Shown here in pieces: positions 1 to 64,000 of a stretch of 64,000 bases of DNA (positions are counted from its first letter, which is position 1; the number at the start of each line of letters is the position of its first letter). The notes under the pieces were generated by a model. It ran no database searches and was not told where the DNA came from. It saw nothing but the letters and a program-made list of their open reading frames with translations. This stretch comes from Mesosutterella porci (GTDB lineage Bacteria > Pseudomonadota > Gammaproteobacteria > Burkholderiales > Burkholderiaceae_F), in the NCBI RefSeq assembly GCF_022134585.1, contig NZ_JAKNCT010000004.1, forward strand, positions 153,255 to 217,254, in the 5' to 3' direction. The position numbers and the translations under genes were made by a program.

Positions 1-758
1 CCTGCTTCGTCTCCGATGAGGAGGGGCTCTCGCAGGGCACCTACGAGCTCGTGCGAGAGAACGTGATCCATGCGGACCTCGCCTTGATGGCCGAGTGCCG
101 CTATGACAACGTCGCAGTGGGCTTCCGCGGACGCTTCAGCTTCGAGGTGACGGTGAAGGGCAAGGCCGGCCACGCGAGCCGCTACCCGCAGGTGGGGGAG
201 AACGCCCTCATCAGCGCGGGGAAGCTCGCCGCCGCGATCGAAGCGCTGCCCACGCTCTCGCACCCGAAGCTCAACCGCGGGACCTGGTGCGTCCGTTACT
301 TGAGCGGCGGCAGCGCCGGGGCGCTTGTCGTCCCCGACAGCTGCTACATGTTCGTCGACCGCTACGTGGTGCCCGGCGAGACCGCGGAGCTCTGTATCTC
401 GCAGATCATGGAGGCGGCGAACGCCCTGGGCCTCGGCGGCAAGGTCTCCGTGCGGCTCAAGCCCCGCAAGAGCCCCTACATGCAGGCCTTCGCCATACCG
501 GAAGACCACGTGCTCGTGCGGACCCTGCAGCGCCACTACCGCGATGTGACCGGGGTGGATTTGCCGGTAGCCTACGACCCCTCGGTGTGCGACTCCAACA
601 TTCTCGCGGTCTCGCTCGGCATTCCTGTGGTCACTTTCGGGCCCTCAGGCGGCAACATGCACGGCGACAACGAGTACGGGGTCCCCGAGCAGGTGACCAA
701 CGCGCTTGAGATCTACAAGCGCCTCACCCGCGATCTGCTCAAGCCCGGCGCGGCTTGA
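1..758 (+). CDS. M20-family metallopeptidase, C-terminal part (5' end outside window)
   Basis: The reading frame is open from the window edge (in frame from base 3). It begins within the catalytic core: a DEEGLSQG segment around bases 18-41 looks like the M20 general-base Glu region. A lid/dimerisation domain follows (GKAGHASRYP at about bases 160-190), then a C-terminal GNMHGDNEYGV motif that supplies the last metal-ligand His in this family. Zinc-dependent hydrolysis of a peptide or N-acyl amino acid in the cytoplasm is known for the family; the substrate cannot be told from this piece. The stop is at 756-758 and is followed at once by a short inverted repeat. Family confidence is high; the specific name is unknown. 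Confidence 0.85.
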   Translation, partial: CFVSDEEGLSQGTYELVRENVIHADLALMAECRYDNVAVGFRGRFSFEVTVKGKAGHASRYPQVGENALISAGKLAAAIEALPTLSHPKLNRGTWCVRYLSGGSAGALVVPDSCYMFVDRYVVPGETAELCISQIMEAANALGLGGKVSVRLKPRKSPYMQAFAIPEDHVLVRTLQRHYRDVTGVDLPVAYDPSVCDSNILAVSLGIPVVTFGPSGGNMHGDNEYGVPEQVTNALEIYKRLTRDLLKPGAA

Positions 759-761
759 TTT

Positions 762-786
762 GTTACAGCTGACAACAGGCTGTAAC
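762..786. terminator. Inverted repeat after the M20 gene
   Basis: GTTACAGC (762-769) and GCTGTAAC (779-786) form a perfect 8-bp inverted repeat four bases after the M20 stop. There is no T-run, so it may be an operator or weak terminator rather than a classical intrinsic terminator. Confidence 0.4.
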
Positions 787-889
787 CATTCCGGGCCCAA
801 ACTTAAAATTCGTGACGGTTTCCTCCGCTCCGGACGGGTATGCTTGTGAGCACCGGGCTTCTCTCCGGGGCCCGGAAAAGGAGAATCAC

Positions 890-1324
890 ATGAACAGCAT
901 GGCAGGCAAGGCTGCTGCGGCAGCAGCCGCGCTCATGATCGGTGCGGCTCAGGCCGGTGCGGCCACCCAGGTCAATATTTCAATCGGCGACTCGGGCTAT
1001 TGGGGCGCTATCCCGATGGTGAACGGCCTGCGGCCTGACGTCTGGAACTCGACCCCGATCGTCGCGATCGGCGCGGCGATCGCCGGGACCTCGATCCTGT
1101 ATCTCAACGTTCCGGAAGCCCAACGCCGCGACTGGAGGCACTACTGCAGCCGCTACGACGCCTGCGGCCGTCCGGTGCGTTTCGTGAAGAACGACTGGTA
1201 CCGCCATCATTACGCCCCTGAATACCGCCGTCGGCATCCGGCCGCCATGCCGCCTGCGCGCGATGCGAGGGGGCCGGCTCCGCAGCGCGGGGGTCCGGGA
1301 GACCGCCCGGACGGAAGGCGCTGA
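890..1324 (+). CDS. Small exported protein of unknown function
   Basis: The start at 890 is chosen because AAAAGGAG lies seven bases upstream and the next residues form a signal peptide: a short polar start, an Ala-rich core, and cleavage probably after AQAGA. The mature part is about 120 residues. It has a hydrophobic Gly/Ile segment (PIVAIGAAIAGTS), a Cys pair (HYCSRYDAC), an Arg/Tyr-rich stretch (RPVRFVKNDWYRHHY) and a Pro/Arg-rich tail. Similar small secreted proteins with a PVxFV...W motif are common in Proteobacteria, but no function is known to me. The gene stands alone and ends in a good intrinsic terminator at 1399. Confidence 0.7.
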   Translation: MNSMAGKAAAAAAALMIGAAQAGAATQVNISIGDSGYWGAIPMVNGLRPDVWNSTPIVAIGAAIAGTSILYLNVPEAQRRDWRHYCSRYDACGRPVRFVKNDWYRHHYAPEYRRRHPAAMPPARDARGPAPQRGGPGDRPDGRR

Positions 1325-1398
1325 AAGCTTTAAGGCTGCCTGAAGCTCGGGCTCCCGGTTTTCTGGTCTTCCAGGACTCCGGGAGGTTCGAGAAAATC

Positions 1399-1431
1399 AA
1401 GCATCGTGAACAATTCTCGATGCTTTTTTTT
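1399..1431 (+). terminator. Intrinsic terminator
   Basis: AAGCATCG (1399-1406) pairs with CGATGCTT (1418-1425) and runs into a T-tract, ending the small exported protein gene. Confidence 0.85.
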
Positions 1432-1748
1432 ACTCCCGGGCGGACCGTCTGCCGTGTGCCGGACGACAGAAGGATGTCCTCTGAGAGCCGCATTTCTGTA
1501 CAGGCTTTTCACGCTGTATTAATGAGAGGGTCAGCCCCTGTGGCGGAGCATTACTCAGCGGCCATCCGCCATGAAACCTTCATTGGAAAACAAAAGGGCG
1601 CCCTTATTTCTTAAATGCCTTTAATTACCAATGCTTGACTCATTGAAATCCGGTAATTACCCTATTTGCTGCCTGGATCGTTGATCATGCGCCTGATTGA
1701 TTAATTTATGCTTGTGAATAATCTCTGCGGCTTCGGAGGAACAGGATC
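1432..1748. other. AT-rich leader before the glycosyltransferase
   Basis: No convincing gene was found. Base composition shifts from GC-rich to AT-rich near 1600, marking the edge of the polysaccharide patch. A GGAGGA ribosome-binding site sits at 1735-1740 before the GTG start of the next gene. Confidence 0.5.
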
Positions 1749-2759
1749 GTGAAACAGTTTGAATCGTCGTTTTTTGATGTATCTCATTTTATTGCGTCAG
1801 AAAAAATATTTAATTATCTGCCAGCCGACGATGCCCGGGAGCAAATTCACGTTTCTTATAACGTTAACGATGCGTATATTCCGTTTATGGGCGCCTCAAT
1901 GGTTTCTGTCATAGAAAACAATAAGGGTGCGTCGCTTTCATTTCACATTTTTACAGACGGGTACAGCGATGGCAGTGAGGAAAACATTAGGAAAACAGCC
2001 CAGAAATTTCACTGCTGCTGCTATTTATATCGTGTGAATATGGAGCCGTTTAAGGATTTCCATATTAAGGTTTCACGTTTCTCACGTGTAACCTACGTCA
2101 GACTGTATATGCCGAAGGTATTGGGAAAATATGCAGACAGGTATATTTATGCGGACTCCGATACCATGTGCATTTCTTCATTAAAGCCTCTGATGCACCT
2201 GGATATGAAAGGCTATGCCATAGCCGCGGCCGCTGATCGTCCTGATTCCGTCAAATACAGATCTGAATATTTGAAGCTAAAGAATGGAAGATATTTCAAC
2301 GATGGCATTATGCTAGTGGACTGTAAGCAGTGGGAGAAAGACCATATTACGGAAAAAGCCTTTTCTTTCCAATGCGAACCGAAAGAGCGTTTTTTAGGGC
2401 AAAGCCAGGATATACTGAATTTGGTTTTTGACGGAAATCTTTATTTTCTGCCGCATGCCTATAATATAACGGACGGCGGAGATGATTATGATACTGACCA
2501 GGGAGTGTTTATTCACTGGGCCGGAAGAAGAAAGCCGTGGAACATGGTCCTGACGCCCTTCGATGCCCAATGGCGCAAATATAATGCTTTATCGCCCTGG
2601 CCCACTGTTACGAATATTCTGCCGATTAAAAAACCTGAAAATTATCATGATTTCCAACAGTGGGGACGATATCAGAAAAAGCATGGAAATCTGGCGGGAT
2701 ATTTTAAGGGGATATTTTGGTATTCGTGGCTGCGGATGCGCTATAAACTGCATCTTTAA
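1749..2759 (+). CDS. Glycosyltransferase family 8 (LPS glycosyltransferase-like)
   Basis: The protein has 336 residues and starts at GTG 1749, with GGAGGA eight bases upstream. GT8 hallmarks are visible. The N-terminal IHVSYNVNDAYIPFMGASMVS strand carries the nucleotide-sugar binding motif. YADSDTMC near residue 135 holds the metal-binding DxD. YFNDGIMLVD follows near residue 190, QDILN near 220 and a C-terminal HWAGRRKPW. It probably transfers a hexose from a UDP-sugar to lipopolysaccharide core or another glycan at the inner face of the membrane, as WaaJ/RfaJ-type enzymes do. No transmembrane segment is apparent. It is much richer in A+T than the neighbouring metabolic genes, which suggests transfer. 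The next gene is a nucleotide-sugar epimerase about 170 bp downstream. Confidence 0.88.
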   Translation: MKQFESSFFDVSHFIASEKIFNYLPADDAREQIHVSYNVNDAYIPFMGASMVSVIENNKGASLSFHIFTDGYSDGSEENIRKTAQKFHCCCYLYRVNMEPFKDFHIKVSRFSRVTYVRLYMPKVLGKYADRYIYADSDTMCISSLKPLMHLDMKGYAIAAAADRPDSVKYRSEYLKLKNGRYFNDGIMLVDCKQWEKDHITEKAFSFQCEPKERFLGQSQDILNLVFDGNLYFLPHAYNITDGGDDYDTDQGVFIHWAGRRKPWNMVLTPFDAQWRKYNALSPWPTVTNILPIKKPENYHDFQQWGRYQKKHGNLAGYFKGIFWYSWLRMRYKLHL

Positions 2760-2930
2760 ACGATTCGGCTGCCGCAATAGGGATTTACGGATCGCTGTAA
2801 AATCTAAAGGGCCGTGCTTCGGCGATTATTTCTAATCAGCCAGGCTGAAGAATCAGGCGAAGCCAATTAGAAAGCATATGCGCGGGCTGTTTTTTCCCGT
2901 GCCTGAAACAAAGACAGGGTGCCGACTGTT

Positions 2931-3932
2931 ATGGCAGATTTCAAAGCGTTTGACAAAACAAGCAAAGTATTGATAACCGGGGCGGCCGGTTTTATTGGCT
3001 TTCATCTGGCCAGGCGGCTGCTGTCGCTGGGGGCCTCTGTCCTTGGATTTGACAACCTCAATGATTACTATGATGTTTCTTTAAAGGAAAGCCGCCTGGC
3101 TATTCTTGGCCGGTTTCCGCGATTCACCTTTGTCAAAGGTGATTTGGCCGATGAAAAAGCCGTGATGGGATTGTTTGAGTCCTTTCATCCGGATATCGTT
3201 GTGAATCTGGCGGCCCAGGCCGGGGTGCGTTACAGCATCGACCATCCCCGTTCTTATATTGATTCCAATATTGTGGGTTTTTTCAATATCCTTGAAGCCT
3301 GCCGCCGACATAAAGTCGCGCATCTGCTGTTCGCATCCAGCTCGTCTGTGTATGGCAATCAGCAGAAAACGCCTTTTTCAACGGCCGACAATGTGGATCA
3401 TCCCATCAGTCTCTATGCGGCGACCAAGAAGTCTGACGAGCTGATGGCTTATGCCTACAGTCATCTGTACGGGATTCCGGCAACGGGACTGCGTTTCTTT
3501 ACGGTTTATGGGCCCTTTGGCCGCCCGGACATGGCCTATTTCAAGTTTGCCAATAAAATCCGCAGGGGAGAAGCGATCCAGATCTACAACCACGGGGATA
3601 TGTACCGGGATTTTACCTACGTGGACGACATCGTTACCGGCATTGAACACATGCTGTGCAATCCGCCCAGGAAAAATGAACTGGGCGACGCTTATAAAGT
3701 CTATAACATTGGCAACCATCAGCCAGAACAGCTGATGCATTTCATCGAAGTCCTGGAACAGGCCCTGGGGAAAAAAGCCAAAAAGGAATATCTGCCCATG
3801 CAGCCCGGCGATGTGTACCAGACCTATGCCGATGTCAGCGAGCTGCAGCGCGATTTTGACTTTAAGCCGGAAACGACCATTGAAGAAGGGCTGGGGAAAT
3901 TCGCCCAATGGTATAAAACTTACTATAAATAA
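2931..3932 (+). CDS. NAD-dependent sugar epimerase (UDP-glucuronate 4-epimerase-like)
   Basis: This is an extended short-chain dehydrogenase. It has an N-terminal Rossmann motif GAAGFIGFHLA and the family signature FDNLNDYYDVSLK. NLAAQAGVRYS follows, then the catalytic SSSVYG...YAATKKS (YxxxK) pair near residues 140-160. The DNLNDYYD block is typical of UDP-glucuronate 4-epimerases (WbnF/Cap1J-like), which make UDP-galacturonate for capsule or O-antigen. ATG 2931 is chosen because homologues begin close to the Rossmann strand; an in-frame GTG at 2919 is possible. Length fits the family. It lies with the GT8 gene in an AT-rich patch, so both probably modify surface glycans. Confidence 0.88.
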   Translation: MADFKAFDKTSKVLITGAAGFIGFHLARRLLSLGASVLGFDNLNDYYDVSLKESRLAILGRFPRFTFVKGDLADEKAVMGLFESFHPDIVVNLAAQAGVRYSIDHPRSYIDSNIVGFFNILEACRRHKVAHLLFASSSSVYGNQQKTPFSTADNVDHPISLYAATKKSDELMAYAYSHLYGIPATGLRFFTVYGPFGRPDMAYFKFANKIRRGEAIQIYNHGDMYRDFTYVDDIVTGIEHMLCNPPRKNELGDAYKVYNIGNHQPEQLMHFIEVLEQALGKKAKKEYLPMQPGDVYQTYADVSELQRDFDFKPETTIEEGLGKFAQWYKTYYK

Positions 3933-4194
3933 CAGAGGCGTGGGTTTCCTGAAAGCGGATTGGCTGCTTTTGCCTCTTGTCCCTTAAAAAGTCTGCCCCG
4001 TTTAAGTTGATAAAACGGAAAAAGGCGGACTCTTTTCTCTTGACGCTGAATTCAGCAGTCTGTCGCCACCTTGTTCCTTGCAGAGGCGGGCTGCCTCTGC
4101 GCCGGGCAACATATTGGGCGGCAGACTAAGCCCTCTTTTTAGGGGATTCTTATTCTGCCGCCCCAAAACTGCAGCGTGTTTGCAATTCCGGCCG

Positions 4195-4224
4195 CTTTTC
4201 CCGGGGTTCAGCCCCCGGGAAAAG
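4195..4224. terminator. Stem-loop after ahpC
   Basis: CTTTTCCCGGGG (4195-4206) and CCCCGGGAAAAG (4213-4224) form a perfect 12-bp stem with a 6-base loop, five bases past the ahpC stop. It probably ends or protects the ahpC transcript, although the T-tract is poor on the minus strand. Confidence 0.6.
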
Positions 4225-4229
4225 AGCGA

Positions 4230-4793
4230 TCAGATCTTTCCGACGAGATCAATGCCGGGCTTCAGGGTCTTCTTGCCGGGCTTCCAGCGGGCGGGACAGG
4301 CGAGGTCGCCGTGCTCGCGCACATACTGCAGGGCTTCGACCTGGCGCAGCAGTTCCTCGGCGTTGCGGCCGATGTTGCCGTCCACCACTTCGTAGGCCTT
4401 GATGCGGCCGTCGGGGTCCACGACAAAGGTGCCGCGCTCGGCCTGGCCCGCCTTTTCAATGAGCACGCCGAAGTCGCGGGAAAGCTCATGGTTGCTGTCC
4501 GAGAGCATCGGGAAGCGCAGCGCGCGGATCGTCTCCGAGGCGTCGTGCCAGGCCTTGTGCACGAACTGGGAGTCGGTCGACACGGAGAAAACTTCGCAAC
4601 CGATCTTCTTGAAGGCCTCGTACTGGTCGTTCAGGTCGGAGAGCTCGGTCGGGCACACGAAAGTAAAGTCCGCGGGATAGAACATGAAGACGGACCACTT
4701 GCCGAGAATGTCCTTCTTGCTCACGGTGATGAACTTGTCGGCCTGGTAGGCGGAGGCGGTGAAGTCGGCAACTTCCTTGTTGATGAGAGACAT
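4230..4793 (-). CDS. ahpC: Alkyl hydroperoxide reductase subunit C (typical 2-Cys peroxiredoxin)
   Basis: The protein has 187 residues, the usual AhpC length. The peroxidatic Cys lies in FTFVCPTEL (about residue 47) and the resolving Cys in ACPARWKPG (about residue 166). The fold markers MFYPADF and GTFVVDPDGRI are also present. It reduces hydrogen peroxide, organic peroxides and peroxynitrite in the cytoplasm. No ahpF follows; the gene is alone and ends in a strong stem-loop. About 75 bp upstream of the start is an AT-rich stretch with GAGAATGATTTTTATTTT (4865-4882). It resembles a degenerate Fur-type site and may hold the promoter. Identity is sure; regulation is inferred. Confidence 0.95.
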   Translation of the reverse strand: MSLINKEVADFTASAYQADKFITVSKKDILGKWSVFMFYPADFTFVCPTELSDLNDQYEAFKKIGCEVFSVSTDSQFVHKAWHDASETIRALRFPMLSDSNHELSRDFGVLIEKAGQAERGTFVVDPDGRIKAYEVVDGNIGRNAEELLRQVEALQYVREHGDLACPARWKPGKKTLKPGIDLVGKI

Positions 4794-5465
4794 GGATGTT
4801 TTTCCTTGGCGTAAAAAAGGGCCGAAAAAAGCGTTTCTGCGATCGAGGCCCTTTGGTTCGTATCGAGAATGATTTTTATTTTACGAATAATATCCGACAA
4901 AGCCACTCAGGTTTTCCCTCTCCTCCGAAAGAAGGGCGGCGGGGCCTTGAGCGCAGGGGATAGGCCAAAAGGGCAGGAAGCAAAGAGGGGGCAGGGCCGG
5001 GGCGCCGTCCCCGGCCTGAAGTCTCAGCATCGGGGGAAAAAGGGCTTTGCCAAGGGTTTCGGGGCGGCGGGCAAGAGAAAGCCGCCTGCCGAACGCTGCT
5101 CCTTTAGGAAAATCCGGGGAAGTTCTCCTTTGTCTCCCCGTCTTTAAGGGCGGAAGGTCTGCGCTTTTTTTGAGCGCACGACGTCAGGCAGCCGGGGCAA
5201 CCTTTTTATTTCACCTTGAAAAAATCATAGAACGATTGTTTATAACTATTAAATAACAATGAAAGCGTGATTCTGCCGGCGCCAGCCTTCATTCCGCCGG
5301 CGGCTTTTTTGAGCCGCCTCTGTTGACCGCAGGGCCCGGCAGAAAATAAAACGTCATTTTTCGCACCGCGAAACATGATTTAAAAATTTGACGCGAAGTC
5401 AGATAGTTGTTTCTGAATCCGCGCAATTCCAGAACAACAGGCAGTTTTCATGAGGAGACCTCACC
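4794..5465. other. Long intergenic region between ahpC and dcuC
   Basis: No supported protein gene was found. It holds the ahpC promoter region (about 4840-4900), a GC-rich middle, and an orphan intrinsic terminator at 5275-5310 preceded by an AT-rich promoter-like stretch at 5220-5265. The dcuC promoter region lies in 5340-5450. A short untranslated RNA ending at 5310 is possible but unproven. Confidence 0.45.
5275..5310 (+). terminator. Orphan intrinsic terminator
   Basis: GCCGGCG (5275-5281) pairs with CGCCGGC (5295-5301), followed by T6. No plus-strand gene ends just upstream, so it may close a small RNA. Confidence 0.65.
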
Positions 5466-6836
5466 ATGGAATATCTGGCGTCATTTCTAGCGGTGCTTGT
5501 GACCATTGCCACAGGGTGGCTTGTCATCAAGCGATATCCCACTGTCATTGTCCTTCTGGGCTCGGGCCTGATCATGATCGCGATTGCGATCCTGTTCGGG
5601 GCCGACCACATCCTCCCCAAAGGCGCGAAGTCCACGGGGCTTGTCTGGTTCGACCTCGTCGACCTGATCCGGCTCGCGAGCGTGAAGCAGGTAGCCGGCA
5701 TCGGCATGATCATCATGGTGGCCGGGGGCTTTGCGAAGTACATGGAGCGCATCGGCGCTTCAGGCGCCCTGGTGAAGGTCTGCATTTCCCCGCTTAAGGC
5801 GCTTAAGAGCCCGTACCTCGTGCTCGCGCTCTGCTATATGCTGGGCGCGGCGATGTGCCCGGTCGTCCCGAGCCACGGAGGGCTGGCGATGCTGCTGCTC
5901 ACCACGATGTACCCGATCCTGCTCAAGCTCGGAGTCTCCCGGGCGGGTGCGGCGGCCGCCATCTTCTGCTCGGGCACGATCGGCATGGGGCCCGGCACCG
6001 GCACGGCCCTCTTCGCGGCCAAAATCGCCGACATCGAGCCGATTGTCTATTTCGTTCAGTACCAGCTGCCCGTTGCGATCCCGATGATCATCACGATCGC
6101 GGTGCTCAATTTCTTCGTTCAGCGCTACTACGACCGGAAGAATGATGACGTCTATACGGACTCCGTTTTTGACAGCGGAAAGCTGATGCCGGTCGGCCCC
6201 TCGGGCTATGCGATTCTGCCGGTGCTGCCGATCGCGCTCCTTTGCGTGTTCTCGAAGTTCGGCTACCAGTCGATCCAGCTCAATACCGTGACCGCGCTCT
6301 TTCTCGCCTGGATCATCGGCGTCGTGGTTGAGCTCATCCGCCGCCGCGACCTGATGAAGGTCTGCGAGGACGCAATGGCGATGATCAAGGGCATGGGGTC
6401 GCTCTTCACCACGATCGTCTCGCTCATTATCGCGGCTCAGATCTTCGCGACCGGCATCAAGCTGTGCGGGTTGATTGACCTGCTTCTCAAATGCGCGAAC
6501 TACGGTGGCTTCGGCATGACCGGGATGGCCGGTGTCCTTTCGGGTCTGATCGCGATCGTCGCCTTCCTCACAGGCAGCGGCGTGGGCGCGCTCACGAGTC
6601 TGGGGTCCATCGCGACCGATGTGGCCGCGGGCCTGGGCGGGGACGTGACCCAGCTCATCTCCTCCATGCAGTTTACGGCGGGGCTCGCCCGCGGTATCTC
6701 GCCAGTGGCGGGCGCCACGATTGTGGTGGCCGCCGCGGCCGGCATCACGCCGATCGCCATCATCCGCCGCACGGCGATCCCGATGCTCGGGGGCTGGATC
6801 GTGATGATGATCGGCAACTATCTTCTTCTGGGCTGA
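5466..6836 (+). CDS. dcuC: DcuC-family C4-dicarboxylate transporter
   Basis: The 456-residue membrane protein has about 11-12 hydrophobic segments along its length and matches DcuC in size (about 460 residues). Shared regions include the N-terminal MIIMVAGGFAKYMERIGASG, the central ISRxGAAAA-like block (VSRAGAAAAIFCSGTIG), FLTGSGVGALTSLG in the second half, and the C-terminal GRTLSPVSG-like segment (GLARGISPVAGATIVVAAAAG). DcuC carriers move succinate, fumarate or related C4 acids across the inner membrane during anaerobic growth. AGGAGA lies eight bases before the ATG. The downstream M20 amidohydrolase is about 95 bp away in the same direction, so the pair may import and then cleave an acylated amino acid or related acid. 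The substrate is inferred. Confidence 0.85.
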   Translation: MEYLASFLAVLVTIATGWLVIKRYPTVIVLLGSGLIMIAIAILFGADHILPKGAKSTGLVWFDLVDLIRLASVKQVAGIGMIIMVAGGFAKYMERIGASGALVKVCISPLKALKSPYLVLALCYMLGAAMCPVVPSHGGLAMLLLTTMYPILLKLGVSRAGAAAAIFCSGTIGMGPGTGTALFAAKIADIEPIVYFVQYQLPVAIPMIITIAVLNFFVQRYYDRKNDDVYTDSVFDSGKLMPVGPSGYAILPVLPIALLCVFSKFGYQSIQLNTVTALFLAWIIGVVVELIRRRDLMKVCEDAMAMIKGMGSLFTTIVSLIIAAQIFATGIKLCGLIDLLLKCANYGGFGMTGMAGVLSGLIAIVAFLTGSGVGALTSLGSIATDVAAGLGGDVTQLISSMQFTAGLARGISPVAGATIVVAAAAGITPIAIIRRTAIPMLGGWIVMMIGNYLLLG

Positions 6837-6868
6837 AGCAGGCCGGTCCCGACCGCCTCTTTCTCTCA

Positions 6869-6886
6869 TTTTTTTTTTGGGGGGGG
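6869..6886 (+). repeat. T10-G8 homopolymer tract between dcuC and the amidohydrolase
   Basis: Ten T (6869-6878) run straight into eight G (6879-6886), then A and five more G. It lies 45-63 bases before the next start codon. Such tracts slip easily and can change transcript folding or promoter spacing. Confidence 0.7.
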
Positions 6887-6931
6887 AGGGGGAGGAAGGG
6901 ACGGCCCGGGCGGACATAAAAGAGGCGCAAT

Positions 6932-8152
6932 ATGAATCCTGATATTTATGAGGCAATCAAGGCCGAGGCCCGCGCAATGCAGGACTCGATCGTGGGCTGG
7001 AGGCACCATCTGCACGAGAACCCCGAGCTTTCCTTCAAGGAGACGGGCACCACGGAGTTCATCCGCAGGGAGCTTGAGTCCTTTGGCTACAGGGACATCC
7101 AGGTGGGGTTCGGCCCGGTCGGAACGGGGCTTTGCACGTACGTGGGGCAGGGCGGCCGCTGCGTGGGGCTGCGCTGCGACATCGACGCGCTGCCGATTGC
7201 CGAGCAGACAGGGCTGCTCTACCAGTCGAAGAACCCCGGGGTCATGCACGCCTGCGGGCATGACGCCCATGCCGCCTGCATGCTCGCTGCCGCCCGAATC
7301 CTGAAGCTATACGAGAAAGATCTGCCGGTGCGGGTGAAAATCTTTTTCCAGCCCGCGGAAGAGACGCGCACGAAGATTTTTGAAAAGCCGCTCTCTGGGG
7401 CGGGCTACGTCGTGCGCAGCGGCGCGCTCGAAGGCGTGGACGCGATGTTCGGCATGCACGTCTGGGGGATATTCGAGGCCGGGAAGGTCTTTGTCCGCGA
7501 GGGCGCGACTATGATGGCTTCGGGGCGCTTCAGCCTGAAGGTGATCGGCAAGGGCACTCACGGCGCGAGCCCTCACCTGGGGTGCGATCCGGTCACGACG
7601 GCCTCCCAGATCGTCTGCGGTCTGCAGACGATCGTCTCGCGGGAAACGAGTCCGATCGAACCCGCACTGATCACGGTGGGCACCATCCACGGGGGGACCG
7701 CGACCAACGTGATCCCGCAGGAAGTAACGCTCTCGGGCACGATCCGGGCAGCGCGCGAGGATCTGGTGCGGTTTATGGGCAAGCGGCTGGGGGAGCTTGC
7801 ATCGCTCACCGCGCAGGCCCATCGCTGCAGGACCGAATACAGCCTCCTCATCAACGGGCCGGCCGTGATGAATAACCCGGCGATGGTCTCGGTGGTGCGC
7901 AGCGCGGCAGGCGCGATTCTAGGAAGCGGGCGTGTGAAGGACGTCGACATGCTCACGGGCTCGGAGGACTTTCGTGAATATTCCGCCCGGGTTCCGTCCT
8001 GTCTTTACTTCATGGGCATGAAGGACGAGGGAAAGGGCGTTGGCCAGCCTCAGCACGATCCCGCCTTTCTCGTAAACGACGCGGTGCTCTCAGATGCCGC
8101 AGCCGTGATGGCGGCCATTCCGTTTGCCTTCGGGCAGGCCTGCCAGGGCTAG
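6932..8152 (+). CDS. M20D-family amidohydrolase (hippurate/IAA-amino-acid hydrolase type)
   Basis: The 406-residue cytoplasmic metallohydrolase carries the family motifs. These are MHACGHDAHAACML with metal ligands near residue 105, FFQPAEET with the catalytic Glu pair, FGMHVWG, the lid-domain GKGTHGASPHLGCDP, NVIPQEVTLSGTIRA, and a C-terminal LTGSEDFREYS. The family cleaves N-acyl or N-benzoyl amino acids. It follows dcuC with about 95 bp between them. Its 3' end overlaps the convergent LysR gene by 4 bp, suggesting a locus of transporter, hydrolase and regulator. Substrate is unknown. Confidence 0.9.
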   Translation: MNPDIYEAIKAEARAMQDSIVGWRHHLHENPELSFKETGTTEFIRRELESFGYRDIQVGFGPVGTGLCTYVGQGGRCVGLRCDIDALPIAEQTGLLYQSKNPGVMHACGHDAHAACMLAAARILKLYEKDLPVRVKIFFQPAEETRTKIFEKPLSGAGYVVRSGALEGVDAMFGMHVWGIFEAGKVFVREGATMMASGRFSLKVIGKGTHGASPHLGCDPVTTASQIVCGLQTIVSRETSPIEPALITVGTIHGGTATNVIPQEVTLSGTIRAAREDLVRFMGKRLGELASLTAQAHRCRTEYSLLINGPAVMNNPAMVSVVRSAAGAILGSGRVKDVDMLTGSEDFREYSARVPSCLYFMGMKDEGKGVGQPQHDPAFLVNDAVLSDAAAVMAAIPFAFGQACQG

Positions 8153-9165
8153 TCCTTCGGGGCTTCGGGCAGAGGACGGAGCTCGATGCCCGCAGTCCCC
8201 TGCGGCAGCAGCGGCGCGATGCGCCCGAGGATATCGTCCCGGATGATGCCGTGCAGCTCCGTGATGATCCTGGTGAAGAGCTCGGAGGGGACGCTCGCTT
8301 CCGCAAGGACGTAGATGGATCTTGACAGTCCCGGCGGGGGAGAGGGCAGGACGCGCAGCTCCTCGAGGAGCTCCAGGTGCTGCAGCAGAGACAGCGGTCG
8401 GATAATGGCCCAGCCCAGCCCCTGGGCCACGAGCTTCATGCGCATCCCGATGCTGTCGGTGTAGATGTTGCCGCAGACGGGGATGTCGTGGGTCTGGAAA
8501 TGCCCGTCCTCAAGCCTGCCCCCGCCGCTCGAGCGGTAGTTGTGGATGAAGGGCAGACCGCAGAAGGCGAGCTCTCGCCAGCTGCCCGGACTGAAGGCTG
8601 CGGGGGCTGCGCTGCGTGGGAAAATGATGACCGAGGGTTCGGTGAGCAGCTCGAAGCGGCGCAGTCCCGGGGCTTCAAAGCAGGGGTTGATGGAAAGGAT
8701 GACGTCCACTTCCCGAGCGGCAAGCCGCTCGCAGAGGCGGTCCGCGCCTCCCGTGAGGCACGAGATCCTCTGCAGCGACGGGGCCATTTTTCTGATGAAG
8801 GCCGGGGCGATGTCGTAGGAAAAGCTGTCGATGAAGCCGATCCTGAGGGAAGGCCTGATGCGGCTCATGAGCCGGATTTCCGTAACGCTTTTTTCAAACT
8901 GCCGCATGCAGGGGCGCAGCTCGCTTTCCAGGCGGCGGCCTTCGGCCGTGAGCGAGGCGGGGCGGCGCGAGCGGTCGAACAAAAGGACCCCCAGCGAGGC
9001 CTCGAGCTCGCTCAAAATTCGCGAGACCGAGGCGACTGACAGCTCCGCGAGCTGCGCCGTCTTTCGAAAGGAGCGAGTCTCGCAGAGGCTCAGGAAGATC
9101 TCAAAGTCCTTGTTGAAAAGGCTTTTTTTCAGACTGATGTTTCTGCTGGGAAGCGGCTCGGCCAT
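8149..9165 (-). CDS. LysR-family transcriptional regulator
   Basis: An N-terminal winged helix-turn-helix (FEIFLSLCETRSFRKTAQLA, then SVASVSRILSELEASLGVLLFDR) is followed by a periplasmic-binding-like effector domain with RIGFIDSFSYDIAPAF. Translation can start at ATG 9165; in-frame codons upstream to 9234 add residues not expected in the family. It converges on the M20 amidohydrolase with a 4-bp overlap and probably controls the dcuC-amidohydrolase pair, as local LysR proteins often do. The effector is unknown. Confidence 0.88.
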   Translation of the reverse strand: MAEPLPSRNISLKKSLFNKDFEIFLSLCETRSFRKTAQLAELSVASVSRILSELEASLGVLLFDRSRRPASLTAEGRRLESELRPCMRQFEKSVTEIRLMSRIRPSLRIGFIDSFSYDIAPAFIRKMAPSLQRISCLTGGADRLCERLAAREVDVILSINPCFEAPGLRRFELLTEPSVIIFPRSAAPAAFSPGSWRELAFCGLPFIHNYRSSGGGRLEDGHFQTHDIPVCGNIYTDSIGMRMKLVAQGLGWAIIRPLSLLQHLELLEELRVLPSPPPGLSRSIYVLAEASVPSELFTRIITELHGIIRDDILGRIAPLLPQGTAGIELRPLPEAPKD

Positions 9166-9637
9166 GGCGTGATTTTCCGAAGTCAGGCGCGGAACGCGCC
9201 GGGATTCAAGTTTAAGCGCGCGAAAAAGCAGCAAGAGGATTTTCTAAGAGGTTGAAAGGGCGCATGGTGCTGCCGGGAATAGCAGGCGCAAGAAGGCCGC
9301 AGCGCAGTTCAGACAGCCATTGGAGGCTTTAGGCTGCGGATCTAAATTTCAGCACAGTATTTCTGAATTTCTAATGTTGAAAAAATTATGAATCACTGTT
9401 TTTATAAATCTAATTAAAAATTATAAAAAGTTAATCGCCGCTATTGCCCGCACCTTTCCGTCAGGGACGCCAGGAGTCCGGAAAGGACCGGCCTGTGAAA
9501 GAGAGAGGTTCTTTGGAAGGGGAAAGCCGCTAGGCAAGGCGAAGCAAGTCAGTCGGATCGGGCTGGCCAAATCATCCCGGATGACTGATTTCCTGCAGAC
9601 AAAGCTGGCGCCGGCCGTGGCAGGGGGCATAACAAAA
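9166..9637. other. Intergenic region, AT-rich at 9350-9430
   Basis: No supported gene. The AT-rich segment at about 9350-9430 may hold the LysR promoter or foreign DNA. Confidence 0.4.
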
Positions 9638-9674
9638 GGGATCCCCGGCTCGTTTGCCTTGAGCCGGAGATCCC
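9638..9674 (-). terminator. Intrinsic terminator for the broken adhesin gene
   Basis: GGGATCCCCGGCTC (9638-9651) faces GAGCCGGAGATCCC (9661-9674) with one mismatch. On the minus strand it is followed by TTTTGTT. It lies about 90 bp past the stop of the adhesin remnant. Confidence 0.75.
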
Positions 9675-9766
9675 ACCGGGATTCTTCGATTGAAAAATCC
9701 CCTTCTCACGTTTCCCGGCTCCCTGTCGGGCGGGGGGAGCCAAGGGCTTCTTTCCGCTTAAGCGGC

Positions 9767-10159
9767 TTACTTGGCGGTAAGCGCCTCCACCTTTGCAGCC
9801 AGCTTGGAAAGCTGCGCCTTGACAGCAGTCAGCTCAGACTCCAGCTGATTGGAATGATCGCGGGCCGCCTGCAGGTCTTTGGCCATGTTTTCCTCGCGGG
9901 TCCTGGAGGCAGAAAGCTGTGCCTGGAGATCATTCGAGCGGTTCTTAGCGTCAAGCGCGACCTGCCTGTAGTCCACGGCGTGCCTGAAGTCGCCGCCGAA
10001 GCGGTAGATGAGGCCGGCGTTAAGCATATTGGAGCTGACCCCGCTGATTGAGTACCCCGCAGACACGAGGAGGTTGCCGGAGTCAGCCGTGTACCAGAAC
10101 GCGCATAAGACCGCCGCGTTGCAATTGCAGAAAGCAAGTTCATAAAAATGATATATCAA
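9767..10159 (-). pseudogene. Trimeric autotransporter (YadA-like) C-terminal remnant
   Basis: Only the last part of a YadA-type membrane anchor remains: beta-strand residues WYTADSGNLLVSAGYSISG, then AGLIYRFGGD as the final strand. After it comes a heptad-patterned coiled coil of about 85 residues (RQVALDAKNRSNDLQAQLS and onward) ending at 9767. The head, the stalk and most of the anchor are missing, and upstream DNA is AT-rich and unrelated. The C-terminal coiled coil after the barrel is shared with the intact adhesin at 42422-45337. Its own terminator (9638-9674) is still present, so this is probably a 5'-truncated paralogue. Confidence 0.75.
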
Positions 10160-10375
10160 TATTTTTTAACATTTAAAATAATGTAAGTTGTTCAACCTGG
10201 CACAGGGGGTTTGAGAGGCGCCTGCCGCAGGACCTCTCGGCGGGGGCTGGTTATGGAAGAAACGGGGGAAAGCCCTTTTTCCCCCAGCCGGATTTTTCCT
10301 CAGGGCCTGCCGCCTGTTCGACGGCAGGCCTGCGTCTAATGCAAAAAAATCAAAAGTCTGAGTGAATTTATTTTT

Positions 10376-10434
10376 CTGTCATCAAACCGTCACAAAACCG
10401 TCACGGGGCTGACACAACGCCTCTCCATACTTTC
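10376..10434 (+). promoter_or_regulatory. Pho box array and -10 element of the pst operon
   Basis: Four 7-bp units repeat every 11 bp: CTGTCAT (10376-10382), CCGTCAC (10387), CCGTCAC (10398) and CTGACAC (10409-10415). A CCATACTT element starts at 10425, placing a -10 hexamer (CATACT or TACTTT) one helical turn from the last unit. This is the known PhoB arrangement, in which PhoB sites replace the -35 box. The same design precedes the Pit gene at 35764. Confidence 0.9.
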
Positions 10435-10495
10435 AACCTGTGCGGGAGGAAAGCACCCGCACTTGAATTCTTTTCTACTGATGGAAAAATAAAAG

Positions 10496-11326
10496 ATGAC
10501 TCTCAAGTTCCTGCGTTCCAAGGCTGCCGTCGCTGCCCTTTTGGCCGCCTCCGTGATGTTCTCCTCCTCTGCCTTCGCCGGCACCCTGAACCTGAACGGC
10601 TCCACCACGGTGCTGCCGATCATGCAGCAGGTGACCGAGGCCTTCCACAAGCAGCACAGGGACATCACGGTGACGATCTCCGGAACCGGGTCCGGCAACG
10701 GCATCAAGGCTCTGCGCGACGGCACGACCGACATCGCCATGTCCAGCCGCGACATGAAGGAAAAGGAAGTGGCTGACTTCGGAACGCACGGCATCAAGCC
10801 CGTGAAGATCACGATCGCTCATGACGCCATCATTCCGGTGGTGAACCCGAAGAACAAGGTGGCGGGCCTATCCAAGGATCAGATCCGCGGGATCTTCGCC
10901 GGCAACGTGAAGAACTGGAAGGAAGTGGGCGGTTCTGACGCCCCGATCGTCGTGGTCGGCCGCGACTCCTCCTCCGGCACGTTCGAATGCTGGCAGGAGC
11001 TCGTGATGGGCAAGACTCGCGTCTCCCAGCGCGCGCTGCTGCAGAGCTCGAACGGCGGCGTTGTCCAGGCTGTGGCCGGCAACCCCAACGCGATCGGGTA
11101 CATCGGCGTGGGCTATCTCGGCAAGCAGGTGAAGGGCCTCTCGGTGAACGGCGTCAAGCCCTCCGCTGAAGCCGCCCGCAAGAAGACCTGGCCGATCGCC
11201 CGCGACCTTTTCCTCTTCACCGCCAAGGCTCCCGCGGGCGACGCGAAGAAGCTGATCGACTACACCCTGAGCAGGAGCGGCCAGCAGTATGTCGCCAAGG
11301 CGGGCTACGTTCCTCTTGGCAAGTAA
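10496..11326 (+). CDS. pstS: Phosphate ABC transporter substrate-binding protein
   Basis: The 276-residue protein has a Sec signal peptide (cleavage near FSSSAFAG), then LNLNGSTTVLPIMQQVTEAF. The binding-site motifs are typical of the short PstS type: ISGTGSGNGIKALRDGTTDIAMSSR and VGRDSSSGTFECWQE. It binds inorganic phosphate in the periplasm and passes it to PstCA. It is the first gene behind the Pho box, and a GC-rich stem-loop separates it from pstC. Confidence 0.95.
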   Translation: MTLKFLRSKAAVAALLAASVMFSSSAFAGTLNLNGSTTVLPIMQQVTEAFHKQHRDITVTISGTGSGNGIKALRDGTTDIAMSSRDMKEKEVADFGTHGIKPVKITIAHDAIIPVVNPKNKVAGLSKDQIRGIFAGNVKNWKEVGGSDAPIVVVGRDSSSGTFECWQELVMGKTRVSQRALLQSSNGGVVQAVAGNPNAIGYIGVGYLGKQVKGLSVNGVKPSAEAARKKTWPIARDLFLFTAKAPAGDAKKLIDYTLSRSGQQYVAKAGYVPLGK

Positions 11327-11356
11327 CCGGTCCGGCTGTTCCTACTGAAAAAAAGT

Positions 11357-11394
11357 GCTCCCGCGGGGGTTTCTCTCCTCCCTTTCGCGGGAGC
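11357..11394 (+). terminator. Stem-loop between pstS and pstC
   Basis: GCTCCCGCG (11357-11365) pairs with CGCGGGAGC (11386-11394), followed by CTTT. Such a hairpin after pstS commonly lowers downstream expression or stabilises pstS mRNA; that role is inferred here. Confidence 0.7.
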
Positions 11395-11416
11395 CTTTAA
11401 TGCAAGGCTCAATCGA

Positions 11417-12319
11417 ATGACTTCTTCTGCGGCCGCCCCCGCGGGCGACAGGCACGAGGGGCTTTTCAGAAATTCCCTCGCAGCCGTTGCAGCCGTGAGC
11501 GTTCTCGCGCTCGCGGCCATTGTCGTGTTTCTTTTCACGCAGGCGTTTCCGATTCTGAGGGACGTCCCCCTGCGTCAGTTTTTCTTCTCCACGGAGTGGT
11601 ACCCGACTGATGATCCTCCGGTTTTCGGAATCGGGGCCATGATCGTGGGATCTCTTTCGGTCGCCGCCGTGACGACCGTGATCGCGGTGCCGATCGGAGT
11701 GCTCACCGCCGCGGCCATGCACTGCGCCTTTCCTCCGGCGGTGACCCGCTTCCTCAAGCCCGTGATCGAGCTCATGGCGGCGCTGCCCTCGGTGGTGATC
11801 GGCTTTTTCGGCCTTGTGGTCGTGGCGCCCTGGCTGCAGCAGACGTTCAACCTCACCACGGGGCTCAACCTCTTCAACGCGGGGCTGATGCTCGCCTTCA
11901 TGTGCGTGCCGACGATCGCCTCAATCTCCGAGGACGCGCTTAACAACGTGCCCGCCCAGATGCGCGAGGCAAGCCTCGGGCTCGGAGCCACCCGCTGGGA
12001 GACCCTCTGCCGCGTGGAGCTGCGCTGGGCCCTGGGCGGCATCGGCACGGCCGTGATGCTCGCGATTTCGCGTGCGATCGGCGAAACGATGGTAGTGCTC
12101 ATGGTCGCGGGCGGGGCCGGCATCCTTCCCGAAAGTCTCTTTGACCCCGTGCGTCCTCTCACCGCCGGCATCGCTGCTGAAATGGCCGAGGCCGCCGTGG
12201 GCGGCGAGCACTACCACGCGCTTTATGCCGCAGGCCTGGTCCTTTTCTTCATTACGTTCGTCTTCAACGTGATCGCCTGGAACCTCACCCGGCGCTTTGC
12301 GCTGAAGGAGGGATCATGA
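11417..12319 (+). CDS. pstC: Phosphate ABC transporter permease PstC
   Basis: The 300-residue membrane protein has an N-terminal helix (AAVAAVSVLALAAIVVFLFT), the PstC-typical FFFSTEWYPTDDPPVFGIGAM periplasmic stretch, and an ABC permease EAA loop (REASLGLGATRWETLCRVEL). It forms the channel with PstA in the inner membrane. Its stop overlaps the pstA start (ATGA at 12316-12319), indicating translational coupling. Confidence 0.95.
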   Translation: MTSSAAAPAGDRHEGLFRNSLAAVAAVSVLALAAIVVFLFTQAFPILRDVPLRQFFFSTEWYPTDDPPVFGIGAMIVGSLSVAAVTTVIAVPIGVLTAAAMHCAFPPAVTRFLKPVIELMAALPSVVIGFFGLVVVAPWLQQTFNLTTGLNLFNAGLMLAFMCVPTIASISEDALNNVPAQMREASLGLGATRWETLCRVELRWALGGIGTAVMLAISRAIGETMVVLMVAGGAGILPESLFDPVRPLTAGIAAEMAEAAVGGEHYHALYAAGLVLFFITFVFNVIAWNLTRRFALKEGS

Positions 12320-13179
12320 AACTCAAAAATTTCGGGCTGCGGCAGGCCGCGGGCTTCGCAGGCTTTGCGGCCATGAGACTCGCGGCGGCGGCGAGCGTCC
12401 TTGCGCTTTTCGGCGTGCTGGGCGTGCTCATCGTGAACGCCTGGCCCGTGCTCGGCTGGGATTTCCTCACGCAGCCGCCGCGCGACATGATGACCGCGGG
12501 CGGGGTCTTCCCCTGCATCGTCGGTACGGCGCTGCTCGCGCTGGGGGCGCTTTTCTTCGCGCTGCCCCTCGGGGTGGCGAGCGCCGTGTACCTGAACGAG
12601 TACAGCCGCGACACGCCCGCGGTGGTGCTGCTGCGGCTTTCGATCGCCAACCTCGCAGGCGTCCCCTCGATTGTCTTCGGGCTGTTCGGCCTAACGTTCT
12701 TCTCCGTCTTCTGCGGGTTCGGGGTGAGCCTCCTTTCGGGGATCCTCACGCTTGCAGTGCTGTCGCTGCCCATCATCATCAACACGACGGAAAGCGCCTT
12801 GAAGCAGGTTCCGGGCGACTGGCGTGAGGCGAGCCTCGCCCTCGGGGCCACGCGCCGCGAAACGATCATGAAGATCGTGCTGCCCTCGGCGCTGCCGGGC
12901 ATCATGACCGGCGCGATCCTTGCGCTCGCCCGCGCCGCGGGCGAAACCGCCGCGATCATGTACACGGGCGCGGTCTTCTTCACGCCGAAGGAGGGCGTCT
13001 CGCTCTTCGAGCCGGTGATGGCACTGCCCTATCACATCTACGTGATGGCGACCTCCGGCACCGACATCGAGGCGACCAGGCCCCTGCAGTACGGCGCCTC
13101 CGTGGTCCTTGTGGTGCTCGTCTTCGCCATGAGCCTTGCGGCCATTCTCATCCGAGAGTTCCGCCGCGGCAAACACTAA
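12316..13179 (+). CDS. pstA: Phosphate ABC transporter permease PstA
   Basis: The 287-residue permease has about six transmembrane helices. Its PstA markers include FLTQPPRDMMTAGGVFPCIVG, the GVASAVYLNEYS segment and the EAA loop REASLALGATRRETIMKIVLP. It pairs with PstC. It starts inside the pstC stop codon and is followed 24 bp later by pstB. Confidence 0.95.
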   Translation: MKLKNFGLRQAAGFAGFAAMRLAAAASVLALFGVLGVLIVNAWPVLGWDFLTQPPRDMMTAGGVFPCIVGTALLALGALFFALPLGVASAVYLNEYSRDTPAVVLLRLSIANLAGVPSIVFGLFGLTFFSVFCGFGVSLLSGILTLAVLSLPIIINTTESALKQVPGDWREASLALGATRRETIMKIVLPSALPGIMTGAILALARAAGETAAIMYTGAVFFTPKEGVSLFEPVMALPYHIYVMATSGTDIEATRPLQYGASVVLVVLVFAMSLAAILIREFRRGKH

Positions 13180-13203
13180 CGGTTATTTGGAAAGCAAGCC
13201 ACT

Positions 13204-14007
<804 letters not shown>

Positions 14008-14034
14008 CCGGGCGCGGAAAAAGGAGAAGAAGAG

Positions 14035-14754
14035 ATGAACGCGCATATTGTCGCGAAATTCGACGGTGAGCTCGAAGAGCTGCTCGCCCACACGCTTTCG
14101 ATGGGGCAGCTCGTGCGCGCGCAGCTCGCGCTTGCCGGCGCCGCGCTGCAGGCCTTTGACGACGGCCGGGCCGAAGAGGTGGTCCGCAAGGACTCCGAGG
14201 TAAACGGCTGGGAGGTGAGAATCGACCGGGAGATCGAGTCGATATTCGCCCGCCGGCAGCCTGCGGCCGGAGACCTGCGGCTGATGCTCGGCGTGAGCCG
14301 CGTCTCGGTGGATCTGGAGCGCATGGGCGACGAGGCAAGGAACATCGCCCGGACGATCGGCTACTTCGATCCGGCCGACCCGGCCCGCAAGACGATGGCC
14401 GCGGCCCTCGCGCCCGCCTTCAGCACCGCGGACCTCATGATCCGCGAGGCGCTTCGGTCCCTCAAGGACCGCGACGCGGTCGTGGCCCGGCAGGTGATCG
14501 GGCTTGACCGCGGCATCGACGACGTGTTCCACGCCCTGATCGCCGGCCTCATCGAAACCCACGGGGTGAAGCGCGAAGCCCTGCGCTCCGAGATCATCGC
14601 GGCCTGGATCGCCAAATCCATCGAGCGGGTGGGCGACCACGTGAAGAACATTGCGGAGACCGTGATCTACATCTGCGAGGGAGCAGACATCCATCATGAG
14701 TTTTACACGGAGCCGGGGCCAGGCAGCGTTCGTCCCGACTCGGTGGAAGGCTGA
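14035..14754 (+). CDS. phoU: Phosphate signalling complex protein PhoU
   Basis: The 239-residue, all-helical protein has two PhoU three-helix repeats. Metal-binding style motifs ERMGDEARNIA (about residue 100) and ERVGDHVKNIAE (about residue 205) are clear. It links PstB to the PhoR/PhoB system and restrains Pho regulon expression. AAAGGAGAAGAAGAG precedes the ATG. No phoB or phoR is present in the window, so the regulators must be elsewhere. Confidence 0.95.
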   Translation: MNAHIVAKFDGELEELLAHTLSMGQLVRAQLALAGAALQAFDDGRAEEVVRKDSEVNGWEVRIDREIESIFARRQPAAGDLRLMLGVSRVSVDLERMGDEARNIARTIGYFDPADPARKTMAAALAPAFSTADLMIREALRSLKDRDAVVARQVIGLDRGIDDVFHALIAGLIETHGVKREALRSEIIAAWIAKSIERVGDHVKNIAETVIYICEGADIHHEFYTEPGPGSVRPDSVEG

Positions 14755-15013
14755 GACCGAGAGCCAAGATACAAGCTCAGCCCTTTTTGGCAATGCTCTT
14801 TTAAAAAAAGGCACTGCCGCTTTTTATTCCTCCGGCCCGCCTCGAATCCTCGTGGCGGGCCGCCTGCGCTTTTGGGGGAGCTCCTTCCTCGAGGGGAGGG
14901 AGGGCCCCGGGCTGCGGGTGCCGGGCTTTCAGCGGACCATGCCTGAAAAAGAGGGAAGGGGGCTTCTCTTCTTTTTTCTTAAAGCCGCGCCTTTTTTCAG
15001 GCGCGCAGAAGGC
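14755..15013. other. phoU 3' region with stem-loops
   Basis: A GGCA/TGCC-bounded A/T hairpin near 14787-14820 and a GGCCCGCC/GGCGGGCC hairpin around 14837-14866 probably end the pst-phoU transcript. No gene was found. Confidence 0.5.
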
Positions 15014-15250
15014 TCAGATGCAGACCCCGGAGAGCAGCGACAGGACATCGATGCCGGGGCGCGCATGACATCGCGCCGAAGAGCGGCGCGATTCCGAGGC
15101 CCGGTTTTTGGGGGCCGCCTTCACGACTTCGACCGCGCCGGCCGGATTGATCCGAAACTCAACGAGCGAGTCCCCGCTCTTGAGCCCCAGAAAATCCCGG
15201 ACTTCCTTCGGAATGGTGACCTGGCCCTTAATGGTAAGACGATTTGCCAT
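15014..15250 (-). CDS. AbrB/SpoVT-type DNA-binding protein
   Basis: The 78-residue protein begins at ATG 15250 with GGGAGAATTC upstream. Residues 1-45 form a swapped-hairpin AbrB domain (RLTIKGQVTIPKEVRDFLGL, then SGDSLVEFRINPAGAVEV). The tail is Arg/Ser-rich. Such proteins are usually antitoxins of VapBC or related pairs, or free transcription factors. No toxin gene adjoins it, so it is an orphan or a stand-alone regulator. A minus-strand terminator sits just upstream. Confidence 0.75.
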   Translation of the reverse strand: MANRLTIKGQVTIPKEVRDFLGLKSGDSLVEFRINPAGAVEVVKAAPKNRASESRRSSARCHARPGIDVLSLLSGVCI

Positions 15251-15286
15251 GTTGAATTCTCCCTGCCTGAATAAACGAATGCGAAT

Positions 15287-15317
15287 AAAAAAAGAGCCGC
15301 AGTTTTGTCTGCGGCTC
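15287..15317 (-). terminator. Intrinsic terminator upstream of the AbrB gene
   Basis: GAGCCGCAG (15294-15302) and CTGCGGCTC (15309-15317) form a perfect stem. The run of seven A at 15287-15293 gives a T-tract on the minus strand. Confidence 0.75.
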
Positions 15318-15723
15318 TTCTCTTTGTAGCGGATCTGGTTTTCTGCTTTAAGGACTATCTTTTTTCTGACCGTGCAGAACCGGACGCTACAGCTTTGGAA
15401 AGCCGCGTCATCTGGCACATGCACATGCACATGCTGTCGAAATGGGACAGCTGGCGGATCATCAGAAAACCTATCCTCAGAATATAAATACGTCTTTGAA
15501 CCTTACACCTAAAAAGTTCAGAAGTCAAAATCCGAATTTTCCGGCAGAAAAATATACACAAAATACTCTACGTCAATATGGAACAAACTCTACCCCCTCC
15601 CATGGATTTATAGATTTTGCACTATTTAAAATAGTTTACACATGACCGCGAAGGCCATGGCTCAAGGGACCGGTTGAAATAATCACGGTGGCACATTCGA
15701 ATTTTGAGGGGGATGAAATAACA
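15318..15723. other. AT-rich promoter region of the autotransporter
   Basis: No supported gene. It contains a short tandem ATGCAC repeat (about 15414-15431) and, at 15600-15645, AT-rich promoter-like DNA upstream of the autotransporter. Confidence 0.4.
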
Positions 15724-17889
15724 ATGAAGCAATATTCACTGAGCCTTCTGTCTGTGGCTGTAACTGCGGCAGCCTTGTCTGCGTCTGCCGGCGCGCTCAC
15801 GCTCGACGCCCAGCAGTCTGCCTCATTTAACCTGGTCGGCGATCCTTCGATTACGGTGGGATCGGAGGCGAACCCCATCAGCCAGGCGCTCTATGCCAAC
15901 GGCAGCGGCGCCGTCGGCACCGCCTCGGGCGACACTATTGCGGTTTACGGCAATCCCAGGGCGATTCAGGCCTCAACTTCCGGCGAGCTGAACATCGGCA
16001 CTTCCGAAACCAGCCGGCTGACGGTGAGCGCGACAGGCGGGGAGAGTGCGATCGGAGTCCTCGCCCTTAAGGGCGGGCACGTCGTTCTCGCGGGGCAGAA
16101 CATCAGCGTCACCTCCGACGGCTTCTGGAGCGTGCTCACGCAAAACAACACGGATCAGGAAACCGCGCCTGAAGGTACCGCCTCTGTCGTCATCAACGGC
16201 GGAAAGACCACCATCAGCGCTCCGAACGGATACGCGATGTCGGCCTACTCCAACGGTTATCTTGAGATCAACGGCGACCTTACGGCAACCGACAACATGT
16301 CGCTCATGGACGTGCGCGGACACTCCACCACCAACATCAACCAGAAGGGCGACGGCACCGTGGTCCTGAAGGGCGACATCGCCTTCGAGACGCCGGGCAG
16401 CGCTGCCGGCTCCGGCAACGAGATCGACGCCACCGTGAACATCAATCTGAAGGGCAGCGGCTCCTCCTGGACTGGCAACGTCTTCCGCCAGGTTCCGGAA
16501 TCCTGGACCGACGAGGAGATCCAGAAGAACGGGCAGGTGGCCGGGCTGAACCTCGCGCTCTCCGACGGCGCCGCCTGGAACGTGACGGATCCTCAGCCCT
16601 GGGAGGAAGGCGAAAAGTCCTCCGCCCTCGCCGTGAACTCCGTGAAGCTTGACAACGGCGTCATCAACGTGACGCAGTCGCCTTCCCAGTCGGTTGACGT
16701 CACCACCCTCTCGGGCACGGGCGGCACCCTCAACGTTGCTGCCGAAAAGACCAACGGAACGCTAAAGAGCGCCAAGGTGAACGTCTCTTCGGTCGCCTCC
16801 GGATCGACTCCGAAGATCACTGAAAACTATGTCGGCATCACCGCTGACCAGGCTTCGAGCGCCTCCGACCTCGACACCCTGCGGTCTCTCAGCGTGAACG
16901 GCGGCACCCAGGGCGTCGATCTCGTGCAGAACGTGGCTGAAGGCGACATCGTGGGCGCGATCACCCGCGAGACCAAGGCCGACGGAACCGTGGGCGCCGT
17001 GGTCGAGAGCAGGAACTCCCGCCAGGAAGCCTTCGGCGCCTTGTCCAAGGCCTCCATCCTCACCTGGCGCCATGAGACGAACGACCTCGAAAAGCGCATG
17101 GGCGAGCTTCGCGACAGCGCGAAGGGCGTCGGCACCTGGGTCCGCGTTTACGGCTCCGAGCAGGAATACGGGGCGCAGAACCTCACCACGAAGAACAACT
17201 CCGTTCAGCTGGGCGCGGACTTCGACTTGCCGCACAACTGGAAGCTCGGCGCGGCCTTCAGCTACACCGACAGCGACACGAGCTACAAGAAGGGCAGCGG
17301 AGACGGCGACACCTACACGCTCTCCGTCTACGGCACCTGGATGGATGACTCGGGCCTCTTCGTCGACCTGATCGGCAAGTACGGACGCATCTCCACGGAC
17401 TTCAGCCTGAACGGCTTCAGCGGCTCCTATGACAACAACGCCTTCAGCCTGAGCGCAGAGGCGGGCTGGCACTGGAACGTGAACGAGAGCGTCTTCGTCG
17501 AGCCCCAGGCCGAGCTCACCTACAGCTATGTCGACGGCGACAAGTTCCGCTCCGCGAGCGGCACCACGATCGACCAGGACAACTTCAACTCTCTGGTGGG
17601 CCGGCTCGGCGTGCGCGCTGGCCTGAACCTCCCGCAGAAGAAGGGCACGATCTATGCCCGCGTCTCCGGCGCCTATGAGTTCGAGGGCGACTACAAGTAC
17701 AAGGCGAGCAACGCGCTGGCGAGCCGCTCCTACAAGGACGAGCTCGACGGCGGCTGGGTCGAGTACGCGGTGGGCGCGAACTTCAATCTCAGCAAGCAGG
17801 CCTACACCTACCTCGACCTCGAGCGTACGAGCTGCGGCGACATCAAGGAAAACTGGCGCTGGAACGTCGGCCTGCGCTACGTCTGGTAA
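15724..17889 (+). CDS. Classical (type Va) autotransporter
   Basis: The start at ATG 15724 gives a clean Sec signal (MKQYSLSLLSVAVTAAALSA, cleaved near SAGA). The passenger, about residues 25-440, is rich in Gly/Ser/Thr/Asn with beta-helix-like repeats. The C-terminal 270 residues form the autotransporter beta-barrel. It opens with LEKRMGELRDSAKGVGTWVR, has alternating aromatic strands and ends in NVGLRYVW, the outer-membrane insertion signature with a terminal Trp. There is no recognisable protease triad. It is likely a surface adhesin or pertactin-like protein. A strong terminator follows. Confidence 0.88.
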   Translation: MKQYSLSLLSVAVTAAALSASAGALTLDAQQSASFNLVGDPSITVGSEANPISQALYANGSGAVGTASGDTIAVYGNPRAIQASTSGELNIGTSETSRLTVSATGGESAIGVLALKGGHVVLAGQNISVTSDGFWSVLTQNNTDQETAPEGTASVVINGGKTTISAPNGYAMSAYSNGYLEINGDLTATDNMSLMDVRGHSTTNINQKGDGTVVLKGDIAFETPGSAAGSGNEIDATVNINLKGSGSSWTGNVFRQVPESWTDEEIQKNGQVAGLNLALSDGAAWNVTDPQPWEEGEKSSALAVNSVKLDNGVINVTQSPSQSVDVTTLSGTGGTLNVAAEKTNGTLKSAKVNVSSVASGSTPKITENYVGITADQASSASDLDTLRSLSVNGGTQGVDLVQNVAEGDIVGAITRETKADGTVGAVVESRNSRQEAFGALSKASILTWRHETNDLEKRMGELRDSAKGVGTWVRVYGSEQEYGAQNLTTKNNSVQLGADFDLPHNWKLGAAFSYTDSDTSYKKGSGDGDTYTLSVYGTWMDDSGLFVDLIGKYGRISTDFSLNGFSGSYDNNAFSLSAEAGWHWNVNESVFVEPQAELTYSYVDGDKFRSASGTTIDQDNFNSLVGRLGVRAGLNLPQKKGTIYARVSGAYEFEGDYKYKASNALASRSYKDELDGGWVEYAVGANFNLSKQAYTYLDLERTSCGDIKENWRWNVGLRYVW

Positions 17890-17947
17890 AAGGGCCTGAG
17901 CTCCCGGGCCGCACGCGGCCCGGGGCAGTTTCCTGTCGTTTTCCTCC

Positions 17948-18000
17948 AGTCCTGCCTTTCGCGGGGATCCTCGTCACCCCGAAAGGCAGGACTTTGTTTT
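17948..18000 (+). terminator. Intrinsic terminator of the autotransporter gene
   Basis: A long stem from AGTCCTGCCTTTCG (17948) pairs with CGAAAGGCAGGACT (ends 17993) through CGGGG/CCCCG, followed by TTGTTTT. Confidence 0.9.
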
Positions 18001-18114
18001 TGGCGTCCCGCTGTTTTGGGGTGGCCGGCCGCCCGGGCGCCTTCCCTGCGCTAATATCCCTCAGTAATTTCTAAAAATTCCTGCGCCCGAAATCCGGCGC
18101 CAAAGGTTCTGATC

Positions 18115-19335
18115 ATGCAGAAGACCTACCTCAAGTCGCATAAACTCGATCATGTCTGCTACGACATCCGCGGCCCCATCATGGATGAGGCGAACCGCAT
18201 GTGCCGGGCGGGAGAAGACGTCCTGAAGCTCAACATCGGTAACCCCGCCTACTTCAACTTCAAGACGCCCGAGTCTCTGGTCGAGAAGCTGCGCGAGAAC
18301 CTGCCCGACACCGAGGGGTACTCGGATTCCCACGGACTGCTGTCGGCCCGCGAGGCGATCGCCGAGTACTGCAGGAAGAAGGACATCCCGAACGTGGGGG
18401 TGGGCGACATCTACACCGGCAACGGCGTAAGCGAGCTGATCACGATGTCGATGCAGGGGCTGCTCGACAACGGCGACGAGGTGCTCGTGCCCGCACCGGA
18501 CTATCCGCTGTGGACCGCCTCGGTGACTCTCGCGGGCGGTAAGGCCGTGCACTACATCTGCGACGAGAAGTCGCACTGGTACCCGGACCTGAAGGACATG
18601 GCCTCGAAGGTGACGGACCGCACCAAGGGCATCGTGGTCATCAACCCGAACAATCCGACCGGCGTGCTCTATCCGAAGGAAATCCTTGAGGGCATCGTGA
18701 AGATCGCCCGCGAGCACGATCTGATCCTTTTTGCCGACGAGATCTACGACCGGCTCGTGATGGACGGCAAGAAGCACACGGCGCTTGCCTCGCTCGCGCC
18801 GGACCTTCTCACCGTGAGCCTGAACGGACTCTCGAAGTCCCACCTCATGGCGGGCTACCGCTGCGGCTGGATGTGCCTCGCGGGCAACAAGGAGCGCAAG
18901 AAGGGCTACATCGAGGGCCTGAACCTGCTCTCCGCGATGCGGCTCTGCTCGAACGTGCCCGCGCAGTCGCTCATCGCGCCGGCGCTCGCAATGCCCGAGG
19001 AAACCGAGAAGATGCTCGTGCCCGGAGGCCGCGTCTACGAGCAGCGCGACTGCGTCTGCAGGCTCCTCTCCGAAATTCCCGGCATCACCTTCGAGCGGCC
19101 TGACGCCGCCTTCTACATCTTCCCGAAGATGGACACGAAGCGCTTCGGGATCACGGACGACGAGCGCTTCGCGCTAGACCTCCTGAAGCGTGAGAAGATT
19201 CTCATCACGCACGGGGCGGGCTTCCACTGGATTCACCCGGATCATTTCCGCATCGTCTACCTCTCGGAGGTGCCGCAGCTCACCGAGGCGCTCACGAGGC
19301 TGAAAAACTTCTTCGCGGACTACCGCCAGGACTAA
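18115..19335 (+). CDS. alaA: PLP-dependent aminotransferase, AlaA type
   Basis: The 406-residue class I/II aminotransferase has the AlaA (YfbQ)-typical start (SHKLDHVCYDIRGPIMDEA), followed by LKLNIGNPAYFNF. Cofactor-site motifs are VINPNNPTGVLYP, ILFADEIYDRLVMDG, and the Schiff-base Lys in SLNGLSKSHLMAGYRCGW near residue 245. A C-terminal FRIVYLSEV contributes the carboxylate-binding Arg. It probably makes alanine from pyruvate and glutamate. It stands alone between the autotransporter and an amidase remnant. Confidence 0.9.
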   Translation: MQKTYLKSHKLDHVCYDIRGPIMDEANRMCRAGEDVLKLNIGNPAYFNFKTPESLVEKLRENLPDTEGYSDSHGLLSAREAIAEYCRKKDIPNVGVGDIYTGNGVSELITMSMQGLLDNGDEVLVPAPDYPLWTASVTLAGGKAVHYICDEKSHWYPDLKDMASKVTDRTKGIVVINPNNPTGVLYPKEILEGIVKIAREHDLILFADEIYDRLVMDGKKHTALASLAPDLLTVSLNGLSKSHLMAGYRCGWMCLAGNKERKKGYIEGLNLLSAMRLCSNVPAQSLIAPALAMPEETEKMLVPGGRVYEQRDCVCRLLSEIPGITFERPDAAFYIFPKMDTKRFGITDDERFALDLLKREKILITHGAGFHWIHPDHFRIVYLSEVPQLTEALTRLKNFFADYRQD

Positions 19336-19496
19336 AAGGGACAGACGGCGCCGGAGGCCCTCCCTCCTTTCAAAGGCGGTGCCCGCCTTAAGACCCAGGC
19401 CTCGGTGCGGGCTTTCTGCATCCGGAGAAAGCCAGCGGCTGCGGCCGTGACGGTGAGTACAGAGCCCGTGTCTGAAGGAGGAAGCGCGCTTTTGCC

Positions 19497-20183
19497 GTGC
19501 TCTGCGGGCCCGACGAAAAGGCCTTCCCCGCAAGGCCTCGGCTGCTGCTGCCCGCGGACGCCTGGGCGGCGGTCCCGAAGGAGCTGCACGAGGCCTTCTC
19601 GAGGCCGCTTTCCGAGGCCCGCGCGCTCTGGGGCGGAGAGGAGGAGGCGCGTCTTGCGCCCTGTACCCTCGGGCGCTTCGCAGAAGCCTTCCGCCACCTT
19701 CAGGCGGCCGAAGCCTGGCGCAGCTGGGGCTCCTTCATCGAGCAGGTGCACCCCGCGCTTGGACCCGGCGTGCGCGAGCGCTTCGCCTTCGCGCGCGAGG
19801 CGGCTTCGGAGGACCTGCGGCCCTGGCGCGAAGAGCGCTCCCGGATCAAAGCCTTTCTTGACGAAGAGCTCGCCGGGGGCGGCCTCCTCGTGTTTCCGAC
19901 GCTGCCCGGCCCCGGGCCGCTTCGCTCGGGCAGCGACGCGGACATGGAGCATTTCCGTTCGAGCGCCTTTGCGCTGCTTTCTCCGGCGGGACTCGCGGGG
20001 CTGCCCTCGCTGTCGCTGCCGCTGGGCACTCTGCAGGGCGCGCCGGTCGGCCTCACTCTCCTCGGGCCCGCGGGTTGCGACGAGTGGGTGCTGCGCTGCG
20101 GCTGCGAGCTGATGGAAAGCCTCGGTCGCCCGCGCATGCTCTTTTCCAGCGCGGGCTTTGCCCCGATCTTCTTCTTTTTATAA
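19497..20183 (+). pseudogene. Amidase-signature family remnant (C-terminal part)
   Basis: The open frame resembles only the last half of an amidase (AtzF/GatA fold). It contains LLVFPTLPGPGPLRSGS and the C-terminal LSPAGLAGLPSLSLPLG, then APVGLTLLGPAGCDEWVL. The Gly/Ser-rich signature with the catalytic Ser-cisSer-Lys triad should lie upstream but is absent, and the frame is closed at 19473. A ribosome-binding-like AAGGAGG is at 19475-19481. This is either a 5'-truncated pseudogene or a short non-catalytic protein; the first is more likely. Confidence 0.65.
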
Positions 20184-20287
20184 GGAAAGCCGTCTGAGAT
20201 TGCCCCGGAGGCTAATAGGAAGACGAACCCAGATACGCTATCCTAAAGGTGTTTTTCTTTTGTTTTAGATTTTGTTTTCCGCGTTCC

Positions 20288-22561
20288 ATGAAATTCGCCG
20301 CCTTTCTCGTCCTTTTTTCCTTTGCCGCCTCCGGCGTCTGGGCCGACGGATTCTCCTCCCCCGCGCCTGCCCCGCAGACGCAGCCCGCCGCGGTTCAGTC
20401 CGCTCCGGCCTCCTCGCCAGGCCAGAGGCGACCCGAGGCCGCCCGGCGTCCGAGGATCGGGCTCGTGCTCTCGGGCGGCGGCGCCCGCGGGTTCGCGCAC
20501 GTGGGGGTGCTCAAGGTGCTCGAGGAAGCGGGCGTGAAGGTCGACCTCATCACCGCCACCTCCATGGGCTCCATGGTGGGCGGGGGCTACGCCGAGGGAT
20601 ACAGCCCCGAGGAGATTGAGAAAATCATCAAAGGCGTCAACTGGCAGAAGATGTTCGCGCCGAAGCCTGACCGCGCCGAGATGAACTGGCGGCGCAAAGA
20701 AGACAAGGAGCACGGGCTTTCCGACACGGAGCTCGGCATCGGGCCGCAGGGCTTCGCGCTGCCCTACGGCATCATTACGACCCAGGAGCTCGATCTGTTC
20801 CTGTCGCGCGTGAACGAGCCGGCAAGCCGCATCACGGATCTCTCGCGGCTGCCGATCCCGTTTGCGGCCTTCGGCACCGACCTTGAGACGGGCCGTGCCC
20901 TCGTGCTGCAGAAGGACATCCTGCTCTCACAGGCGATGCGCGCCTCGATGTCGATTCCGGGGGCCTTCGCGCCGGCCGAGTGGAAGGGACATCTCATCTC
21001 CGACGGCGGTCTCGTGCAGAACCTCCCGGTCGAGGAGGCGAGGAAGCAGGGCGCCGACATCGTGATCGCGGTGAACGTGGGCACGCCGCTTTCCCCGCGC
21101 TCGAAGCTCAACACGCTCGCGGGCGTCATGGGGCAGATGATCAACATCCTCACCGAGCAGAACGTGCAGAAGAGCATCAGCGAGCTCACGCCGCGCGACA
21201 TCTTCATCGTGCCCGACCTCGAGCAGTACTCTTCGGGCGACTTCGACAAGGCCGACGAGATCATCCGCGCGGGCGAGGAGGCGGCGAGAAAGGTGCTGCC
21301 GAGGCTGCGCAGCCTCGCCGTTCCCCGCAGCGAGTTTCTCGCCTGGAGCGAGCAGCGCCGCAGCGCGATCGAGATCACCGGGCGGCACGTGCTCGCGGGC
21401 GTGCGGGTCGAGGGACTCAAGGTGGTCAACCCTGCCAACGTCGAGCGCGAGATCAAGCTGAAGAGGGGCGACGTCGTCACCACGGCGCAGGTTGAGCGGG
21501 CGGCGCAGCGCATCTGGCAGGACGACGATTTCCTGTCCGTGCCCTACCATTTCGAGCCCGGCCCCGATGGCACCGAGATGCTCGTCTTCGAGCCGCAGGA
21601 GAAGACCTGGGGGTATTCGGCCTTCCGCGTGGGCGGTCGCTTGCAGACCAATTTCCGCGATGACCACACCTTCAGCTTCATGCTCGAGCACACGCTCGGC
21701 TGGATCAACGCCTGGGGCGGGGAGCTGAAGACCGCCGTGCAGATCGGCGAGGACGAGGGCCTGCAGCTGAGCTACTACCAGCCCTTGGGCGTTGCAAGCC
21801 CCGTGTTCCTCAATCCGCGCTTTTCCATTGGGCGCGAGGACTATGACGTCTACGAGGGCGACATCCGGGCCGGCACCTGGCAGAACAAGCAGCTCATCGG
21901 CTCGGTGGAGCTCGGCTACGAGCTCGGCCGCTATGGCGTGGCCACCGCAGGGCTGGGCTACACGCTTCTCAAGCCCAACCGCGTCGTGGGCACGGGCGAG
22001 CGCGACGTGAGGGACACCCGCGGCTTCGGAAACTTCGTGCGCTTCAAGCTCGACCGCCTGAATAGCACGAGCTTCCCCACCGCAGGTTACAAGATCGACG
22101 CGCTCGGGGTGCGTTTCTGGGACGAGATGGGAAGAAGCGGCATGAAGACCGGCTACGAGCTAAGCGCGACCGGGGCGACGACGGCCGGCCCCTGGACCTT
22201 CGCCGGGACCGTGAAGGCGGGCCGCTCGCCGCTTGAGGGCACATTCAAGCTGGGCGGCGCCTTCAACCTGTCGGGCTCGAGCTACGGGCGTTATTCGGGC
22301 GACCACATGGAATTCGCGCGCCTCATGGCCTACAGGAACCTGAGCTCGCGGCTCGCGCAGATCGGCGCTCCAGTCTGGGCCGGGGTGACGGTGGAAGGCG
22401 GCCGGGCCTACAACAAGTTGGACGGCGAGCACCCGGGCTGGAAGAGCGCGGCGGGAGTCTTCCTCGGTGCCGACACCTGGGTGGGGCCGATCTACCTGGT
22501 GGGGGGACGCACCTTTGGGGGCGACAGCGCCATTTACTTCATGTGGGGGCACATCCAGTAA
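20288..22561 (+). CDS. PlpD-type patatin phospholipase with Omp85-like barrel (type Vd secretion)
   Basis: The start at ATG 20288 gives a signal peptide (MKFAAFLVLFSFAASGVWAD). After a Pro/Ala-rich linker comes a patatin domain. It has the oxyanion loop LSGGGARGFAHVGVL, a nucleophile region ITATSMGSMVGG (the usual GxSxG has Ala in first place) and the catalytic Asp in SDGGLVQNLPVEEA. A POTRA-like segment (about residues 370-440; VRVEGLKVVNPANVEREIKL) and a barrel ending in GDSAIYFMWGHIQ follow. This passenger-POTRA-barrel order is that of PlpD/FplA, outer-membrane phospholipases A1/A2. It is probably exported and either surface-exposed or released. Confidence 0.88.
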   Translation: MKFAAFLVLFSFAASGVWADGFSSPAPAPQTQPAAVQSAPASSPGQRRPEAARRPRIGLVLSGGGARGFAHVGVLKVLEEAGVKVDLITATSMGSMVGGGYAEGYSPEEIEKIIKGVNWQKMFAPKPDRAEMNWRRKEDKEHGLSDTELGIGPQGFALPYGIITTQELDLFLSRVNEPASRITDLSRLPIPFAAFGTDLETGRALVLQKDILLSQAMRASMSIPGAFAPAEWKGHLISDGGLVQNLPVEEARKQGADIVIAVNVGTPLSPRSKLNTLAGVMGQMINILTEQNVQKSISELTPRDIFIVPDLEQYSSGDFDKADEIIRAGEEAARKVLPRLRSLAVPRSEFLAWSEQRRSAIEITGRHVLAGVRVEGLKVVNPANVEREIKLKRGDVVTTAQVERAAQRIWQDDDFLSVPYHFEPGPDGTEMLVFEPQEKTWGYSAFRVGGRLQTNFRDDHTFSFMLEHTLGWINAWGGELKTAVQIGEDEGLQLSYYQPLGVASPVFLNPRFSIGREDYDVYEGDIRAGTWQNKQLIGSVELGYELGRYGVATAGLGYTLLKPNRVVGTGERDVRDTRGFGNFVRFKLDRLNSTSFPTAGYKIDALGVRFWDEMGRSGMKTGYELSATGATTAGPWTFAGTVKAGRSPLEGTFKLGGAFNLSGSSYGRYSGDHMEFARLMAYRNLSSRLAQIGAPVWAGVTVEGGRAYNKLDGEHPGWKSAAGVFLGADTWVGPIYLVGGRTFGGDSAIYFMWGHIQ

Positions 22562-22592
22562 GGCCGCTTGAAGGCAGGGGCCGGGCTGCCGC

Positions 22593-22904
22593 CTAAAGGC
22601 TGCCCGTCGCCCAGGCCACAAGAAGCACCGCCGCGAGGAAAAAGACGCTCCAGATCGCCTTCGAGTCTCCCGCGCGCAGCCGTTCGATCAGATCGGTGTC
22701 GTCGTCCTCTCGCCCGTCAGGGCCGTAGTCGGCCTCGAGCCCCGAAAAGTCCGTCACGGTCACCCGCTCCGGGCTCCAGCTCTCAAGCGCGCCCTTCACT
22801 TCAAAGAGGAGCCGCTCGGGTTCGCCGGGGCGGCTTTTGCTGCGCCCGTAGACCAGAACCCGGACGCCTTTCTGGCTGCAGCGCGTGATGACGCTCTCAG
22901 GCAT
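22593..22904 (-). CDS. Hypothetical protein with C-terminal membrane anchor
   Basis: Translation from ATG 22904 gives about 103 residues. A basic N-terminal half (VRVLVYGRSKSRPGEPERLL) resembles nothing I can name. An acidic stretch (DGREDDDTDLIERL) follows, and a single C-terminal hydrophobic helix (SVFFLAAVLLVAWATGSL) is likely a tail anchor in the inner membrane. The start overlaps the end of the upstream gene by 8 bp, indicating coupling with it. Confidence 0.6.
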   Translation of the reverse strand: MPESVITRCSQKGVRVLVYGRSKSRPGEPERLLFEVKGALESWSPERVTVTDFSGLEADYGPDGREDDDTDLIERLRAGDSKAIWSVFFLAAVLLVAWATGSL

Positions 22905-23454
22905 TGCGCGTCTCCCCGCCCTCGGGAACGATGGCAAAGAGCTCCTCGTCGCGCGCGGCCATCGCGGCCCGCGCGAGAGCTCGCTTCAACTCCGTCCAGT
23001 GTGCAAGAAGCGCCGGATCGCGGCCTCCGGCCTTCACGGAGCGGCCCGTGCGGATGAAGTCTTCGCTCATGATTCCCTCTCGCGCGCAGAGGCAAAGCCC
23101 CGGGCCCCCGAGCGAAGCCTCAAAGTAAAGCCGCCCGTAGACGGCCTCCGGGGCGCAGCGGGGGGCGCTCTCCGGCGGGATCACCTCGAGCGCGCCCCGC
23201 GAGACCGCGCGGGTCGTCATCTCGAGCGCGTCGATCACGCCCGGGCCGGGGAAGGCGGTTTTGAAGCGGAAATCCCTGCGGTCCGCGGTCCGCCCGGGCG
23301 AGAGCTTCGAGAGTGCAAAGCACACGCGCCGGTACCCGAAGGCGAGCCCCCCGATGCTGTCCTCGCCGTGGTAGAGGCGGCAGGCTTCAAAGGGGATGGC
23401 GAGCTCGATCCCGTGGTCTCGGATCCGAAGGGTGGCTGGTGCCGTGAGCTCCAT
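22897..23454 (-). CDS. Hypothetical cytoplasmic protein
   Basis: The 185-residue protein has no signal peptide or membrane helix. Visible features are an N-terminal beta-rich part (LRIRDHGIELAIPFEACRLY), FALSKLSPGR, and a Cys-containing segment (LGGPGLCLCAREG). The C-terminus is helical and Ala/Arg-rich. It overlaps the following anchored protein gene by 8 bp, forming a two-gene unit. I do not recognise the family; a formylmethanofuran-dehydrogenase-subunit-E-like fold is only a loose idea. Confidence 0.6.
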   Translation of the reverse strand: MELTAPATLRIRDHGIELAIPFEACRLYHGEDSIGGLAFGYRRVCFALSKLSPGRTADRRDFRFKTAFPGPGVIDALEMTTRAVSRGALEVIPPESAPRCAPEAVYGRLYFEASLGGPGLCLCAREGIMSEDFIRTGRSVKAGGRDPALLAHWTELKRALARAAMAARDEELFAIVPEGGETRNA

Positions 23455-23551
23455 GGCGGCGGTTCTCCTCGCGGGGAAAAAGGAAGCGTTTCCGGCGGAG
23501 CCGGGGGTAGAAGGAGGGCGGCTCTTCCCGGCCCCGCCCCTGCGGCTTATC

Positions 23552-24502
23552 TTAATGTAGCGCCGACGGCAGCACGAGCGAGCGCACGTTCACCTTTCTG
23601 GCCATCATGCCGTTGTCGACGAGGAACTTCTGGTCCTCTTCGAGCCCCTTCAGATCCTTTTCCGTGAGGTTGTCGTAGTAATTCGAGCGCTTCGCGAGGG
23701 CCTCGGCCTGGGCAAAGCTGATGCCGTGCTCCTTCGCGCCGATTTCAACCGCCTCCTTCCAGTGCGTGCGGATCCACTTCAGGGTTTCCCGCTGCACCTG
23801 CACGACCTTCTCGACGGCCTCCGGGCTCTGGTCGGCAAAGCCCTTCCTCACCGTCATCACCAGATTCACGTTCACCAGGCCCGTGGCGCGGGTGATCACC
23901 CGGCAGCCCGACTCCTCGGCCTTCACAATGGCGGAGGCCGCAAGCAGAGCCGCGTCCGCCCGGCCGCTTGAGACCGCCGAGAGCGCGGCGGGGATGCTCA
24001 TCGAGATGAATTCGACGTCGGAGGCCTTCATGCCGTTTTTAACGAGCGCGGCCACGAGCGTCTGGTGCAGCACCGTGCCGCGGGGCCCCACTACCTTTTT
24101 GCCCTTGAGTGCGCGGATCGAGTCCGGACCGCCCTTTTTCGCGACGATCGCGAAATTCTCCGACGGGTGCGCGACGCCGCTGGCGATAAGTACCGGGTTG
24201 CCCGCGCCGTTGGCCATGAGAAGGGAGGCGGTGTTCATGACGGCCGAGATGTCCACGGCGCCGGCTGCCATCGCCTGGCTCTGCTGGGAGCCGGAGGTGA
24301 TGGTCTTCCAGTTCACTTTGACTCCGTCCTTCGCGAAGGCCTTCTCGAGCAGCCCCTGCTGCTTCATCACCATGTTCTGAAGATTGAAGGGAGCCTTCAC
24401 ATAGACGATGTTGAGTTCCTTGGGCATAGCGGCGAGCGCGGCGCCGGAGGCGGTGAAGATTGCCGCGGCGGCAAAGGCCGCGGCCCAGTGCTTGAGGTTC
24501 AT
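23552..24502 (-). CDS. ABC transporter substrate-binding protein (SsuA/TauA-like)
   Basis: The 316-residue exported protein has a signal peptide ending near ASGAALAA. The mature part has the NitT/TauT-type fold: LNIVYVKAPFNLQNMVMKQQ, TSGSQQSQAMAAGAVDISAV, LKGKKVVGPRGTVLHQTL and LSAVSSGRADAALLAASAIV. The family binds aliphatic sulfonates, taurine, nitrate or thiamine precursors in the periplasm. The gene order of permease, ATPase and binding protein on the minus strand, with 4-bp overlap or 6-bp gaps, indicates one operon. A Fur-like site upstream of the permease suggests iron control, so the ligand could be iron-linked. Confidence 0.85.
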   Translation of the reverse strand: MNLKHWAAAFAAAAIFTASGAALAAMPKELNIVYVKAPFNLQNMVMKQQGLLEKAFAKDGVKVNWKTITSGSQQSQAMAAGAVDISAVMNTASLLMANGAGNPVLIASGVAHPSENFAIVAKKGGPDSIRALKGKKVVGPRGTVLHQTLVAALVKNGMKASDVEFISMSIPAALSAVSSGRADAALLAASAIVKAEESGCRVITRATGLVNVNLVMTVRKGFADQSPEAVEKVVQVQRETLKWIRTHWKEAVEIGAKEHGISFAQAEALAKRSNYYDNLTEKDLKGLEEDQKFLVDNGMMARKVNVRSLVLPSALH

Positions 24503-24508
24503 AAAAAT

Positions 24509-25273
24509 TCACTCCTTGGGTTGAATGCCGCTGAGGCTTGGTTGAAGAAAAGTTGCGAGGATCCGGTCGCTCAGTCCGCCCAGTCCCGGCGTGGACAGGG
24601 TCCTCGGGTAGGGGAAGGGGACGTCGAAGGTCCGCAGCAGCCTCCCCCCGCCGATTTCGTGGACGTGCCGCGCGAGCAGCACCGCCTCGGTGACGTCGTG
24701 GGTGATGAGCAGCGTCGTCGCGGGCCGCTCGGCGTGCACCCGGACGAACTCCCGATAGAGGCTGTGGCGCGTGAGCGCGTCAAGCGCCCCGAAGGGCTCG
24801 TCCATGAGAAGCACATCGGGCGAGCCGACCAAGGCCCGGGCGAGCCCCACGCGCTGCGCCATCCCTCCGGAGAGCTCTCTGGGATAGGCCTCTTCAAATC
24901 CGGAAAGCCGCACAAGCTCCAGGATTTCGCCGCACCGGCGGCGCCGCTCCGGGGCCGGCAGCCGGCGCACCGCGAGCTCGATGTTCTCCCGCACCGTCAT
25001 CCAGGGAAAGAGCCGGTGCTCCTGGAAGACGACCCCGATCCGGGGCGAGGCGGGCTCGCCCGACGCCCCCTCGAACCGCACCCGGCCGGTCTCGGCCCTC
25101 TCGAGTCCGGCGATGATCCGCAGAAGCGTGGTCTTTCCGCAGCCGCTTTCGCCCACCACGGCAGCGATTTCCCCGGGCTCGGCCCGGAGCGAGAGGTTCT
25201 GAAGCGGCCGCACGGCGCCCCGCGGGGTCTCGAAGGTTTTGCACAGGCTTTCGCAGATGAGGGCCGCCTTCAT
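24509..25273 (-). CDS. ABC transporter ATP-binding protein (SsuB/TauB-like)
   Basis: The 254-residue ATPase has Walker A VGESGCGKTTLL, Q-loop VFQEHRLFPWMTVRENI, signature LSGGMAQRVGLARAL, Walker B VLLMDEPFGALDALTR and H-loop LLITHDVTEAVLLARHV. It is the energy subunit of the NitT/TauT-type importer formed with the adjacent permease and binding protein. Its start overlaps the permease stop by 4 bp. Confidence 0.92.
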   Translation of the reverse strand: MKAALICESLCKTFETPRGAVRPLQNLSLRAEPGEIAAVVGESGCGKTTLLRIIAGLERAETGRVRFEGASGEPASPRIGVVFQEHRLFPWMTVRENIELAVRRLPAPERRRRCGEILELVRLSGFEEAYPRELSGGMAQRVGLARALVGSPDVLLMDEPFGALDALTRHSLYREFVRVHAERPATTLLITHDVTEAVLLARHVHEIGGGRLLRTFDVPFPYPRTLSTPGLGGLSDRILATFLQPSLSGIQPKE

Positions 25274-26025
25274 CGTCCGCCGCTCCTGATTCTGGCCGAA
25301 GCGAGGCTCAGAAGCGCCTGAAGCGCTGCGTCGGCCGCCACGCCGAGGACCGCGATCGTAATGATGCCCACGAAGACCGCATCAGTCTTCGAGAGCTCCG
25401 CTGATTCGCTGATGAGAAAGCCCAGCCCCGAGGACGAGGCGATGAGCTCCGCGCCCACCAGAGCCCTCCAGCTGTAGCCGAAGCCGAGCCGCAGGCCCGT
25501 GAGGATTCCCGGCAGCGACGCGGGCAGCGTGAGGCAGCGGAAGCGCTCGAAGGGTGAGAAATGCAGCAGCTGCGCCACTTCCTTAAGTCCTGGATCCACG
25601 CTCCGCACAGCGGAGAGCGCGTTCATATAGACGGGAAAGAAGCTTGCGAGGAAAACAATCGCAATCTTCGGGGCCTCGTCGATCCCGAGCCACAGGATGA
25701 GCAGCGGCACAAGCGAGAGCGGCGGGGTCACCCGCAGTGCCTCGAGCAGGAGGCTGCCCGCGTGGCGCGCGTTCTCGTGGCCCGCGAGGAAGACCCCGAG
25801 CCCGACGCCGAGCAGCGCCGAAAGTACGAATCCGGTGAAGGCGCGCCGGGCCGAGGAGGCGATGTGCGCGGCAAGCGTCCCGTCAGAGGCGAGCGCGCAG
25901 AAGGCCGCGAAGACCGATTCGGGCGTGGGTAGCAGGATCGCGGGGATGCGGCCGCTGTGCGAAGCCCCCTCCCAGAGGGCGAAAAGCAGCGCCGGAAGCA
26001 CGAGATAGAGAAGCCTGCGCGGCAT
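25270..26025 (-). CDS. ABC transporter permease (SsuC/TauC-like)
   Basis: The 251-residue inner-membrane permease has about six helices and the EAA loop seen in SsuC/TauC (VDPGLKEVAQLLHFSPFERF, then ASLPGILTGLRLGFGYSW). It is the first gene of the three-gene operon. Its start codon lies 20 bp from a Fur-box-like sequence, so the operon is probably derepressed when iron is low; that is inferred from the site alone. Confidence 0.9.
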   Translation of the reverse strand: MPRRLLYLVLPALLFALWEGASHSGRIPAILLPTPESVFAAFCALASDGTLAAHIASSARRAFTGFVLSALLGVGLGVFLAGHENARHAGSLLLEALRVTPPLSLVPLLILWLGIDEAPKIAIVFLASFFPVYMNALSAVRSVDPGLKEVAQLLHFSPFERFRCLTLPASLPGILTGLRLGFGYSWRALVGAELIASSSGLGFLISESAELSKTDAVFVGIITIAVLGVAADAALQALLSLASARIRSGGR

Positions 26026-26044
26026 GGTTCGGCTTGAATTAAAT

Positions 26045-26064
26045 GAGAATGATAATTGATTATA
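26045..26064 (-). promoter_or_regulatory. Fur-box-like operator before the ABC transporter operon
   Basis: GAGAATGATAATTGATTATA matches two GATAAT hexamers (one mismatch) followed by an ATTAT-type inverted half, close to the 6-6-1-6 Fur consensus. It overlaps the AT-rich promoter region 20 bp upstream of the start at 26025. Confidence 0.6.
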
Positions 26065-26195
26065 TACGACAAGGCGGCTTCCTATTCTAATCGCAGGGCC
26101 CGCGGTCCGCCCAGGCTGTCATCAGAGCATCACGGAATGTTGCTAAAATTCGGCCGCAGTCGGTAAGCCTTGAAAAGGCAGGGGGAAATAAGACA

Positions 26196-27206
26196 ATGAC
26201 GCTGGGCCCGGGCTGGGACATCATCGGGGACGTGCACGGACACTTTGAGCTGCTCGAGCGGCTTTTCGACTCGATGGGCTACGAGCGGTCCTCTCCCTAC
26301 GTCTGGCGCCATCCTTCGGGCCGCAGACCGCTCTTTCTGGGCGACATGATCGATCGGGGCGACTTCGAGCTCACCACGGTGCGCACCGTGATGGCGATGA
26401 CGCGCTCGGGTTCGGCCCTCGCCCTCATGGGCAATCACGAGTACAACGACCTCTGCGACTGGCTGGGGCTCGAGAATTTCCACCGCGGCGAGCGCCACGT
26501 CTCGTTTCTGCGGCGCATCCAGAACGCTCCGGACTTCGAGGAGGTTCTGGACTGGATGATGTCGCTGCCGCTCTGGCTCGACCTTGGGCCCCTGCGGGCC
26601 GTGCACGCCTGCTGGGATCCGGAGGCGATGCGCACGGTCTCTCAGGCCCTGGGCGGCTGCCGCATGAGCGAAGCGCTGTTCCGGCGCTTCAATCCCCCGC
26701 GCGGGGGCGAGACGCAGCGCGGGGCCCGGAGGGTGCATGACGCGCTCGAGCGGGTGCTTTCAGGCATCATGCTCGCGCTGCCGCCCGGGGTCACCTACCG
26801 AAGCCGCCGCGGCAAGCTCCTGCGGCGCGTGCGCATCCGCTGGTGGGACGACCGGGCCGCGAGCTATCGCGCCGCGGCTTTCATGGAGGCGCCCGAGCGC
26901 GTACCGCCCCTGCCGCTTGAAAAGAGCGTGTGCGTCTTCAAGCCCGAAAAGCCCACCTTCTTCGGTCACTACAACCTTTGCGGACTCGAGCCCCGGCCCG
27001 TGTCTGAATTCGCCGCCTGCGTGGACTACGGAGCGGGCAGCGGCGGCGCGCTCACCGCCTACCGCTGGTGCGAGGACGAGCCCAGGCCGCTTAAGGACGA
27101 GCGCTTCGGCCAGGTCGGCAGCGGCGCAGGAGCGCAGCGCTCAGCCTTCCCGTTCCTCGAGGTTTTTCAGGAACCGGGCGATCGCCTGCGGCTCGCGCAC
27201 GCCTAG
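26196..27206 (+). CDS. Metallophosphoesterase (PPP-type, ApaH/PrpE-like)
   Basis: The dinuclear metal motifs appear in order: GDVHGHFELLERL (residues 12-24), GDMIDRGDFELTT (about 50), GNHEYND (about 78), VHACWD (about 135) and FGHYN (about 252). These define the serine/threonine phosphatase-like branch, which acts on phosphoproteins or dinucleoside polyphosphates. The last 22 codons overlap the convergent response-regulator gene by 66 bp. Either the true 3' end is a late frameshift or the genes share their ends. The substrate is not known. Confidence 0.88.
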   Translation: MTLGPGWDIIGDVHGHFELLERLFDSMGYERSSPYVWRHPSGRRPLFLGDMIDRGDFELTTVRTVMAMTRSGSALALMGNHEYNDLCDWLGLENFHRGERHVSFLRRIQNAPDFEEVLDWMMSLPLWLDLGPLRAVHACWDPEAMRTVSQALGGCRMSEALFRRFNPPRGGETQRGARRVHDALERVLSGIMLALPPGVTYRSRRGKLLRRVRIRWWDDRAASYRAAAFMEAPERVPPLPLEKSVCVFKPEKPTFFGHYNLCGLEPRPVSEFAACVDYGAGSGGALTAYRWCEDEPRPLKDERFGQVGSGAGAQRSAFPFLEVFQEPGDRLRLAHA

Positions 27207-27779
27207 CTTGCGTATGATCGCGGCGCGGTGCCCCTCGGCCGTGCGCACCGTGATGCCGATCCTCTCGCCCACCTGCCGGTTGGTGAGTCCCGCTCCGATC
27301 AGGGCCGCCACCTCGCGCTCACGGTCGGTGAGCGTCGAGACCCGCGCGCGGATGTCGCCCAGCAGCAGGCTGCCGCCCTCTCCGAGCCGGCCCCGGTCAA
27401 CGGCCCTCGCGATCGCCTCGAGGATGCGCTCCTGCTCGACCGGCTTCTGGACGAAATCGACCGCGCCTTCGCGCATCGCGCTCACCGCCATGTCAATGTC
27501 GCCGTGGCCCGTGAGGAAGATGACCGGGAGGCGGTAGCCGCGCACGTTCATCTCGCGCTGCAGCTCGAGCCCCGACATTCCGGGCATGCGCACGTCGATG
27601 ATGGCGCAGCCCGGCACCGAGGGTGCGTCTTCGGTGAGGAATTCCTGCCCTCCCGCGTAAGTCCTTATCCTCCAGCCCTCGGCCTCCAGCATGAACTGGA
27701 GCGCCTCGCGGATCGCTGGGTCGTCATCCACGGCCCGGATGAGGCTGCCTTTCTTCAGTTCTTCAGGGACGTTTGTCAT
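27141..27779 (-). CDS. FixJ/TtrR-type response regulator
   Basis: The 212-residue protein has a receiver domain with acidic pocket RAVDDDPAIRE, phospho-acceptor Asp in AIIDVRMPGMSGLEL (about residue 57), switch Thr/Lys (FLTGHGDID, VDFVQKPVE), and a LuxR-type DNA-binding domain (LTDREREVAALIGAGLTNRQ). It is translated with the upstream kinase (4-bp overlap). It probably controls the divergent aconitase gene from sites in 29606-29814. Confidence 0.92.
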   Translation of the reverse strand: MTNVPEELKKGSLIRAVDDDPAIREALQFMLEAEGWRIRTYAGGQEFLTEDAPSVPGCAIIDVRMPGMSGLELQREMNVRGYRLPVIFLTGHGDIDMAVSAMREGAVDFVQKPVEQERILEAIARAVDRGRLGEGGSLLLGDIRARVSTLTDREREVAALIGAGLTNRQVGERIGITVRTAEGHRAAIIRKLGVREPQAIARFLKNLEEREG

Positions 27780-29605
27780 GTGAGCTCCTTGTCCTGACTG
27801 GCATTTCCTAGTCCTCGCTCCGCCTTTTCAAGCGGCAGGAACACCCAGGCGGTGACGCCCCGGCTCCCGGAGGATTCATAGGAGAGCCGCCCACCGTTTT
27901 TTTCGATGATCGCTTTCACGATGAGGAGTCCCAGCCCCAGGCCTTCGGCCTTGCTGCTCCTGAAGCTCGCCCCGGGGTCCGCGAGTAGCTCGAGCTCTTC
28001 GCGGGAAAGCGCCGGCCCGTTGTCCGAGACCGAGAGCAGCGCGTGGGTCGCGTTCTGGCTGAGGAGAATCTCGACAGCTGCGTCGGACTGGCTGCGAACC
28101 GCCTCCGCCGCGTTTTTGATGAGGTTGTAGGCGACCAGTTCCATCTCCAAGGGGTCGCCCGTGAAGGCGATGCGGCCGGTGTCCGTGCGGGAGATCCTAG
28201 GGTGCAGGGTGCTCGAGGCCTCGAAATTGGCCTGTGCGCGGCTCACCGCGTCGTTGAGGAGGAAGGACTCGCGCCGGGAGCTGCGCGACCTCGCGTAGGC
28301 GCGTACCCGCTCCACGATGTCGCTCGCCCGCTGGGTCTGGGTCTCGATACGGTCGAGCGCGAGCGAGAGCTGCTCGGGGGAGGCCGAGCCCCGCCGCACG
28401 AGCGAGCGCAGACCCTGCGCGTAAAGGGCGATCGCCCCGAGGGGCTGACGTATCTCGTGCGCGAAAATAGAGCAGAGTTCGCCCACGATCCCGATCTTTT
28501 CCATCGTGCGGATCTTTTCGTTCGCCGCGCGGGCGCGGGCCTGGTAGTTCTTCTGGACTCGCAGCGCCTCTTGCAGCTGTGCGGTGCGCCGCTTCACGAG
28601 TACCTCGGTGCGAAGCGCATGGGCGGCCAGCCCCGCAACGAGCATCAGCGCGATCACGATCCCGGGCCAGAAGGCAGCGAGGAACCGCTTTACGGACCAT
28701 TCGCGGAGGTACGCGTAGGGACCGCGCCGCAGCGTCCGGTAGAGCTCGTCGACCTGCCGGAAATCGGTCGCGATGCTCCAGTAGAGGCCGCTTCGGGTGG
28801 GCGGCATGTCGAGCACCGCCGAGGCGACGAGCTTCGAGGTGTCGGGCCGGATCCCGGGTGCGGTCGAGATGGTCCAGGTGGGGTAGAGGTTGCTTGAGCG
28901 CAGGCACCTCCCGGAGTCCGGCCTCGGGTCGACCACGCGGAAGAGACCGCGGTCCGCGGGGTTCGCCCGCACGTGGTCTTCAAGCCAGCACTGCCTGAAG
29001 ATGCCGATGTCCACTTCGCCACGGCGCAGCGCCTCGAGGATGGAGCCTGCACCGAGGCCTCCGCCGTAGAAGCGGGTTTCGGAGAAGAAGCGATCCGGGT
29101 TGCCGCCCTGGCGCGCCACTTCGCCCAAACCCACGAGGTAGCCCAGAAAGGCGGTGGGAGAGGAGGCGCCGAGCCTCTTTCCCGAGGCATCCATGAGGGT
29201 GCGAACCGAGGAGTCCGAACGCACCACGAAGGCCGACCCGTCGTTCTGGTTGGGGTCGGGGTTCTCGATCGAGGCGACCGTGGCAAGCGCGCTTGCCCCG
29301 AAGGGCACCATCGTGCGGCAGAAGCCCGAGGACGCGAGGAAGACGTCCACCTCACTTTTCTGAATCGCGGAGGCGAGCTCCGAGAGGCTGTAGCGCTTCA
29401 CGAGGACGTGCTCGGGCTCGAGGTTCTTTCGAAGCGCCTCAAGCGTGTCGGGGATGATGAGCTCGTTGTGCGAGGGGCTCGTGTAGTCGACGATGCCCAC
29501 TGTCACGTCGGGCCGCACGGGCAGCGCCGGCCAGGCGGCTTCAGCGGCCCGGACTGCGAACGGCAGCAGGGCGATGGCGGCAAGACAGAAGGCTCGTATA
29601 GGCAT
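27776..29605 (-). CDS. TtrS-like sensor histidine kinase with PhnD-type periplasmic sensor
   Basis: The 609-residue protein has a signal peptide, then a periplasmic phosphonate-binding-like (PhnD/TtrS) domain of about 290 residues (RPDVTVGIVDYTSPS, LGASSPTAFLGYLVGLGEVA, GLGAGSILEALRRGEVDIGI). One transmembrane helix (WPGIVIALMLVAGLAAHAL) follows, then a HisKA helix with phospho-acceptor His in SIFAHEIRQPLGAIALYAQG. The ATPase domain is complete: NLIKNAAEAV, LSVSDNGPALS and GLGLGLLIVKAI. TtrS senses tetrathionate; here the divergent gene is an exported aconitase, so a tricarboxylate ligand is plausible. The ligand is not proven. Confidence 0.9.
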   Translation of the reverse strand: MPIRAFCLAAIALLPFAVRAAEAAWPALPVRPDVTVGIVDYTSPSHNELIIPDTLEALRKNLEPEHVLVKRYSLSELASAIQKSEVDVFLASSGFCRTMVPFGASALATVASIENPDPNQNDGSAFVVRSDSSVRTLMDASGKRLGASSPTAFLGYLVGLGEVARQGGNPDRFFSETRFYGGGLGAGSILEALRRGEVDIGIFRQCWLEDHVRANPADRGLFRVVDPRPDSGRCLRSSNLYPTWTISTAPGIRPDTSKLVASAVLDMPPTRSGLYWSIATDFRQVDELYRTLRRGPYAYLREWSVKRFLAAFWPGIVIALMLVAGLAAHALRTEVLVKRRTAQLQEALRVQKNYQARARAANEKIRTMEKIGIVGELCSIFAHEIRQPLGAIALYAQGLRSLVRRGSASPEQLSLALDRIETQTQRASDIVERVRAYARSRSSRRESFLLNDAVSRAQANFEASSTLHPRISRTDTGRIAFTGDPLEMELVAYNLIKNAAEAVRSQSDAAVEILLSQNATHALLSVSDNGPALSREELELLADPGASFRSSKAEGLGLGLLIVKAIIEKNGGRLSYESSGSRGVTAWVFLPLEKAERGLGNASQDKELT

Positions 29606-29649
29606 CTATTTCAAAAGTGGTAGATCAAACGGCATTTGACGTCCGTCAG

Positions 29650-29717
29650 ACTACGTAGTGGTTGATCGGCAGAACAATGTAAGCCATCAGGAGCCGCCCC
29701 CATAGGAAGACCTATGG
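29650..29717. promoter_or_regulatory. Candidate operators between sensor kinase and aconitase genes
   Basis: Two palindromes lie in the divergent promoter region: ACTACGTAGT (29650-29659), and CCATAGG-aaga-CCTATGG (29700-29706 and 29711-29717). Either could bind the adjacent FixJ-type regulator; this is inference from position and symmetry. Confidence 0.45.
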
Positions 29718-29814
29718 CCGAACAGCGCCGGAGATGATCCAGATTTTCACAGAAAAAGAGCGTGGCCAGGAGCCCGGACAAAAGGCGATCCGCCCGCTTT
29801 CAGGAGAACATCAG

Positions 29815-32226
29815 ATGGAAGGCAAGAAGAATTTCCAGTTGTCGCGCCGCACCCTGCTCAAGGATACAGCGATCGGTGCGGCCGGTGTAAGCGCGATGTC
29901 GCTGCCGGGCCTCGCTTCGGCCAAGGCGTCGTCCGCCGCCGGCAAGAAGGCCGCGCAGGCCTCCACGGCCAACATCCGCGATTTCGCGATGATCAAGGCG
30001 TTCTACCGCAATTATCCGTCCAGTCTCGCCGCGGTCCGCGCGAAGCTCAACCGCCCCCTCACGCTCTCCGAGAAGATTCTCTACACCCATCTTTACGATC
30101 CGAAGAACATTCAGGAATACAAGCGCGGCGCCTCCTACGCGGAGTTCAGGCCTGACCGCGCCGGGACCCACGACATCGGCGGCCCCATGGCCATCCTGCA
30201 GTTCATGACCTCGGGGCGCGACCGCATCGCGCTGCCCGCCGCGATGGTCTGCGACCACCTTGTCACCGCGAACGCCGGCGCCCGCAAGGACATCCTCTTC
30301 GCCGATCAGTTCAACAAGGAGACCTACGACTTCCTGCGCGACGTTTCGCGCCGCTACGGCTTTGACTTCTGGCCCGCGGGCTCGGGCATCTGCCATCAGG
30401 TCTTCCTCGAGAACTACGACTTTCCGGGCGGCATGATGCTCGTTACCGACTCGCACACCCCGACCGCCTGCGGCCTGGGGATGCTTGCGATCGGCGTGGG
30501 CGGCGCCGACCTAGTCGATGCCCTGATGGGCACCGAGTGGGAACTCAAGATGCCGAAACTGATCGGCGTGAAGCTCACCGGGCACCTCCAGGGATGGGCT
30601 TCGCCTAAGGACGTGATCCTGAAGCTGGCCGGCATCCTCTCCACCAAAGGCGGTACGAACTGCGTGATCGAGTACTTCGGCGACGGCGCCGACACGCTCT
30701 CCGCGACCGGCAAGGCCACGATCGGCAACATGGGCGCTGAAGTGGGCTCGACTTCCTCGGTCTTCCCCTACGATTCCCACATGAAGTCCTATCTCCAGGC
30801 GACCGGCCGCGCGGCCGTGGCTTCGCTGGCCGACGGCGTCGCCAAGGACCTGCACGCCGATCCCGAGGTGCTCGCGCACCCCGAAAAGTTCTTCGACCGC
30901 GTGGTCGAGATCAACCTCTCCGAACTCACCCCCTACATCAACGGGCCGCTCTCTCCCGACGCCGCGATGCCGATCGACAAGGTGGGCGAGACGGTGAAGT
31001 CGAAGGGCCTGCCTCAGAACATCGAGGTGGCGCTCGTCGGCTCCTGCACCAATTCCTCCTACGAGGACTTCACCCGCGCGGCTTCGATCGCACGCCAGTG
31101 CCTCGACAAGGGCGTGAAGATCAAGACCCCGCTCATCGTCGTGCCCGGCTCCGTGCGCATCCGCGAGACCCTCAAGCGCGACGGCATCCTGCAGACCTTC
31201 GAGAAGCTCAACGCCACCGTGATGACCACCGCCTGCGGCCCCTGCATCGGGCAGTGGAAGCGCCACATCGGCGATCCTTCGCAGAAGAACACCATCATCG
31301 AGTCGTTCAACCGCAACTTCGCCGGCCGCAACGACGGCAACAAGAAGACGCAGGCGTTCCTCGCCTCCCCTGAAATGGTAGTCGCGATGGCCATCGAAGG
31401 CGATATGGGCTTCAACCCCCTGAAGAACACCGTCACCGGCGCAAACGGAGCGAGCTTCAAGCTGGCCGCCCCGACCGGGGAGGAGCTGCCGAAGAAGGGC
31501 TTCGCCACCAACGTGAAGGGCTGCGTCATCCCGGATTTCAAGAAGATTGAAATCAAAGTGAGCCCGAACGCCGAGCGCATTCGCCTGCTCACCCCGTTCG
31601 CGGCCTGGGACGGCAAGGACTTCGTGGATCTGCCGCTGCTCATCAAGGCGAAGGGCAAGTGCACGACCGACCACATCTCCCCGGGGGGAAAGTGGCTGCC
31701 TTACCGCGGCAACATCGACCGCATTTCCGACAACCTGCTCGAGCGCGCCGTGAACGCCTTCAACGGCCGCAGCCAGAGCGTCTGGAACGTCGTGAACAAG
31801 GACTACGAGACCCCGGCGAAGACGGCCCGGCTCTATAAGAACAAGGGCATTCACTCCGTGATTGTCGGCGACGACAATTACGGCGAGGGCTCTTCCCGCG
31901 AACACGCCGCCATGGAGCCGCGCTATCTCAACGTCTCTGTGGTCCTGGCCAAGAGCCTGGCCCGAATCCATGAATCGAACCTCAAGAAGCAGGGCATTCT
32001 CGCGCTGACTTTCGTAAACCCGAAGGACTACGACAAGATCCGTGAAAAGGACCGGATCTCCGTGCTGGGCCTGAAAGAGCTCGCCCCGGGCAAGACGGTC
32101 ACCGTGGTCTGCAAGCACGAGGACGGCACCGAGGACCGCTTCCAGGCTGCGCACTCCTACAACGAGAAACAGCTGTCCTGGTTCCGCGCGGGCTCGGCCC
32201 TGAACGCGATGAAGAAGGCCGCCTGA
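29815..32226 (+). CDS. Aconitate hydratase (mitochondrial-type) with twin-arginine export signal
   Basis: The start at ATG 29815 follows CAGGAG at good spacing. The first 35 residues are a Tat signal (QLSRRTLLKDTAIGAAG, hydrophobic run, then GLASAKA). The rest is a full-length aconitase of the mitochondrial type: VCDHLVTAN with the Asp-His pair, GICHQVFLENYDFPGG, TDSHTPTACGLGMLAIGVGG, and cluster Cys in LVGSCTNSSYEDF and TTACGPCIGQWKR. NRNFAGRND, CTTDHISPGGKWLPYRG and NYGEGSSREHAAMEPR are also present. All active-site motifs are kept, so it should interconvert citrate and isocitrate using a [4Fe-4S] cluster, apparently outside the cytoplasm. It diverges from a TtrSR-like system. Ordinary aconitases are cytoplasmic. 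Confidence 0.92.
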   Translation: MEGKKNFQLSRRTLLKDTAIGAAGVSAMSLPGLASAKASSAAGKKAAQASTANIRDFAMIKAFYRNYPSSLAAVRAKLNRPLTLSEKILYTHLYDPKNIQEYKRGASYAEFRPDRAGTHDIGGPMAILQFMTSGRDRIALPAAMVCDHLVTANAGARKDILFADQFNKETYDFLRDVSRRYGFDFWPAGSGICHQVFLENYDFPGGMMLVTDSHTPTACGLGMLAIGVGGADLVDALMGTEWELKMPKLIGVKLTGHLQGWASPKDVILKLAGILSTKGGTNCVIEYFGDGADTLSATGKATIGNMGAEVGSTSSVFPYDSHMKSYLQATGRAAVASLADGVAKDLHADPEVLAHPEKFFDRVVEINLSELTPYINGPLSPDAAMPIDKVGETVKSKGLPQNIEVALVGSCTNSSYEDFTRAASIARQCLDKGVKIKTPLIVVPGSVRIRETLKRDGILQTFEKLNATVMTTACGPCIGQWKRHIGDPSQKNTIIESFNRNFAGRNDGNKKTQAFLASPEMVVAMAIEGDMGFNPLKNTVTGANGASFKLAAPTGEELPKKGFATNVKGCVIPDFKKIEIKVSPNAERIRLLTPFAAWDGKDFVDLPLLIKAKGKCTTDHISPGGKWLPYRGNIDRISDNLLERAVNAFNGRSQSVWNVVNKDYETPAKTARLYKNKGIHSVIVGDDNYGEGSSREHAAMEPRYLNVSVVLAKSLARIHESNLKKQGILALTFVNPKDYDKIREKDRISVLGLKELAPGKTVTVVCKHEDGTEDRFQAAHSYNEKQLSWFRAGSALNAMKKAA

Positions 32227-32250
32227 TTCCCCTTTTTCCGGGAAAGTGCG

Positions 32251-32281
32251 AAAGAGCGGCGCGGGTTCCGCCCGCTCTTTT
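32251..32281 (+). terminator. Intrinsic terminator of the aconitase gene
   Basis: AAAGAGCGG (32251-32259) pairs with CCGCTCTTT (32272-32280) and runs into T residues. Confidence 0.8.
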
Positions 32282-32417
32282 CCCCAGGCAGAAGTAAAAA
32301 TCAGCATCCTCCCCTCGGGGCTACGGTCACTCCGGCCCCGGTGGGGAGGATATTTTTTTATGGGAGCCCGGGGCCCTTGCCCCGCGGGGGATGCGTCCGG
32401 CGCGGCCCGCGGCGCCC

Positions 32418-34169
32418 TCAGCTCAGGGCGAGCTTCCCGCCCGGGGCGGCGGCTCCCTCCGGGTTCGCGCGTCCGGCCTGCTCGAGCGCGAACCGCGCGG
32501 CCGCGCGCGCGAGTTCCTTTTCAGCGTAGAAGGCCTCGCTGATGCCGATGTTTTCCCTGAACCGCTCGGCCTCGGCCGCGTTTTTCGCGAAGACGGCGCT
32601 CTTCAGGTCCGGGTTGAGCTCCCTCGCGGCCCCGACTGCCCGGATGGCGCGGATGCTGTTTGGCATCGCGACCAGCAGCAGCGAGGCGTCCTGCACGCCC
32701 GCCTGAGCGAGCGTACCGAGGCTCTCGGCCGGGCCCGGAGTGACGCTGAGCCCCTCGCGCTCAAGCTCCCGGATCAGCGCCGGGTCGTCCTCCACGATCG
32801 TGAAAGGGACGCCTTCGGCCTTGAGCGCCCGGGCGACCTCCGCCCCGGCCGCGGCGCCTCCCACGATGATGACCTTGCGCTTTTCTTCGTCCTTTACATG
32901 CTCCTGCCGGAAGTCCCGGGCAGCCCGTCGGTCGGCCGCCAGCGCGAAGCTCCAGCGCTTCTTCATGCCTTCCTTGATGCTCGGCACGAGCGCAAAGGCG
33001 ACAGGGTTGAGAGCGATCGAGAGAATGGCCGCGGCGAGGATGAGGCTCATCCCCTCGCGGGGCAGCAGCCCCAGCGAGACGCCAAGCCCTGCGAGAATGA
33101 AGGAGAACTCGCCGATCTGGGCGAGCGCCGCGGCGACCGTGAGCGCAGTGTGCAGCGGCCTGCGGAACAGCAGCACGAGAAAGAAGGCGCCGGCCGATTT
33201 CCCGAGCATGATGATCGCAAGCGTGAGCAGCAGCTGCAGAGGCTGGGAGACGAGGATCGAGGGTTCGAACATCATGCCCACGCCCACGAAGAAAATGACG
33301 GAGAAAGCGTCCTGCAGCGGCAGCGACTCGATCGCGGCCGCGTGCGCGTATTTCGACTCCTGCATCACCATGCCGGCGAAGAAGGCGCCGAGGGCGAAGG
33401 AGACGTCAAAAACAAGCGAAGCGCCGTAGGCGATGCCGATTGCCGAAGCAAGAACGCACAGCGTGAAAAGCTCTCGCGACCCTGTCTTTGCGACCTGCCA
33501 GAGCAGCCACGGCAGCACTCGCTTGCCGAAAACCAGCATGAAGGCGATGAAGGCTGCGACGCGCCCGAGCGTCGAGAGAAAGATGAGCCACAAGGGCTGT
33601 GAACCTTCCGCGGTCATTGCGGTACTCGTCCCGATGCTGCCGCCCAGCACTGCGGCAAGCGGCGGCAGCAGCACGAGCAGCACCACCGTCATAATGTCCT
33701 CGACCACGAGCCAGCCCACGGCAATCTGGCCGTCCATGGTCTTCAGGATCCCTTTTGAATCCAACGCCTTGAGAAGCACCACGGTGGAGGCGCACGACAG
33801 AGACAGCCCGAAGACGAAGCATTGCCCCCAGCTCCAGCCCCAGAGGTGCGAGACGACCATGCCCAGCAGCGTCGCGAGCGCCATCTGGGCTACGGCTCCG
33901 GGGATCGCGATCGCCTTCACGCGAAGCAGGTCCTTGAGCGAAAAATGCAGCCCGACGCCGAACATCAGCAGCATGATGCCGATTTCAGAGAGCTGGTGGG
34001 CGAGCTCGACATCGGCGACGTAACCCGGGGTCGCAGGTGAGATGATGATGCCGGCAAGCAGGTAGCCGACCAGCGGAGGAACGCGGAAGCGCTGGGCGAT
34101 CACGCCGAAGACGAGCGCGAAGACAAAGCCTGCGGCAAGGGTGGAGATCAGGGTAAAGTTCTGTTCCAT
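32418..34169 (-). CDS. Kef-type monovalent cation:proton antiporter (YbaL-like) with RCK domain
   Basis: The 583-residue protein has about 12 transmembrane helices of the CPA2 exchanger fold (VPPLVGYLLAGIIISP, GIMLLMFGVGLHFSLKDLL, SCASTVVLLKALD, GWLVVEDIMTVVLLVLL). A C-terminal TrkA-N/RCK domain with the nucleotide-binding motif VIIVGGAAAGAEVARAL follows at about residues 440-550. It probably exchanges potassium for protons, gated by a nucleotide. No separate ancillary KefF/KefG gene is adjacent, as in YbaL. The gene is monocistronic. Confidence 0.9.
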   Translation of the reverse strand: MEQNFTLISTLAAGFVFALVFGVIAQRFRVPPLVGYLLAGIIISPATPGYVADVELAHQLSEIGIMLLMFGVGLHFSLKDLLRVKAIAIPGAVAQMALATLLGMVVSHLWGWSWGQCFVFGLSLSCASTVVLLKALDSKGILKTMDGQIAVGWLVVEDIMTVVLLVLLPPLAAVLGGSIGTSTAMTAEGSQPLWLIFLSTLGRVAAFIAFMLVFGKRVLPWLLWQVAKTGSRELFTLCVLASAIGIAYGASLVFDVSFALGAFFAGMVMQESKYAHAAAIESLPLQDAFSVIFFVGVGMMFEPSILVSQPLQLLLTLAIIMLGKSAGAFFLVLLFRRPLHTALTVAAALAQIGEFSFILAGLGVSLGLLPREGMSLILAAAILSIALNPVAFALVPSIKEGMKKRWSFALAADRRAARDFRQEHVKDEEKRKVIIVGGAAAGAEVARALKAEGVPFTIVEDDPALIRELEREGLSVTPGPAESLGTLAQAGVQDASLLLVAMPNSIRAIRAVGAARELNPDLKSAVFAKNAAEAERFRENIGISEAFYAEKELARAAARFALEQAGRANPEGAAAPGGKLALS

Positions 34170-34493
34170 CTCGATGTTTTTATTCAGGAATAATGGGTCT
34201 GACTGAAAAAAGGATGAAGGAGGTCCGCAAACAGCGAGAGGTAGAAATCGTTTCTCAAGCTTCAGTTTTTAAACCGTTAAAGGCCATTTTACCGAAGCGT
34301 AGCGCGCGGGCATCGGCCTGAAACAGCGCGGTCAAAGCCGCTTCGAGCGCAGACCCTGCTTCCCAAGAGAAAAGGGACCGGAGAGAAACTCCAGAGCACT
34401 GTCTGAGTACCGCCAGGCTCTTTCCGGGGCGCGGCGGGCAGAGGCCGCGCCAGCAGGACTGCCTTTCTATTAAAAAGCCGGCAGGGGCTCCAG
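34170..34493. other. Intergenic region, no gene seen
   Basis: It holds the promoter region of the antiporter gene near 34170-34290. Nothing else recognisable was seen. Confidence 0.4.
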
Positions 34494-34530
34494 CAAAAAA
34501 AGAAGCAGCGGGATTGTTCCCACTGCTTCT
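34494..34530 (-). terminator. Intrinsic terminator of the broken trimeric adhesin
   Basis: AGAAGCAG-c-GGGA (34501-34513) faces TCCC-a-CTGCTTCT (ending 34530). On the minus strand the stem is followed by a run of T. Confidence 0.75.
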
Positions 34531-34629
34531 GCCGGCGCCGCTTCTCCGCCCTAAGTGGCTGACCGGGTATCTGGGGAAGCCTCAGGTTCTACTGGTGTTT
34601 TTCATAACTATCGCTCTCAGTTCGCTCAG

Positions 34630-35500
34630 CTATGCCTTGACGGCATTGAGTTCGCTTTCATGCCGAGCGGTATGTTTTGCGAGGCTTCCCTCGCTGCTTG
34701 CGGTCGCGTTGTAGCCGAACATCTGGGAGGAAGCGCCGCTTGCCACGGACTGCTGGCCCAGTGCCATGGAGTAGTTTCCGGATGCAGCCGACTGATAGCC
34801 GGCTGCGATGCTGCTAAATCCGCCAGCATTCTCCTCGGCGCCCAAAGCGGTGCTGTTTCCTCCGGCAGCTTTCGCCCGCTCGCCCAGCGATACAGCATTG
34901 TTGCTGGCGGCTTCCGCCTGATTATCCATGGCGATGGCTGAATTAGCGCTCGTCTTTGACAAGCAGCCCACGGCGTGGACATAACTGCCGGTTGCATTTG
35001 CAGCGTCTCCCATCGCAATGCTGAGTGTGCCTGAGGCCGTGCTGTCCTGGCCGAGGGTGACGCTGTATTCGCCGCTTGCGGTTGACCGGACGCCGATCGA
35101 GATGGAATTTGATCCCGTGGCGCCCTGGCCTTGGTTGCCAAAACCGATGCCGATGGAATCCATTCCCGCGGCTTTAGAAGAGCTGCCGAGTGCGATGGCG
35201 CACTCGCCGTCAGCGTACGCCTTGTAGCCGATGGCAGCCGAGCTGTCGTAGGGGGCTGCCGGTTTCCAAAGCCTGGGCGGAATCGCCGATCACGATGGTG
35301 TAGTTGCCATTGGCCGTGGCGCCGCCGATTGCCAGCGACGAAGTTCCCGTGGCGCTCGAATCGGAGCCGAGGGCGGTCGATTTGGAGCTGTTCGCCGCCG
35401 CGCCGTCGCCAGCTGCGTAGGCTTTGTCCGCGTCCGCAAAAGCCTGCCTCGGACCCGCGAGGAGTCCGACTCCCGTTGCGAGGAGCAACGCACAACGTAC
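34630..35500 (-). pseudogene. Frameshifted, anchor-less trimeric autotransporter adhesin
   Basis: On the minus strand a signal-like segment (LLLATGVGLLAGPRQAFADA) leads into YadA-head repeats of about 14 residues (such as SSKSTALGSDSSATG, TSSLAIGGATANG). The frame breaks near 35255 at a run of five C and resumes in another frame (YDSSAAIGYKAYADGECAIA) down to 34630. The end, HESELNAVKA, has no stalk or membrane anchor, so the product could not be displayed. No ATG precedes the signal; only TTG codons are available. An intrinsic terminator survives at 34494-34530. This is a decayed adhesin gene, or possibly a donor of head repeats for recombination. Confidence 0.8.
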
Positions 35501-35763
35501 AACCGCTGCAAGTTGAAAATTTTCTTTGCTTCGGGACCGCAGGTGTTTTAGGAGGAAAGGGCTCTCTTTTGCATATGACTCTCTGCAGAGTGAATGTTGA
35601 AGGGGCTCACATTCCGAACATTAAGATGACGTAGTTTTTCCCGTCGTTCTCCCTGAAATTCACAGGGCCGGAAGGGAGGGTGCGGGAGAGCAGTGGGCCG
35701 GAGCGCCCGGCTGCGGCGAGTCCCGGGAAGTGGATGGCTGCTCTTTCGAAGGCTTTTTTCCCC
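35501..35763. other. Intergenic region between the adhesin remnant and the Pit promoter
   Basis: No supported gene. It may contain the promoter of the decayed adhesin gene. Confidence 0.35.
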
Positions 35764-35842
35764 TTGTCATCAAATTGACATATTTTCGTCATCTTTCTGT
35801 CATCTTCCAGCAACAATCCCGACACAGGTTTTTTCCATACTT
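35764..35842 (+). promoter_or_regulatory. Pho box array and -10 element of the Pit gene
   Basis: Units spaced exactly 11 bp apart are TTGTCAT (35764), TTGACAT (35775), TCGTCAT (35786), CTGTCAT (35797), a poor CAGCAAC (35808) and CCGACAC (35819-35825). CCATACTT begins at 35835, ten bases from the last unit, the same spacing and sequence as in the pst promoter. This is a PhoB-controlled promoter by analogy. Confidence 0.88.
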
Positions 35843-35913
35843 ACAGCGTGGACGAGCGGCTTCACACTCTCAGGCCCTCTTCCCTATTTCAACAATCCTG
35901 CAGCTGGTGACAA

Positions 35914-38172
35914 ATGGACATCTTCTTCTGGGTCGTTCTCGGCTTTTTGGCACTGCTGGCCGTGATAGACCTTTTCGTGGGCGTCAGCAATGACGCCGTC
36001 AACTTTCTGAATTCAGCGGTGGGGTCCCGGATCGCCCCATTCAAGGTGATCCTCACTGTGGCGGGCGTGGGCGTCCTGCTGGGCGCCACATTCTCCGGCG
36101 GCATGATGGGGATTGCCCGCAGCGGCGTCTTCCATCCCGCGATGTTCTCCTTCTCGGACGTGATCGCGATCTACTTCGCCGTCATGGTGACCGACGTTAT
36201 CCTGCTCAACGCTTTCAACCGCATGGGACTGCCGACCTCGACCACTGTCTCGATTGTCTTTGAGCTGCTGGGAGCCGGAGCCGGCATGGCTGCAAATCGC
36301 CTGATCGGCATGGGCGAGGGGCTCTCCGCGCTGGGCGACTATCTCAACAGCGGCAAGGCGTTCGGGATGATCTCCGCCATTCTGGTGTCTGTCGTCGTCG
36401 CCTTTGTAGCCGGAGCTCTCGTTCAGTGGGTGACGCGCCTCGTATTTTCCTTCCGTTATGACCTCATCTTCCGAAAGCTGGGAGGCATATACGGCGGCTT
36501 TTCGCTCGCGATGATTTTTTATTTCCTCGTGATGAAGGGAGCAAAAGGCGCGTCCTTCATGACGCCGGAGGTATTGGAATTTTTCCGCGTCAACGGATCA
36601 ATGGTCGTGCTTGGCATCTTCGTGGTCTGCTCAATTTTGCTGCAGATCGGCATGATGCTGTTCCATCTCAACGTTTTTCGCCTTGTCATCCTCGCAGGAA
36701 CGTTCGCCCTGGCCTTTGCCTTTGCAGGCAATGACCTTGTTAATTTCGTAGGCGTTCCGATTGCGGCGCTCGACGCGGCGCATATTTTTGAGGCTGCGGG
36801 CGGAGCAGATCCTTCCGGCTTTATGATGGGAGGGCTGGCTGAAGCCATTCCGGCCCCGGGGCTGCTTCTGCTGCTCTCGGGCGTTGTCATGGTGGCTACG
36901 CTCTTTCTGTCAAAGAGCGCCCGCAAGGTGATCGAAACTTCCGTGAACCTGTCGGCGAGTTCGAACGGAACTCGAGAAAAATTTGGAGCCACTCCTCTGG
37001 GGCGGGCCGTCGTTCGCGGGAGCATGGCTCTGGGGGATTTGATCCACGCGTTCGTGCCGGCGGGTATTCAGCGCGGAATCAACCGCAGGTTTGAGCCGAA
37101 AGTGTTTGAGAAGGGCGAGGAGGCTCTGCCTTTTGATTACATCCGCGCCTCGCTCAATCTGATTGTCTCAGCGATTCTGATTGCTTCGGCGACCTCGCTC
37201 AAGCTGCCTCTGTCGACCACTTACGTCACCTTTATGGTGGCGATGGGCTCGTCCTTTGCCGACCGGGCCTGGGATCGGGAAACTGCGGTCTACCGGGTTT
37301 CGGGTGTCATCACGGTGATTTCCGGCTGGTTCGTGACTGCCTTCAGCGCCTTCATCGCCGCTGCCGTGATGGTTTCTATCGTGAACCTGGGCGGTTTTGC
37401 TGCGTATCTGGTCCTAATGGCGCTCGTTCTGTTCATCATCTTCAAGACGAACGTAAAGAGTTCTCGGGAAAAGGAAATGGACCGCGAGGTTGTGGCGCTC
37501 AGCGGCCCGGACGGTATCCGCACAAAGCTCGAAAAATCGATTCCGGCCAATTTCGGACGGTCTGCGGATCTTTTTGCACTGACTGTGGACTCCTTCCTTT
37601 CGGACAATCTGCCCGGGCTGAAAAAAGCGGTGAATCTCGCCTCCGAGCAGCGCGACCGCATTTCCGATGACCGTGCTCTTTACTATGCCATGCCGGCCGA
37701 TACGGAAGGCTATGACAGTGCGGACTCCAAGTACTTTTATTACAGGTCCTGCACCGGCATGAAGGAGGCGGCTTCGTCGCTGATCCGCACGGTCTCGCTA
37801 GCCCGGGATCATGTCGCGAACCGGCACAGGATTTTTTCCGGAGATCTCGCCACGGAGCTTCAGGCTGTTGCCCATGATCTCGTGGCGCTGAAGCAGCCGC
37901 TCGAAAAGGCCGTGCGGCACGGTGACAAGAGCGAGTTTCAATTGAAGCTGCATGCGCTCAATGAGCGCATCGACCGGATTCAGGAAACGGTGCTTGGAGA
38001 CCGCGAGCATTTCGGGCTGTCGCTGCGCGGCGCGGAGCTGTACATGAATTTCCTGCAGTTCCTGCGTGAAATTCTTGGCCGGTACACCGTTGTCACCGGG
38101 CTGGAGTCGCGGCTCACAGGACGGGAAAAGACGGAGAGGGCTGCCGGGCCGTCAAGAGCGGCCGCGGGCTGA
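35914..38172 (+). CDS. PiT-family inorganic phosphate transporter with PhoU-like tail
   Basis: The 752-residue membrane protein carries the duplicated PiT signature: GVSNDAVNFLNSAVGSR near residue 23 and AGNDLVNFVGVPIAA near residue 270. SLKLPLSTTYVTFMVAMGSS follows near residue 430. The last 220 residues after about 520 form a soluble helical domain (LFALTVDSFLSDNLPGLKKA onward) resembling PhoU-type regulators, here fused. It imports phosphate with Na+ or H+. A strong Pho box array places it with the pst operon, although classical PitA is not usually PhoB-induced. A ribosome-binding site is weak (GGTGAC). Confidence 0.9.
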   Translation: MDIFFWVVLGFLALLAVIDLFVGVSNDAVNFLNSAVGSRIAPFKVILTVAGVGVLLGATFSGGMMGIARSGVFHPAMFSFSDVIAIYFAVMVTDVILLNAFNRMGLPTSTTVSIVFELLGAGAGMAANRLIGMGEGLSALGDYLNSGKAFGMISAILVSVVVAFVAGALVQWVTRLVFSFRYDLIFRKLGGIYGGFSLAMIFYFLVMKGAKGASFMTPEVLEFFRVNGSMVVLGIFVVCSILLQIGMMLFHLNVFRLVILAGTFALAFAFAGNDLVNFVGVPIAALDAAHIFEAAGGADPSGFMMGGLAEAIPAPGLLLLLSGVVMVATLFLSKSARKVIETSVNLSASSNGTREKFGATPLGRAVVRGSMALGDLIHAFVPAGIQRGINRRFEPKVFEKGEEALPFDYIRASLNLIVSAILIASATSLKLPLSTTYVTFMVAMGSSFADRAWDRETAVYRVSGVITVISGWFVTAFSAFIAAAVMVSIVNLGGFAAYLVLMALVLFIIFKTNVKSSREKEMDREVVALSGPDGIRTKLEKSIPANFGRSADLFALTVDSFLSDNLPGLKKAVNLASEQRDRISDDRALYYAMPADTEGYDSADSKYFYYRSCTGMKEAASSLIRTVSLARDHVANRHRIFSGDLATELQAVAHDLVALKQPLEKAVRHGDKSEFQLKLHALNERIDRIQETVLGDREHFGLSLRGAELYMNFLQFLREILGRYTVVTGLESRLTGREKTERAAGPSRAAAG

Positions 38173-38210
38173 AAAATAAAGAACCGGTCCCGCGGGGCCG
38201 GAACCGCCGG

Positions 38211-38244
38211 AAAAGGACGGCTTCATGCGAAGCCGTCCTTTTTT
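38211..38244 (+). terminator. Intrinsic terminator of the Pit gene
   Basis: AAGGACGGCTT (38213-38223) pairs with AAGCCGTCCTT (38230-38240), then T-run. A group II intron begins six bases later. Confidence 0.9.
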
Positions 38245-38250
38245 CTCGGG

Positions 38251-39316
38251 GTGCGCTCGGCATGAGCGCGTTCTAACGGGTGAAAGTCCCGAGTGCAGGA
38301 GACAGCACCAAGCACATAGCCGGAGGCAAGGGTGTCCGCCGCGAGGCGGAATCTGAAGGAAGCCCGAGGCAAACCGCCGATCCGACGAACAGGAACCGCA
38401 TAAGGCATACGAGGAAGGATGAGCCTGCTAGACAAGGCGAAGTCCCCAGCTGTCCGGATTCCGAGGTGTCAATGCGGCGGATGCATGGCGGGAAAGAACG
38501 TGTTCTTACCCGAGGAGATCTCGCGAACGTGAAGCCTTTCGGCTCATGGAGTAAAGCCTGCCGCGAGAAGTCAGCAGAGGGCATAGTAGCCGGAGCAGCA
38601 GCCGGCGAAGGCCCGAATCCAACGGAGTGTCATCCCGGAGATGCAAAGTCTTATGGTGCAGAAAACCAGCATCTGCCCGGCACCGGATACCCGCGGAACG
38701 GGGAAAAATGCCGGGAGGGCGCAAAGACCGTCATAGCGAAGGAAGAGACGACACATGCTGAGCCCGACTTTTCGGGCATCACGCGCGAGAGGATACTGAG
38801 CCCCTCCAACCTTCTGCTCGCCCTGAAGCAGGTCGAGTCGAACAAAGGGGCTTCCGGCGTGAACGGGATGAGGATCGAAGAGCTTCGGGACTACATCGTC
38901 AGCCACCCGGGCGAACTCACGAGCGCGGTGCGCGAGGGGCGTTACCGCCCCTCCCCCGTGAAGCGGGTGACCATTCCTAAACCAAAAAAAGGGAGAGATC
39001 TTGGAATCCCTACAGCCCTCGACCGGCTTGCCCAGCAGGCTGTGGCGCAGGTGCTCGGACTCGAGCTGCGGCTTCAGGCCGAACTGGGGCGCGTCTGACG
39101 CGATCCTCCGGTGCATCGGCCATGCCGATGCCGGGTTCAAGTGAGCGGTGGACATCGACCTCGCCAAGTTCTTCGACACCGTGGACCACAGCCGACTCAT
39201 CAGGAAGCTGTCAGCGCGGATCAAGGACAGGCGGGTCATATCGCTGATCCACCGGATGCTTAAGTCGGGCATAGACACGGGCGCGGAGGTGATCCGGCCG
39301 GAGGTCGGACTGATGT
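38251..39316 (+). mobile_element. Group II intron remnant, 3'-truncated
   Basis: The 5' end GTGCG at 38251 matches the group II intron boundary. The next 400 bases show intron RNA features, including GGGTGAAAGTCCCGAGTGCA and many conserved purine-rich loops. A reverse-transcriptase frame follows but is damaged, and the element stops near 39316 without domains V and VI. It sits directly after the Pit terminator hairpin, the known target type of bacterial class C introns. Its subclass cannot be fixed by eye. Confidence 0.8.
38700..39316 (+). pseudogene. Group II intron reverse transcriptase/maturase, broken
   Basis: RT domain 0/1 motifs are clear: LLLALKQVESNKGASGVNGM, YRPSPVKRVTIPKPKKGRD and LGIPTALDRLAQQAVAQVL. 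The frame then shows an internal deletion and shift near 39060-39090. It continues as FRPNWGASDAILRCIGHADA, hits an in-frame TGA where Trp is expected (39147), and resumes with VDIDLAKFFDTVDHSRL. It ends near 39316 before the YxDD motif, so the protein is inactive. Confidence 0.85.
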
Positions 39317-39335
39317 AGGGCGAACCGCCCGCCTC

Positions 39336-40286
39336 CTACTCGATTTTTCCGGAGCCGACCAGCCTGTCCTTCGCTCGCACGCGGATGTCGTAGACGCGGC
39401 CGCCCACGGTCTGGAGGACGCCCGTGACCTTTTCCAGAAAACGCCGGGCGGGCCGCGAAAGGGACGTATCGTAGTAAAGGGCGTAAAAGCCGTATTTGTC
39501 CGCTTCCCAGTCGGGCAGCACCTGGAGCAGCTCACCGCGCGCCATGTAGGGCAGGGCGAATTCGTAAGGCAGCATGGCGATGCCCGCGCCGTGCAGGCAC
39601 GCGTTGAAGATCAGAAGGGAGTTGCTGCTGAGGTACCGCCCCTTCATTTCTATGATCCTCGTCTCCCCCTTCGAGTTTGTGAGCCGAAAGCGCTCTCCGA
39701 GGTAGAGGTTCACGAGCGCGACGTGGTCCCGGAGATCGTCCGGTTCGCCGGGGACGGGGCGGCCCCTGAAGTAAGAGGGAGATGCGCAGAGGATGTTTCT
39801 CACGACGCCGATCCTGCGGGCGATCACGTCCGCCTTCAGGCGGTCTCCCACCTTGAAGGCGAGGTCGATCCCTTCCCCGGGGATGTTCATGTCGCGGTCG
39901 GCCGTGATGAGCTCGATCGAGACGCCCGGATTTTCAGCGAGAAAATCCGTCACGATCTGCTGCAGGAAGGCCCAGGCGATGATGCCGGAAGAGGAAATGC
40001 GGATGCGGCCCTTGAGCGGCTCGCCGGGGCTGCGGTGGAGGCTTTCGACGAGGCGCCTCGTCCGCAGCATCAGGTCCTCGGCCTGATCGAGCAGCTCCCT
40101 GCCTTCGGCGGTGAGGGTGACCGAGCGCGTCGAGCGGTAAAAAAGCCGCACCCCCAGCTCCTTTTCCAAACTCTGGATCGAGCGGGTCACAACGGGCCTC
40201 GATAGCCCCAGGCTGTCCGCCGTGCGCGTGAAGCTTCCGGTCTGGGCGACCCGGATGAAAACCGGAAGAAGGGACAGGAGATCCAT
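39336..40286 (-). CDS. LysR-family transcriptional regulator
   Basis: The 316-residue protein has an N-terminal helix-turn-helix (LLSLLPVFIRVAQTGSFTRT, then SLGLSRPVVTRSIQSLEKEL) and a LysR substrate domain of the AaeR/DmlR-like group (LKGRIRISSSGIIAWAFLQQ). It diverges from the exported flavoprotein gene at 40436, with about 150 bp between the starts, and probably regulates it in response to the flavoprotein's substrate. Confidence 0.9.
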   Translation of the reverse strand: MDLLSLLPVFIRVAQTGSFTRTADSLGLSRPVVTRSIQSLEKELGVRLFYRSTRSVTLTAEGRELLDQAEDLMLRTRRLVESLHRSPGEPLKGRIRISSSGIIAWAFLQQIVTDFLAENPGVSIELITADRDMNIPGEGIDLAFKVGDRLKADVIARRIGVVRNILCASPSYFRGRPVPGEPDDLRDHVALVNLYLGERFRLTNSKGETRIIEMKGRYLSSNSLLIFNACLHGAGIAMLPYEFALPYMARGELLQVLPDWEADKYGFYALYYDTSLSRPARRFLEKVTGVLQTVGGRVYDIRVRAKDRLVGSGKIE

Positions 40287-40435
40287 GGCTATTATTCTGT
40301 TTAAAGAAACAAAGTGTTTTGTTTATGGCTATTTATCTTAACTATCTTTTCTCCTAGGATAAAAGGAAGAGATGAGCTTACCCATTGAAAACAAGAGGAT
40401 GGGGGCCCCTCTCTTCCATTCAAAGGAGAGAAGAG

Positions 40436-41950
40436 ATGAAACTGCTTCGCACGCTTTCAGTCATGACGGTCGCCATGGCCTTTGCCTTCCCGGCGGTCGC
40501 CGACCGGGTCATCAACGCCGACGTCGTCGTGGTCGGTGCCGGCGCTTCCGGCACCGTGGCCGCGGCGAGCGCCCAGGAGGCCGGCCTGAAGACCGTGCTG
40601 CTTGAAAAGAACGCTTTCGCCGGCGGCGCAGGTAACTTCATGGAGGGCTCCTTTGCCGTCGAGTCCTTCATGCAGAAGAAGGCCGGAGTGAAGCTCACCA
40701 AGCTCGAAGAGTTCAACCGCATGGGCGAATACCACCACTGGCGCATCAACGCGCCTCTTGTGAAGCGCTTCATCGATGAATCCCCGGAAACGATCCAGTG
40801 GGTGTGGGATCACGGCGTGCACTGGAAGGAAGTGAAGTCCGTGTGGGCCGGCAACAAGAACCTCACCTGGCACATTTACCCGAAGGCGGGATCGCTGCCC
40901 GCCGCTATGGTGCAGACCTTTGAAAAGCACGGCGGCAGGCTGCTGCTGCAGACCCCCGGCAAAAAGCTCCTGATGAAGGACGGCCGCGCCTCCGGAGTCG
41001 AGGCCGAAGACCTGAAAACCCACGAGAAGGTGACGGTGAATGCGAAGTACGTGCTGCTTGCGACCGGCGGGTACAACTTCAATCCGAAGCTGGTCAAGGA
41101 ATTCACCGGCCAGGATCTGGTGCCGTCCGGAGCGCCGGGCCGGACCGGCGACGGCATTGAAATGGCGTTCTCGGCGGGCGCCGTGGGCGACAACATGGGC
41201 CCGATGATGATCAACGGGGCCTTCAATCCGCTGCCTGGCGAGGCGATCTGCAACGGTCCGAACAAGGAGCTGCGCGCGATCTTCCGCCAGAGCCAGCTCT
41301 ATCTCGATGGCGCCGGCAACCGCTTCTTCAACGAGCAGCTCACGCTCGACTGGCCGGTCGCCTCGAACGCCATCCTGCGCGCGGGCGAGTGGACCTACAT
41401 CCTCTTTGACAACGCCTTCGTGAAGGAGCTCGGCACCAAGGGCAAGGGCTATCTCAACCCCTGCGGTAACTTCATCCAGCGCCATCAGGTGGCAAAGGAG
41501 CTGCCGCGGATGATCCAAAACGGCGTGAAGCGCGGCGACGTGTTCGAGGGCGCGACGCTCGAGGAAGTGGCAAAGAAGGCGGGGCTCAATCCCAGCAACG
41601 TGAAGCGCGCCGCTGCCGATATGACGAAGTTCGCCAAATCCGGAAAAGACACGCAGTTTGGCAAGGACCGCTACTATATCCGCGCGGTTTCCCAGGGTCC
41701 GTATTACATCCTTAAAGGGAAACTGCACACGCTCACGTCTCTCAACGGCGTCAAGGTAACCGAGAACCTCCAGGTCGTCGACAAGAATGAGAAGGTGATC
41801 CCGGGACTCTATGCTCTGGGCCATGACGCAGGCGGCGTCTACGGCGACAGCTACGACCTGCGAGTGGGGGAAGGCACGGCCTCGTCCTTCGCGATTAACT
41901 CGGCCCGCATCGCAGTGAAGAACATCCTTTCTCAGGAAAAGAAGCTCTGA
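40436..41950 (+). CDS. Exported FAD-dependent reductase (fumarate-reductase flavoprotein family), atypical active site
   Basis: The start at ATG 40436 has AGGAGAGAAG upstream and a Sec signal (MKLLRTLSVMTVAMAFAFPA, cleaved near VAD). The FAD-binding GxGxxG motif is VVVGAGASGTVAAASAQEAG, with a FAD tail motif GLYALGHDAGGVYGDSYDL. In soluble fumarate reductases the equivalent positions carry His (GGxHG) and Arg (NRxGG); here they are Tyr and Asp/Leu. The catalytic Arg after GKRFVNE is replaced by Leu in GNRFFNEQLTL. The product therefore probably reduces a different acid at the periplasmic face. It lacks a heme domain, so an electron donor must be separate. It is divergent from a LysR gene. Confidence 0.85.
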   Translation: MKLLRTLSVMTVAMAFAFPAVADRVINADVVVVGAGASGTVAAASAQEAGLKTVLLEKNAFAGGAGNFMEGSFAVESFMQKKAGVKLTKLEEFNRMGEYHHWRINAPLVKRFIDESPETIQWVWDHGVHWKEVKSVWAGNKNLTWHIYPKAGSLPAAMVQTFEKHGGRLLLQTPGKKLLMKDGRASGVEAEDLKTHEKVTVNAKYVLLATGGYNFNPKLVKEFTGQDLVPSGAPGRTGDGIEMAFSAGAVGDNMGPMMINGAFNPLPGEAICNGPNKELRAIFRQSQLYLDGAGNRFFNEQLTLDWPVASNAILRAGEWTYILFDNAFVKELGTKGKGYLNPCGNFIQRHQVAKELPRMIQNGVKRGDVFEGATLEEVAKKAGLNPSNVKRAAADMTKFAKSGKDTQFGKDRYYIRAVSQGPYYILKGKLHTLTSLNGVKVTENLQVVDKNEKVIPGLYALGHDAGGVYGDSYDLRVGEGTASSFAINSARIAVKNILSQEKKL

Positions 41951-41986
41951 TTCCTTAAAATTTCCAAAATGGAGCGGCTTTAAAGT

Positions 41987-42016
41987 GGCAGGCCGTCCTG
42001 GCCTGCCGCTTTTTTT
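41987..42016 (+). terminator. Intrinsic terminator of the exported reductase gene
   Basis: GGCAGGCC (41987-41994) pairs with GGCCTGCC (42000-42007), followed by a T-tract. Confidence 0.85.
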
Positions 42017-42421
42017 CCGGAAGACCGTTTGAGTCCGCGGCGTGCTTCCGCAGTCTGAGACCTGCCCGAGGCAGGCTTTCCTGCAAAGTCAGTTAATTCT
42101 CTTGACGAACTCCGAGCGGCCGGCGCCGCTTCTTTTCAGGCCTTGCCGGGGTCTTCTTTCTCCCTGTCCCGCTGCGCCCTGCACCGGATACTGCGGAATT
42201 CTTATCTTTTTGTTTATAACTGCATTTCCTGATCTTGCCCGGCTGACTCGGGATCGGTGGGTTCCGGCAGGTCTTCGGGTCGGAAATGCGGGATTTTTTG
42301 CAGGTACTCCGGGCTTTCTAACGTTTTTTCCTTAATCAGAACGACTCTCTCGACATCGGGCCTTTGCCGATATAATTGCTTCTATCTTTTTAATTTAACA
42401 GTTATTAATTTCCCTGCTCTA
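42017..42421. promoter_or_regulatory. Upstream region of the YadA-like adhesin with candidate promoter
   Basis: No gene supported. TATAAT at 42371-42376 is a perfect -10; TCGACA at 42350-42355 is a possible -35 with 15-bp spacing. The segment from 42320 to 42421 is AT-rich. Confidence 0.45.
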
Positions 42422-45337
42422 ATGTCAAAAGAAAAAAGTTATGCTTCTGAACAGCATCGGTTTTCTTCGTCTTCACTTATCCGACCGGCAATGACGTATA
42501 AAGCCCTCGCCGCCGCTCTGATTCTCGGCGTCTGTTTCGGTGAAATGCCCAGCGCCTCAGCGGCCAATGCTGCTGCGGCGACCTACTATCAGTACGCGGT
42601 CCTTATGGACAGCACGGATTTGCAAAAACAGATCGAAGCTCTCAGTAAGACACTCTCAAACGCTTCTTATACTTTTTCAAAAGATGGTACAACACTGACT
42701 TATGCTTCCACGGATCCGACGACAAAAGCGACGACGACTTACTCCTACCACAAGCAGACGGTAGGTTCGAGCACTTACTGGGTTCGCGACGGCTTCACCA
42801 TGAAAGTTGAGGAAGGCTACCGCTGGGAGGGAACGAACAGCAGCGGCGCGGCTGTTACGCCCTCTTCGAACACCAAAATCGTCGTCATCGCCAACGCTGA
42901 CGCGACCGACGCCCAGAAGGCCGGCATTCTCTACAGCACGCAGCTCGCTTCCGCGGACAACGGAATCACGACGCTTAACAGCGACCACCTGTTCAGCGCT
43001 TCGGAAACCAATTTCACGGCCTCGACGAACGCGGGCATCCACGCGCGCTCCGACTGGGACATGATTATTTATGAAGGGAACAGCGTCGTTAACGCGGGGA
43101 AAACCAATTACAGTACCTATTTCAAGACCGCCACGACCGTTTCCTCCATGCCGCCCTCTCCCACGGCGGGGACCCTGTATTACGACCAGAGCGACGGACT
43201 CTACAAGTATTACAGCACGGACGGGGAGCTTTCTTCTGTGAACCCGAGGAAGCTCTATTCCATACTCAATGCATCGACTCAAACTGCGGAAACCGGGATT
43301 TTCGTCATCAACGGCGGGAAGGAAATCTATCAAGGCAACGTCTACGGCCAGAACAACGAAATCCTGCTCACCTCCACGGATTCCTCGGGGACCATTTATT
43401 CATACTGGGGCGGCGATCTTTACGATGAGACGCTGCCGGTCAGCATGTCCTCGATGACGGTGGCGGATTTCAACGAAGCGGTTTCGATTCTTGAAAACAA
43501 TATCGAAAAAGTCCACAAGGACAATATCGCTCACCTGAATTTTTCCACGGCGACGGACTCTTCGAGCGGGGTCTCGAGCGGCGTGATCAGCCTTACCACG
43601 AACGGCGGGGCCGATGTCCCGGGAACGATCTCGATTGCGAACAGCGGCGGGACCGGGGGCAGCGGAGACGATCTGAAGATCGTGATTTCCGGTTCGACCT
43701 CAGACGGAACAACCTCTTCCTTCTCGGTCAATGCGGGCTCCCTGGTCGCTGCCAATCCCGCGAGCGCGACCACGACTTCGCCTGACAAGCTCACCTCGCT
43801 TTCCATCAACGGCACGAAGTACGAGATCCAGGACCGGGCAGTTGCTTCCGGAACGGTTTCGTACGATGCCTCGGGCAACGGTAACGGCACGGCGACCCTG
43901 GCGCTGAACGACGGGTCGACGGCACGCGTCACGGGCCTGAAGAACACCTACGTTGCTTCCGGATCGGTTTCGTACGATGCCTCGGGCAACGGCACGGGCA
44001 AGATCACCCTCACCCAGAACGACGGCTCCACCGTCACCATTGAGGGCCTGAAGGACACCTACACGAAAAGCGCCTCCTATGACTCCGGCAGCAGCTCGCT
44101 TGTGTTCACACGCAACGACGGAAGCACCTACTCGGTTTCCGGCATCGCATCGACCGTTGCAGTCGCGGCAGCGAAAACCGAGGTGAAGGCCGGTAGCGAT
44201 CTGGTGAAGGTCACTCCGTCCGCCGATAAAACAGACAACCACACGGTCTATACCGTCGATGTCAAAGACATGCATGTCAAGGAGGGCAGCGCCTCCTACA
44301 CCAGCAACGGCGCGGGAACCCTCACGCTCACGCACCAGGACGGGACAACAGCCACGGTCACAGGCCTCAAAGACACATATGTCACGTCCGGAACTGCGTC
44401 TTATGACAACAAGGGCAGCGGCACGGCGACTCTCACGATGAACGACGGATCGAAGGCAGATGTCACTGGTCTGAAGAACACCTATGTCGCGTCAGGAACC
44501 GCATCTTATGACGACAAGGGTAGCGGTACGGCGACCCTCACAATGAACGATGGAACAACCGCGAGCGTCACGGGACTCAAGGATACCCAGTCGCGCGTGG
44601 CGGCGGGTCAGAACGTTGTCGTAACCTCCTCCGACAATGAGATCGGCACCAAGGACTACACGGTATCGCTTGACGCAGCGGCCGCTCGGGCAGTCGTAAA
44701 CGCCAACGCCTACCTGAGCGAAAACGGAATCAACGCCCAGGGCCTTCGGATCACGAACGTGGCTCCGGGCGAGGTTTCCACCACAAGCACCGACGCGGTG
44801 AACGGATCGCAACTCTATGCAACGAACCAGGCGGTCGAGGCGAACTCGAACTCCATCACGCAGCTCAACCGTGCGACCCAGGAGCTCGACCGCAAGGTGA
44901 AGAAGGCAGGCGCGAACGCCGCGGCGCTGGCAGCGCTTCATCCTCTGGAATATGACGAGGACCACCTGGTGACGGTCTCCGCGGGCGTGGGCGGTTATCA
45001 TGGAGCGGCTGCAACCGCCTTCGGGTTTTTCGTGAGGCCGACTCCGAACCTGCTCTTCTCGCTCGGCGGCTCCATCGCCTCGGGAAACGACGTGATGGGG
45101 AACCTCGGGGTCTCCTACCGGTTCGGCGATAACTCGACCGCTCGCTACAAGACGAAACTCAATGTGGCCGAGCGCGTGAGCACCCTCACCAACGAGAACC
45201 GCGATCTGCAGGCGAAGCTTCAGAGCTCCAACATGAGACTTGAGGCCGCCGACAAAGAAGTGAAGGCCCTTAGGGCCGGCTACGAGTCCCTCAAGGCCGA
45301 GCTTAACAAGATCAAGGCGCATCTGAACCTTCGCTGA
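42422..45337 (+). CDS. Trimeric autotransporter adhesin (YadA-like) with post-anchor coiled coil
   Basis: Translation from ATG 42422 gives about 971 residues with a long signal region (core MTYKALAAALILGVCFGEMP, cleavage near SASA). The N-terminal 470 residues are a novel, Ser/Thr-rich head. Residues about 475-720 hold six degenerate repeats of about 38 residues (VASGTVSYDASGNG, NDGSTARVTGLKNTY). Next is a YadA-type stalk (RITNVAPGEVSTTSTDAVNG), then the four-strand anchor ending at GNLGVSYRFG. Unusually, about 70 more residues of heptad coiled coil (LTNENRDLQAKLQSSNMRLE) follow the anchor and would lie in the periplasm. It is likely a surface adhesin. The upstream in-frame extension to 42257 is less likely coding. 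Confidence 0.88.
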   Translation: MSKEKSYASEQHRFSSSSLIRPAMTYKALAAALILGVCFGEMPSASAANAAAATYYQYAVLMDSTDLQKQIEALSKTLSNASYTFSKDGTTLTYASTDPTTKATTTYSYHKQTVGSSTYWVRDGFTMKVEEGYRWEGTNSSGAAVTPSSNTKIVVIANADATDAQKAGILYSTQLASADNGITTLNSDHLFSASETNFTASTNAGIHARSDWDMIIYEGNSVVNAGKTNYSTYFKTATTVSSMPPSPTAGTLYYDQSDGLYKYYSTDGELSSVNPRKLYSILNASTQTAETGIFVINGGKEIYQGNVYGQNNEILLTSTDSSGTIYSYWGGDLYDETLPVSMSSMTVADFNEAVSILENNIEKVHKDNIAHLNFSTATDSSSGVSSGVISLTTNGGADVPGTISIANSGGTGGSGDDLKIVISGSTSDGTTSSFSVNAGSLVAANPASATTTSPDKLTSLSINGTKYEIQDRAVASGTVSYDASGNGNGTATLALNDGSTARVTGLKNTYVASGSVSYDASGNGTGKITLTQNDGSTVTIEGLKDTYTKSASYDSGSSSLVFTRNDGSTYSVSGIASTVAVAAAKTEVKAGSDLVKVTPSADKTDNHTVYTVDVKDMHVKEGSASYTSNGAGTLTLTHQDGTTATVTGLKDTYVTSGTASYDNKGSGTATLTMNDGSKADVTGLKNTYVASGTASYDDKGSGTATLTMNDGTTASVTGLKDTQSRVAAGQNVVVTSSDNEIGTKDYTVSLDAAAARAVVNANAYLSENGINAQGLRITNVAPGEVSTTSTDAVNGSQLYATNQAVEANSNSITQLNRATQELDRKVKKAGANAAALAALHPLEYDEDHLVTVSAGVGGYHGAAATAFGFFVRPTPNLLFSLGGSIASGNDVMGNLGVSYRFGDNSTARYKTKLNVAERVSTLTNENRDLQAKLQSSNMRLEAADKEVKALRAGYESLKAELNKIKAHLNLR
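43845..44590 (+). repeat. Degenerate ~114-bp tandem repeats within the adhesin
   Basis: Six in-frame units encode the pattern ASG(T/S)xSYD...G(T)ATLxxNDGSTxxVTGLK(N/D)TY. The last two units (about 44370-44590) are most alike at DNA level, so unit number could vary by recombination. Confidence 0.8.
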
Positions 45338-45424
45338 AAGCGCCGGATCATGCCGCCAGCGGGCGTCTCCGTTCCGAGGCCTTTGTCCCAAAAAGCCTCG
45401 GAAGGAGCCTCCCGCTCTCGAGAC

Positions 45425-45474
45425 TCCCCCGATACTCATATAGCCCTGCAAAGGGCTATATGAGTATCGGGGGA
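45425..45474. repeat. Long perfect palindrome (REP-like)
   Basis: Arms of 23 bp (45425-45447 and 45452-45474) with a 4-base loop GCAA are perfectly complementary; the core is CCCCCGATACTCATATAGCC. There is no T-run. A second, broken copy lies at 56791-56822 beside an IS110 remnant, so this is a dispersed family rather than a simple terminator. Confidence 0.8.
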
Positions 45475-46084
45475 TGAGACTTTCTGTGAATGAACCCATT
45501 TGACCCCGATTGGGAAGAGCTTACTCGGTAAGCCCAACATAGGTTGCAAGACTGAATTCGTGAATTCGGCCGATTCCTTAAACCCTTCGACGGGCGGCAG
45601 CTTCTGCGGAGGCTATGCTGTGATTCCTGAAAAAATACTTGGGACTGGAATCGGACCAGATTGAAGTGAATGGCCCAGACCTTTTAATCGGCGTAGGGGA
45701 GGGCAACAGAAGTCCCCGAATCCGGATGTGTGCCTGTCCGAATACACAACGTAAATTGTTTCACTTCCCGATCGAACCTCGAATTCAAAAAGCGGCTTAG
45801 GGAGCTTCTGGTTATTGAGAATCACAATGGCTGGTTTAAAACAGCCATGGATTTTTGTTGCCGAAAATAAACAAATTGACATAGGGGGCTAAATGTGCCT
45901 CCCTTTTCAAGGAAAGCAACGTTCATTTGTCAATTTTATTTAACTTACTAAAATTTTTTTCAAGACAGCTGATATCTAAACATGCATTTCCTTGAGCGCT
46001 TCGTTGCCGAGGATCGCGTTCGAGCCATGCGGGCATGTATCCGGTCTTTACTGAGCCGTACGCATGCTTTTTTGAAGGTCTGAA
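45475..46084. other. Intergenic region before the large autotransporter
   Basis: A minus-strand open frame at 45613-45882 shows no family features and is not called. The region 45890-45990 is AT-rich and may hold the promoter of the next gene. Confidence 0.4.
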
Positions 46085-49000
46085 ATGATTATGAAAAAAA
46101 TCGGGGAAAAACGGAAAATCCGCATTGGGCTCTTAATGGTGTTCGCAGCCTTGTCCGGGACCGCTACGGCCGGCAGTAGCCTCAGCGGCAACACAAGCAC
46201 GGTATCTCAGGGCGAACGGGAAGGCGAGACGCTGATCGGGGTGACCTCCCGCGATCCGGTGGACCCGACTTGGGGGGTGCAGGCCGCTGACAACCGGTTT
46301 TACGTTTATGACCATGACAGCACATCGCTGGTGGAGGGCGTTCGGGTGGAGACCCAGAGCAAAAGTCCTTCAGGCAGCGTGTCTCTGCTCCGCAATGCTC
46401 TGGAAATCGGGACCAGGGAGGAGAAGACGAGTCGGGTCGGGACGGTTTTTGGCGTTTATGTCGAGCCATCTTTTGGCGCAGCGGAGGACGCAGGCTCCAT
46501 GGGCCGTGTGACTGCGGGGGACAATGTCCTGACCATCCGCAACACCCAGGCAGGGGAGGTCGTGTCGGTTTACGACATTACGGACAACAGCAACGGACGT
46601 GACCGTTCTTCATTTACTGCCAAGAAAAACGCTTTGGTTGTGGACTCCAGCAGGATCGGCGAGCTCACTCATATTCATTTGTACTCGCCCCATGAAGAAA
46701 GCGAGAATGTAATCTCTGCCAATACGGCCGCCGTCAGCTCAAGTACGGTGGGTTCCTATTCCGGAACTTATCAGAGGTACGGGAAATCCAGTAGCCTCGT
46801 CCTGTCGCAAAATACGGCGGAATTTTCCAGCGCGGAAATCCAGAGCACTGTGTTCGGCTCGAACATCTATGAGGCGGATTCGGCCGTTTCAGAAGGAAAC
46901 CGGCTGTCCTTTGCCGGCAGCACCGTTGGGAGCTATCTGATTCAAGACTATGTATACGGCGCAAAGGAAAATTTCAATAAAAATACCCTGATCCTGGATC
47001 AAGGTTCGGTTGCCAAGGGCTCGGCGATCGGCGAATACCTTTACGGGTCTGACTCGGCCTCAGAGCTCAACGCGAAACAAAATGCGGTCTTTCTTTCTGG
47101 CGCAAGTCGCGCAGAAGCGGGCGTCACGGCGGTCGTAATTCAGAATAATCGCTCTGCACAAAAGACCGCCATCCGTGCCGAGGACAACCAGCTTTCACTT
47201 TCCGGAGGCAGTCAGGCAGCTTTTGCCGTGGGCGTGGAGCTAAGCGATCAGGGGCTGTCGGCAGTCGAACTTTCCGGAAATCAGGTGAGCCTGGAATCAG
47301 GCTTTGCCGGGGCAGCTCTCACAGTGACCATGAGCGGGAGTTCCTCTGAGGCTTCGGCTTTTGCCAATTCTCTGCATCTGCTGGGAGGCTCCGTCGCTCT
47401 CTTCGGCAGCGCAGCCCTCAGCACGGGGAATGCCCGGGGCAATTCCGTCGACGTCACAGACAGCACGGCCGGTATCGTGGTTGGCGGGCTGGCCGAGGGA
47501 GACGCTTCCGGCAATACGGTCACTATCGGAGGCCAGTCCGCAGTCCGCTTTGACGCTGCCCGGGAAGCGCTTGAAGCTCGCAATATCACGGAATCTGAGA
47601 ATTTGGTGCCGGTGCCCGAACTGAAGAATCGTTCTGTTGTGATTGCCGCGTACAGTTCGAGCGGCTCGGCAAACGATAACTCCATCAACATCACGGGCAC
47701 AGCCGATCTGAGTGACGCTGATATCTATGGCGCCTTGTCTGCCGGAGGGACAAAGCCCCGGGGGTCCGGTAATACCCTGCGCATCGGGTACAACGGTTCC
47801 GCGGCGGCAGTATGGGACAATCCGGAAGGCAATATGGTCAACAGCGTAGCTTTCTTTGACCGCATGGAGCTCTATGAAGGACAGTGGGGCAAAACCATGC
47901 TTCAGGTAAAGCAGGCTATGGATCTGACCCAGACAACGGTGGATATCAGCCGTCTGTCGTTTGATCAGGCCTCGCCGGCCAGACCTGACAGCGAAACCAT
48001 CCTGGTCGATGACGCCGTAACGCAGTACAGCGACGCGGGTCCTGACAAAAACGTTACTCTCGAGGACGGAAACGGCGGACGGGGCGTGGCTTTCGCCTAC
48101 AGTCTGGGAAAGGAGGGAGCCGTTTTGTCCGGCAGCTTCCTCGGAAAGGGAACCACTTTAAACGGCAACATCGTCCTTAAAACTGGCGACGTGAAGGTGA
48201 GCTCCGTTTCGTTTGGCAACATCGAGTGGGGAAAGACTCCTCTCACTCTGGAACGGGATGTGACTTACGACTTCGCAGAGGCAAGAATTGAAACCTCCGG
48301 CCTTACGTTTAAATCCCTCTCGGATCTGAAGGAAGGTACGAACACTATGACGTTGCTCGATGCCAACGGCCGGGCTGAGAACCTGACGGAAAAAAGCCTG
48401 AGCGGAGAGTCCCTAAAATACACTGTCGGAACGACGCTTGAGGGCAGCGGCAGGGCCTATCTTCAGAATGGGAATATTCAGTATTCGATCGACCTGAAGG
48501 ATACATTCTCCAAGCCCCAGCCCCAGAAGCAGACTCACATGACCGTGATGGGGCACGAGGCGGGTCTGACTGCACTGATCGAGGGCAGCGACCTGGTGGT
48601 CCGGGACCTCAGAGCTGCCAGGGACGAGAAGAACGCTTTGTATGGCTTTGTTTCTTCCATGGGCGGCGCGAACCGCTATGACACCGGTAGCCATTTAAGA
48701 ACCGACTTGTACAACGGGCATGCCGGCCTGGGGGCTCGTTTTGCGACTGCCCGAGGCGGCGAGGGCATCTGCGCGTTGTTTTTTGATTACGGCCATGGAA
48801 ACTATCACAGTTACGACGCGGGTCGCAGCGGGCACGGAAAAATCGACTACAGCGGTGCGGGTCTCTTCGGCCAGCACCGGTGGGAGAACCAGATTTTCAC
48901 AGAGGGTTCTCTGCGCACAGGCCGGCTGAAGAACAAGTCCCGTCATGCTCTTGTGGATGGGGAAGGAAACGGCTATGACTACAATACGCACAGCCGTTAC

Positions 49001-49420
49001 TGGGCTTTTCACTTCGGCTTGGGCAAAACTCTGGAGGTGGCCCGAGACGACAGCGTCGACCTATACGGGCGCTATTTTTATACTCATCTTGGCAGCGATG
49101 TTTTCCGTGCCGCAGGCACTTATCGGCTGGATGGAGCAAACAGCAGCCTGCTGCGCCTCGGCGGACAATGGAATCATGCCGGCCGCGACAGTCTGTATTT
49201 CGCCGGTTTGGCCTATGAGTACGAATTCGACGGAAAGGCTTCGGGTCTGGCTGACGAAGTCCCCATCCGGAATGCTGACATACGAGGCAGCAGTGCACGC
49301 TTCGAGGTGGGAGGAAAATGGACGAAAGGCCCGTGGGTTCTGGATCTCGCCGCTCATGCGTACGCAGGGCAGCATCGCGGTGCGGGCGGTAATATGAACA
49401 TCGTGTACCGTTTTTTCTGA
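46085..49420 (+). CDS. Large classical autotransporter (type Va)
   Basis: The protein is about 1,111 residues; ATG 46085 or 46091. The signal peptide follows a basic start (KKIGEKRKIRIGLLMVFAAL, cleaved near TATAG). The passenger, about residues 30-800, is rich in irregular NxxxxxG/S beta-helix-like repeats (such as ASGNTVTIGGQSAVRF, ARGNSVDVTDSTAG). The C-terminal autotransporter barrel, about residues 850-1111, begins at ALYGFVSSMGGANRYDTGSH and ends in NMNIVYRFF with a terminal Phe. No catalytic motif is visible, so an adhesin role is likely. Base composition is somewhat less GC-rich than the metabolic genes. Confidence 0.88.
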   Translation: MIMKKIGEKRKIRIGLLMVFAALSGTATAGSSLSGNTSTVSQGEREGETLIGVTSRDPVDPTWGVQAADNRFYVYDHDSTSLVEGVRVETQSKSPSGSVSLLRNALEIGTREEKTSRVGTVFGVYVEPSFGAAEDAGSMGRVTAGDNVLTIRNTQAGEVVSVYDITDNSNGRDRSSFTAKKNALVVDSSRIGELTHIHLYSPHEESENVISANTAAVSSSTVGSYSGTYQRYGKSSSLVLSQNTAEFSSAEIQSTVFGSNIYEADSAVSEGNRLSFAGSTVGSYLIQDYVYGAKENFNKNTLILDQGSVAKGSAIGEYLYGSDSASELNAKQNAVFLSGASRAEAGVTAVVIQNNRSAQKTAIRAEDNQLSLSGGSQAAFAVGVELSDQGLSAVELSGNQVSLESGFAGAALTVTMSGSSSEASAFANSLHLLGGSVALFGSAALSTGNARGNSVDVTDSTAGIVVGGLAEGDASGNTVTIGGQSAVRFDAAREALEARNITESENLVPVPELKNRSVVIAAYSSSGSANDNSINITGTADLSDADIYGALSAGGTKPRGSGNTLRIGYNGSAAAVWDNPEGNMVNSVAFFDRMELYEGQWGKTMLQVKQAMDLTQTTVDISRLSFDQASPARPDSETILVDDAVTQYSDAGPDKNVTLEDGNGGRGVAFAYSLGKEGAVLSGSFLGKGTTLNGNIVLKTGDVKVSSVSFGNIEWGKTPLTLERDVTYDFAEARIETSGLTFKSLSDLKEGTNTMTLLDANGRAENLTEKSLSGESLKYTVGTTLEGSGRAYLQNGNIQYSIDLKDTFSKPQPQKQTHMTVMGHEAGLTALIEGSDLVVRDLRAARDEKNALYGFVSSMGGANRYDTGSHLRTDLYNGHAGLGARFATARGGEGICALFFDYGHGNYHSYDAGRSGHGKIDYSGAGLFGQHRWENQIFTEGSLRTGRLKNKSRHALVDGEGNGYDYNTHSRYWAFHFGLGKTLEVARDDSVDLYGRYFYTHLGSDVFRAAGTYRLDGANSSLLRLGGQWNHAGRDSLYFAGLAYEYEFDGKASGLADEVPIRNADIRGSSARFEVGGKWTKGPWVLDLAAHAYAGQHRGAGGNMNIVYRFF

Positions 49421-50256
49421 CAGCTTCTCAAAACTGGCCGACGACAGGATCCCTGCCTGCTCTGAAAGGGGCAGAAAAGGTTCCTGTTGACCGGGCGGTT
49501 GCTTCCGGTCGGACTCCGTTTCATCAGGGGAAGGAAGCCGCGCCGGGCCTTCTGCATTTTGACCTGGAAGGCGCCTTTTCCATGTTCCTCAGAGGTTGAT
49601 CAATAGTTCTGAAAGGGTGGCTTCGCTGCGTGTCTCCTGCAGTTGAGCCAGCAACTCGAAGACATGCTTTAGCCAAGCTCTGTGAGCCTTTTTAGAAGCG
49701 GCTTATCGCCGTGGAGATAAGCTGGGCGCGAGCGGCGAGCCGCAGGGCATTGTTACCGGACCGGTCGAAAACAGACGGGGCGCCGCCGCGCAGAAGGCAT
49801 TGTCAATGCCGGGAAGTTCAAACGGGGTACCGGCTCCCTTGAAGGAGCGAACAATGCGATCAAAGTGCTCAAGCGAATGGCATACGGCTTCAGAGACTTT
49901 GAGTATTTTGTACTGAAAATCAAGTCAATTTTCCCCGGAAGGAACCTGTCTCCATGGAGAAGCCTTCCAGACTATACCGCTGTGTTGGAATCAGGGCTGT
50001 GGGTACCAACTTTTCCCGGTATACCATGAAGAACCTTTTTTTGCTTATACCTCATTGAATTTATTTTAAAAGATCTCATTAATTTCTTATCGTTCATAAA
50101 AAAACCGGGTTAGAGGTTGTGAACGAACTGGTAATCCTATGCAAAATGGTTGCAGATTGAGTTGTATTTAATTTGAACCAATAACAATAGATTCAAAAAG
50201 GGGGGATGTTGAGAGAAATTAATTAGAAAATAAGGTATTTTAAGCACATTTAATTT
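49421..50256. other. Intergenic region with insertion-sequence debris
   Basis: It contains an ISL3-type transposase fragment (49806-50030) and, from about 50020 to 50250, AT-rich DNA with the LysR gene's 3' flank. No intact gene. Confidence 0.55.
49806..50030 (+). pseudogene. ISL3-family transposase C-terminal fragment
   Basis: The plus-strand reading gives EGANNAIKVLKRMAYGFRDF then EYFVLKIKSIFPG, the conserved end of ISL3 transposases (NNxIKxIKRxAYGFRxF). Upstream sequence is too degraded to follow the DDE core. It is an old IS remnant between the autotransporter and a LysR gene. Confidence 0.75.
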
Positions 50257-51198
50257 TTAGGTGCCAGAATCTGAACGGCTGGACCTGAACGCTTCCAGAA
50301 CGCTCAGGAACACTTTAGACGCTAGGGACAATCCGCGGCCTTTGAGGCGCACGAGAACGAGTGAGCCCTCGACTAGCGGCCGGTCCATTCGAAGCACGAA
50401 CACGTCCTCATCTTCCGGCAGACTTTCCACGCAACCGGTGATCACAAAGCCCAACCCCAGCCCGGCTCGGGTAAAGTCCTCAATCAACGACATGGACTCG
50501 CATTCAAACGGAGGCTGAAAAGCGATTCCTTTTCCCTCAAATGCCCGGTGCAGTGCTTCACGAGCGATGTGCCCTTGGTTTAGCGTGATGAGCGGGCAGG
50601 CTGCGATTTCCTCTAGAAGGACATTCGGATGCTGAAGCTCAGGAAATAAACTGCGGCTCGCGGCAAAGCTGTAGCTAAACCGACCTAGTTCGGTGACTTC
50701 GAATTCCTCGCCCGGGCTGTAGCCGTCGGGAAGCGTGACCAGCATGAACTCCGTTAAGCCCTTCCGGAGGTCGTCGAGCAGACGGTTGAAATGGTTTTCC
50801 GCTTTTACCTCTATTCCTACATCGGGATGGTCCGCATGGAATTCCTGCAGCACCGGCTGCATCAGCCGGTGCATAAGCATCTCAGGTACTCCGAATCGCA
50901 CGGTGCCGCTTTGAACGGACCGATACGCATCGAGTCGGGCTTGTCCTGCAGCAAGTTCGGAGAACATGGCACGGGTGGTCTGTAAAAGGATTTTTCCTTC
51001 CTCCGTCAGGACATTGCAGCGTCCCTCCCTGCGGAAAAGCCGTACGCCAAGACGCTCTTCGAGCCGCCGGATGCCGTAGGAAACGGCAGGCCCGGTCACG
51101 CAGAGATTCCGAGCGGCCCCGGAAACGCTTCCCGCCGTGGCGAGGCATTGGAAAATTCGAAGCTGTTCGAGATTGAGATGAGGGAGATCGGAGGCCAT
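50257..51198 (-). CDS. LysR-family transcriptional regulator
   Basis: The 313-residue protein has a helix-turn-helix (LEQLRIFQCLATAGSVSGAA, VSYGIRRLEERLGVRLFRRE) and a substrate domain (SGTVRFGVPEMLMHRLMQPV). It diverges from the fumarate reductase-like gene at 51327, with an AT-rich 128-bp interval between the starts. Local control of that gene is the likely role. Confidence 0.9.
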   Translation of the reverse strand: MASDLPHLNLEQLRIFQCLATAGSVSGAARNLCVTGPAVSYGIRRLEERLGVRLFRREGRCNVLTEEGKILLQTTRAMFSELAAGQARLDAYRSVQSGTVRFGVPEMLMHRLMQPVLQEFHADHPDVGIEVKAENHFNRLLDDLRKGLTEFMLVTLPDGYSPGEEFEVTELGRFSYSFAASRSLFPELQHPNVLLEEIAACPLITLNQGHIAREALHRAFEGKGIAFQPPFECESMSLIEDFTRAGLGLGFVITGCVESLPEDEDVFVLRMDRPLVEGSLVLVRLKGRGLSLASKVFLSVLEAFRSSRSDSGT

Positions 51199-51326
51199 GG
51201 AATAAATAGTTAAATATTATTTATTAATAGATAGAAAAATGTTAATTGAATTTAATACTTTCGGCGGATAAAATCAATCCATGCAGGGGATTTGGCCTGT
51301 GGCTTCAAAGGATTAAAGGAAAAGAA

Positions 51327-52787
51327 ATGAGTGGAATACAAAGAAGAGATTTCCTTGGTGCAGCAGCAGCTGCAATGGCGGCCTTGGGAAGCGGTGCGGC
51401 AAACGCCGCGCAGAGAAAGTCCTCGCGCTGGACGCAAAGCTGTGATGTCGTGGTGGTTGGAGCAGGAGGAGCGGGCCTTGCGGCGGCTGTCACGGCTGCC
51501 GAAGCCGGCAAAAAGGTTCTCGTGCTTGAAAAACTCGGCATTATTGGCGGAAACACTATTATTTCTGGCGGCGGTTACAACGCAGCCGATCCGGTTCTGC
51601 AGAAGAAACTGGGCGTCGAGGACAGCCCCGCAAAACACGCGCAGCAAACACTGGCCGCAGGCGACGGTCGAGCCAATCCGCAACTGGTGAATGAGCTAAC
51701 GAGCCATGCTTTGGAGAGCCTGCACTGGCTCGAGAGCCTCGGCGTGAAGTTCAAGCCCTATGTCTACCAGATCTATGGTGGCCTTTATCCTCGGGCTCAT
51801 GTGCCGGAAAAAGCTGCCGGAATGGCCTATATCGAGGCTCTTTCGGCCCGCGCCGAGAAGCTGGGCGTCAAAATTATCACCAACGCCCCGGTGACCGGGA
51901 TCGTGCGTGAAAAGGAGCTTTCGGGCCGGGTGCTTGGCGTCGAGGCGAAGGTCAACGGGCGGCCAGAGCGCATTGAAGCCCGCTGCGGAGTCGTGATCGC
52001 CTCCGGAGGCTTTGGCGCAAATGTCGCAAAGCGCTCCATCTACGATCCCAGGATGCGTAACCTCACGACCACCAATCAGCCTGGGGCCACAGGCGAGATG
52101 ATCGACTATGCCGAGGATGTCGGGGCTCAGACCGTGGGGATGGACTACATCCAGTGCATCCCGGGCGCCCCGCTGGGCGACAAGACCCGTTCGGCCTTCT
52201 TCAATGTGGTGAAACGGTTCATATTCGTGAACAAGGCCGGCAAGCGCTTTGTGGCGGAGGACCGCCGCCGGGACGTGCTTCGCGACGCTTTCCTTGCACA
52301 GCCTGACCCCGTCTCCTTTGTTGTGATTGACTCGCAGGGTTGGGATGAAATGCCCGGCGGTCCGAAGTTGCGCTGCGAGGCTTCGATCAAAGCGGGCGAG
52401 GCCTGGAAGTGCCAGACGCTCGATGAACTCGCGCAGAAGATGGGCGTGCCGGTCGACGTCTTCAAGAAGACGGTGGCAGAGTATAACCGTGGAGTCGATG
52501 AAAAGAAGGACGCTCTGGGGCGGAGCCCAACCGTGATGACGAAGCTCGAAAAGGCTCCTTTTTATGCGGGACGCGCGAGCATGGCGGTTCATCATACGAT
52601 GGGCGGCATTTTGATAGACGTGAAGGCCCGCGTGATTGACCGCCGTCTTCGGGTGATTCCGGGTCTTTATGCAGCAGGCGAGACGACCGGAGGTATCCAC
52701 GGGACGAACCGCGTGGGCGGCAACGCTATCGCCGACATTTTCACCTTCGGGAGAATCGCCGGCCGCTCAGCCGCCACTAAGGCCTAA
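51327..52787 (+). CDS. Tat-exported fumarate reductase-like flavoprotein
   Basis: The start at ATG 51327 (AAAGGAAAAGAA upstream) gives a Tat signal, GIQRRDFLGAAAAAMAALG. The FAD site is VVVGAGGAGLAAAVTAAEAG. Of the three exported flavoproteins here, this one keeps most of the soluble fumarate reductase active site: the catalytic Arg in GKRFVAEDRRRDV and the His and Arg in GGIHGTNRVGGNAI. The HPT-type His is replaced by a QCIPG segment. It should act as a terminal reductase for fumarate or a close analogue in the periplasm, with electrons from a separate cytochrome. A LysR regulator is divergent. Confidence 0.9.
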   Translation: MSGIQRRDFLGAAAAAMAALGSGAANAAQRKSSRWTQSCDVVVVGAGGAGLAAAVTAAEAGKKVLVLEKLGIIGGNTIISGGGYNAADPVLQKKLGVEDSPAKHAQQTLAAGDGRANPQLVNELTSHALESLHWLESLGVKFKPYVYQIYGGLYPRAHVPEKAAGMAYIEALSARAEKLGVKIITNAPVTGIVREKELSGRVLGVEAKVNGRPERIEARCGVVIASGGFGANVAKRSIYDPRMRNLTTTNQPGATGEMIDYAEDVGAQTVGMDYIQCIPGAPLGDKTRSAFFNVVKRFIFVNKAGKRFVAEDRRRDVLRDAFLAQPDPVSFVVIDSQGWDEMPGGPKLRCEASIKAGEAWKCQTLDELAQKMGVPVDVFKKTVAEYNRGVDEKKDALGRSPTVMTKLEKAPFYAGRASMAVHHTMGGILIDVKARVIDRRLRVIPGLYAAGETTGGIHGTNRVGGNAIADIFTFGRIAGRSAATKA

Positions 52788-53264
52788 ATCCCGGAACAGG
52801 AGAGGAGAGAGTCGGGATCTGCCGGTCGGAGTACTCTCTCCGCTTCGGCCGGCACTTTTCCTGCGCTTCCCAGCTTCTGAAGAAAACGGTGATTTCTGAC
52901 TGATATTACAAACGGTCATTTTTGAAAGAGCGCTGACTGCCTGGGTAGCTCGGGCTTAAGGAAAAAAGACGACCCCTAGCCTCCCGAAGACTCAGGCCCG
53001 GGGTTTCATACCGCCGCTTGCAAAGCGGCAGTTTTTATCCTCAGGGGGAAGTTTCGGACGGGAGGTAAAAAGCCGTAGGCCTGGCCTTAAAAAACCGGCT
53101 GGCTCATCCTCGTTAACATCATTTGTGACTGGACGGCTGGACGAGGCAGTTTGTTTCGGAGCTTTCTTTGACCCTCGGTGGCGAAATGCCCGAAAATGTG
53201 AAGCTTAGCTTTTCTACTGATTTATCCCGCTTCATGTTGCTATGGCCCGCACGATGCCCTCAGG
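52788..53264. other. Region downstream of the reductase, with a terminator
   Basis: GCCGCTT (53013-53019) pairs with AAGCGGC (53023-53029), then T5: an intrinsic terminator about 225 bp after the stop. The rest, up to the MerR remnant, shows no gene. Confidence 0.55.
53013..53036 (+). terminator. Intrinsic terminator
   Basis: GCCGCTT-gca-AAGCGGC followed by AGTTTTT. It probably ends transcripts from the reductase gene upstream. Confidence 0.7.
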
Positions 53265-53542
53265 GTGGCAGATGCCCGGGTGATGCGCAGCCTCGGCTTT
53301 TCACTTTCCCACATCAAGGCCTTAAAGGGAGTTTCGTACCGCGGACAGCTTGAAGCACTCAAGGAGTGCGGAAAGGACATCGAGAAGAAAATAAAGGAAC
53401 TTTCCATACGGCTTGAACGGCTGCGGGAAGTGGAGTCGTTCCTGTCCAAATGCGCGTTGTGCGACGGGGTCGTCGAAGATGTCGTCCGTCCTCCGATTCA
53501 CAGTCTTTATACTTTCGGGCGGGACCGGGATTACAAGATGAG
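53265..53542 (+). pseudogene. MerR-type regulator remnant truncated by R element
   Basis: The frame contains the second half of a MerR DNA-binding domain (MRSLGFSLSHIKALKG) and a dimerisation coiled coil (IEKKIKELSIRLERLREVES). The N-terminal helix-turn-helix is missing. The 3' end is replaced by element R1, where the codons ATTRYIV belong to R. It marks the host DNA on the left edge of the R array. Confidence 0.6.
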
Positions 53543-53882
53543 GGCAACAACTAGGTATATTGTTTGATAGATATTCTTAATTAGATGAATTTAAAGTAAA
53601 TATTCGATATTACATCGCCAAAATGGCTATGGAAATAACTTCATTTCCGGCCTGTTTTATGTATCTGGCAGCTTGAATTGAACGTATGCCGATTGCAAAT
53701 CTTTAAAAATCAATCAGTTGTGCAAGATAATCTTTTCGTTTCATGTGTTTTCCTGTACAAATGAGGGAAGCAGAGTGGGAAAAGAATTTATTTCCGGGAT
53801 GTTTTAAGGAGAGGTTTTCTTAATTTTGTTTTATTATCAGTTAATTAGAATTAACTATCAAGCAAGTATCCTATCTGTCGGC
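53543..53882 (+). repeat. R1: 340-bp AT-rich element, full copy
   Basis: R1 runs from GGCAACAACTAGG to CTATCTGTCGGC. Ends are imperfect inverted repeats (TAGGTATATTGTTTGATAG against TAGGATACTTGCTTGATAG on the other strand). Two internal symmetric motifs of the form GGAAAT...ATTTCC lie roughly 90 bp from each end. There is no open frame of note. Copies R1-R3 share orientation and length (340 bp) and differ at a few per cent of positions by eye. Confidence 0.9.
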
Positions 53883-53887
53883 ATAAT

Positions 53888-53914
53888 AAAAAAGCGCCCT
53901 GTTTCCAGAGCGCT
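53888..53914 (-). terminator. Terminator of cassette A exported-protein gene
   Basis: On the minus strand, AGCGCTCTG-gaaa-CAGGGCGCT is followed by a T-run that leads straight into the ATG of truncated gene P. Cassettes B and C have the same layout. Confidence 0.85.
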
Positions 53915-53934
53915 CCGTAAGCTAAATTTTTATT

Positions 53935-54237
53935 TCACCTGCAGCCGTTTTTGTCGCAATCATATATTATGCCGCGGCGAGAATCCCAAAGTCTGTACCG
54001 ATCCCCATCCCGGTTAAGAACCGTGTAATCCGTTGGACTCGATTCTTTTTCCTGCGGCGCTGACGTTTCTTTATCGAGCTCAGTTAATTTGATTTTTTCT
54101 GGCTTTAAGGCCCGTACAACCCAACCGCTCGGAGAAACATAAATGCCGTTTTTATCGAATTTGATCTGGTCAGCCGCTAACGCAGGCACCGATGCGGCAA
54201 AGCACATCAGCAAAACAAGCAGCTTTTTCATGGCCAT
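53935..54237 (-). CDS. Small exported protein, cassette A (moron-like)
   Basis: The 100-residue protein has a clear Sec signal (KKLLVLLMCFAASVPALAA). The mature part is about 79 residues. Its first 15 mature residues (DQIKFDKNGIYVSPSGW) and its end (YDCDKNGCR, with a likely Cys-Cys bond) match the cassette C protein, while the middle differs greatly. An AAAGGAGAT site and a TAATATATT -10-like box precede it, and its own terminator follows. It lies between pieces of Mu-like genes N and P. A periplasmic role such as superinfection exclusion is a guess from position and size. Confidence 0.8.
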   Translation of the reverse strand: MAMKKLLVLLMCFAASVPALAADQIKFDKNGIYVSPSGWVVRALKPEKIKLTELDKETSAPQEKESSPTDYTVLNRDGDRYRLWDSRRGIIYDCDKNGCR

Positions 54238-54290
54238 CTCCTTTCCCCTCAGAAATATATTAGTCCCGAGGGGCGGAAAAGACTGAAAAA

Positions 54291-54497
54291 TTATGTGCGC
54301 AAAAGTTTCAGCGTCCTGGCCGGTACAAAGGCCGGACGCCGGATGTTATTGCGCTCCACGATCTCAGAGTCCCGGGTGGCGTCCCCGTAGTAGTCGTAGG
54401 CCAGCACGAGGGCCGGTATGACTTCCGACGGAGTATAGTCAATCAGCCTTGCCCGGCTCTCGGCCCGGGTCGTGAGATCGCCCCAGACGGCCGCCCT
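54291..54497 (-). pseudogene. Mu-like gene N (DNA circulation protein) 3' fragment, cassette A
   Basis: It encodes the last 68 residues of an N protein, from AAVWGDLTTRAES through VIPALVLAYDYYGDATRDSE to FVPARTLKLLRT. It is nearly identical to cassette C over the shared part. The 5' side is cut at R2. Confidence 0.8.
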
Positions 54498-54837
54498 GGC
54501 AACAACTAGGTATATTGTTTGATAGATATTCTTAATTAGATGAATTTAAAGTAAATATTAGATATTACATCGCCAAAATGGCTATGGAAATAACTTCATT
54601 TCCGGCCTGTTTTATGTATCTGGCAGCTTGAATTGAATGTATGCCGATTGCAAAATATTAAAAATCAATTAGTTGCACAAGATAATCTTTTCGTTTCATG
54701 TGTTTTCCTGTACAAATGAGGGAAACAGAGTGGGAAATGAATTCATTTCCGGGATGTTTTAAGGAGAGGTTTTCTTAATTTTGTTTTATTATCAGTGAAT
54801 TAGAATTAACTATCAAGTAAGTATCCTATCTGTCGGC
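54498..54837 (+). repeat. R2: 340-bp AT-rich element, full copy
   Basis: Same ends and length as R1. It contains an 18-bp perfect palindrome GGAAATGAATTCATTTCC in its right half. Its left end abuts gene N of cassette A and its right end abuts gene P of cassette B. Confidence 0.92.
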
Positions 54838-55053
54838 AATAAAGCCAGCCAATAACGTATCTGATCCTATTTTTACAACCGCCTCCAACCCCTCTTCTAT
54901 GCCTTCGCAAAGACTGGCCCTATTAGATGTTCTAGCAACTCCTAACTGACACACTCGCACCAAGGAATTAACGCTCACTTCTATCTGAACCGATGTCCAA
55001 CCAAGGTACTTTTTCCCGTTGACATACAGGGTTACTTCATTTTCTGGGGCCAT
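54838..55053 (-). pseudogene. Mu-like gene P 5' fragment, cassette B
   Basis: About 72 residues of a Mu gpP-like baseplate/tail protein (VTLYVNGKKYLGWTSVQIEV, then GSDTLLAGFI) before the sequence passes into R2. The ATG follows the T-run of the cassette terminator directly. Confidence 0.8.
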
Positions 55054-55082
55054 AAAAAAACGCCCCGATTTCTCAGAGCGCC
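55054..55082 (-). terminator. Terminator of cassette B exported-protein gene
   Basis: On the minus strand, CGCTCTGA-gaaa-TCGGGGCG with a T7 run. It has the same position and shape as in cassettes A and C but a different sequence. Confidence 0.8.
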
Positions 55083-55105
55083 CTTAAGAATTCACAGAAA
55101 TAAGA

Positions 55106-55468
55106 TTATTCGGGAAGTTTGATATTTCGCGTTTTCGGATCTACAAGAATACGTTGCTTCGTAACGGGATTCACATATTCCTTGTATCTTCCGGACCATC
55201 CGTTATCGTGAAAATGATTTTCTCTTGCCAGGCGATCCTGTTCGTCCTTTGCCTTCCTTGCTGCTTCATCTGCTTTTATTTTTTCCAGTGACTTAGAGTT
55301 AATAACGATGTGTTTTACCTCTTTGCTTGGAGGATTCTGGACATAAATAAGTTCTTGATGCTTAATACCTTCCATATCAACCCATTCTGTTGGGATTGTA
55401 TAGTCGGCAAACGCGGTCGCGCTTAAGAACACCCCCAGCACCGCAGCAACAGCAAGAATCTTTTTCAT
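55106..55468 (-). CDS. Small exported protein, cassette B (moron-like, unrelated sequence)
   Basis: The 120-residue protein starts at ATG 55468 (an in-frame GTG at 55477 overlaps the N stop). The Sec signal is KKILAVAAVLGVFLSATAFA. The mature protein has TEWVDMEGIKHQELIYVQNP, a charged helical middle (KIKADEAARKAKDEQDRLAR) and a Tyr/Val-rich end (NPVTKQRILVDPKTRNIKLP). It shows no clear similarity to the cassette A and C proteins, yet occupies the same N-P slot. Unlike A and C there is no separate -10 box; it is coupled to gene N. Function unknown. Confidence 0.78.
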   Translation of the reverse strand: MKKILAVAAVLGVFLSATAFADYTIPTEWVDMEGIKHQELIYVQNPPSKEVKHIVINSKSLEKIKADEAARKAKDEQDRLARENHFHDNGWSGRYKEYVNPVTKQRILVDPKTRNIKLPE

Positions 55469-55473
55469 GGCAG

Positions 55474-55625
55474 TCACCTGCTCAAAAGCTTCAGCTCTCT
55501 GGCGGGAACAAACCCGCCGTGCCGGATGCCGTTGCGGTCGATAATCTCTTTCTCCCTGGCGGCATCCTCATAAAAATTATAGGCAATCACGAGGGCCGGC
55601 TGCACTTCCGGAGGTGTAACAGTTA
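55474..55625 (-). pseudogene. Mu-like gene N 3' fragment, cassette B
   Basis: It encodes the last 49 residues (TPPEVQPALVIAYNFYEDAA, GFVPARELKLLSR), clearly homologous to but diverged from A and C. It begins at the R3 boundary. Confidence 0.78.
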
Positions 55626-55965
55626 GGCAACAACTAGGTATATTGTTTGATAGATATTATTAATTAGATGAATTTAAAGTAAATATTCGATATTACATCG
55701 CCAAAATGGCTATGGAAATAACTTCATTTCCGGCCTGTTTTATGTATCTGGCAGCTTGAATTGAATGTATGCCGATTTCAAATCGTTAAAAATCAATTAG
55801 TTGCGCAAGATAATCTTTTCATTTCATCTGTTTTCCTGTACAAATGAGGGAAACAGAGCGGGAAATGAATTCATTTCCGCGATGTTTTAAGGAGAGGTTT
55901 TCTTAATTTTGTTTTATTATCAGTGAATTAGAATTAACTATCAAGCCAGTATCCTATCTGTCGGC
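55626..55965 (+). repeat. R3: 340-bp AT-rich element, full copy
   Basis: Same ends, orientation and length as R1 and R2. Its right end abuts GC-rich host DNA next to the YgiW-like gene, with no obvious target duplication. Confidence 0.92.
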
Positions 55966-55992
55966 CCGGGCGGCCTTCGTGCGCTTCCCGCG

Positions 55993-56439
55993 CTACAGAC
56001 TGTGGGGAGGCGGGGGCGGCGTGAAGCCGTGCAGCACCTGCAGCCCCTTCACCTCGATCTCGTTTTGCCTGCCGTGCCTTGCGTCCACCTCGCCCCAGAC
56101 GCGTACCCGGGTGCGCTCGTCGACCTGGTGCCCGCGGAAGAGGTCATCGTCAATCTCTGCGACCACTTCGCCCGTCCGGTCACGAAAAACGTAGTGCTCG
56201 TGGCGCAGCCGCCTGACGACATACCCCTCGAGCTCCACCCGCTGGTCTTCACGCCCGTGGCCGATCACTTCGCGAACGGTCGTGAGGGCCCCGTGGTGAT
56301 GGTGGCGGTGTGCGCCCTGCACGGCGGGCGGCGGAGCCGGGCGGTGGGCGCCCGGGCCCGTGAACTGCGCGTAGGCGCCCGGGGCGGCGAGCGCAAGCGA
56401 GGCCGCGGCGATCCAAAGAAGCTTGGCTGAGGTTTTCAT
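55993..56439 (-). CDS. YgiW/YdeI-type periplasmic OB-fold (BOF) protein
   Basis: The start at ATG 56439 follows GGAAGGAGAAT and gives a Sec signal (KLLWIAAASLALAAPGAYAQ). The mature protein opens with FTGPG, has a His-rich linker, and then the BOF domain: VELEGYVVRRLRHEHYVFRD, TGEVVAEIDDDLFRGHQV and RVRVWGEVDARHGRQNEIEV. The family is small periplasmic and stress-linked, with no known enzyme activity. The frame is open upstream into a broken regulator gene, but the ribosome-binding site and signal peptide favour 56439. Confidence 0.85.
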   Translation of the reverse strand: MKTSAKLLWIAAASLALAAPGAYAQFTGPGAHRPAPPPAVQGAHRHHHHGALTTVREVIGHGREDQRVELEGYVVRRLRHEHYVFRDRTGEVVAEIDDDLFRGHQVDERTRVRVWGEVDARHGRQNEIEVKGLQVLHGFTPPPPPHSL

Positions 56440-56467
56440 GGGATTCTCCTTCCGAACAAATCCTTGC

Positions 56468-56679
56468 ACGGGAAGATTGCCGAGGCGGCTTCCGATCCGC
56501 TCCTCCCAGAGCCTCACCCGCCCCCAGAGGAAGCGGTAGCTCACCCCCAGCGCCTTGGATGTCGCGGTAATCGAGCCGATGCGCTCGATCGCAGACAGGA
56601 GGTCGGGAAGCTCAGAAGACACCACGTCATCGGGCCGCTCGCCGCTGCTGAGCTCGTAGGTGAGATGGATCTTGAACAT
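56468..56679 (-). pseudogene. ModE-type helix-turn-helix regulator fragment
   Basis: From ATG 56679 the frame encodes LPDLLSAIERIGSITATSKA and LGVSYRFLWGRVRLWEERIG, a ModE/LysR-type DNA-binding domain. After GSRLG the sequence departs from the family and runs in frame into the BOF gene leader. Only the N-terminal domain is left. Confidence 0.65.
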
Positions 56680-56790
56680 AAACTCTGCGCTCCTGTTCCG
56701 GAATGCCCCCAAGCCGGCTTCTGACCATATTATCCGATTGAACGGGCCGTCCCTGCATAAGGGCAGGTCCTGCCGGAGAAAATCCAAAGT

Positions 56791-56822
56791 CCCCGATACT
56801 CATATAGTCCTTTGCAGGGCTA
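56791..56822. repeat. Interrupted copy of the REP-like palindrome
   Basis: CCCCGATACTCATATAG (56791-56807) matches the left arm of the palindrome at 45425, and AGGGCTA (56816-56822) begins the right arm. The remaining TATGAGTATCGGGG is absent because IS110-like DNA starts there. Confidence 0.75.
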
Positions 56823-56842
56823 ACGAGAGAAAAGTCAAAAAA

Positions 56843-56878
56843 GACAACGCCTCAGAAGATAAGTTCTGAAGCATTGTC
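56843..56878 (+). ncRNA. Candidate bridge-RNA hairpin of the IS110 remnant
   Basis: GACAA...TTGTC encloses GC-c-TCAGAA/TTCTGA-a-GC around a GATAAG loop, a 36-base hairpin in the non-coding 5' part, where IS110-group elements encode their bridge RNA. The location is suggestive; no guide loops were assigned. Confidence 0.35.
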
Positions 56879-56939
56879 AGCGACGAAAAGCTCCGTTAAA
56901 TTTTAAGTTTTCTCAATAGCTTAAAAAGGGAGTTTCGTC

Positions 56940-57972
56940 ATGACTAAGACTACCACAGATTCCTGTCCCACCATCGACCGCACCAATTTCATGGCATCGA
57001 TCTTCATTCCAACAATATCTTCGTCTGCGTCCTGGTCAACACAATCGATCCCCAATCGGGTCAGCTGGGTTGCCGTGCCATCTATAAGAGAGAGGAAAAT
57101 CCCGTTGGAGCCAGGGCCGCAGCATGTTGCTGAGGCCCTGGAGCCTTACTGTTCGGTTCCTCACGTTGCGACAGTTGAGTCAACCTACAACTGGTATGGA
57201 TTGGCCGATTTGTTTGAATCCCGCGGATGGATATTGAAATTGGCTGACCCCACTACAGTCAAAAAATTCAAGGCTAAATTTTCGGATGACAGATCTGATG
57301 CTGAATTTTTGGCAGACCGTCTGCGGCTGAATGACTTGAAAACAACTGAAATCATTCCTCGAAACGCCCGGTCTTTCAAGGATTTGGTTCGTCTTCGCAA
57401 CTCGTTGATCCAGGATCGATCGCGGTACGCCGTCATATTGATCAACATGATCAACAATCAGTGCTGCGAGCGTATCAATCGTACGGCTATCGTCCATTGG
57501 GCTGAAGAACTTCAACGCAGCGGTCAGCTTCCCGAGAAGCTGACCGCTGCTTTACACAATAATTGCATCCTCAGGAAGGTAGAGGTGAATTTGAGAATGT
57601 TTACCTCCTGCTCCGAAGAAATCAAACGCATCGGGGCGGCCATCGTGGAAACAGCCCGAAAGGCTCCGCAGCACTGCCATCAGTATCTGAAAATTCTTCA
57701 GAGCATCAAAGGCTGCGGAGAAGTCATCTCCACTGTGGTGGCTTCAGAAATTCATGATATCCGGCGATTTCGTAATGCCAAAAATTTTGTGTCCTGCTGC
57801 AGACTCGCTCCTACAGAGCGTTTGTCGAATGGAAAAGTCAAAGGAGAAGGGAACGCTAAAAACGGTAACGCTTATCTCAGCTGGGCTTTTACCGAACTGG
57901 CCAATCTTGTGGTTCGCTTCAATCCGCCGGCCAAGAAAAAATTTGACAGACTGCTTTCTAAACGGAACGGCT
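56940..57972 (+). pseudogene. IS110 transposase, frameshifted and 3'-truncated
   Basis: The catalytic DEDD N-terminus (HGIDLHSNNIFVCVL at about 56990-57035) is in a different frame from both the ATG-proximal codons and the rest of the gene, so two frameshifts flank it. The remainder reads well: FSDDRSDAEFLADRLRLNDL, then the C-terminal transposase_20 domain ILQSIKGCGEVISTVVASEI and NGKVKGEGNAKNGNAYLSWA. The end is lost after FNPPAKKKFDRLLSKRNG. Confidence 0.85.
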
Positions 57973-58127
57973 TGAGGTGCCGGGCAAGCGACACGGCGGA
58001 GCGGAACCCGGCCGGGCGGCAGCCCGCGGTGAAGCCGTTTCGCCGGGCGGGGAGCTCCCGGCTCAGTGGGAAACAGGCCTGCGGCCTCCCCCGATGAAAG
58101 GAACGCCGCGGGGAGGCCGGCCTGCCG

Positions 58128-59615
58128 TTACTTCCCGGCCTTCTTCGCCGCGACCGCCTGGTCGGCAGCCACGTGGCCGAAGGCAGCCGCCTTGCTGAAC
58201 GCGGTGCCAGTCATGTAGGCCGCGCCGTGGACGCCGCCCAGCATTTCGCCCGCGGCATAGAGCCCCTTGATCGGCTGGCCGTAGACGTCGATCACGCGCG
58301 CCGTCGGGTCAATGCGCACGCCGCAGTAGGTGGCGATCATCGCCGCCGTGCAGGGCATGACGACCCAGGGACCCTCGGTGAGCTTCACCGGGGTGCCGAC
58401 CCTGCCCGAGAGGTGCTTGCGGCCGAGCGGGTCCTCGCCCTTGGGGGCGAGCTCGTTGTATTCCTTGATCGTCTGGGCGAGCGCCGCGGGCGGGATCCCG
58501 GCCTTCTCGGCGGCTTCCTCGATCGTTTTGCCGACGAAGCCGTAGGGGGTCGTGCCCTTGCTCTCGACGTCCTTCCACATCTTGATCTCGCGGCGGTCCT
58601 TCGCCATGCCTTCCTTCCTCACCGCGTTGTCAAAGACGGTGAAGGTCTTCGCCTCGGGCTGCACGAGGGCGGCGTCGCCGATCAGCTTGTAGGAGAGCGA
58701 CTCGTTCACGAAGCGCTTGCCCGCCTTGTTCACGATGATGCCGCCGTTGTAGTAGATGTAGCTCTTCTCGCTCGCGTTGCCGCCCGGCACGAAGCCGTAG
58801 GTCGCCTTCACGTAGTTAGTGTCAAGCACGTCGGCGCCGAGGGAGAGCGCCATGATGAGACCGTCGCCCGTGTTGCCCACGCCCGACACCGAGCGCGCCT
58901 TCTTCATCGCGGGCACGTACTTCCCGAGCAGCTTCTGGTTGTTCGCGAAGCCGCCGCAGGCAAGCAGCACCCCGTAGCGGGCGCGGAAGGTCCTCACCTT
59001 GCCGTTCACCCTGGCGCGCACGCCCTCGACCCGTTCCTTCTGCGCGTTCCAGAGCAGCCGCTCGACCGGGGCGTTCGTGAGGATCTTCGCACCCTTCTTC
59101 TCGGCGTAGTCCCTGTAGAACTCCACGACCTTGTCGGGGGTGAAGGCGTGGACGCGCGGGACGCTCATGCCGCCGGCGGCGTGGACGTCGTGCGCCTTGA
59201 CGCCGTGGGCGAGCAGCCAGTCATACTCGCGGTTGGCGGCCTTGATGTAGGCGCGGACGACGTCAGGGTCATTCTCGCCCTTGCCGGTCTTGATCATGTC
59301 GTCGAAGAAGAGCTCCTCGCTGTCCTTGATCCCGGCTTCCTTCTGCATCGCGGTGCCGGAGGCGGCCCAGCTGCCGCCGCAGATCGCGGAGGACCCGCCC
59401 ACGAAGGCGAGCTTCTCGAGCACAAGCACCTTCAGGCCCGCCTCAGCGCCGTGGCTCGCGGCCGACAGCCCCGCGTTGCCCGCGCCGATCGCGATGAAGT
59501 CATAGGTTTCGTCAAACTTGGCAGGCGCGTTTGTCGGGACGGCGAACGCCTCGGAGGCGCCCATGGACGCGGCGGCTGCAAGGCCGGCCTTCAGGAAGTT
59601 TCTGCGGTTGATCAT
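58128..59615 (-). CDS. Tat-exported FAD-dependent reductase, atypical active site
   Basis: The start at ATG 59615 with GGAGAG upstream gives a Tat signal, INRRNFLKAGLAAAASMGAS. The FAD site is IAIGAGNAGLSAASHGAEAG. The fumarate reductase Arg after GKRFVNE is Tyr (GKRFVNESLSY). The C-terminal site reads GGVHGAAYMTGTAF, keeping His but not the NR Arg. The true acceptor is probably not fumarate. It diverges from a PhnD-domain sensor kinase gene, so the kinase may sense its substrate. No heme-binding CxxCH is present; electrons must come from a partner elsewhere. Confidence 0.87.
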   Translation of the reverse strand: MINRRNFLKAGLAAAASMGASEAFAVPTNAPAKFDETYDFIAIGAGNAGLSAASHGAEAGLKVLVLEKLAFVGGSSAICGGSWAASGTAMQKEAGIKDSEELFFDDMIKTGKGENDPDVVRAYIKAANREYDWLLAHGVKAHDVHAAGGMSVPRVHAFTPDKVVEFYRDYAEKKGAKILTNAPVERLLWNAQKERVEGVRARVNGKVRTFRARYGVLLACGGFANNQKLLGKYVPAMKKARSVSGVGNTGDGLIMALSLGADVLDTNYVKATYGFVPGGNASEKSYIYYNGGIIVNKAGKRFVNESLSYKLIGDAALVQPEAKTFTVFDNAVRKEGMAKDRREIKMWKDVESKGTTPYGFVGKTIEEAAEKAGIPPAALAQTIKEYNELAPKGEDPLGRKHLSGRVGTPVKLTEGPWVVMPCTAAMIATYCGVRIDPTARVIDVYGQPIKGLYAAGEMLGGVHGAAYMTGTAFSKAAAFGHVAADQAVAAKKAGK

Positions 59616-59627
59616 TTGTATTCTCTC

Positions 59628-59700
59628 CACAGTGGTTGGCGGCGGGACAAAAGCTGTCTGCGCCCACTGTGATTTGTAATGACCGGGGTGCGCGCGCACC
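59628..59700. promoter_or_regulatory. Candidate operators between reductase and sensor kinase genes
   Basis: CACAGTGG (59628-59635) and CCACTGTG (59664-59671) form a spaced perfect inverted repeat. GGTGCGCGCGCACC (59687-59700) is a 14-bp perfect palindrome. Both are in the divergent promoter region and could bind the linked response regulator. Confidence 0.45.
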
Positions 59701-59785
59701 TTGCCGCATGTCAACGGGGCGCGACGAAAAGGCGCATCCGGCGGGCGACTTGTGCCAACATTTGGGAAAAACAGGATCTATTCCC

Positions 59786-61612
59786 ATGCATCGCGCCAGA
59801 CAATCCATGCTCCGAGCGGTAGCCTGCGCCCTCGCCGCGCTCCTCGCGCTGGCCGCGCACGCGGCTCCCCCGGCAGCGGAGGAGCCCGCCCCCGTCACCC
59901 TCTACGCCAACGAGTTCCTGCTGCCCGGCCTCAAGATGGAGTCTGCCGACCGCACGGTCGAGGCGATCGCGCGGGCGGTCGCCCCCCGGCCCCTGAAGAC
60001 CGTCGTCGTCGGGATCGAGGAACTCGACGAGGCGGTGCGGCAGAGGAAGGCCGACATCGTGATCGCGGGCGCCGCAATCTACAGGCGCCACGTCCAGAAC
60101 GGCATGCGCGACATCGCGACCCTCGTCACCGAGCTTCAGCCCGACCCCGACCACGCCGTGGGCGGGCTCATTGTCACCCGCGCCGACCGCTCCGACATCA
60201 GCACGCTCGCCGACCTCAGGGGCAAGTCGCTCGCCGTCAACCACCCGGTCGGCTTCCAGGGGATCCTTGTCCTCAAGAAGGACCTCGCCGACGCGGGCTA
60301 CAACCCGGAGCAGTTCTTTTCCCGGATCGAGTATTACGGGCTCGAGCCCGGGCCCCGGCTCAACGCGGTCAGAAACGGGCTGGTCGACGCGGCGACGATC
60401 AACGTCTGCTACGCCGAGCGGATGGAGCGCGCCGGGGCCAACGTGCTCGAGGGGCTCAAGACGGTCGCGGAGCGCAAGAACCCCGAGGCGCGCTGCCGCG
60501 CGAGTACAAGCCTCTACCCGAACTGGAGCCTGCTCGTGTCGCCGAACCTCGACGCCGGCACGATCGTGCGCATCGCCTCGGCCGTGCACACGATGCCGCC
60601 CGGCGCGGACGGCCACCAGTGGACGATCGCGAGCGACTTCAGCCGCGCCGACGACCTCTACCGCACGCTCAGGATGGGGCCTTACGCGTACCTGCGCTCC
60701 TGGACGCTCGAGCGGATCCTCGCCGAGTACGGGACGCTCGTCGCCTTCGCGCTGCTCGCGCTTGCGGGGCTCGTGCTCCACTATGTGCGCACGCAGCGCC
60801 TCGTCGAGATCCGCACGCGGCAGCTGCGACTCGCGCTCGAGCGCGAGAAGGAGCTCTCCGAGGCGGCAGGCGAGGCGACCCGGCGCTACGAGACCGCGCG
60901 GCGCATCGCCACCGTCTCCCAGATGTCCAGCCTCGTCGCCCACGAGATCAGCCAGCCGCTTGCCGGGATCCTGCTCTACTGCCGGGGGATGCGGGAGCTC
61001 ATCGCCCGCAAGGCTGAGGCGCACGGCTTTTCACCGGAGCTGCTCACCGAGACGCTCGACAAGATCGAGGCCCGGGCAAGGAAGGCCAGCGACGTCGTGA
61101 AGGCGGTCCGCGGCTATGCGAAGTCCCAGGCGCGCCCCGTCACGAAGCTCGGGCTCTGCGCCCTCGTGAGCAAGACCGCGGAGAGCTTCGCGCGGCTCGG
61201 ACAGGCGGCTCCGGACACAATCTCGCTCGAGCTCCCTAGGGAGGAGCTCTGGGTCGACGGGGTCGCGATCGAGCTCGAGCTCATGCTTGCCAACCTGGTG
61301 AAAAACAGCCTGGAGGCAACCTCCAAGGTCCCGCGGCCGAAAGTCTCCATCCAGCTTGAGAAGACGCCTGGGACAAAGGCGCGGATCCGCGTGCTCGACA
61401 ACGGCCCCGCCGTGTCCGACGGACTGTTTGAACAGATCAACCGGCCGCTCAGCTCCAGCAAGCCCGAGGGGCTGGGGCTCGGGCTGTCGATCGTCCGGGG
61501 GATCGCCGAGGGACACGGCGGCACGGTCTCGGTGAGCCGCACCGAGGCGGGAAGCCTCGGTGTCGAGATCCTGCTGCCGCTTTCCGCCCCTGCGGAGGAC
61601 ACCCATGCTTGA
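59786..61612 (+). CDS. TtrS-like sensor histidine kinase with PhnD-type periplasmic sensor
   Basis: From ATG 59786 the protein has about 608 residues: signal peptide (AVACALAALLALAAHA), PhnD/TtrS-like sensor domain (VTLYANEFLLPGLKMESADR, LADLRGKSLAVNHPVGFQGI), one membrane helix (TLVAFALLALAGLVLHYV), and a HisKA phospho-acceptor in SLVAHEISQPLAGILLYCRG. The ATPase boxes are LANLVKNSLEAT, RIRVLDNGPAVS and GLGLGLSIVRGIAEGHGG. It resembles the kinase at 27776 in every part. It is coupled to the next response regulator gene (8-bp overlap) and diverges from the exported reductase. Confidence 0.9.
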   Translation: MHRARQSMLRAVACALAALLALAAHAAPPAAEEPAPVTLYANEFLLPGLKMESADRTVEAIARAVAPRPLKTVVVGIEELDEAVRQRKADIVIAGAAIYRRHVQNGMRDIATLVTELQPDPDHAVGGLIVTRADRSDISTLADLRGKSLAVNHPVGFQGILVLKKDLADAGYNPEQFFSRIEYYGLEPGPRLNAVRNGLVDAATINVCYAERMERAGANVLEGLKTVAERKNPEARCRASTSLYPNWSLLVSPNLDAGTIVRIASAVHTMPPGADGHQWTIASDFSRADDLYRTLRMGPYAYLRSWTLERILAEYGTLVAFALLALAGLVLHYVRTQRLVEIRTRQLRLALEREKELSEAAGEATRRYETARRIATVSQMSSLVAHEISQPLAGILLYCRGMRELIARKAEAHGFSPELLTETLDKIEARARKASDVVKAVRGYAKSQARPVTKLGLCALVSKTAESFARLGQAAPDTISLELPREELWVDGVAIELELMLANLVKNSLEATSKVPRPKVSIQLEKTPGTKARIRVLDNGPAVSDGLFEQINRPLSSSKPEGLGLGLSIVRGIAEGHGGTVSVSRTEAGSLGVEILLPLSAPAEDTHA

Positions 61613-62270
61613 CTACGGAAAATCCCACTACGTCGTGCGGCTGGTCGACGACGACGAGGAGCTCCTTGACGCGCTCGGCTTCGCGATCCGCATCGACGGC
61701 TGGTCGGTGAAGACCTACGGGTCGGCGGACGCCTTCCTCGAGGGCGACGACTTCGACGCCCCGGGCTGCCTCGTGCTCGACGTACGGATGCCCGGACGAT
61801 CGGGCACCGAGCTCCAGGAGATCCTTGCCGCGGACGGCTGCCCGCTACCGGTGATCTTCCTCACCGGGCACGGCGACATGCGGATAGCTATCGGGGCGTT
61901 CCGCAACGGCGCCTACGACTTCCTGCTCAAACCCGTCGACCCCGGGGAGTTGCTCGCCGCGATCGGCAAGGCGGTCGCCAAGCACGAGGCGGCACTCAAG
62001 GAAAGGGAGAAGGCGTCGGCGCTCGCGCGCTACCGCACGCTCACCGAGCGCGAAAAAGTGATCCTGCGCGACCTCCAGTCAAACCTCTCGAGCAAGCAGA
62101 TCGCCGAGCACCTTGGCGGCAGCTCGCGCACGATCCAGCGCCACCGCCAGAACGCACTCCGCAAGATCGGGCTGCGGCGCACCGAGGACATCCGCGGGTT
62201 CCTCGAGCAAGTGCGGCGGGAGGAAGAGGAAGAAATGAACCGCCCCCTGCCCGGGATGCGGGAGGGATGA
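61605..62270 (+). CDS. FixJ/TtrR-type response regulator
   Basis: The start at ATG 61605 overlaps the kinase stop. The 221-residue protein has a receiver domain (VVRLVDDDEELLDALG, phospho-acceptor in CLVLDVRMPGRSGTEL, FLTGHGDMRIA, YDFLLKPVDPGE). Its LuxR-type DNA-binding domain reads LTEREKVILRDLQSNLSSKQ, IAEHLGGSSRTIQRHRQNAL. It is a paralogue of the regulator at 27141. It probably activates the divergent exported reductase gene. Confidence 0.92.
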   Translation: MLDYGKSHYVVRLVDDDEELLDALGFAIRIDGWSVKTYGSADAFLEGDDFDAPGCLVLDVRMPGRSGTELQEILAADGCPLPVIFLTGHGDMRIAIGAFRNGAYDFLLKPVDPGELLAAIGKAVAKHEAALKEREKASALARYRTLTEREKVILRDLQSNLSSKQIAEHLGGSSRTIQRHRQNALRKIGLRRTEDIRGFLEQVRREEEEEMNRPLPGMREG

Positions 62271-62342
62271 CGTCCACTCCTTTGCTGCACTCCAGGCCGG
62301 GGCAATCACCGAAATGCCTCGCACGCTAACCGGACAGCAACA

Positions 62343-62681
62343 GCCGACAGATAGGATACTTGCTTGATAGCTAATTCTAATTCACTGATAATAAAACAAA
62401 ATTAAGAAAACCTCTCCTTAAAACATCCCGGAAATGAATTCATTTCCCACTCTGTTTCCCTCATTTGTACAGGAAAACAGATGAAATGAAAAGATTATCT
62501 TGCGCAACTAATTGATGTTTAACGATTTGCAATCGGCATACATTCAATTCAAGTTGCCAGAACATAAAACAGGCCAGAAATGAAGTTATTTCCATAGCCA
62601 TTTTGGCGATGTAGTATTGAATATTTACTTTAAATTCATCTAATTAAGAATATCTATCAAACAATATACCTTGTTGTTGCC
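62343..62681 (-). repeat. R4: 339-bp AT-rich element, full copy in inverted orientation
   Basis: Reverse complement of R1-R3 with a 1-bp deletion, running GCCGACAGATAGG to TTGTTGTTGCC. Its P-side end lies 72 bp from the response regulator stop and its N-side end abuts gene N of cassette C. Confidence 0.92.
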
Positions 62682-62946
62682 CGACTCCGAGATGCTGAAG
62701 ACCGAGGACGATGACGTCTACCGGGCGCTGGTCAATGCCAGGGCGGCCGTCTGGGGCGATCTCACGATCCGGGCTGAGAGCCGGGCGAGGCTGATTGACT
62801 ACAGTCCGTCGGAAGTCATGCCAGCCCTCGTTCTGGCCTATGACTACTACGGAGACGCCACCCGGGACTCTGAGATCGTGGAGCGCAATAACATCAGGCG
62901 TCCGGCCTTTGTACCGGCCAGGGCGCTGAAACTTTTGAGCGCATAA
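62682..62946 (+). pseudogene. Mu-like gene N 3' fragment, cassette C
   Basis: About 87 residues of the N protein end: EDDDVYRALVNARAAVWGDL, VMPALVLAYDYYGDATRDSE, and FVPARALKLLSA. The 5' cut is further upstream than in cassette A, though the two are nearly identical where they overlap. Confidence 0.82.
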
Positions 62947-62959
62947 TTTTTCAGTCTTT

Positions 62960-62999
62960 TCCGCCCCTCGGGGCTAATATATTTCTGAGGGGAAAGGAG
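62960..62999 (+). promoter_or_regulatory. Leader of the cassette C gene with promoter-like -10 and hairpin
   Basis: CCCCTCGGGG, then TAATATATT (62975-62983) and GAGGGGAAAGGAGAT. The -10-like box is kept word for word in cassette A, and CCCCTC can pair with GAGGGG around it. No good -35 is seen. It would let the exported protein be expressed without the phage tail operon. Confidence 0.45.
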
Positions 63000-63293
63000 A
63001 TGGCCATGAAAAAGCTGCTTGTTTTGCTGATGTGCTTTGCCGTAGCGGTGCCGGCGACAGCGGCTGACCAGATCAAATTCGATAAAAATGGGGTTTATGT
63101 TTCGCCTGAGGGGTGGGTTTTTAAAGTTGGTCCGACGGAAAGAGGGTGGACAATTTCCAACGATTCAGCCCCCGAGTCGGAGGAGAGTTCCCCGGCGGAT
63201 TACACTGTTATTTCTCGAGATGGCGATAAAGTAACTTTACGGAACAATAGAAATTACAAAACCTATGATTGCGACCGAAATGGCTGCAGGTAA
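63000..63293 (+). CDS. Small exported protein, cassette C (moron-like)
   Basis: The 97-residue protein has the same signal peptide start as the cassette A protein (KKLLVLLMCFAVAVPATAAD). The first mature residues (QIKFDKNGVYVSPEGWVF) and the last nine (YDCDRNGCR) are shared with A. The stretch between is short and different (KVGPTERGWTISNDSAPESE). GGAAAGGAG precedes the ATG. A terminator follows at once. Constant ends with a variable middle suggest diversifying selection on a small periplasmic protein, as for phage exclusion or receptor-masking proteins; this is inference. Confidence 0.82.
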   Translation: MAMKKLLVLLMCFAVAVPATAADQIKFDKNGVYVSPEGWVFKVGPTERGWTISNDSAPESEESSPADYTVISRDGDKVTLRNNRNYKTYDCDRNGCR

Positions 63294-63315
63294 TTAATAT
63301 TTAATTCTGATGCGG

Positions 63316-63342
63316 AGCGCTCTGGAAACAGGGCGCTTTTTT
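63316..63342 (+). terminator. Terminator of cassette C exported-protein gene
   Basis: AGCGCTCTG-gaaa-CAGGGCGCT then T6, with the gene P start codon four bases later. Identical stem to cassette A. Confidence 0.88.
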
Positions 63343-63345
63343 ATT

Positions 63346-63793
63346 ATGGAACAGACTGTAGTAAAGCTTATCGTCGGTGGAAAGGAATACCGTGCATGGC
63401 AGTCTGTCAGCATATCCGCCAAGCTTTTGAGCTACGCCCGGACGTTTACTGTTGGGTTTACGCGAGAAAACAATGCTGCTGGGCAACCCGGAATAGATAT
63501 TAAGATCGGGGATTTTGTTCAGTTAAAAATAGATGATGATTTAGTATTAACAGGCTATATTACAAAGACCACTTTTTCTTATTCTGACAAGAGTATTTCG
63601 CTTAGTATTGAAGGCGCAAGCAAAACTGTTGATTTGGCCGAATGCTATTTGGCTGTTTCTGATGTAAAACAATTTTCAAATTTGTCTGTTTCAAAAACAC
63701 TCCAAGTCTTGGCAAAGCCTTACGGAATTTCAGTAATAAAAAGAACAGAAAAAGATCCAAAAGCGAATATAGCTATAGCGGCAACAGATTCTA
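63346..63793 (+). pseudogene. Mu-like gene P 5' fragment, cassette C
   Basis: About 149 residues of a gpP-like tail/baseplate protein (VVKLIVGGKEYRAWQSVSIS, DDLVLTGYITKTTFSYSDKS, ISLSIEGASKTVDLAECYLA). The frame passes into R5 and stops at 63825. It is the longest P piece of the three. Confidence 0.83.
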
Positions 63794-63873
63794 GCCGACA
63801 GATAGGATACTTGTTTGATAGTTAATTAAAACTCACTGATAATAAAACAAAATTAAGAAAGCCTCTCCTTAAA
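63794..63873 (-). repeat. R5: partial R element (80 bp)
   Basis: GCCGACAGATAGGATACTTG through AAGCCTCTCCTTAAA matches the P-side quarter of R; after 63873 the sequence is unrelated. Confidence 0.85.
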
Positions 63874-63937
63874 CGTAAATTCCGCAAAATTTATAACTAG
63901 TTAAGAGCAAAAATATTTTTGATTTCAGTCAATTAAT

Positions 63938-63960
63938 CCCTCGAAAGAGGGTTTATTTTT
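63938..63960 (+). terminator. Intrinsic terminator
   Basis: CCCTC-gaaa-GAGGG (63938-63951) followed by TTTATTTTT. AT-rich promoter-like DNA (TATAATTATAACTATAT) follows to the window end. Confidence 0.7.
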
Positions 63961-64000
63961 CGGAGAAAACACAGTATAATTATAACTATATAGAATTGAT

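What the first reader, a model, noticed from the sequence alone, without database searches (positions are those of the whole stretch)
53543..63873. Array of 340-bp R elements enclosing three phage-derived cassettes of constant layout
Seen directly: four full R copies and one partial copy enclose three units, each ordered gene N 3' fragment, small exported-protein gene, terminator, gene P 5' fragment. In all three the N side meets the GGCAACAAC end of R and the P side the GTCGGC end, whatever the strand. The N and P cuts differ in every unit (N about 68, 49 and 87 residues; P 1, 72 and 149 residues), and unit B is diverged from A and C. Simple tandem duplication cannot explain this. It looks like repeated capture or mobilisation of one phage locus (the slot between N and P) by R. 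No recombinase gene lies nearby, so R would be mobilised in trans.
Basis: partly seen in the sequence, partly recalled or inferred. Interest (0 to 1): 0.93.

Follow-up and report, generated by a model that had tools for sequence, protein, structure and literature searches.

The report
Giant-repeat archive of foreign DNA pieces
On a large bacterial plasmid, near-identical 340-base repeats separate gene-sized pieces of viral and bacterial DNA, and on a sister plasmid the gene of a stand-alone CRISPR-type DNA integrase (Cas1) lies beside a related array, so the arrays are likely a CRISPR-like store that would keep whole genes instead of short tags.

Summary
The array is real. R (340 bp) has 11 full copies and one split copy in this genome, all on one contig, likely a circular plasmid of about 217 kb (Rep3, ParA). 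The colinear 232-kb plasmid of Mesosutterella sp. AGMB02718 has six more. R is AT-rich with imperfect inverted ends. Between copies lie pieces of 0.5-10 kb with sharp ends and no target duplication of 6 bp or more: Mu-like N-moron-P (four versions), two unrelated terminase small subunits, phage polyvalent proteins, and bacterial DNA. On the sister plasmid a diverged repeat family (R2) also bounds phage pieces. Its last copy lies 23 bp (plus a later IS1634) before a stand-alone cas1, with no short-repeat CRISPR and no Cas12c on the plasmid. In four of five related loci a CRISPR array fills that place. The piece next to cas1 is 3,966 bp matching another species' genome (95-97%), ending exactly at two identical R2 copies. 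Best reading: a Cas1-driven archive with giant repeats and gene-sized spacers. Capture of foreign DNA is shown; copying of the repeat at insertion and the role of Cas1 are inferred. Composite transposition with homologous shuffling is the main rival.

The parts
53543..53882 (+). R copy 1 (340 bp repeat), joined to a MerR-like gene of the plasmid backbone
   Evidence: same copy and flanks in G001:C2:106095-106434; MerR-DNA-bind only below its Pfam cut-off
53883..54497 (-). unit A: Mu-like N 3' piece, small exported-protein gene (53935-54237), terminator, first residue of P
   Evidence: same unit in G001:C2:105480-106094 at 98.6% including both R copies
54498..54837 (+). R copy 2
54838..55625 (-). 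unit B: diverged N 3' piece, small exported-protein gene (55106-55477), P 5' piece
55626..55965 (+). R copy 3
55966..62342 (.). bacterial module between inverted R copies, with an IS110-family transposase gene (56940-58097), a FAD-binding oxidoreductase (58128-59714), a histidine kinase (59636-61612) and a response regulator (61560-62270)
   Evidence: both ends meet the GTCGGC end of R
62343..62681 (-). R copy 4
62682..63793 (+). unit C: N 3' piece (87 residues), small exported-protein gene (63000-63293), P 5' piece (149 residues)
63794..63873 (-). first 80 bp of R copy 5, interrupted by an insertion element with CTTAAA on both sides; R goes on at C23 about 125-195, at the other end of the contig
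63874..64000 (.). one end of the insertion element that splits R copy 5; the contig ends inside it

Best explanation
The R repeats are the fixed repeats of a plasmid-borne archive of foreign DNA: kilobase pieces of phage and bacterial DNA sit between them, and they were likely inserted by a stand-alone Cas1 integrase that would copy the repeat at each insertion, as in CRISPR adaptation but with repeats of 330-340 bp and spacers the size of genes. Shown: the repeats, the foreign pieces with sharp ends, one 3,966-bp piece matching another species' genome that ends exactly at two identical R2 repeats, and a cas1 gene with conserved Cas1 core next to that repeat, where most related type V-C-like loci have their CRISPR array. 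Inferred: Cas1 recognises R2 (and R1) as its target; both ends of the incoming fragment are joined to the two ends of one repeat and the gap is filled, so the repeat is doubled; new pieces enter next to cas1; homologous recombination between repeats then reshuffles modules and explains the inversions. Because each piece can carry whole small genes, the likely benefit is keeping useful cargo such as phage accessory genes, rather than making guide RNAs. On the window's own plasmid cas1 was not found, so its array would be a relic, or served in trans by the V-C Cas1 elsewhere in the genome.
Against: Known Cas1 enzymes duplicate about 14 bp (casposase) or 25 bp (V-C) (PMC6977970, part of the discussion read), not 330-340 bp. 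The window's plasmid has the larger R1 array but no cas1 by tblastn. The cas1-R2 adjacency is seen once, and no further genome with this cas1 lineage was found. Neighbouring R1 copies are not clearly more alike than distant ones. R ends resemble the V-C repeats only weakly (p 0.03-0.04 at best of eight comparisons). The IHF-like site of R1 (consensus recalled) is not kept in all copies nor in R2. Some modules (6-10 kb of bacterial genes) are large for such an integrase, and one phage-or-chromosome piece (C23:25545-25959) meets R on one side only. Homologous recombination could also double R2.
Confidence: 0.43

Rival explanations
1. R is a miniature inverted-repeat transposon moved by a transposase elsewhere; pairs of R copies carry phage and bacterial pieces as composite transposons, and homologous recombination between R copies gathered them on one plasmid. 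cas1 is merely another captured gene.
For: Imperfect inverted ends (arms score 33 against a shuffle maximum of 22); AT-rich, many copies; TIME-COMP elements show that miniature elements can mobilise plasmid DNA (PMC4133298, passages read). R copies form a star-like set.
Against: No target duplication of 6 bp or more at any of 20 copies, although TIMEs leave 5-6 bp; no R outside this one plasmid lineage in what was searched; the M capture would need R2 at two sites of a donor genome, and none was found in G003.
Confidence: 0.27
2. R is only a recombination substrate: RecA recombination between its 95-98% identical copies shuffles, inverts and deletes modules, and the first joining of R to foreign pieces was by unrelated rare events.
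For: Chimeric R copies, inverted copies bounding module 55966-62342 and piece F1, and the internal deletion in G001:C2:100929-101119 between two 29-bp internal repeats. One piece (C23:25545-25959) meets R on one side only.
Against: Explains reshuffling but not why nearly all junctions of at least 12 pieces from different sources lie exactly at the R ends.
Confidence: 0.15
3. An integron-like system: the tyrosine recombinase beside the array inserts circular cassettes at R.
For: A XerC-like tyrosine recombinase gene lies a few kilobases from R in both plasmids; R is quasi-palindromic and holds an 18-bp palindrome, with a different palindrome (8-bp arms, 6-bp centre) in the corresponding region of R2b.
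Against: Relatives of this recombinase gene (66-68% DNA) occur in G003 and G004, where no R was found; the integron-integrase model scores 65 against a cut-off of 265; R shows no integron attC core (consensus recalled); fold z-scores are -2.1 for R1 and -0.7 for R2.
Confidence: 0.07
4. One decayed prophage with chance insertions of R.
For: Three units share the N-moron-P order.
Against: Pieces of several unrelated phage kinds and of bacterial DNA lie between copies in two plasmids; the same locus was taken several times with different cuts.
Confidence: 0.02

Closest known systems
CRISPR adaptation of type V-C (Cas1 without Cas2; Cas12c)
   Same: Closest identified loci by Cas1 sequence (45-48% identity); array directly upstream of cas1; foreign DNA between repeats
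   Different: Repeats of 330-340 bp instead of 25; pieces of 0.5-10 kb instead of 17-19 bp; no Cas12c and no short-repeat CRISPR on the plasmid; Cas1 lies on its own long branch
Casposons
   Same: Stand-alone Cas1 relative; casposase can join random DNA to a strongly preferred target (PMC6977970); long inserts
   Different: No polymerase-size ORF in the hub other than three that are something else, no common ends on the inserted pieces, no 14-15 bp duplication; the target itself would be the repeated unit
TIME-COMP and other miniature-element composite transposons
   Same: Short non-coding repeat with inverted ends on both sides of captured DNA
   Different: No target duplications of 6 bp or more; found only on one plasmid lineage; cas1 beside one array; arrays of many different pieces
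Chromosomal integron cassette arrays
   Same: Imperfect palindromic repeats between gene-sized units, recombinase in the neighbourhood
   Different: No integron integrase by model, no attC consensus (recalled), pieces are cut inside genes

Membership tests
CRISPR-Cas type V-C | cas1 of the V-C type | tested here: inconclusive
   45-48% identical to Cas1 of V-C-like loci, but on a separate long branch with P0002 only (support 1.0)
CRISPR-Cas type V-C | short direct repeats with 17-19 bp spacers next to cas1 | tested here: not met
   No 20-mer occurs three times within 400 bp on either plasmid; the C22 locus of G000 has 31 such repeats
CRISPR-Cas type V-C | Cas12c effector | tested here: not met
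   tblastn with the Cas12c proteins of G000 and G023 finds nothing on C2 or C23 at E <= 1; Cas12c confirmed at those two V-C loci
Casposon | Cas1 with the Cas1 fold and conserved core residues | tested here: met
   (that the invariant residues are the active site is recalled)
Casposon | terminal inverted repeats on the inserted DNA and a 14-15 bp target duplication | tested here: not met
   Inserted pieces have no common ends; no flank of 6 bp or more is shared
Casposon | family-B DNA polymerase gene | tested here: inconclusive
   The three ORFs of 480 aa or more at G001:C2:75000-107000 are a phosphoethanolamine-transferase-like protein, the IS1634 transposase and a permease; the rest of the plasmid was not scanned
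MITE / TIME composite transposon | terminal inverted repeats | tested here: met
   R arms score 33 against a shuffle maximum of 22; R2 ends compared by eye
MITE / TIME composite transposon | target-site duplication | tested here: not met
   20 copies, no shared flank of 6 bp or more; three 5-base matches with offsets up to 2, about what chance gives; shorter duplications cannot be excluded
MITE / TIME composite transposon | dispersal in the genome and an autonomous partner | tested here: not met
   All copies in G000 on one contig; no partner found with the R profile in 200 relatives, strict filters
Integron | integron integrase and attC sites | tested here: not met
   XerC-like recombinase, integron model 65 bits against a cut-off of 265; attC consensus compared from recall only
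Mu-like prophage | contiguous phage genome | tested here: not met
   Only N-moron-P pieces between R copies, with pieces of other phages and bacterial genes between them

The most novel reading that the evidence does not exclude
A third way of using Cas1: neither CRISPR memory nor casposon transposition, but a gene archive. A stand-alone Cas1 captures random kilobase fragments of infecting phages and other incoming DNA at a 330-340 bp repeat, copying the repeat each time, so the cell inherits whole phage accessory genes (likely superinfection-blocking morons) and foreign operons. It would be a living intermediate between casposons and CRISPR arrays.
Probability: 0.38. Interest if true: 0.95.

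Novelty: categorically new. Interest (0 to 1): 0.84.

Why it matters
The casposon model of CRISPR origin needs an integrase that places random foreign DNA into a preferred, repeated target. If this Cas1 does that with gene-sized pieces, the missing step can be tested in living strains, and bacteria would have a way of storing whole enemy genes rather than short tags. Even if Cas1 is not the agent, the arrays show repeated capture of the same phage accessory loci with exact ends, including one case whose intact counterpart is held in another species.

Tried and rejected
R as an RNA-bearing element: no Rfam family above its gathering score in 53400-64000; fold z-scores -2.1 and -0.7. R in the phage and plasmid collections: none. 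In IMG/VR: one 16-base hit without further R, and 18 hits of an R2 16-mer with no R profile match. The moron in IMG/VR: no relative. GTDB pattern for the R end: none, but this genome or near ones may be left out. The cas1 lineage elsewhere: two scans with poorly placed patterns and a third found none; none in the plasmid collection; of 399 genomes of the order only V-C-like Cas1 of 43-48% in three. V-C spacers of this genome against both plasmids and 25 phage loci, up to one mismatch: none. PADLOC on nine array and neighbour proteins other than Cas1: none. Unit C in the phage collection: none. Target duplication for a single R: none of 6 bp or more; the shared CGATG at the ends of module C23:16112-25959 is within chance. 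Doubling seen as higher similarity of neighbouring R1 copies: not clear. Similarity of R ends to V-C repeats: only suggestive. Cas2 was not tested by profile; after cas1 there are only ORFs of 45-65 aa. Literature: six searches, of which only the top listings were seen (titles and abstract starts), showed no paper on Cas1 with repeats or spacers of this size; papers outside the open library were not searched.
Full report
Setting. C23 is colinear, mostly at 98-99% with some stretches of 85-94%, with contig C2 (232,325 bp) of a same-genus genome, G001. The alignment passes through the two ends of C2, which indicates that C2 is circular; C23 is then likely the same plasmid opened inside an R copy. 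The plasmid has Rep3 and ParA-type domains. The protein database names the strain with the 232,325-bp contig as Mesosutterella sp. AGMB02718. A paper on strain AGMB02718T reports one circular chromosome of 2,606,253 bp and does not use the word plasmid (PMC11022602, passages found by search); the genome held here has three contigs.

The observation. R has 11 full copies and two partial matches in G000, all on C23. The two partial matches are parts of one R, split by an insertion element with matching ends (22 of 30) and CTTAAA on both sides; the far side is cut again at R position 199, where a segment with a ribosomal-protection-like GTPase gene begins, described only. G001 has six copies at C2:99198-106434, one of them internally deleted. 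Of 150 relatives searched with R as DNA (at most four candidates scored per genome), only G000 and G001 gave more than a match of about 40 bases. Of 200 searched with a profile of R, R2 and R3 (strict filters, at most eight candidates), only these two gave full matches; G097 and G038 gave weak partial ones.

What R looks like. R is 31.5% GC on a plasmid of 60% GC. Its first and last ~115 bases are an imperfect inverted repeat (score 33, shuffle maximum 22). It holds two 29-bp internal repeats around palindromes. The 16 full copies differ from each other by 4-24 positions in a star-like pattern. A second family, R2, has three copies in G001 (about C2:78314-78628, 79196-79525, 83492-83821), 56-58% identical to R end to end. 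The 18-bp palindrome of R has a different palindrome (8-bp arms, 6-bp centre) in the corresponding region of R2b. A third, weaker relative lies at C2:90140-90455, scored only after it was added to the profile, and a 49-bp remnant at C2:77772-77820 (E 0.012).

What lies between the repeats. In G000, of 11 modules, six have phage homology by profile or by alignment to such a piece: units A, B, C; a1 (C23:12475-13945, Terminase_2 small subunit); a2 (14286-15772, PHROG 9880, with PBECR1 just under its cut-off); a4 (29429-30507, Sf6-type small terminase). The others hold bacterial-type genes; one of them ends in a 415-bp piece (25545-25959) that has relatives in G002-G004 and meets R on one side only. 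In G001, of eight modules, five are phage by the same tests (F1, F3, F5, the N-moron-P unit at 77.8 kb, a MuF_C piece), F2 and F4 are unassigned but share a small gene (39% over 90 residues, E 9e-17 for the pair), and one, M, matches another bacterium. Some loci were taken several times: four versions of N-moron-P, and three captures of the same polyvalent-protein region. F1 and a2 are 96% identical but cut 71 and 167 bp apart at their two ends. In IMG/VR relatives the a1 region exists with and without the small gene between terminase small and large subunit (large subunit confirmed in L107: Terminase_3, 2.4e-43), so a1, like the N-P units, is an accessory-gene locus with parts of its neighbours.

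Exact ends. At seven junctions a relative continues past the place where R begins: the TerL side of a1 (six contigs shown), the P side of units A and C (two contigs each), the N side of A (unit C continues), both ends of module M, and the 415-bp piece. The ends of R itself vary by at most two bases. No R copy, and no pair of copies, shares a flank of 6 bp or more on its two sides (20 by 20 flanks, offsets up to 2). So R does not behave like a transposon that leaves duplications of that length; shorter ones cannot be excluded.

The polarity rule. It holds in the three window units. It fails for a1 (upstream gene at the GTCGGC end) and for the N-moron-P unit at G001 77.8 kb. Three of three alike happens in one case of four by chance.

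Cas1. The ORF at G001:C2:85598-86809 contains Cas1: TIGR00287 75.7 bits (cut-off 71.7), Pfam 72.5 (cut-off 22.3), and a model (mean pLDDT 77) that aligns best to Cas1 and casposase structures. E167, H222, D237 and E240 are invariant in 12 of 12 aligned sequences; that such residues form the active site is recalled. An IS1634 (C2:83849-85722, 8-bp duplication ATACATGA) sits 27 bp after R2c and 4 bp before the ATG, so before that insertion R2c and cas1 were 23 bp apart. No CRISPR-like short repeat is on either plasmid, and no Cas12c relative by tblastn. Cas2 was not tested by profile. On the window's plasmid C23 no cas1 was found by tblastn.

Relatives of this Cas1. Of 200 relatives, five others than G001 had a close match (45-48%): G000:C22, G023, G037, G063 and G016. 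In the first four a CRISPR array with a 25-bp repeat and short spacers (17-19 bp where measured, G000) lies about 85-105 bp upstream of cas1; in G016 it lies several kilobases away. Cas12c was tested and found in G000 and G023. In a tree of 120 homologues the plasmid Cas1 and P0002 (71%) form one pair (support 1.0) on a long branch. So the R2 array sits where a CRISPR array sits in most of its closest identified relatives. The weight of this is limited by its being one locus; by chance 0.5-0.9% of the plasmid, or 3-7% of the hub, lies within 25-50 bp of a repeat end.

A capture with its counterpart. Module M (C2:79526-83491, 3,966 bp, beside cas1) is 96.6% and 95.0% identical to two contigs of G003, another species of the genus. 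The homology stops exactly at R2b and R2c, and G003 continues on both sides without R2. G001's own copy, on its 2.33-Mb contig, is only 78-88% identical in the outer parts and 65% in a middle part. R2b and R2c are identical over 330 bp, while R2a is 87%. This is what insertion of a linear foreign fragment with copying of the repeat next to cas1 would leave. Integration of a circle by homologous recombination at R2 would leave the same repeats, but would need R2 already joined to M.

How it likely works. Shown: foreign pieces with exact ends between repeats; cas1 at the repeat. Inferred: Cas1 acts on the two inverted ends of the repeat, joins both ends of a linear fragment there, and repair doubles the repeat; recombination between repeats reshuffles the modules. 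Casposase joins random DNA to a strongly preferred target, and V-C Cas1 works without Cas2 on a 25-bp target (PMC6977970, first part of the discussion and some passages read). Against: the duplications reported there are about 14 and 25 bp, not 330; the window plasmid has no cas1; neighbouring R1 copies are not clearly more alike than distant ones. The main rival is composite transposition of R plus recombination.

Known or new. The arrays fail tested features of CRISPR (short repeats, effector), casposons (end repeats and short duplication), MITE composites (duplication, dispersal) and integrons (integrase type). They work most like CRISPR adaptation or casposase targeting. In the listings of six literature searches no description of such arrays was seen; this covers open-access papers only, and only the top of each listing.

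Noticed in passing
G000:C22:66001-106000 (L158, L159), locus about 81776-88240: The same genome has a type V-C CRISPR locus: Cas1, Cas12c (1,297 aa) and 31 repeats with 17-19 bp spacers; related Cas1 with CRISPR arrays in G023, G037, G063 and G016.
   Followed up: partly
C23:341-2260 (L014): A ribosomal-protection-type GTPase gene (tetracycline-resistance-like, by eye and Pfam domains) lies on a segment that cuts R copy 5; about 2.7 kb of it is 100% identical in G004 and G008. Described only.
   Followed up: no
window 1606-1672 (C23:154860-154926): A weak match to the right end of the R family (E 0.06 and 1.4 with two profiles), with an end like that of R2, present in both plasmids; possibly another diverged repeat end.
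   Followed up: no
G001:C2:89941-90878 (L032, L034): A third R-like element next to a piece similar to the terminase piece a4 (77%) and to an N-tail plus moron, suggesting an older, decayed array.
   Followed up: partly
G001:C2:79526-83491: The captured module M carries metallophosphoesterase-like and phosphoethanolamine-transferase-like genes (below NCBIfam cut-offs).
   Followed up: partly
G001 (strain AGMB02718): The description of the strain reports one circular chromosome, while the held genome has three contigs, one of them this 232-kb plasmid; its homologue C23 carries Rep3 and ParA-type genes.
   Followed up: partly
G003:C86 and C59: The counterpart of module M appears to be interrupted in G003 where the two contigs end, with a 6-base overlap of the two matches, as an insertion element would leave.
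   Followed up: no
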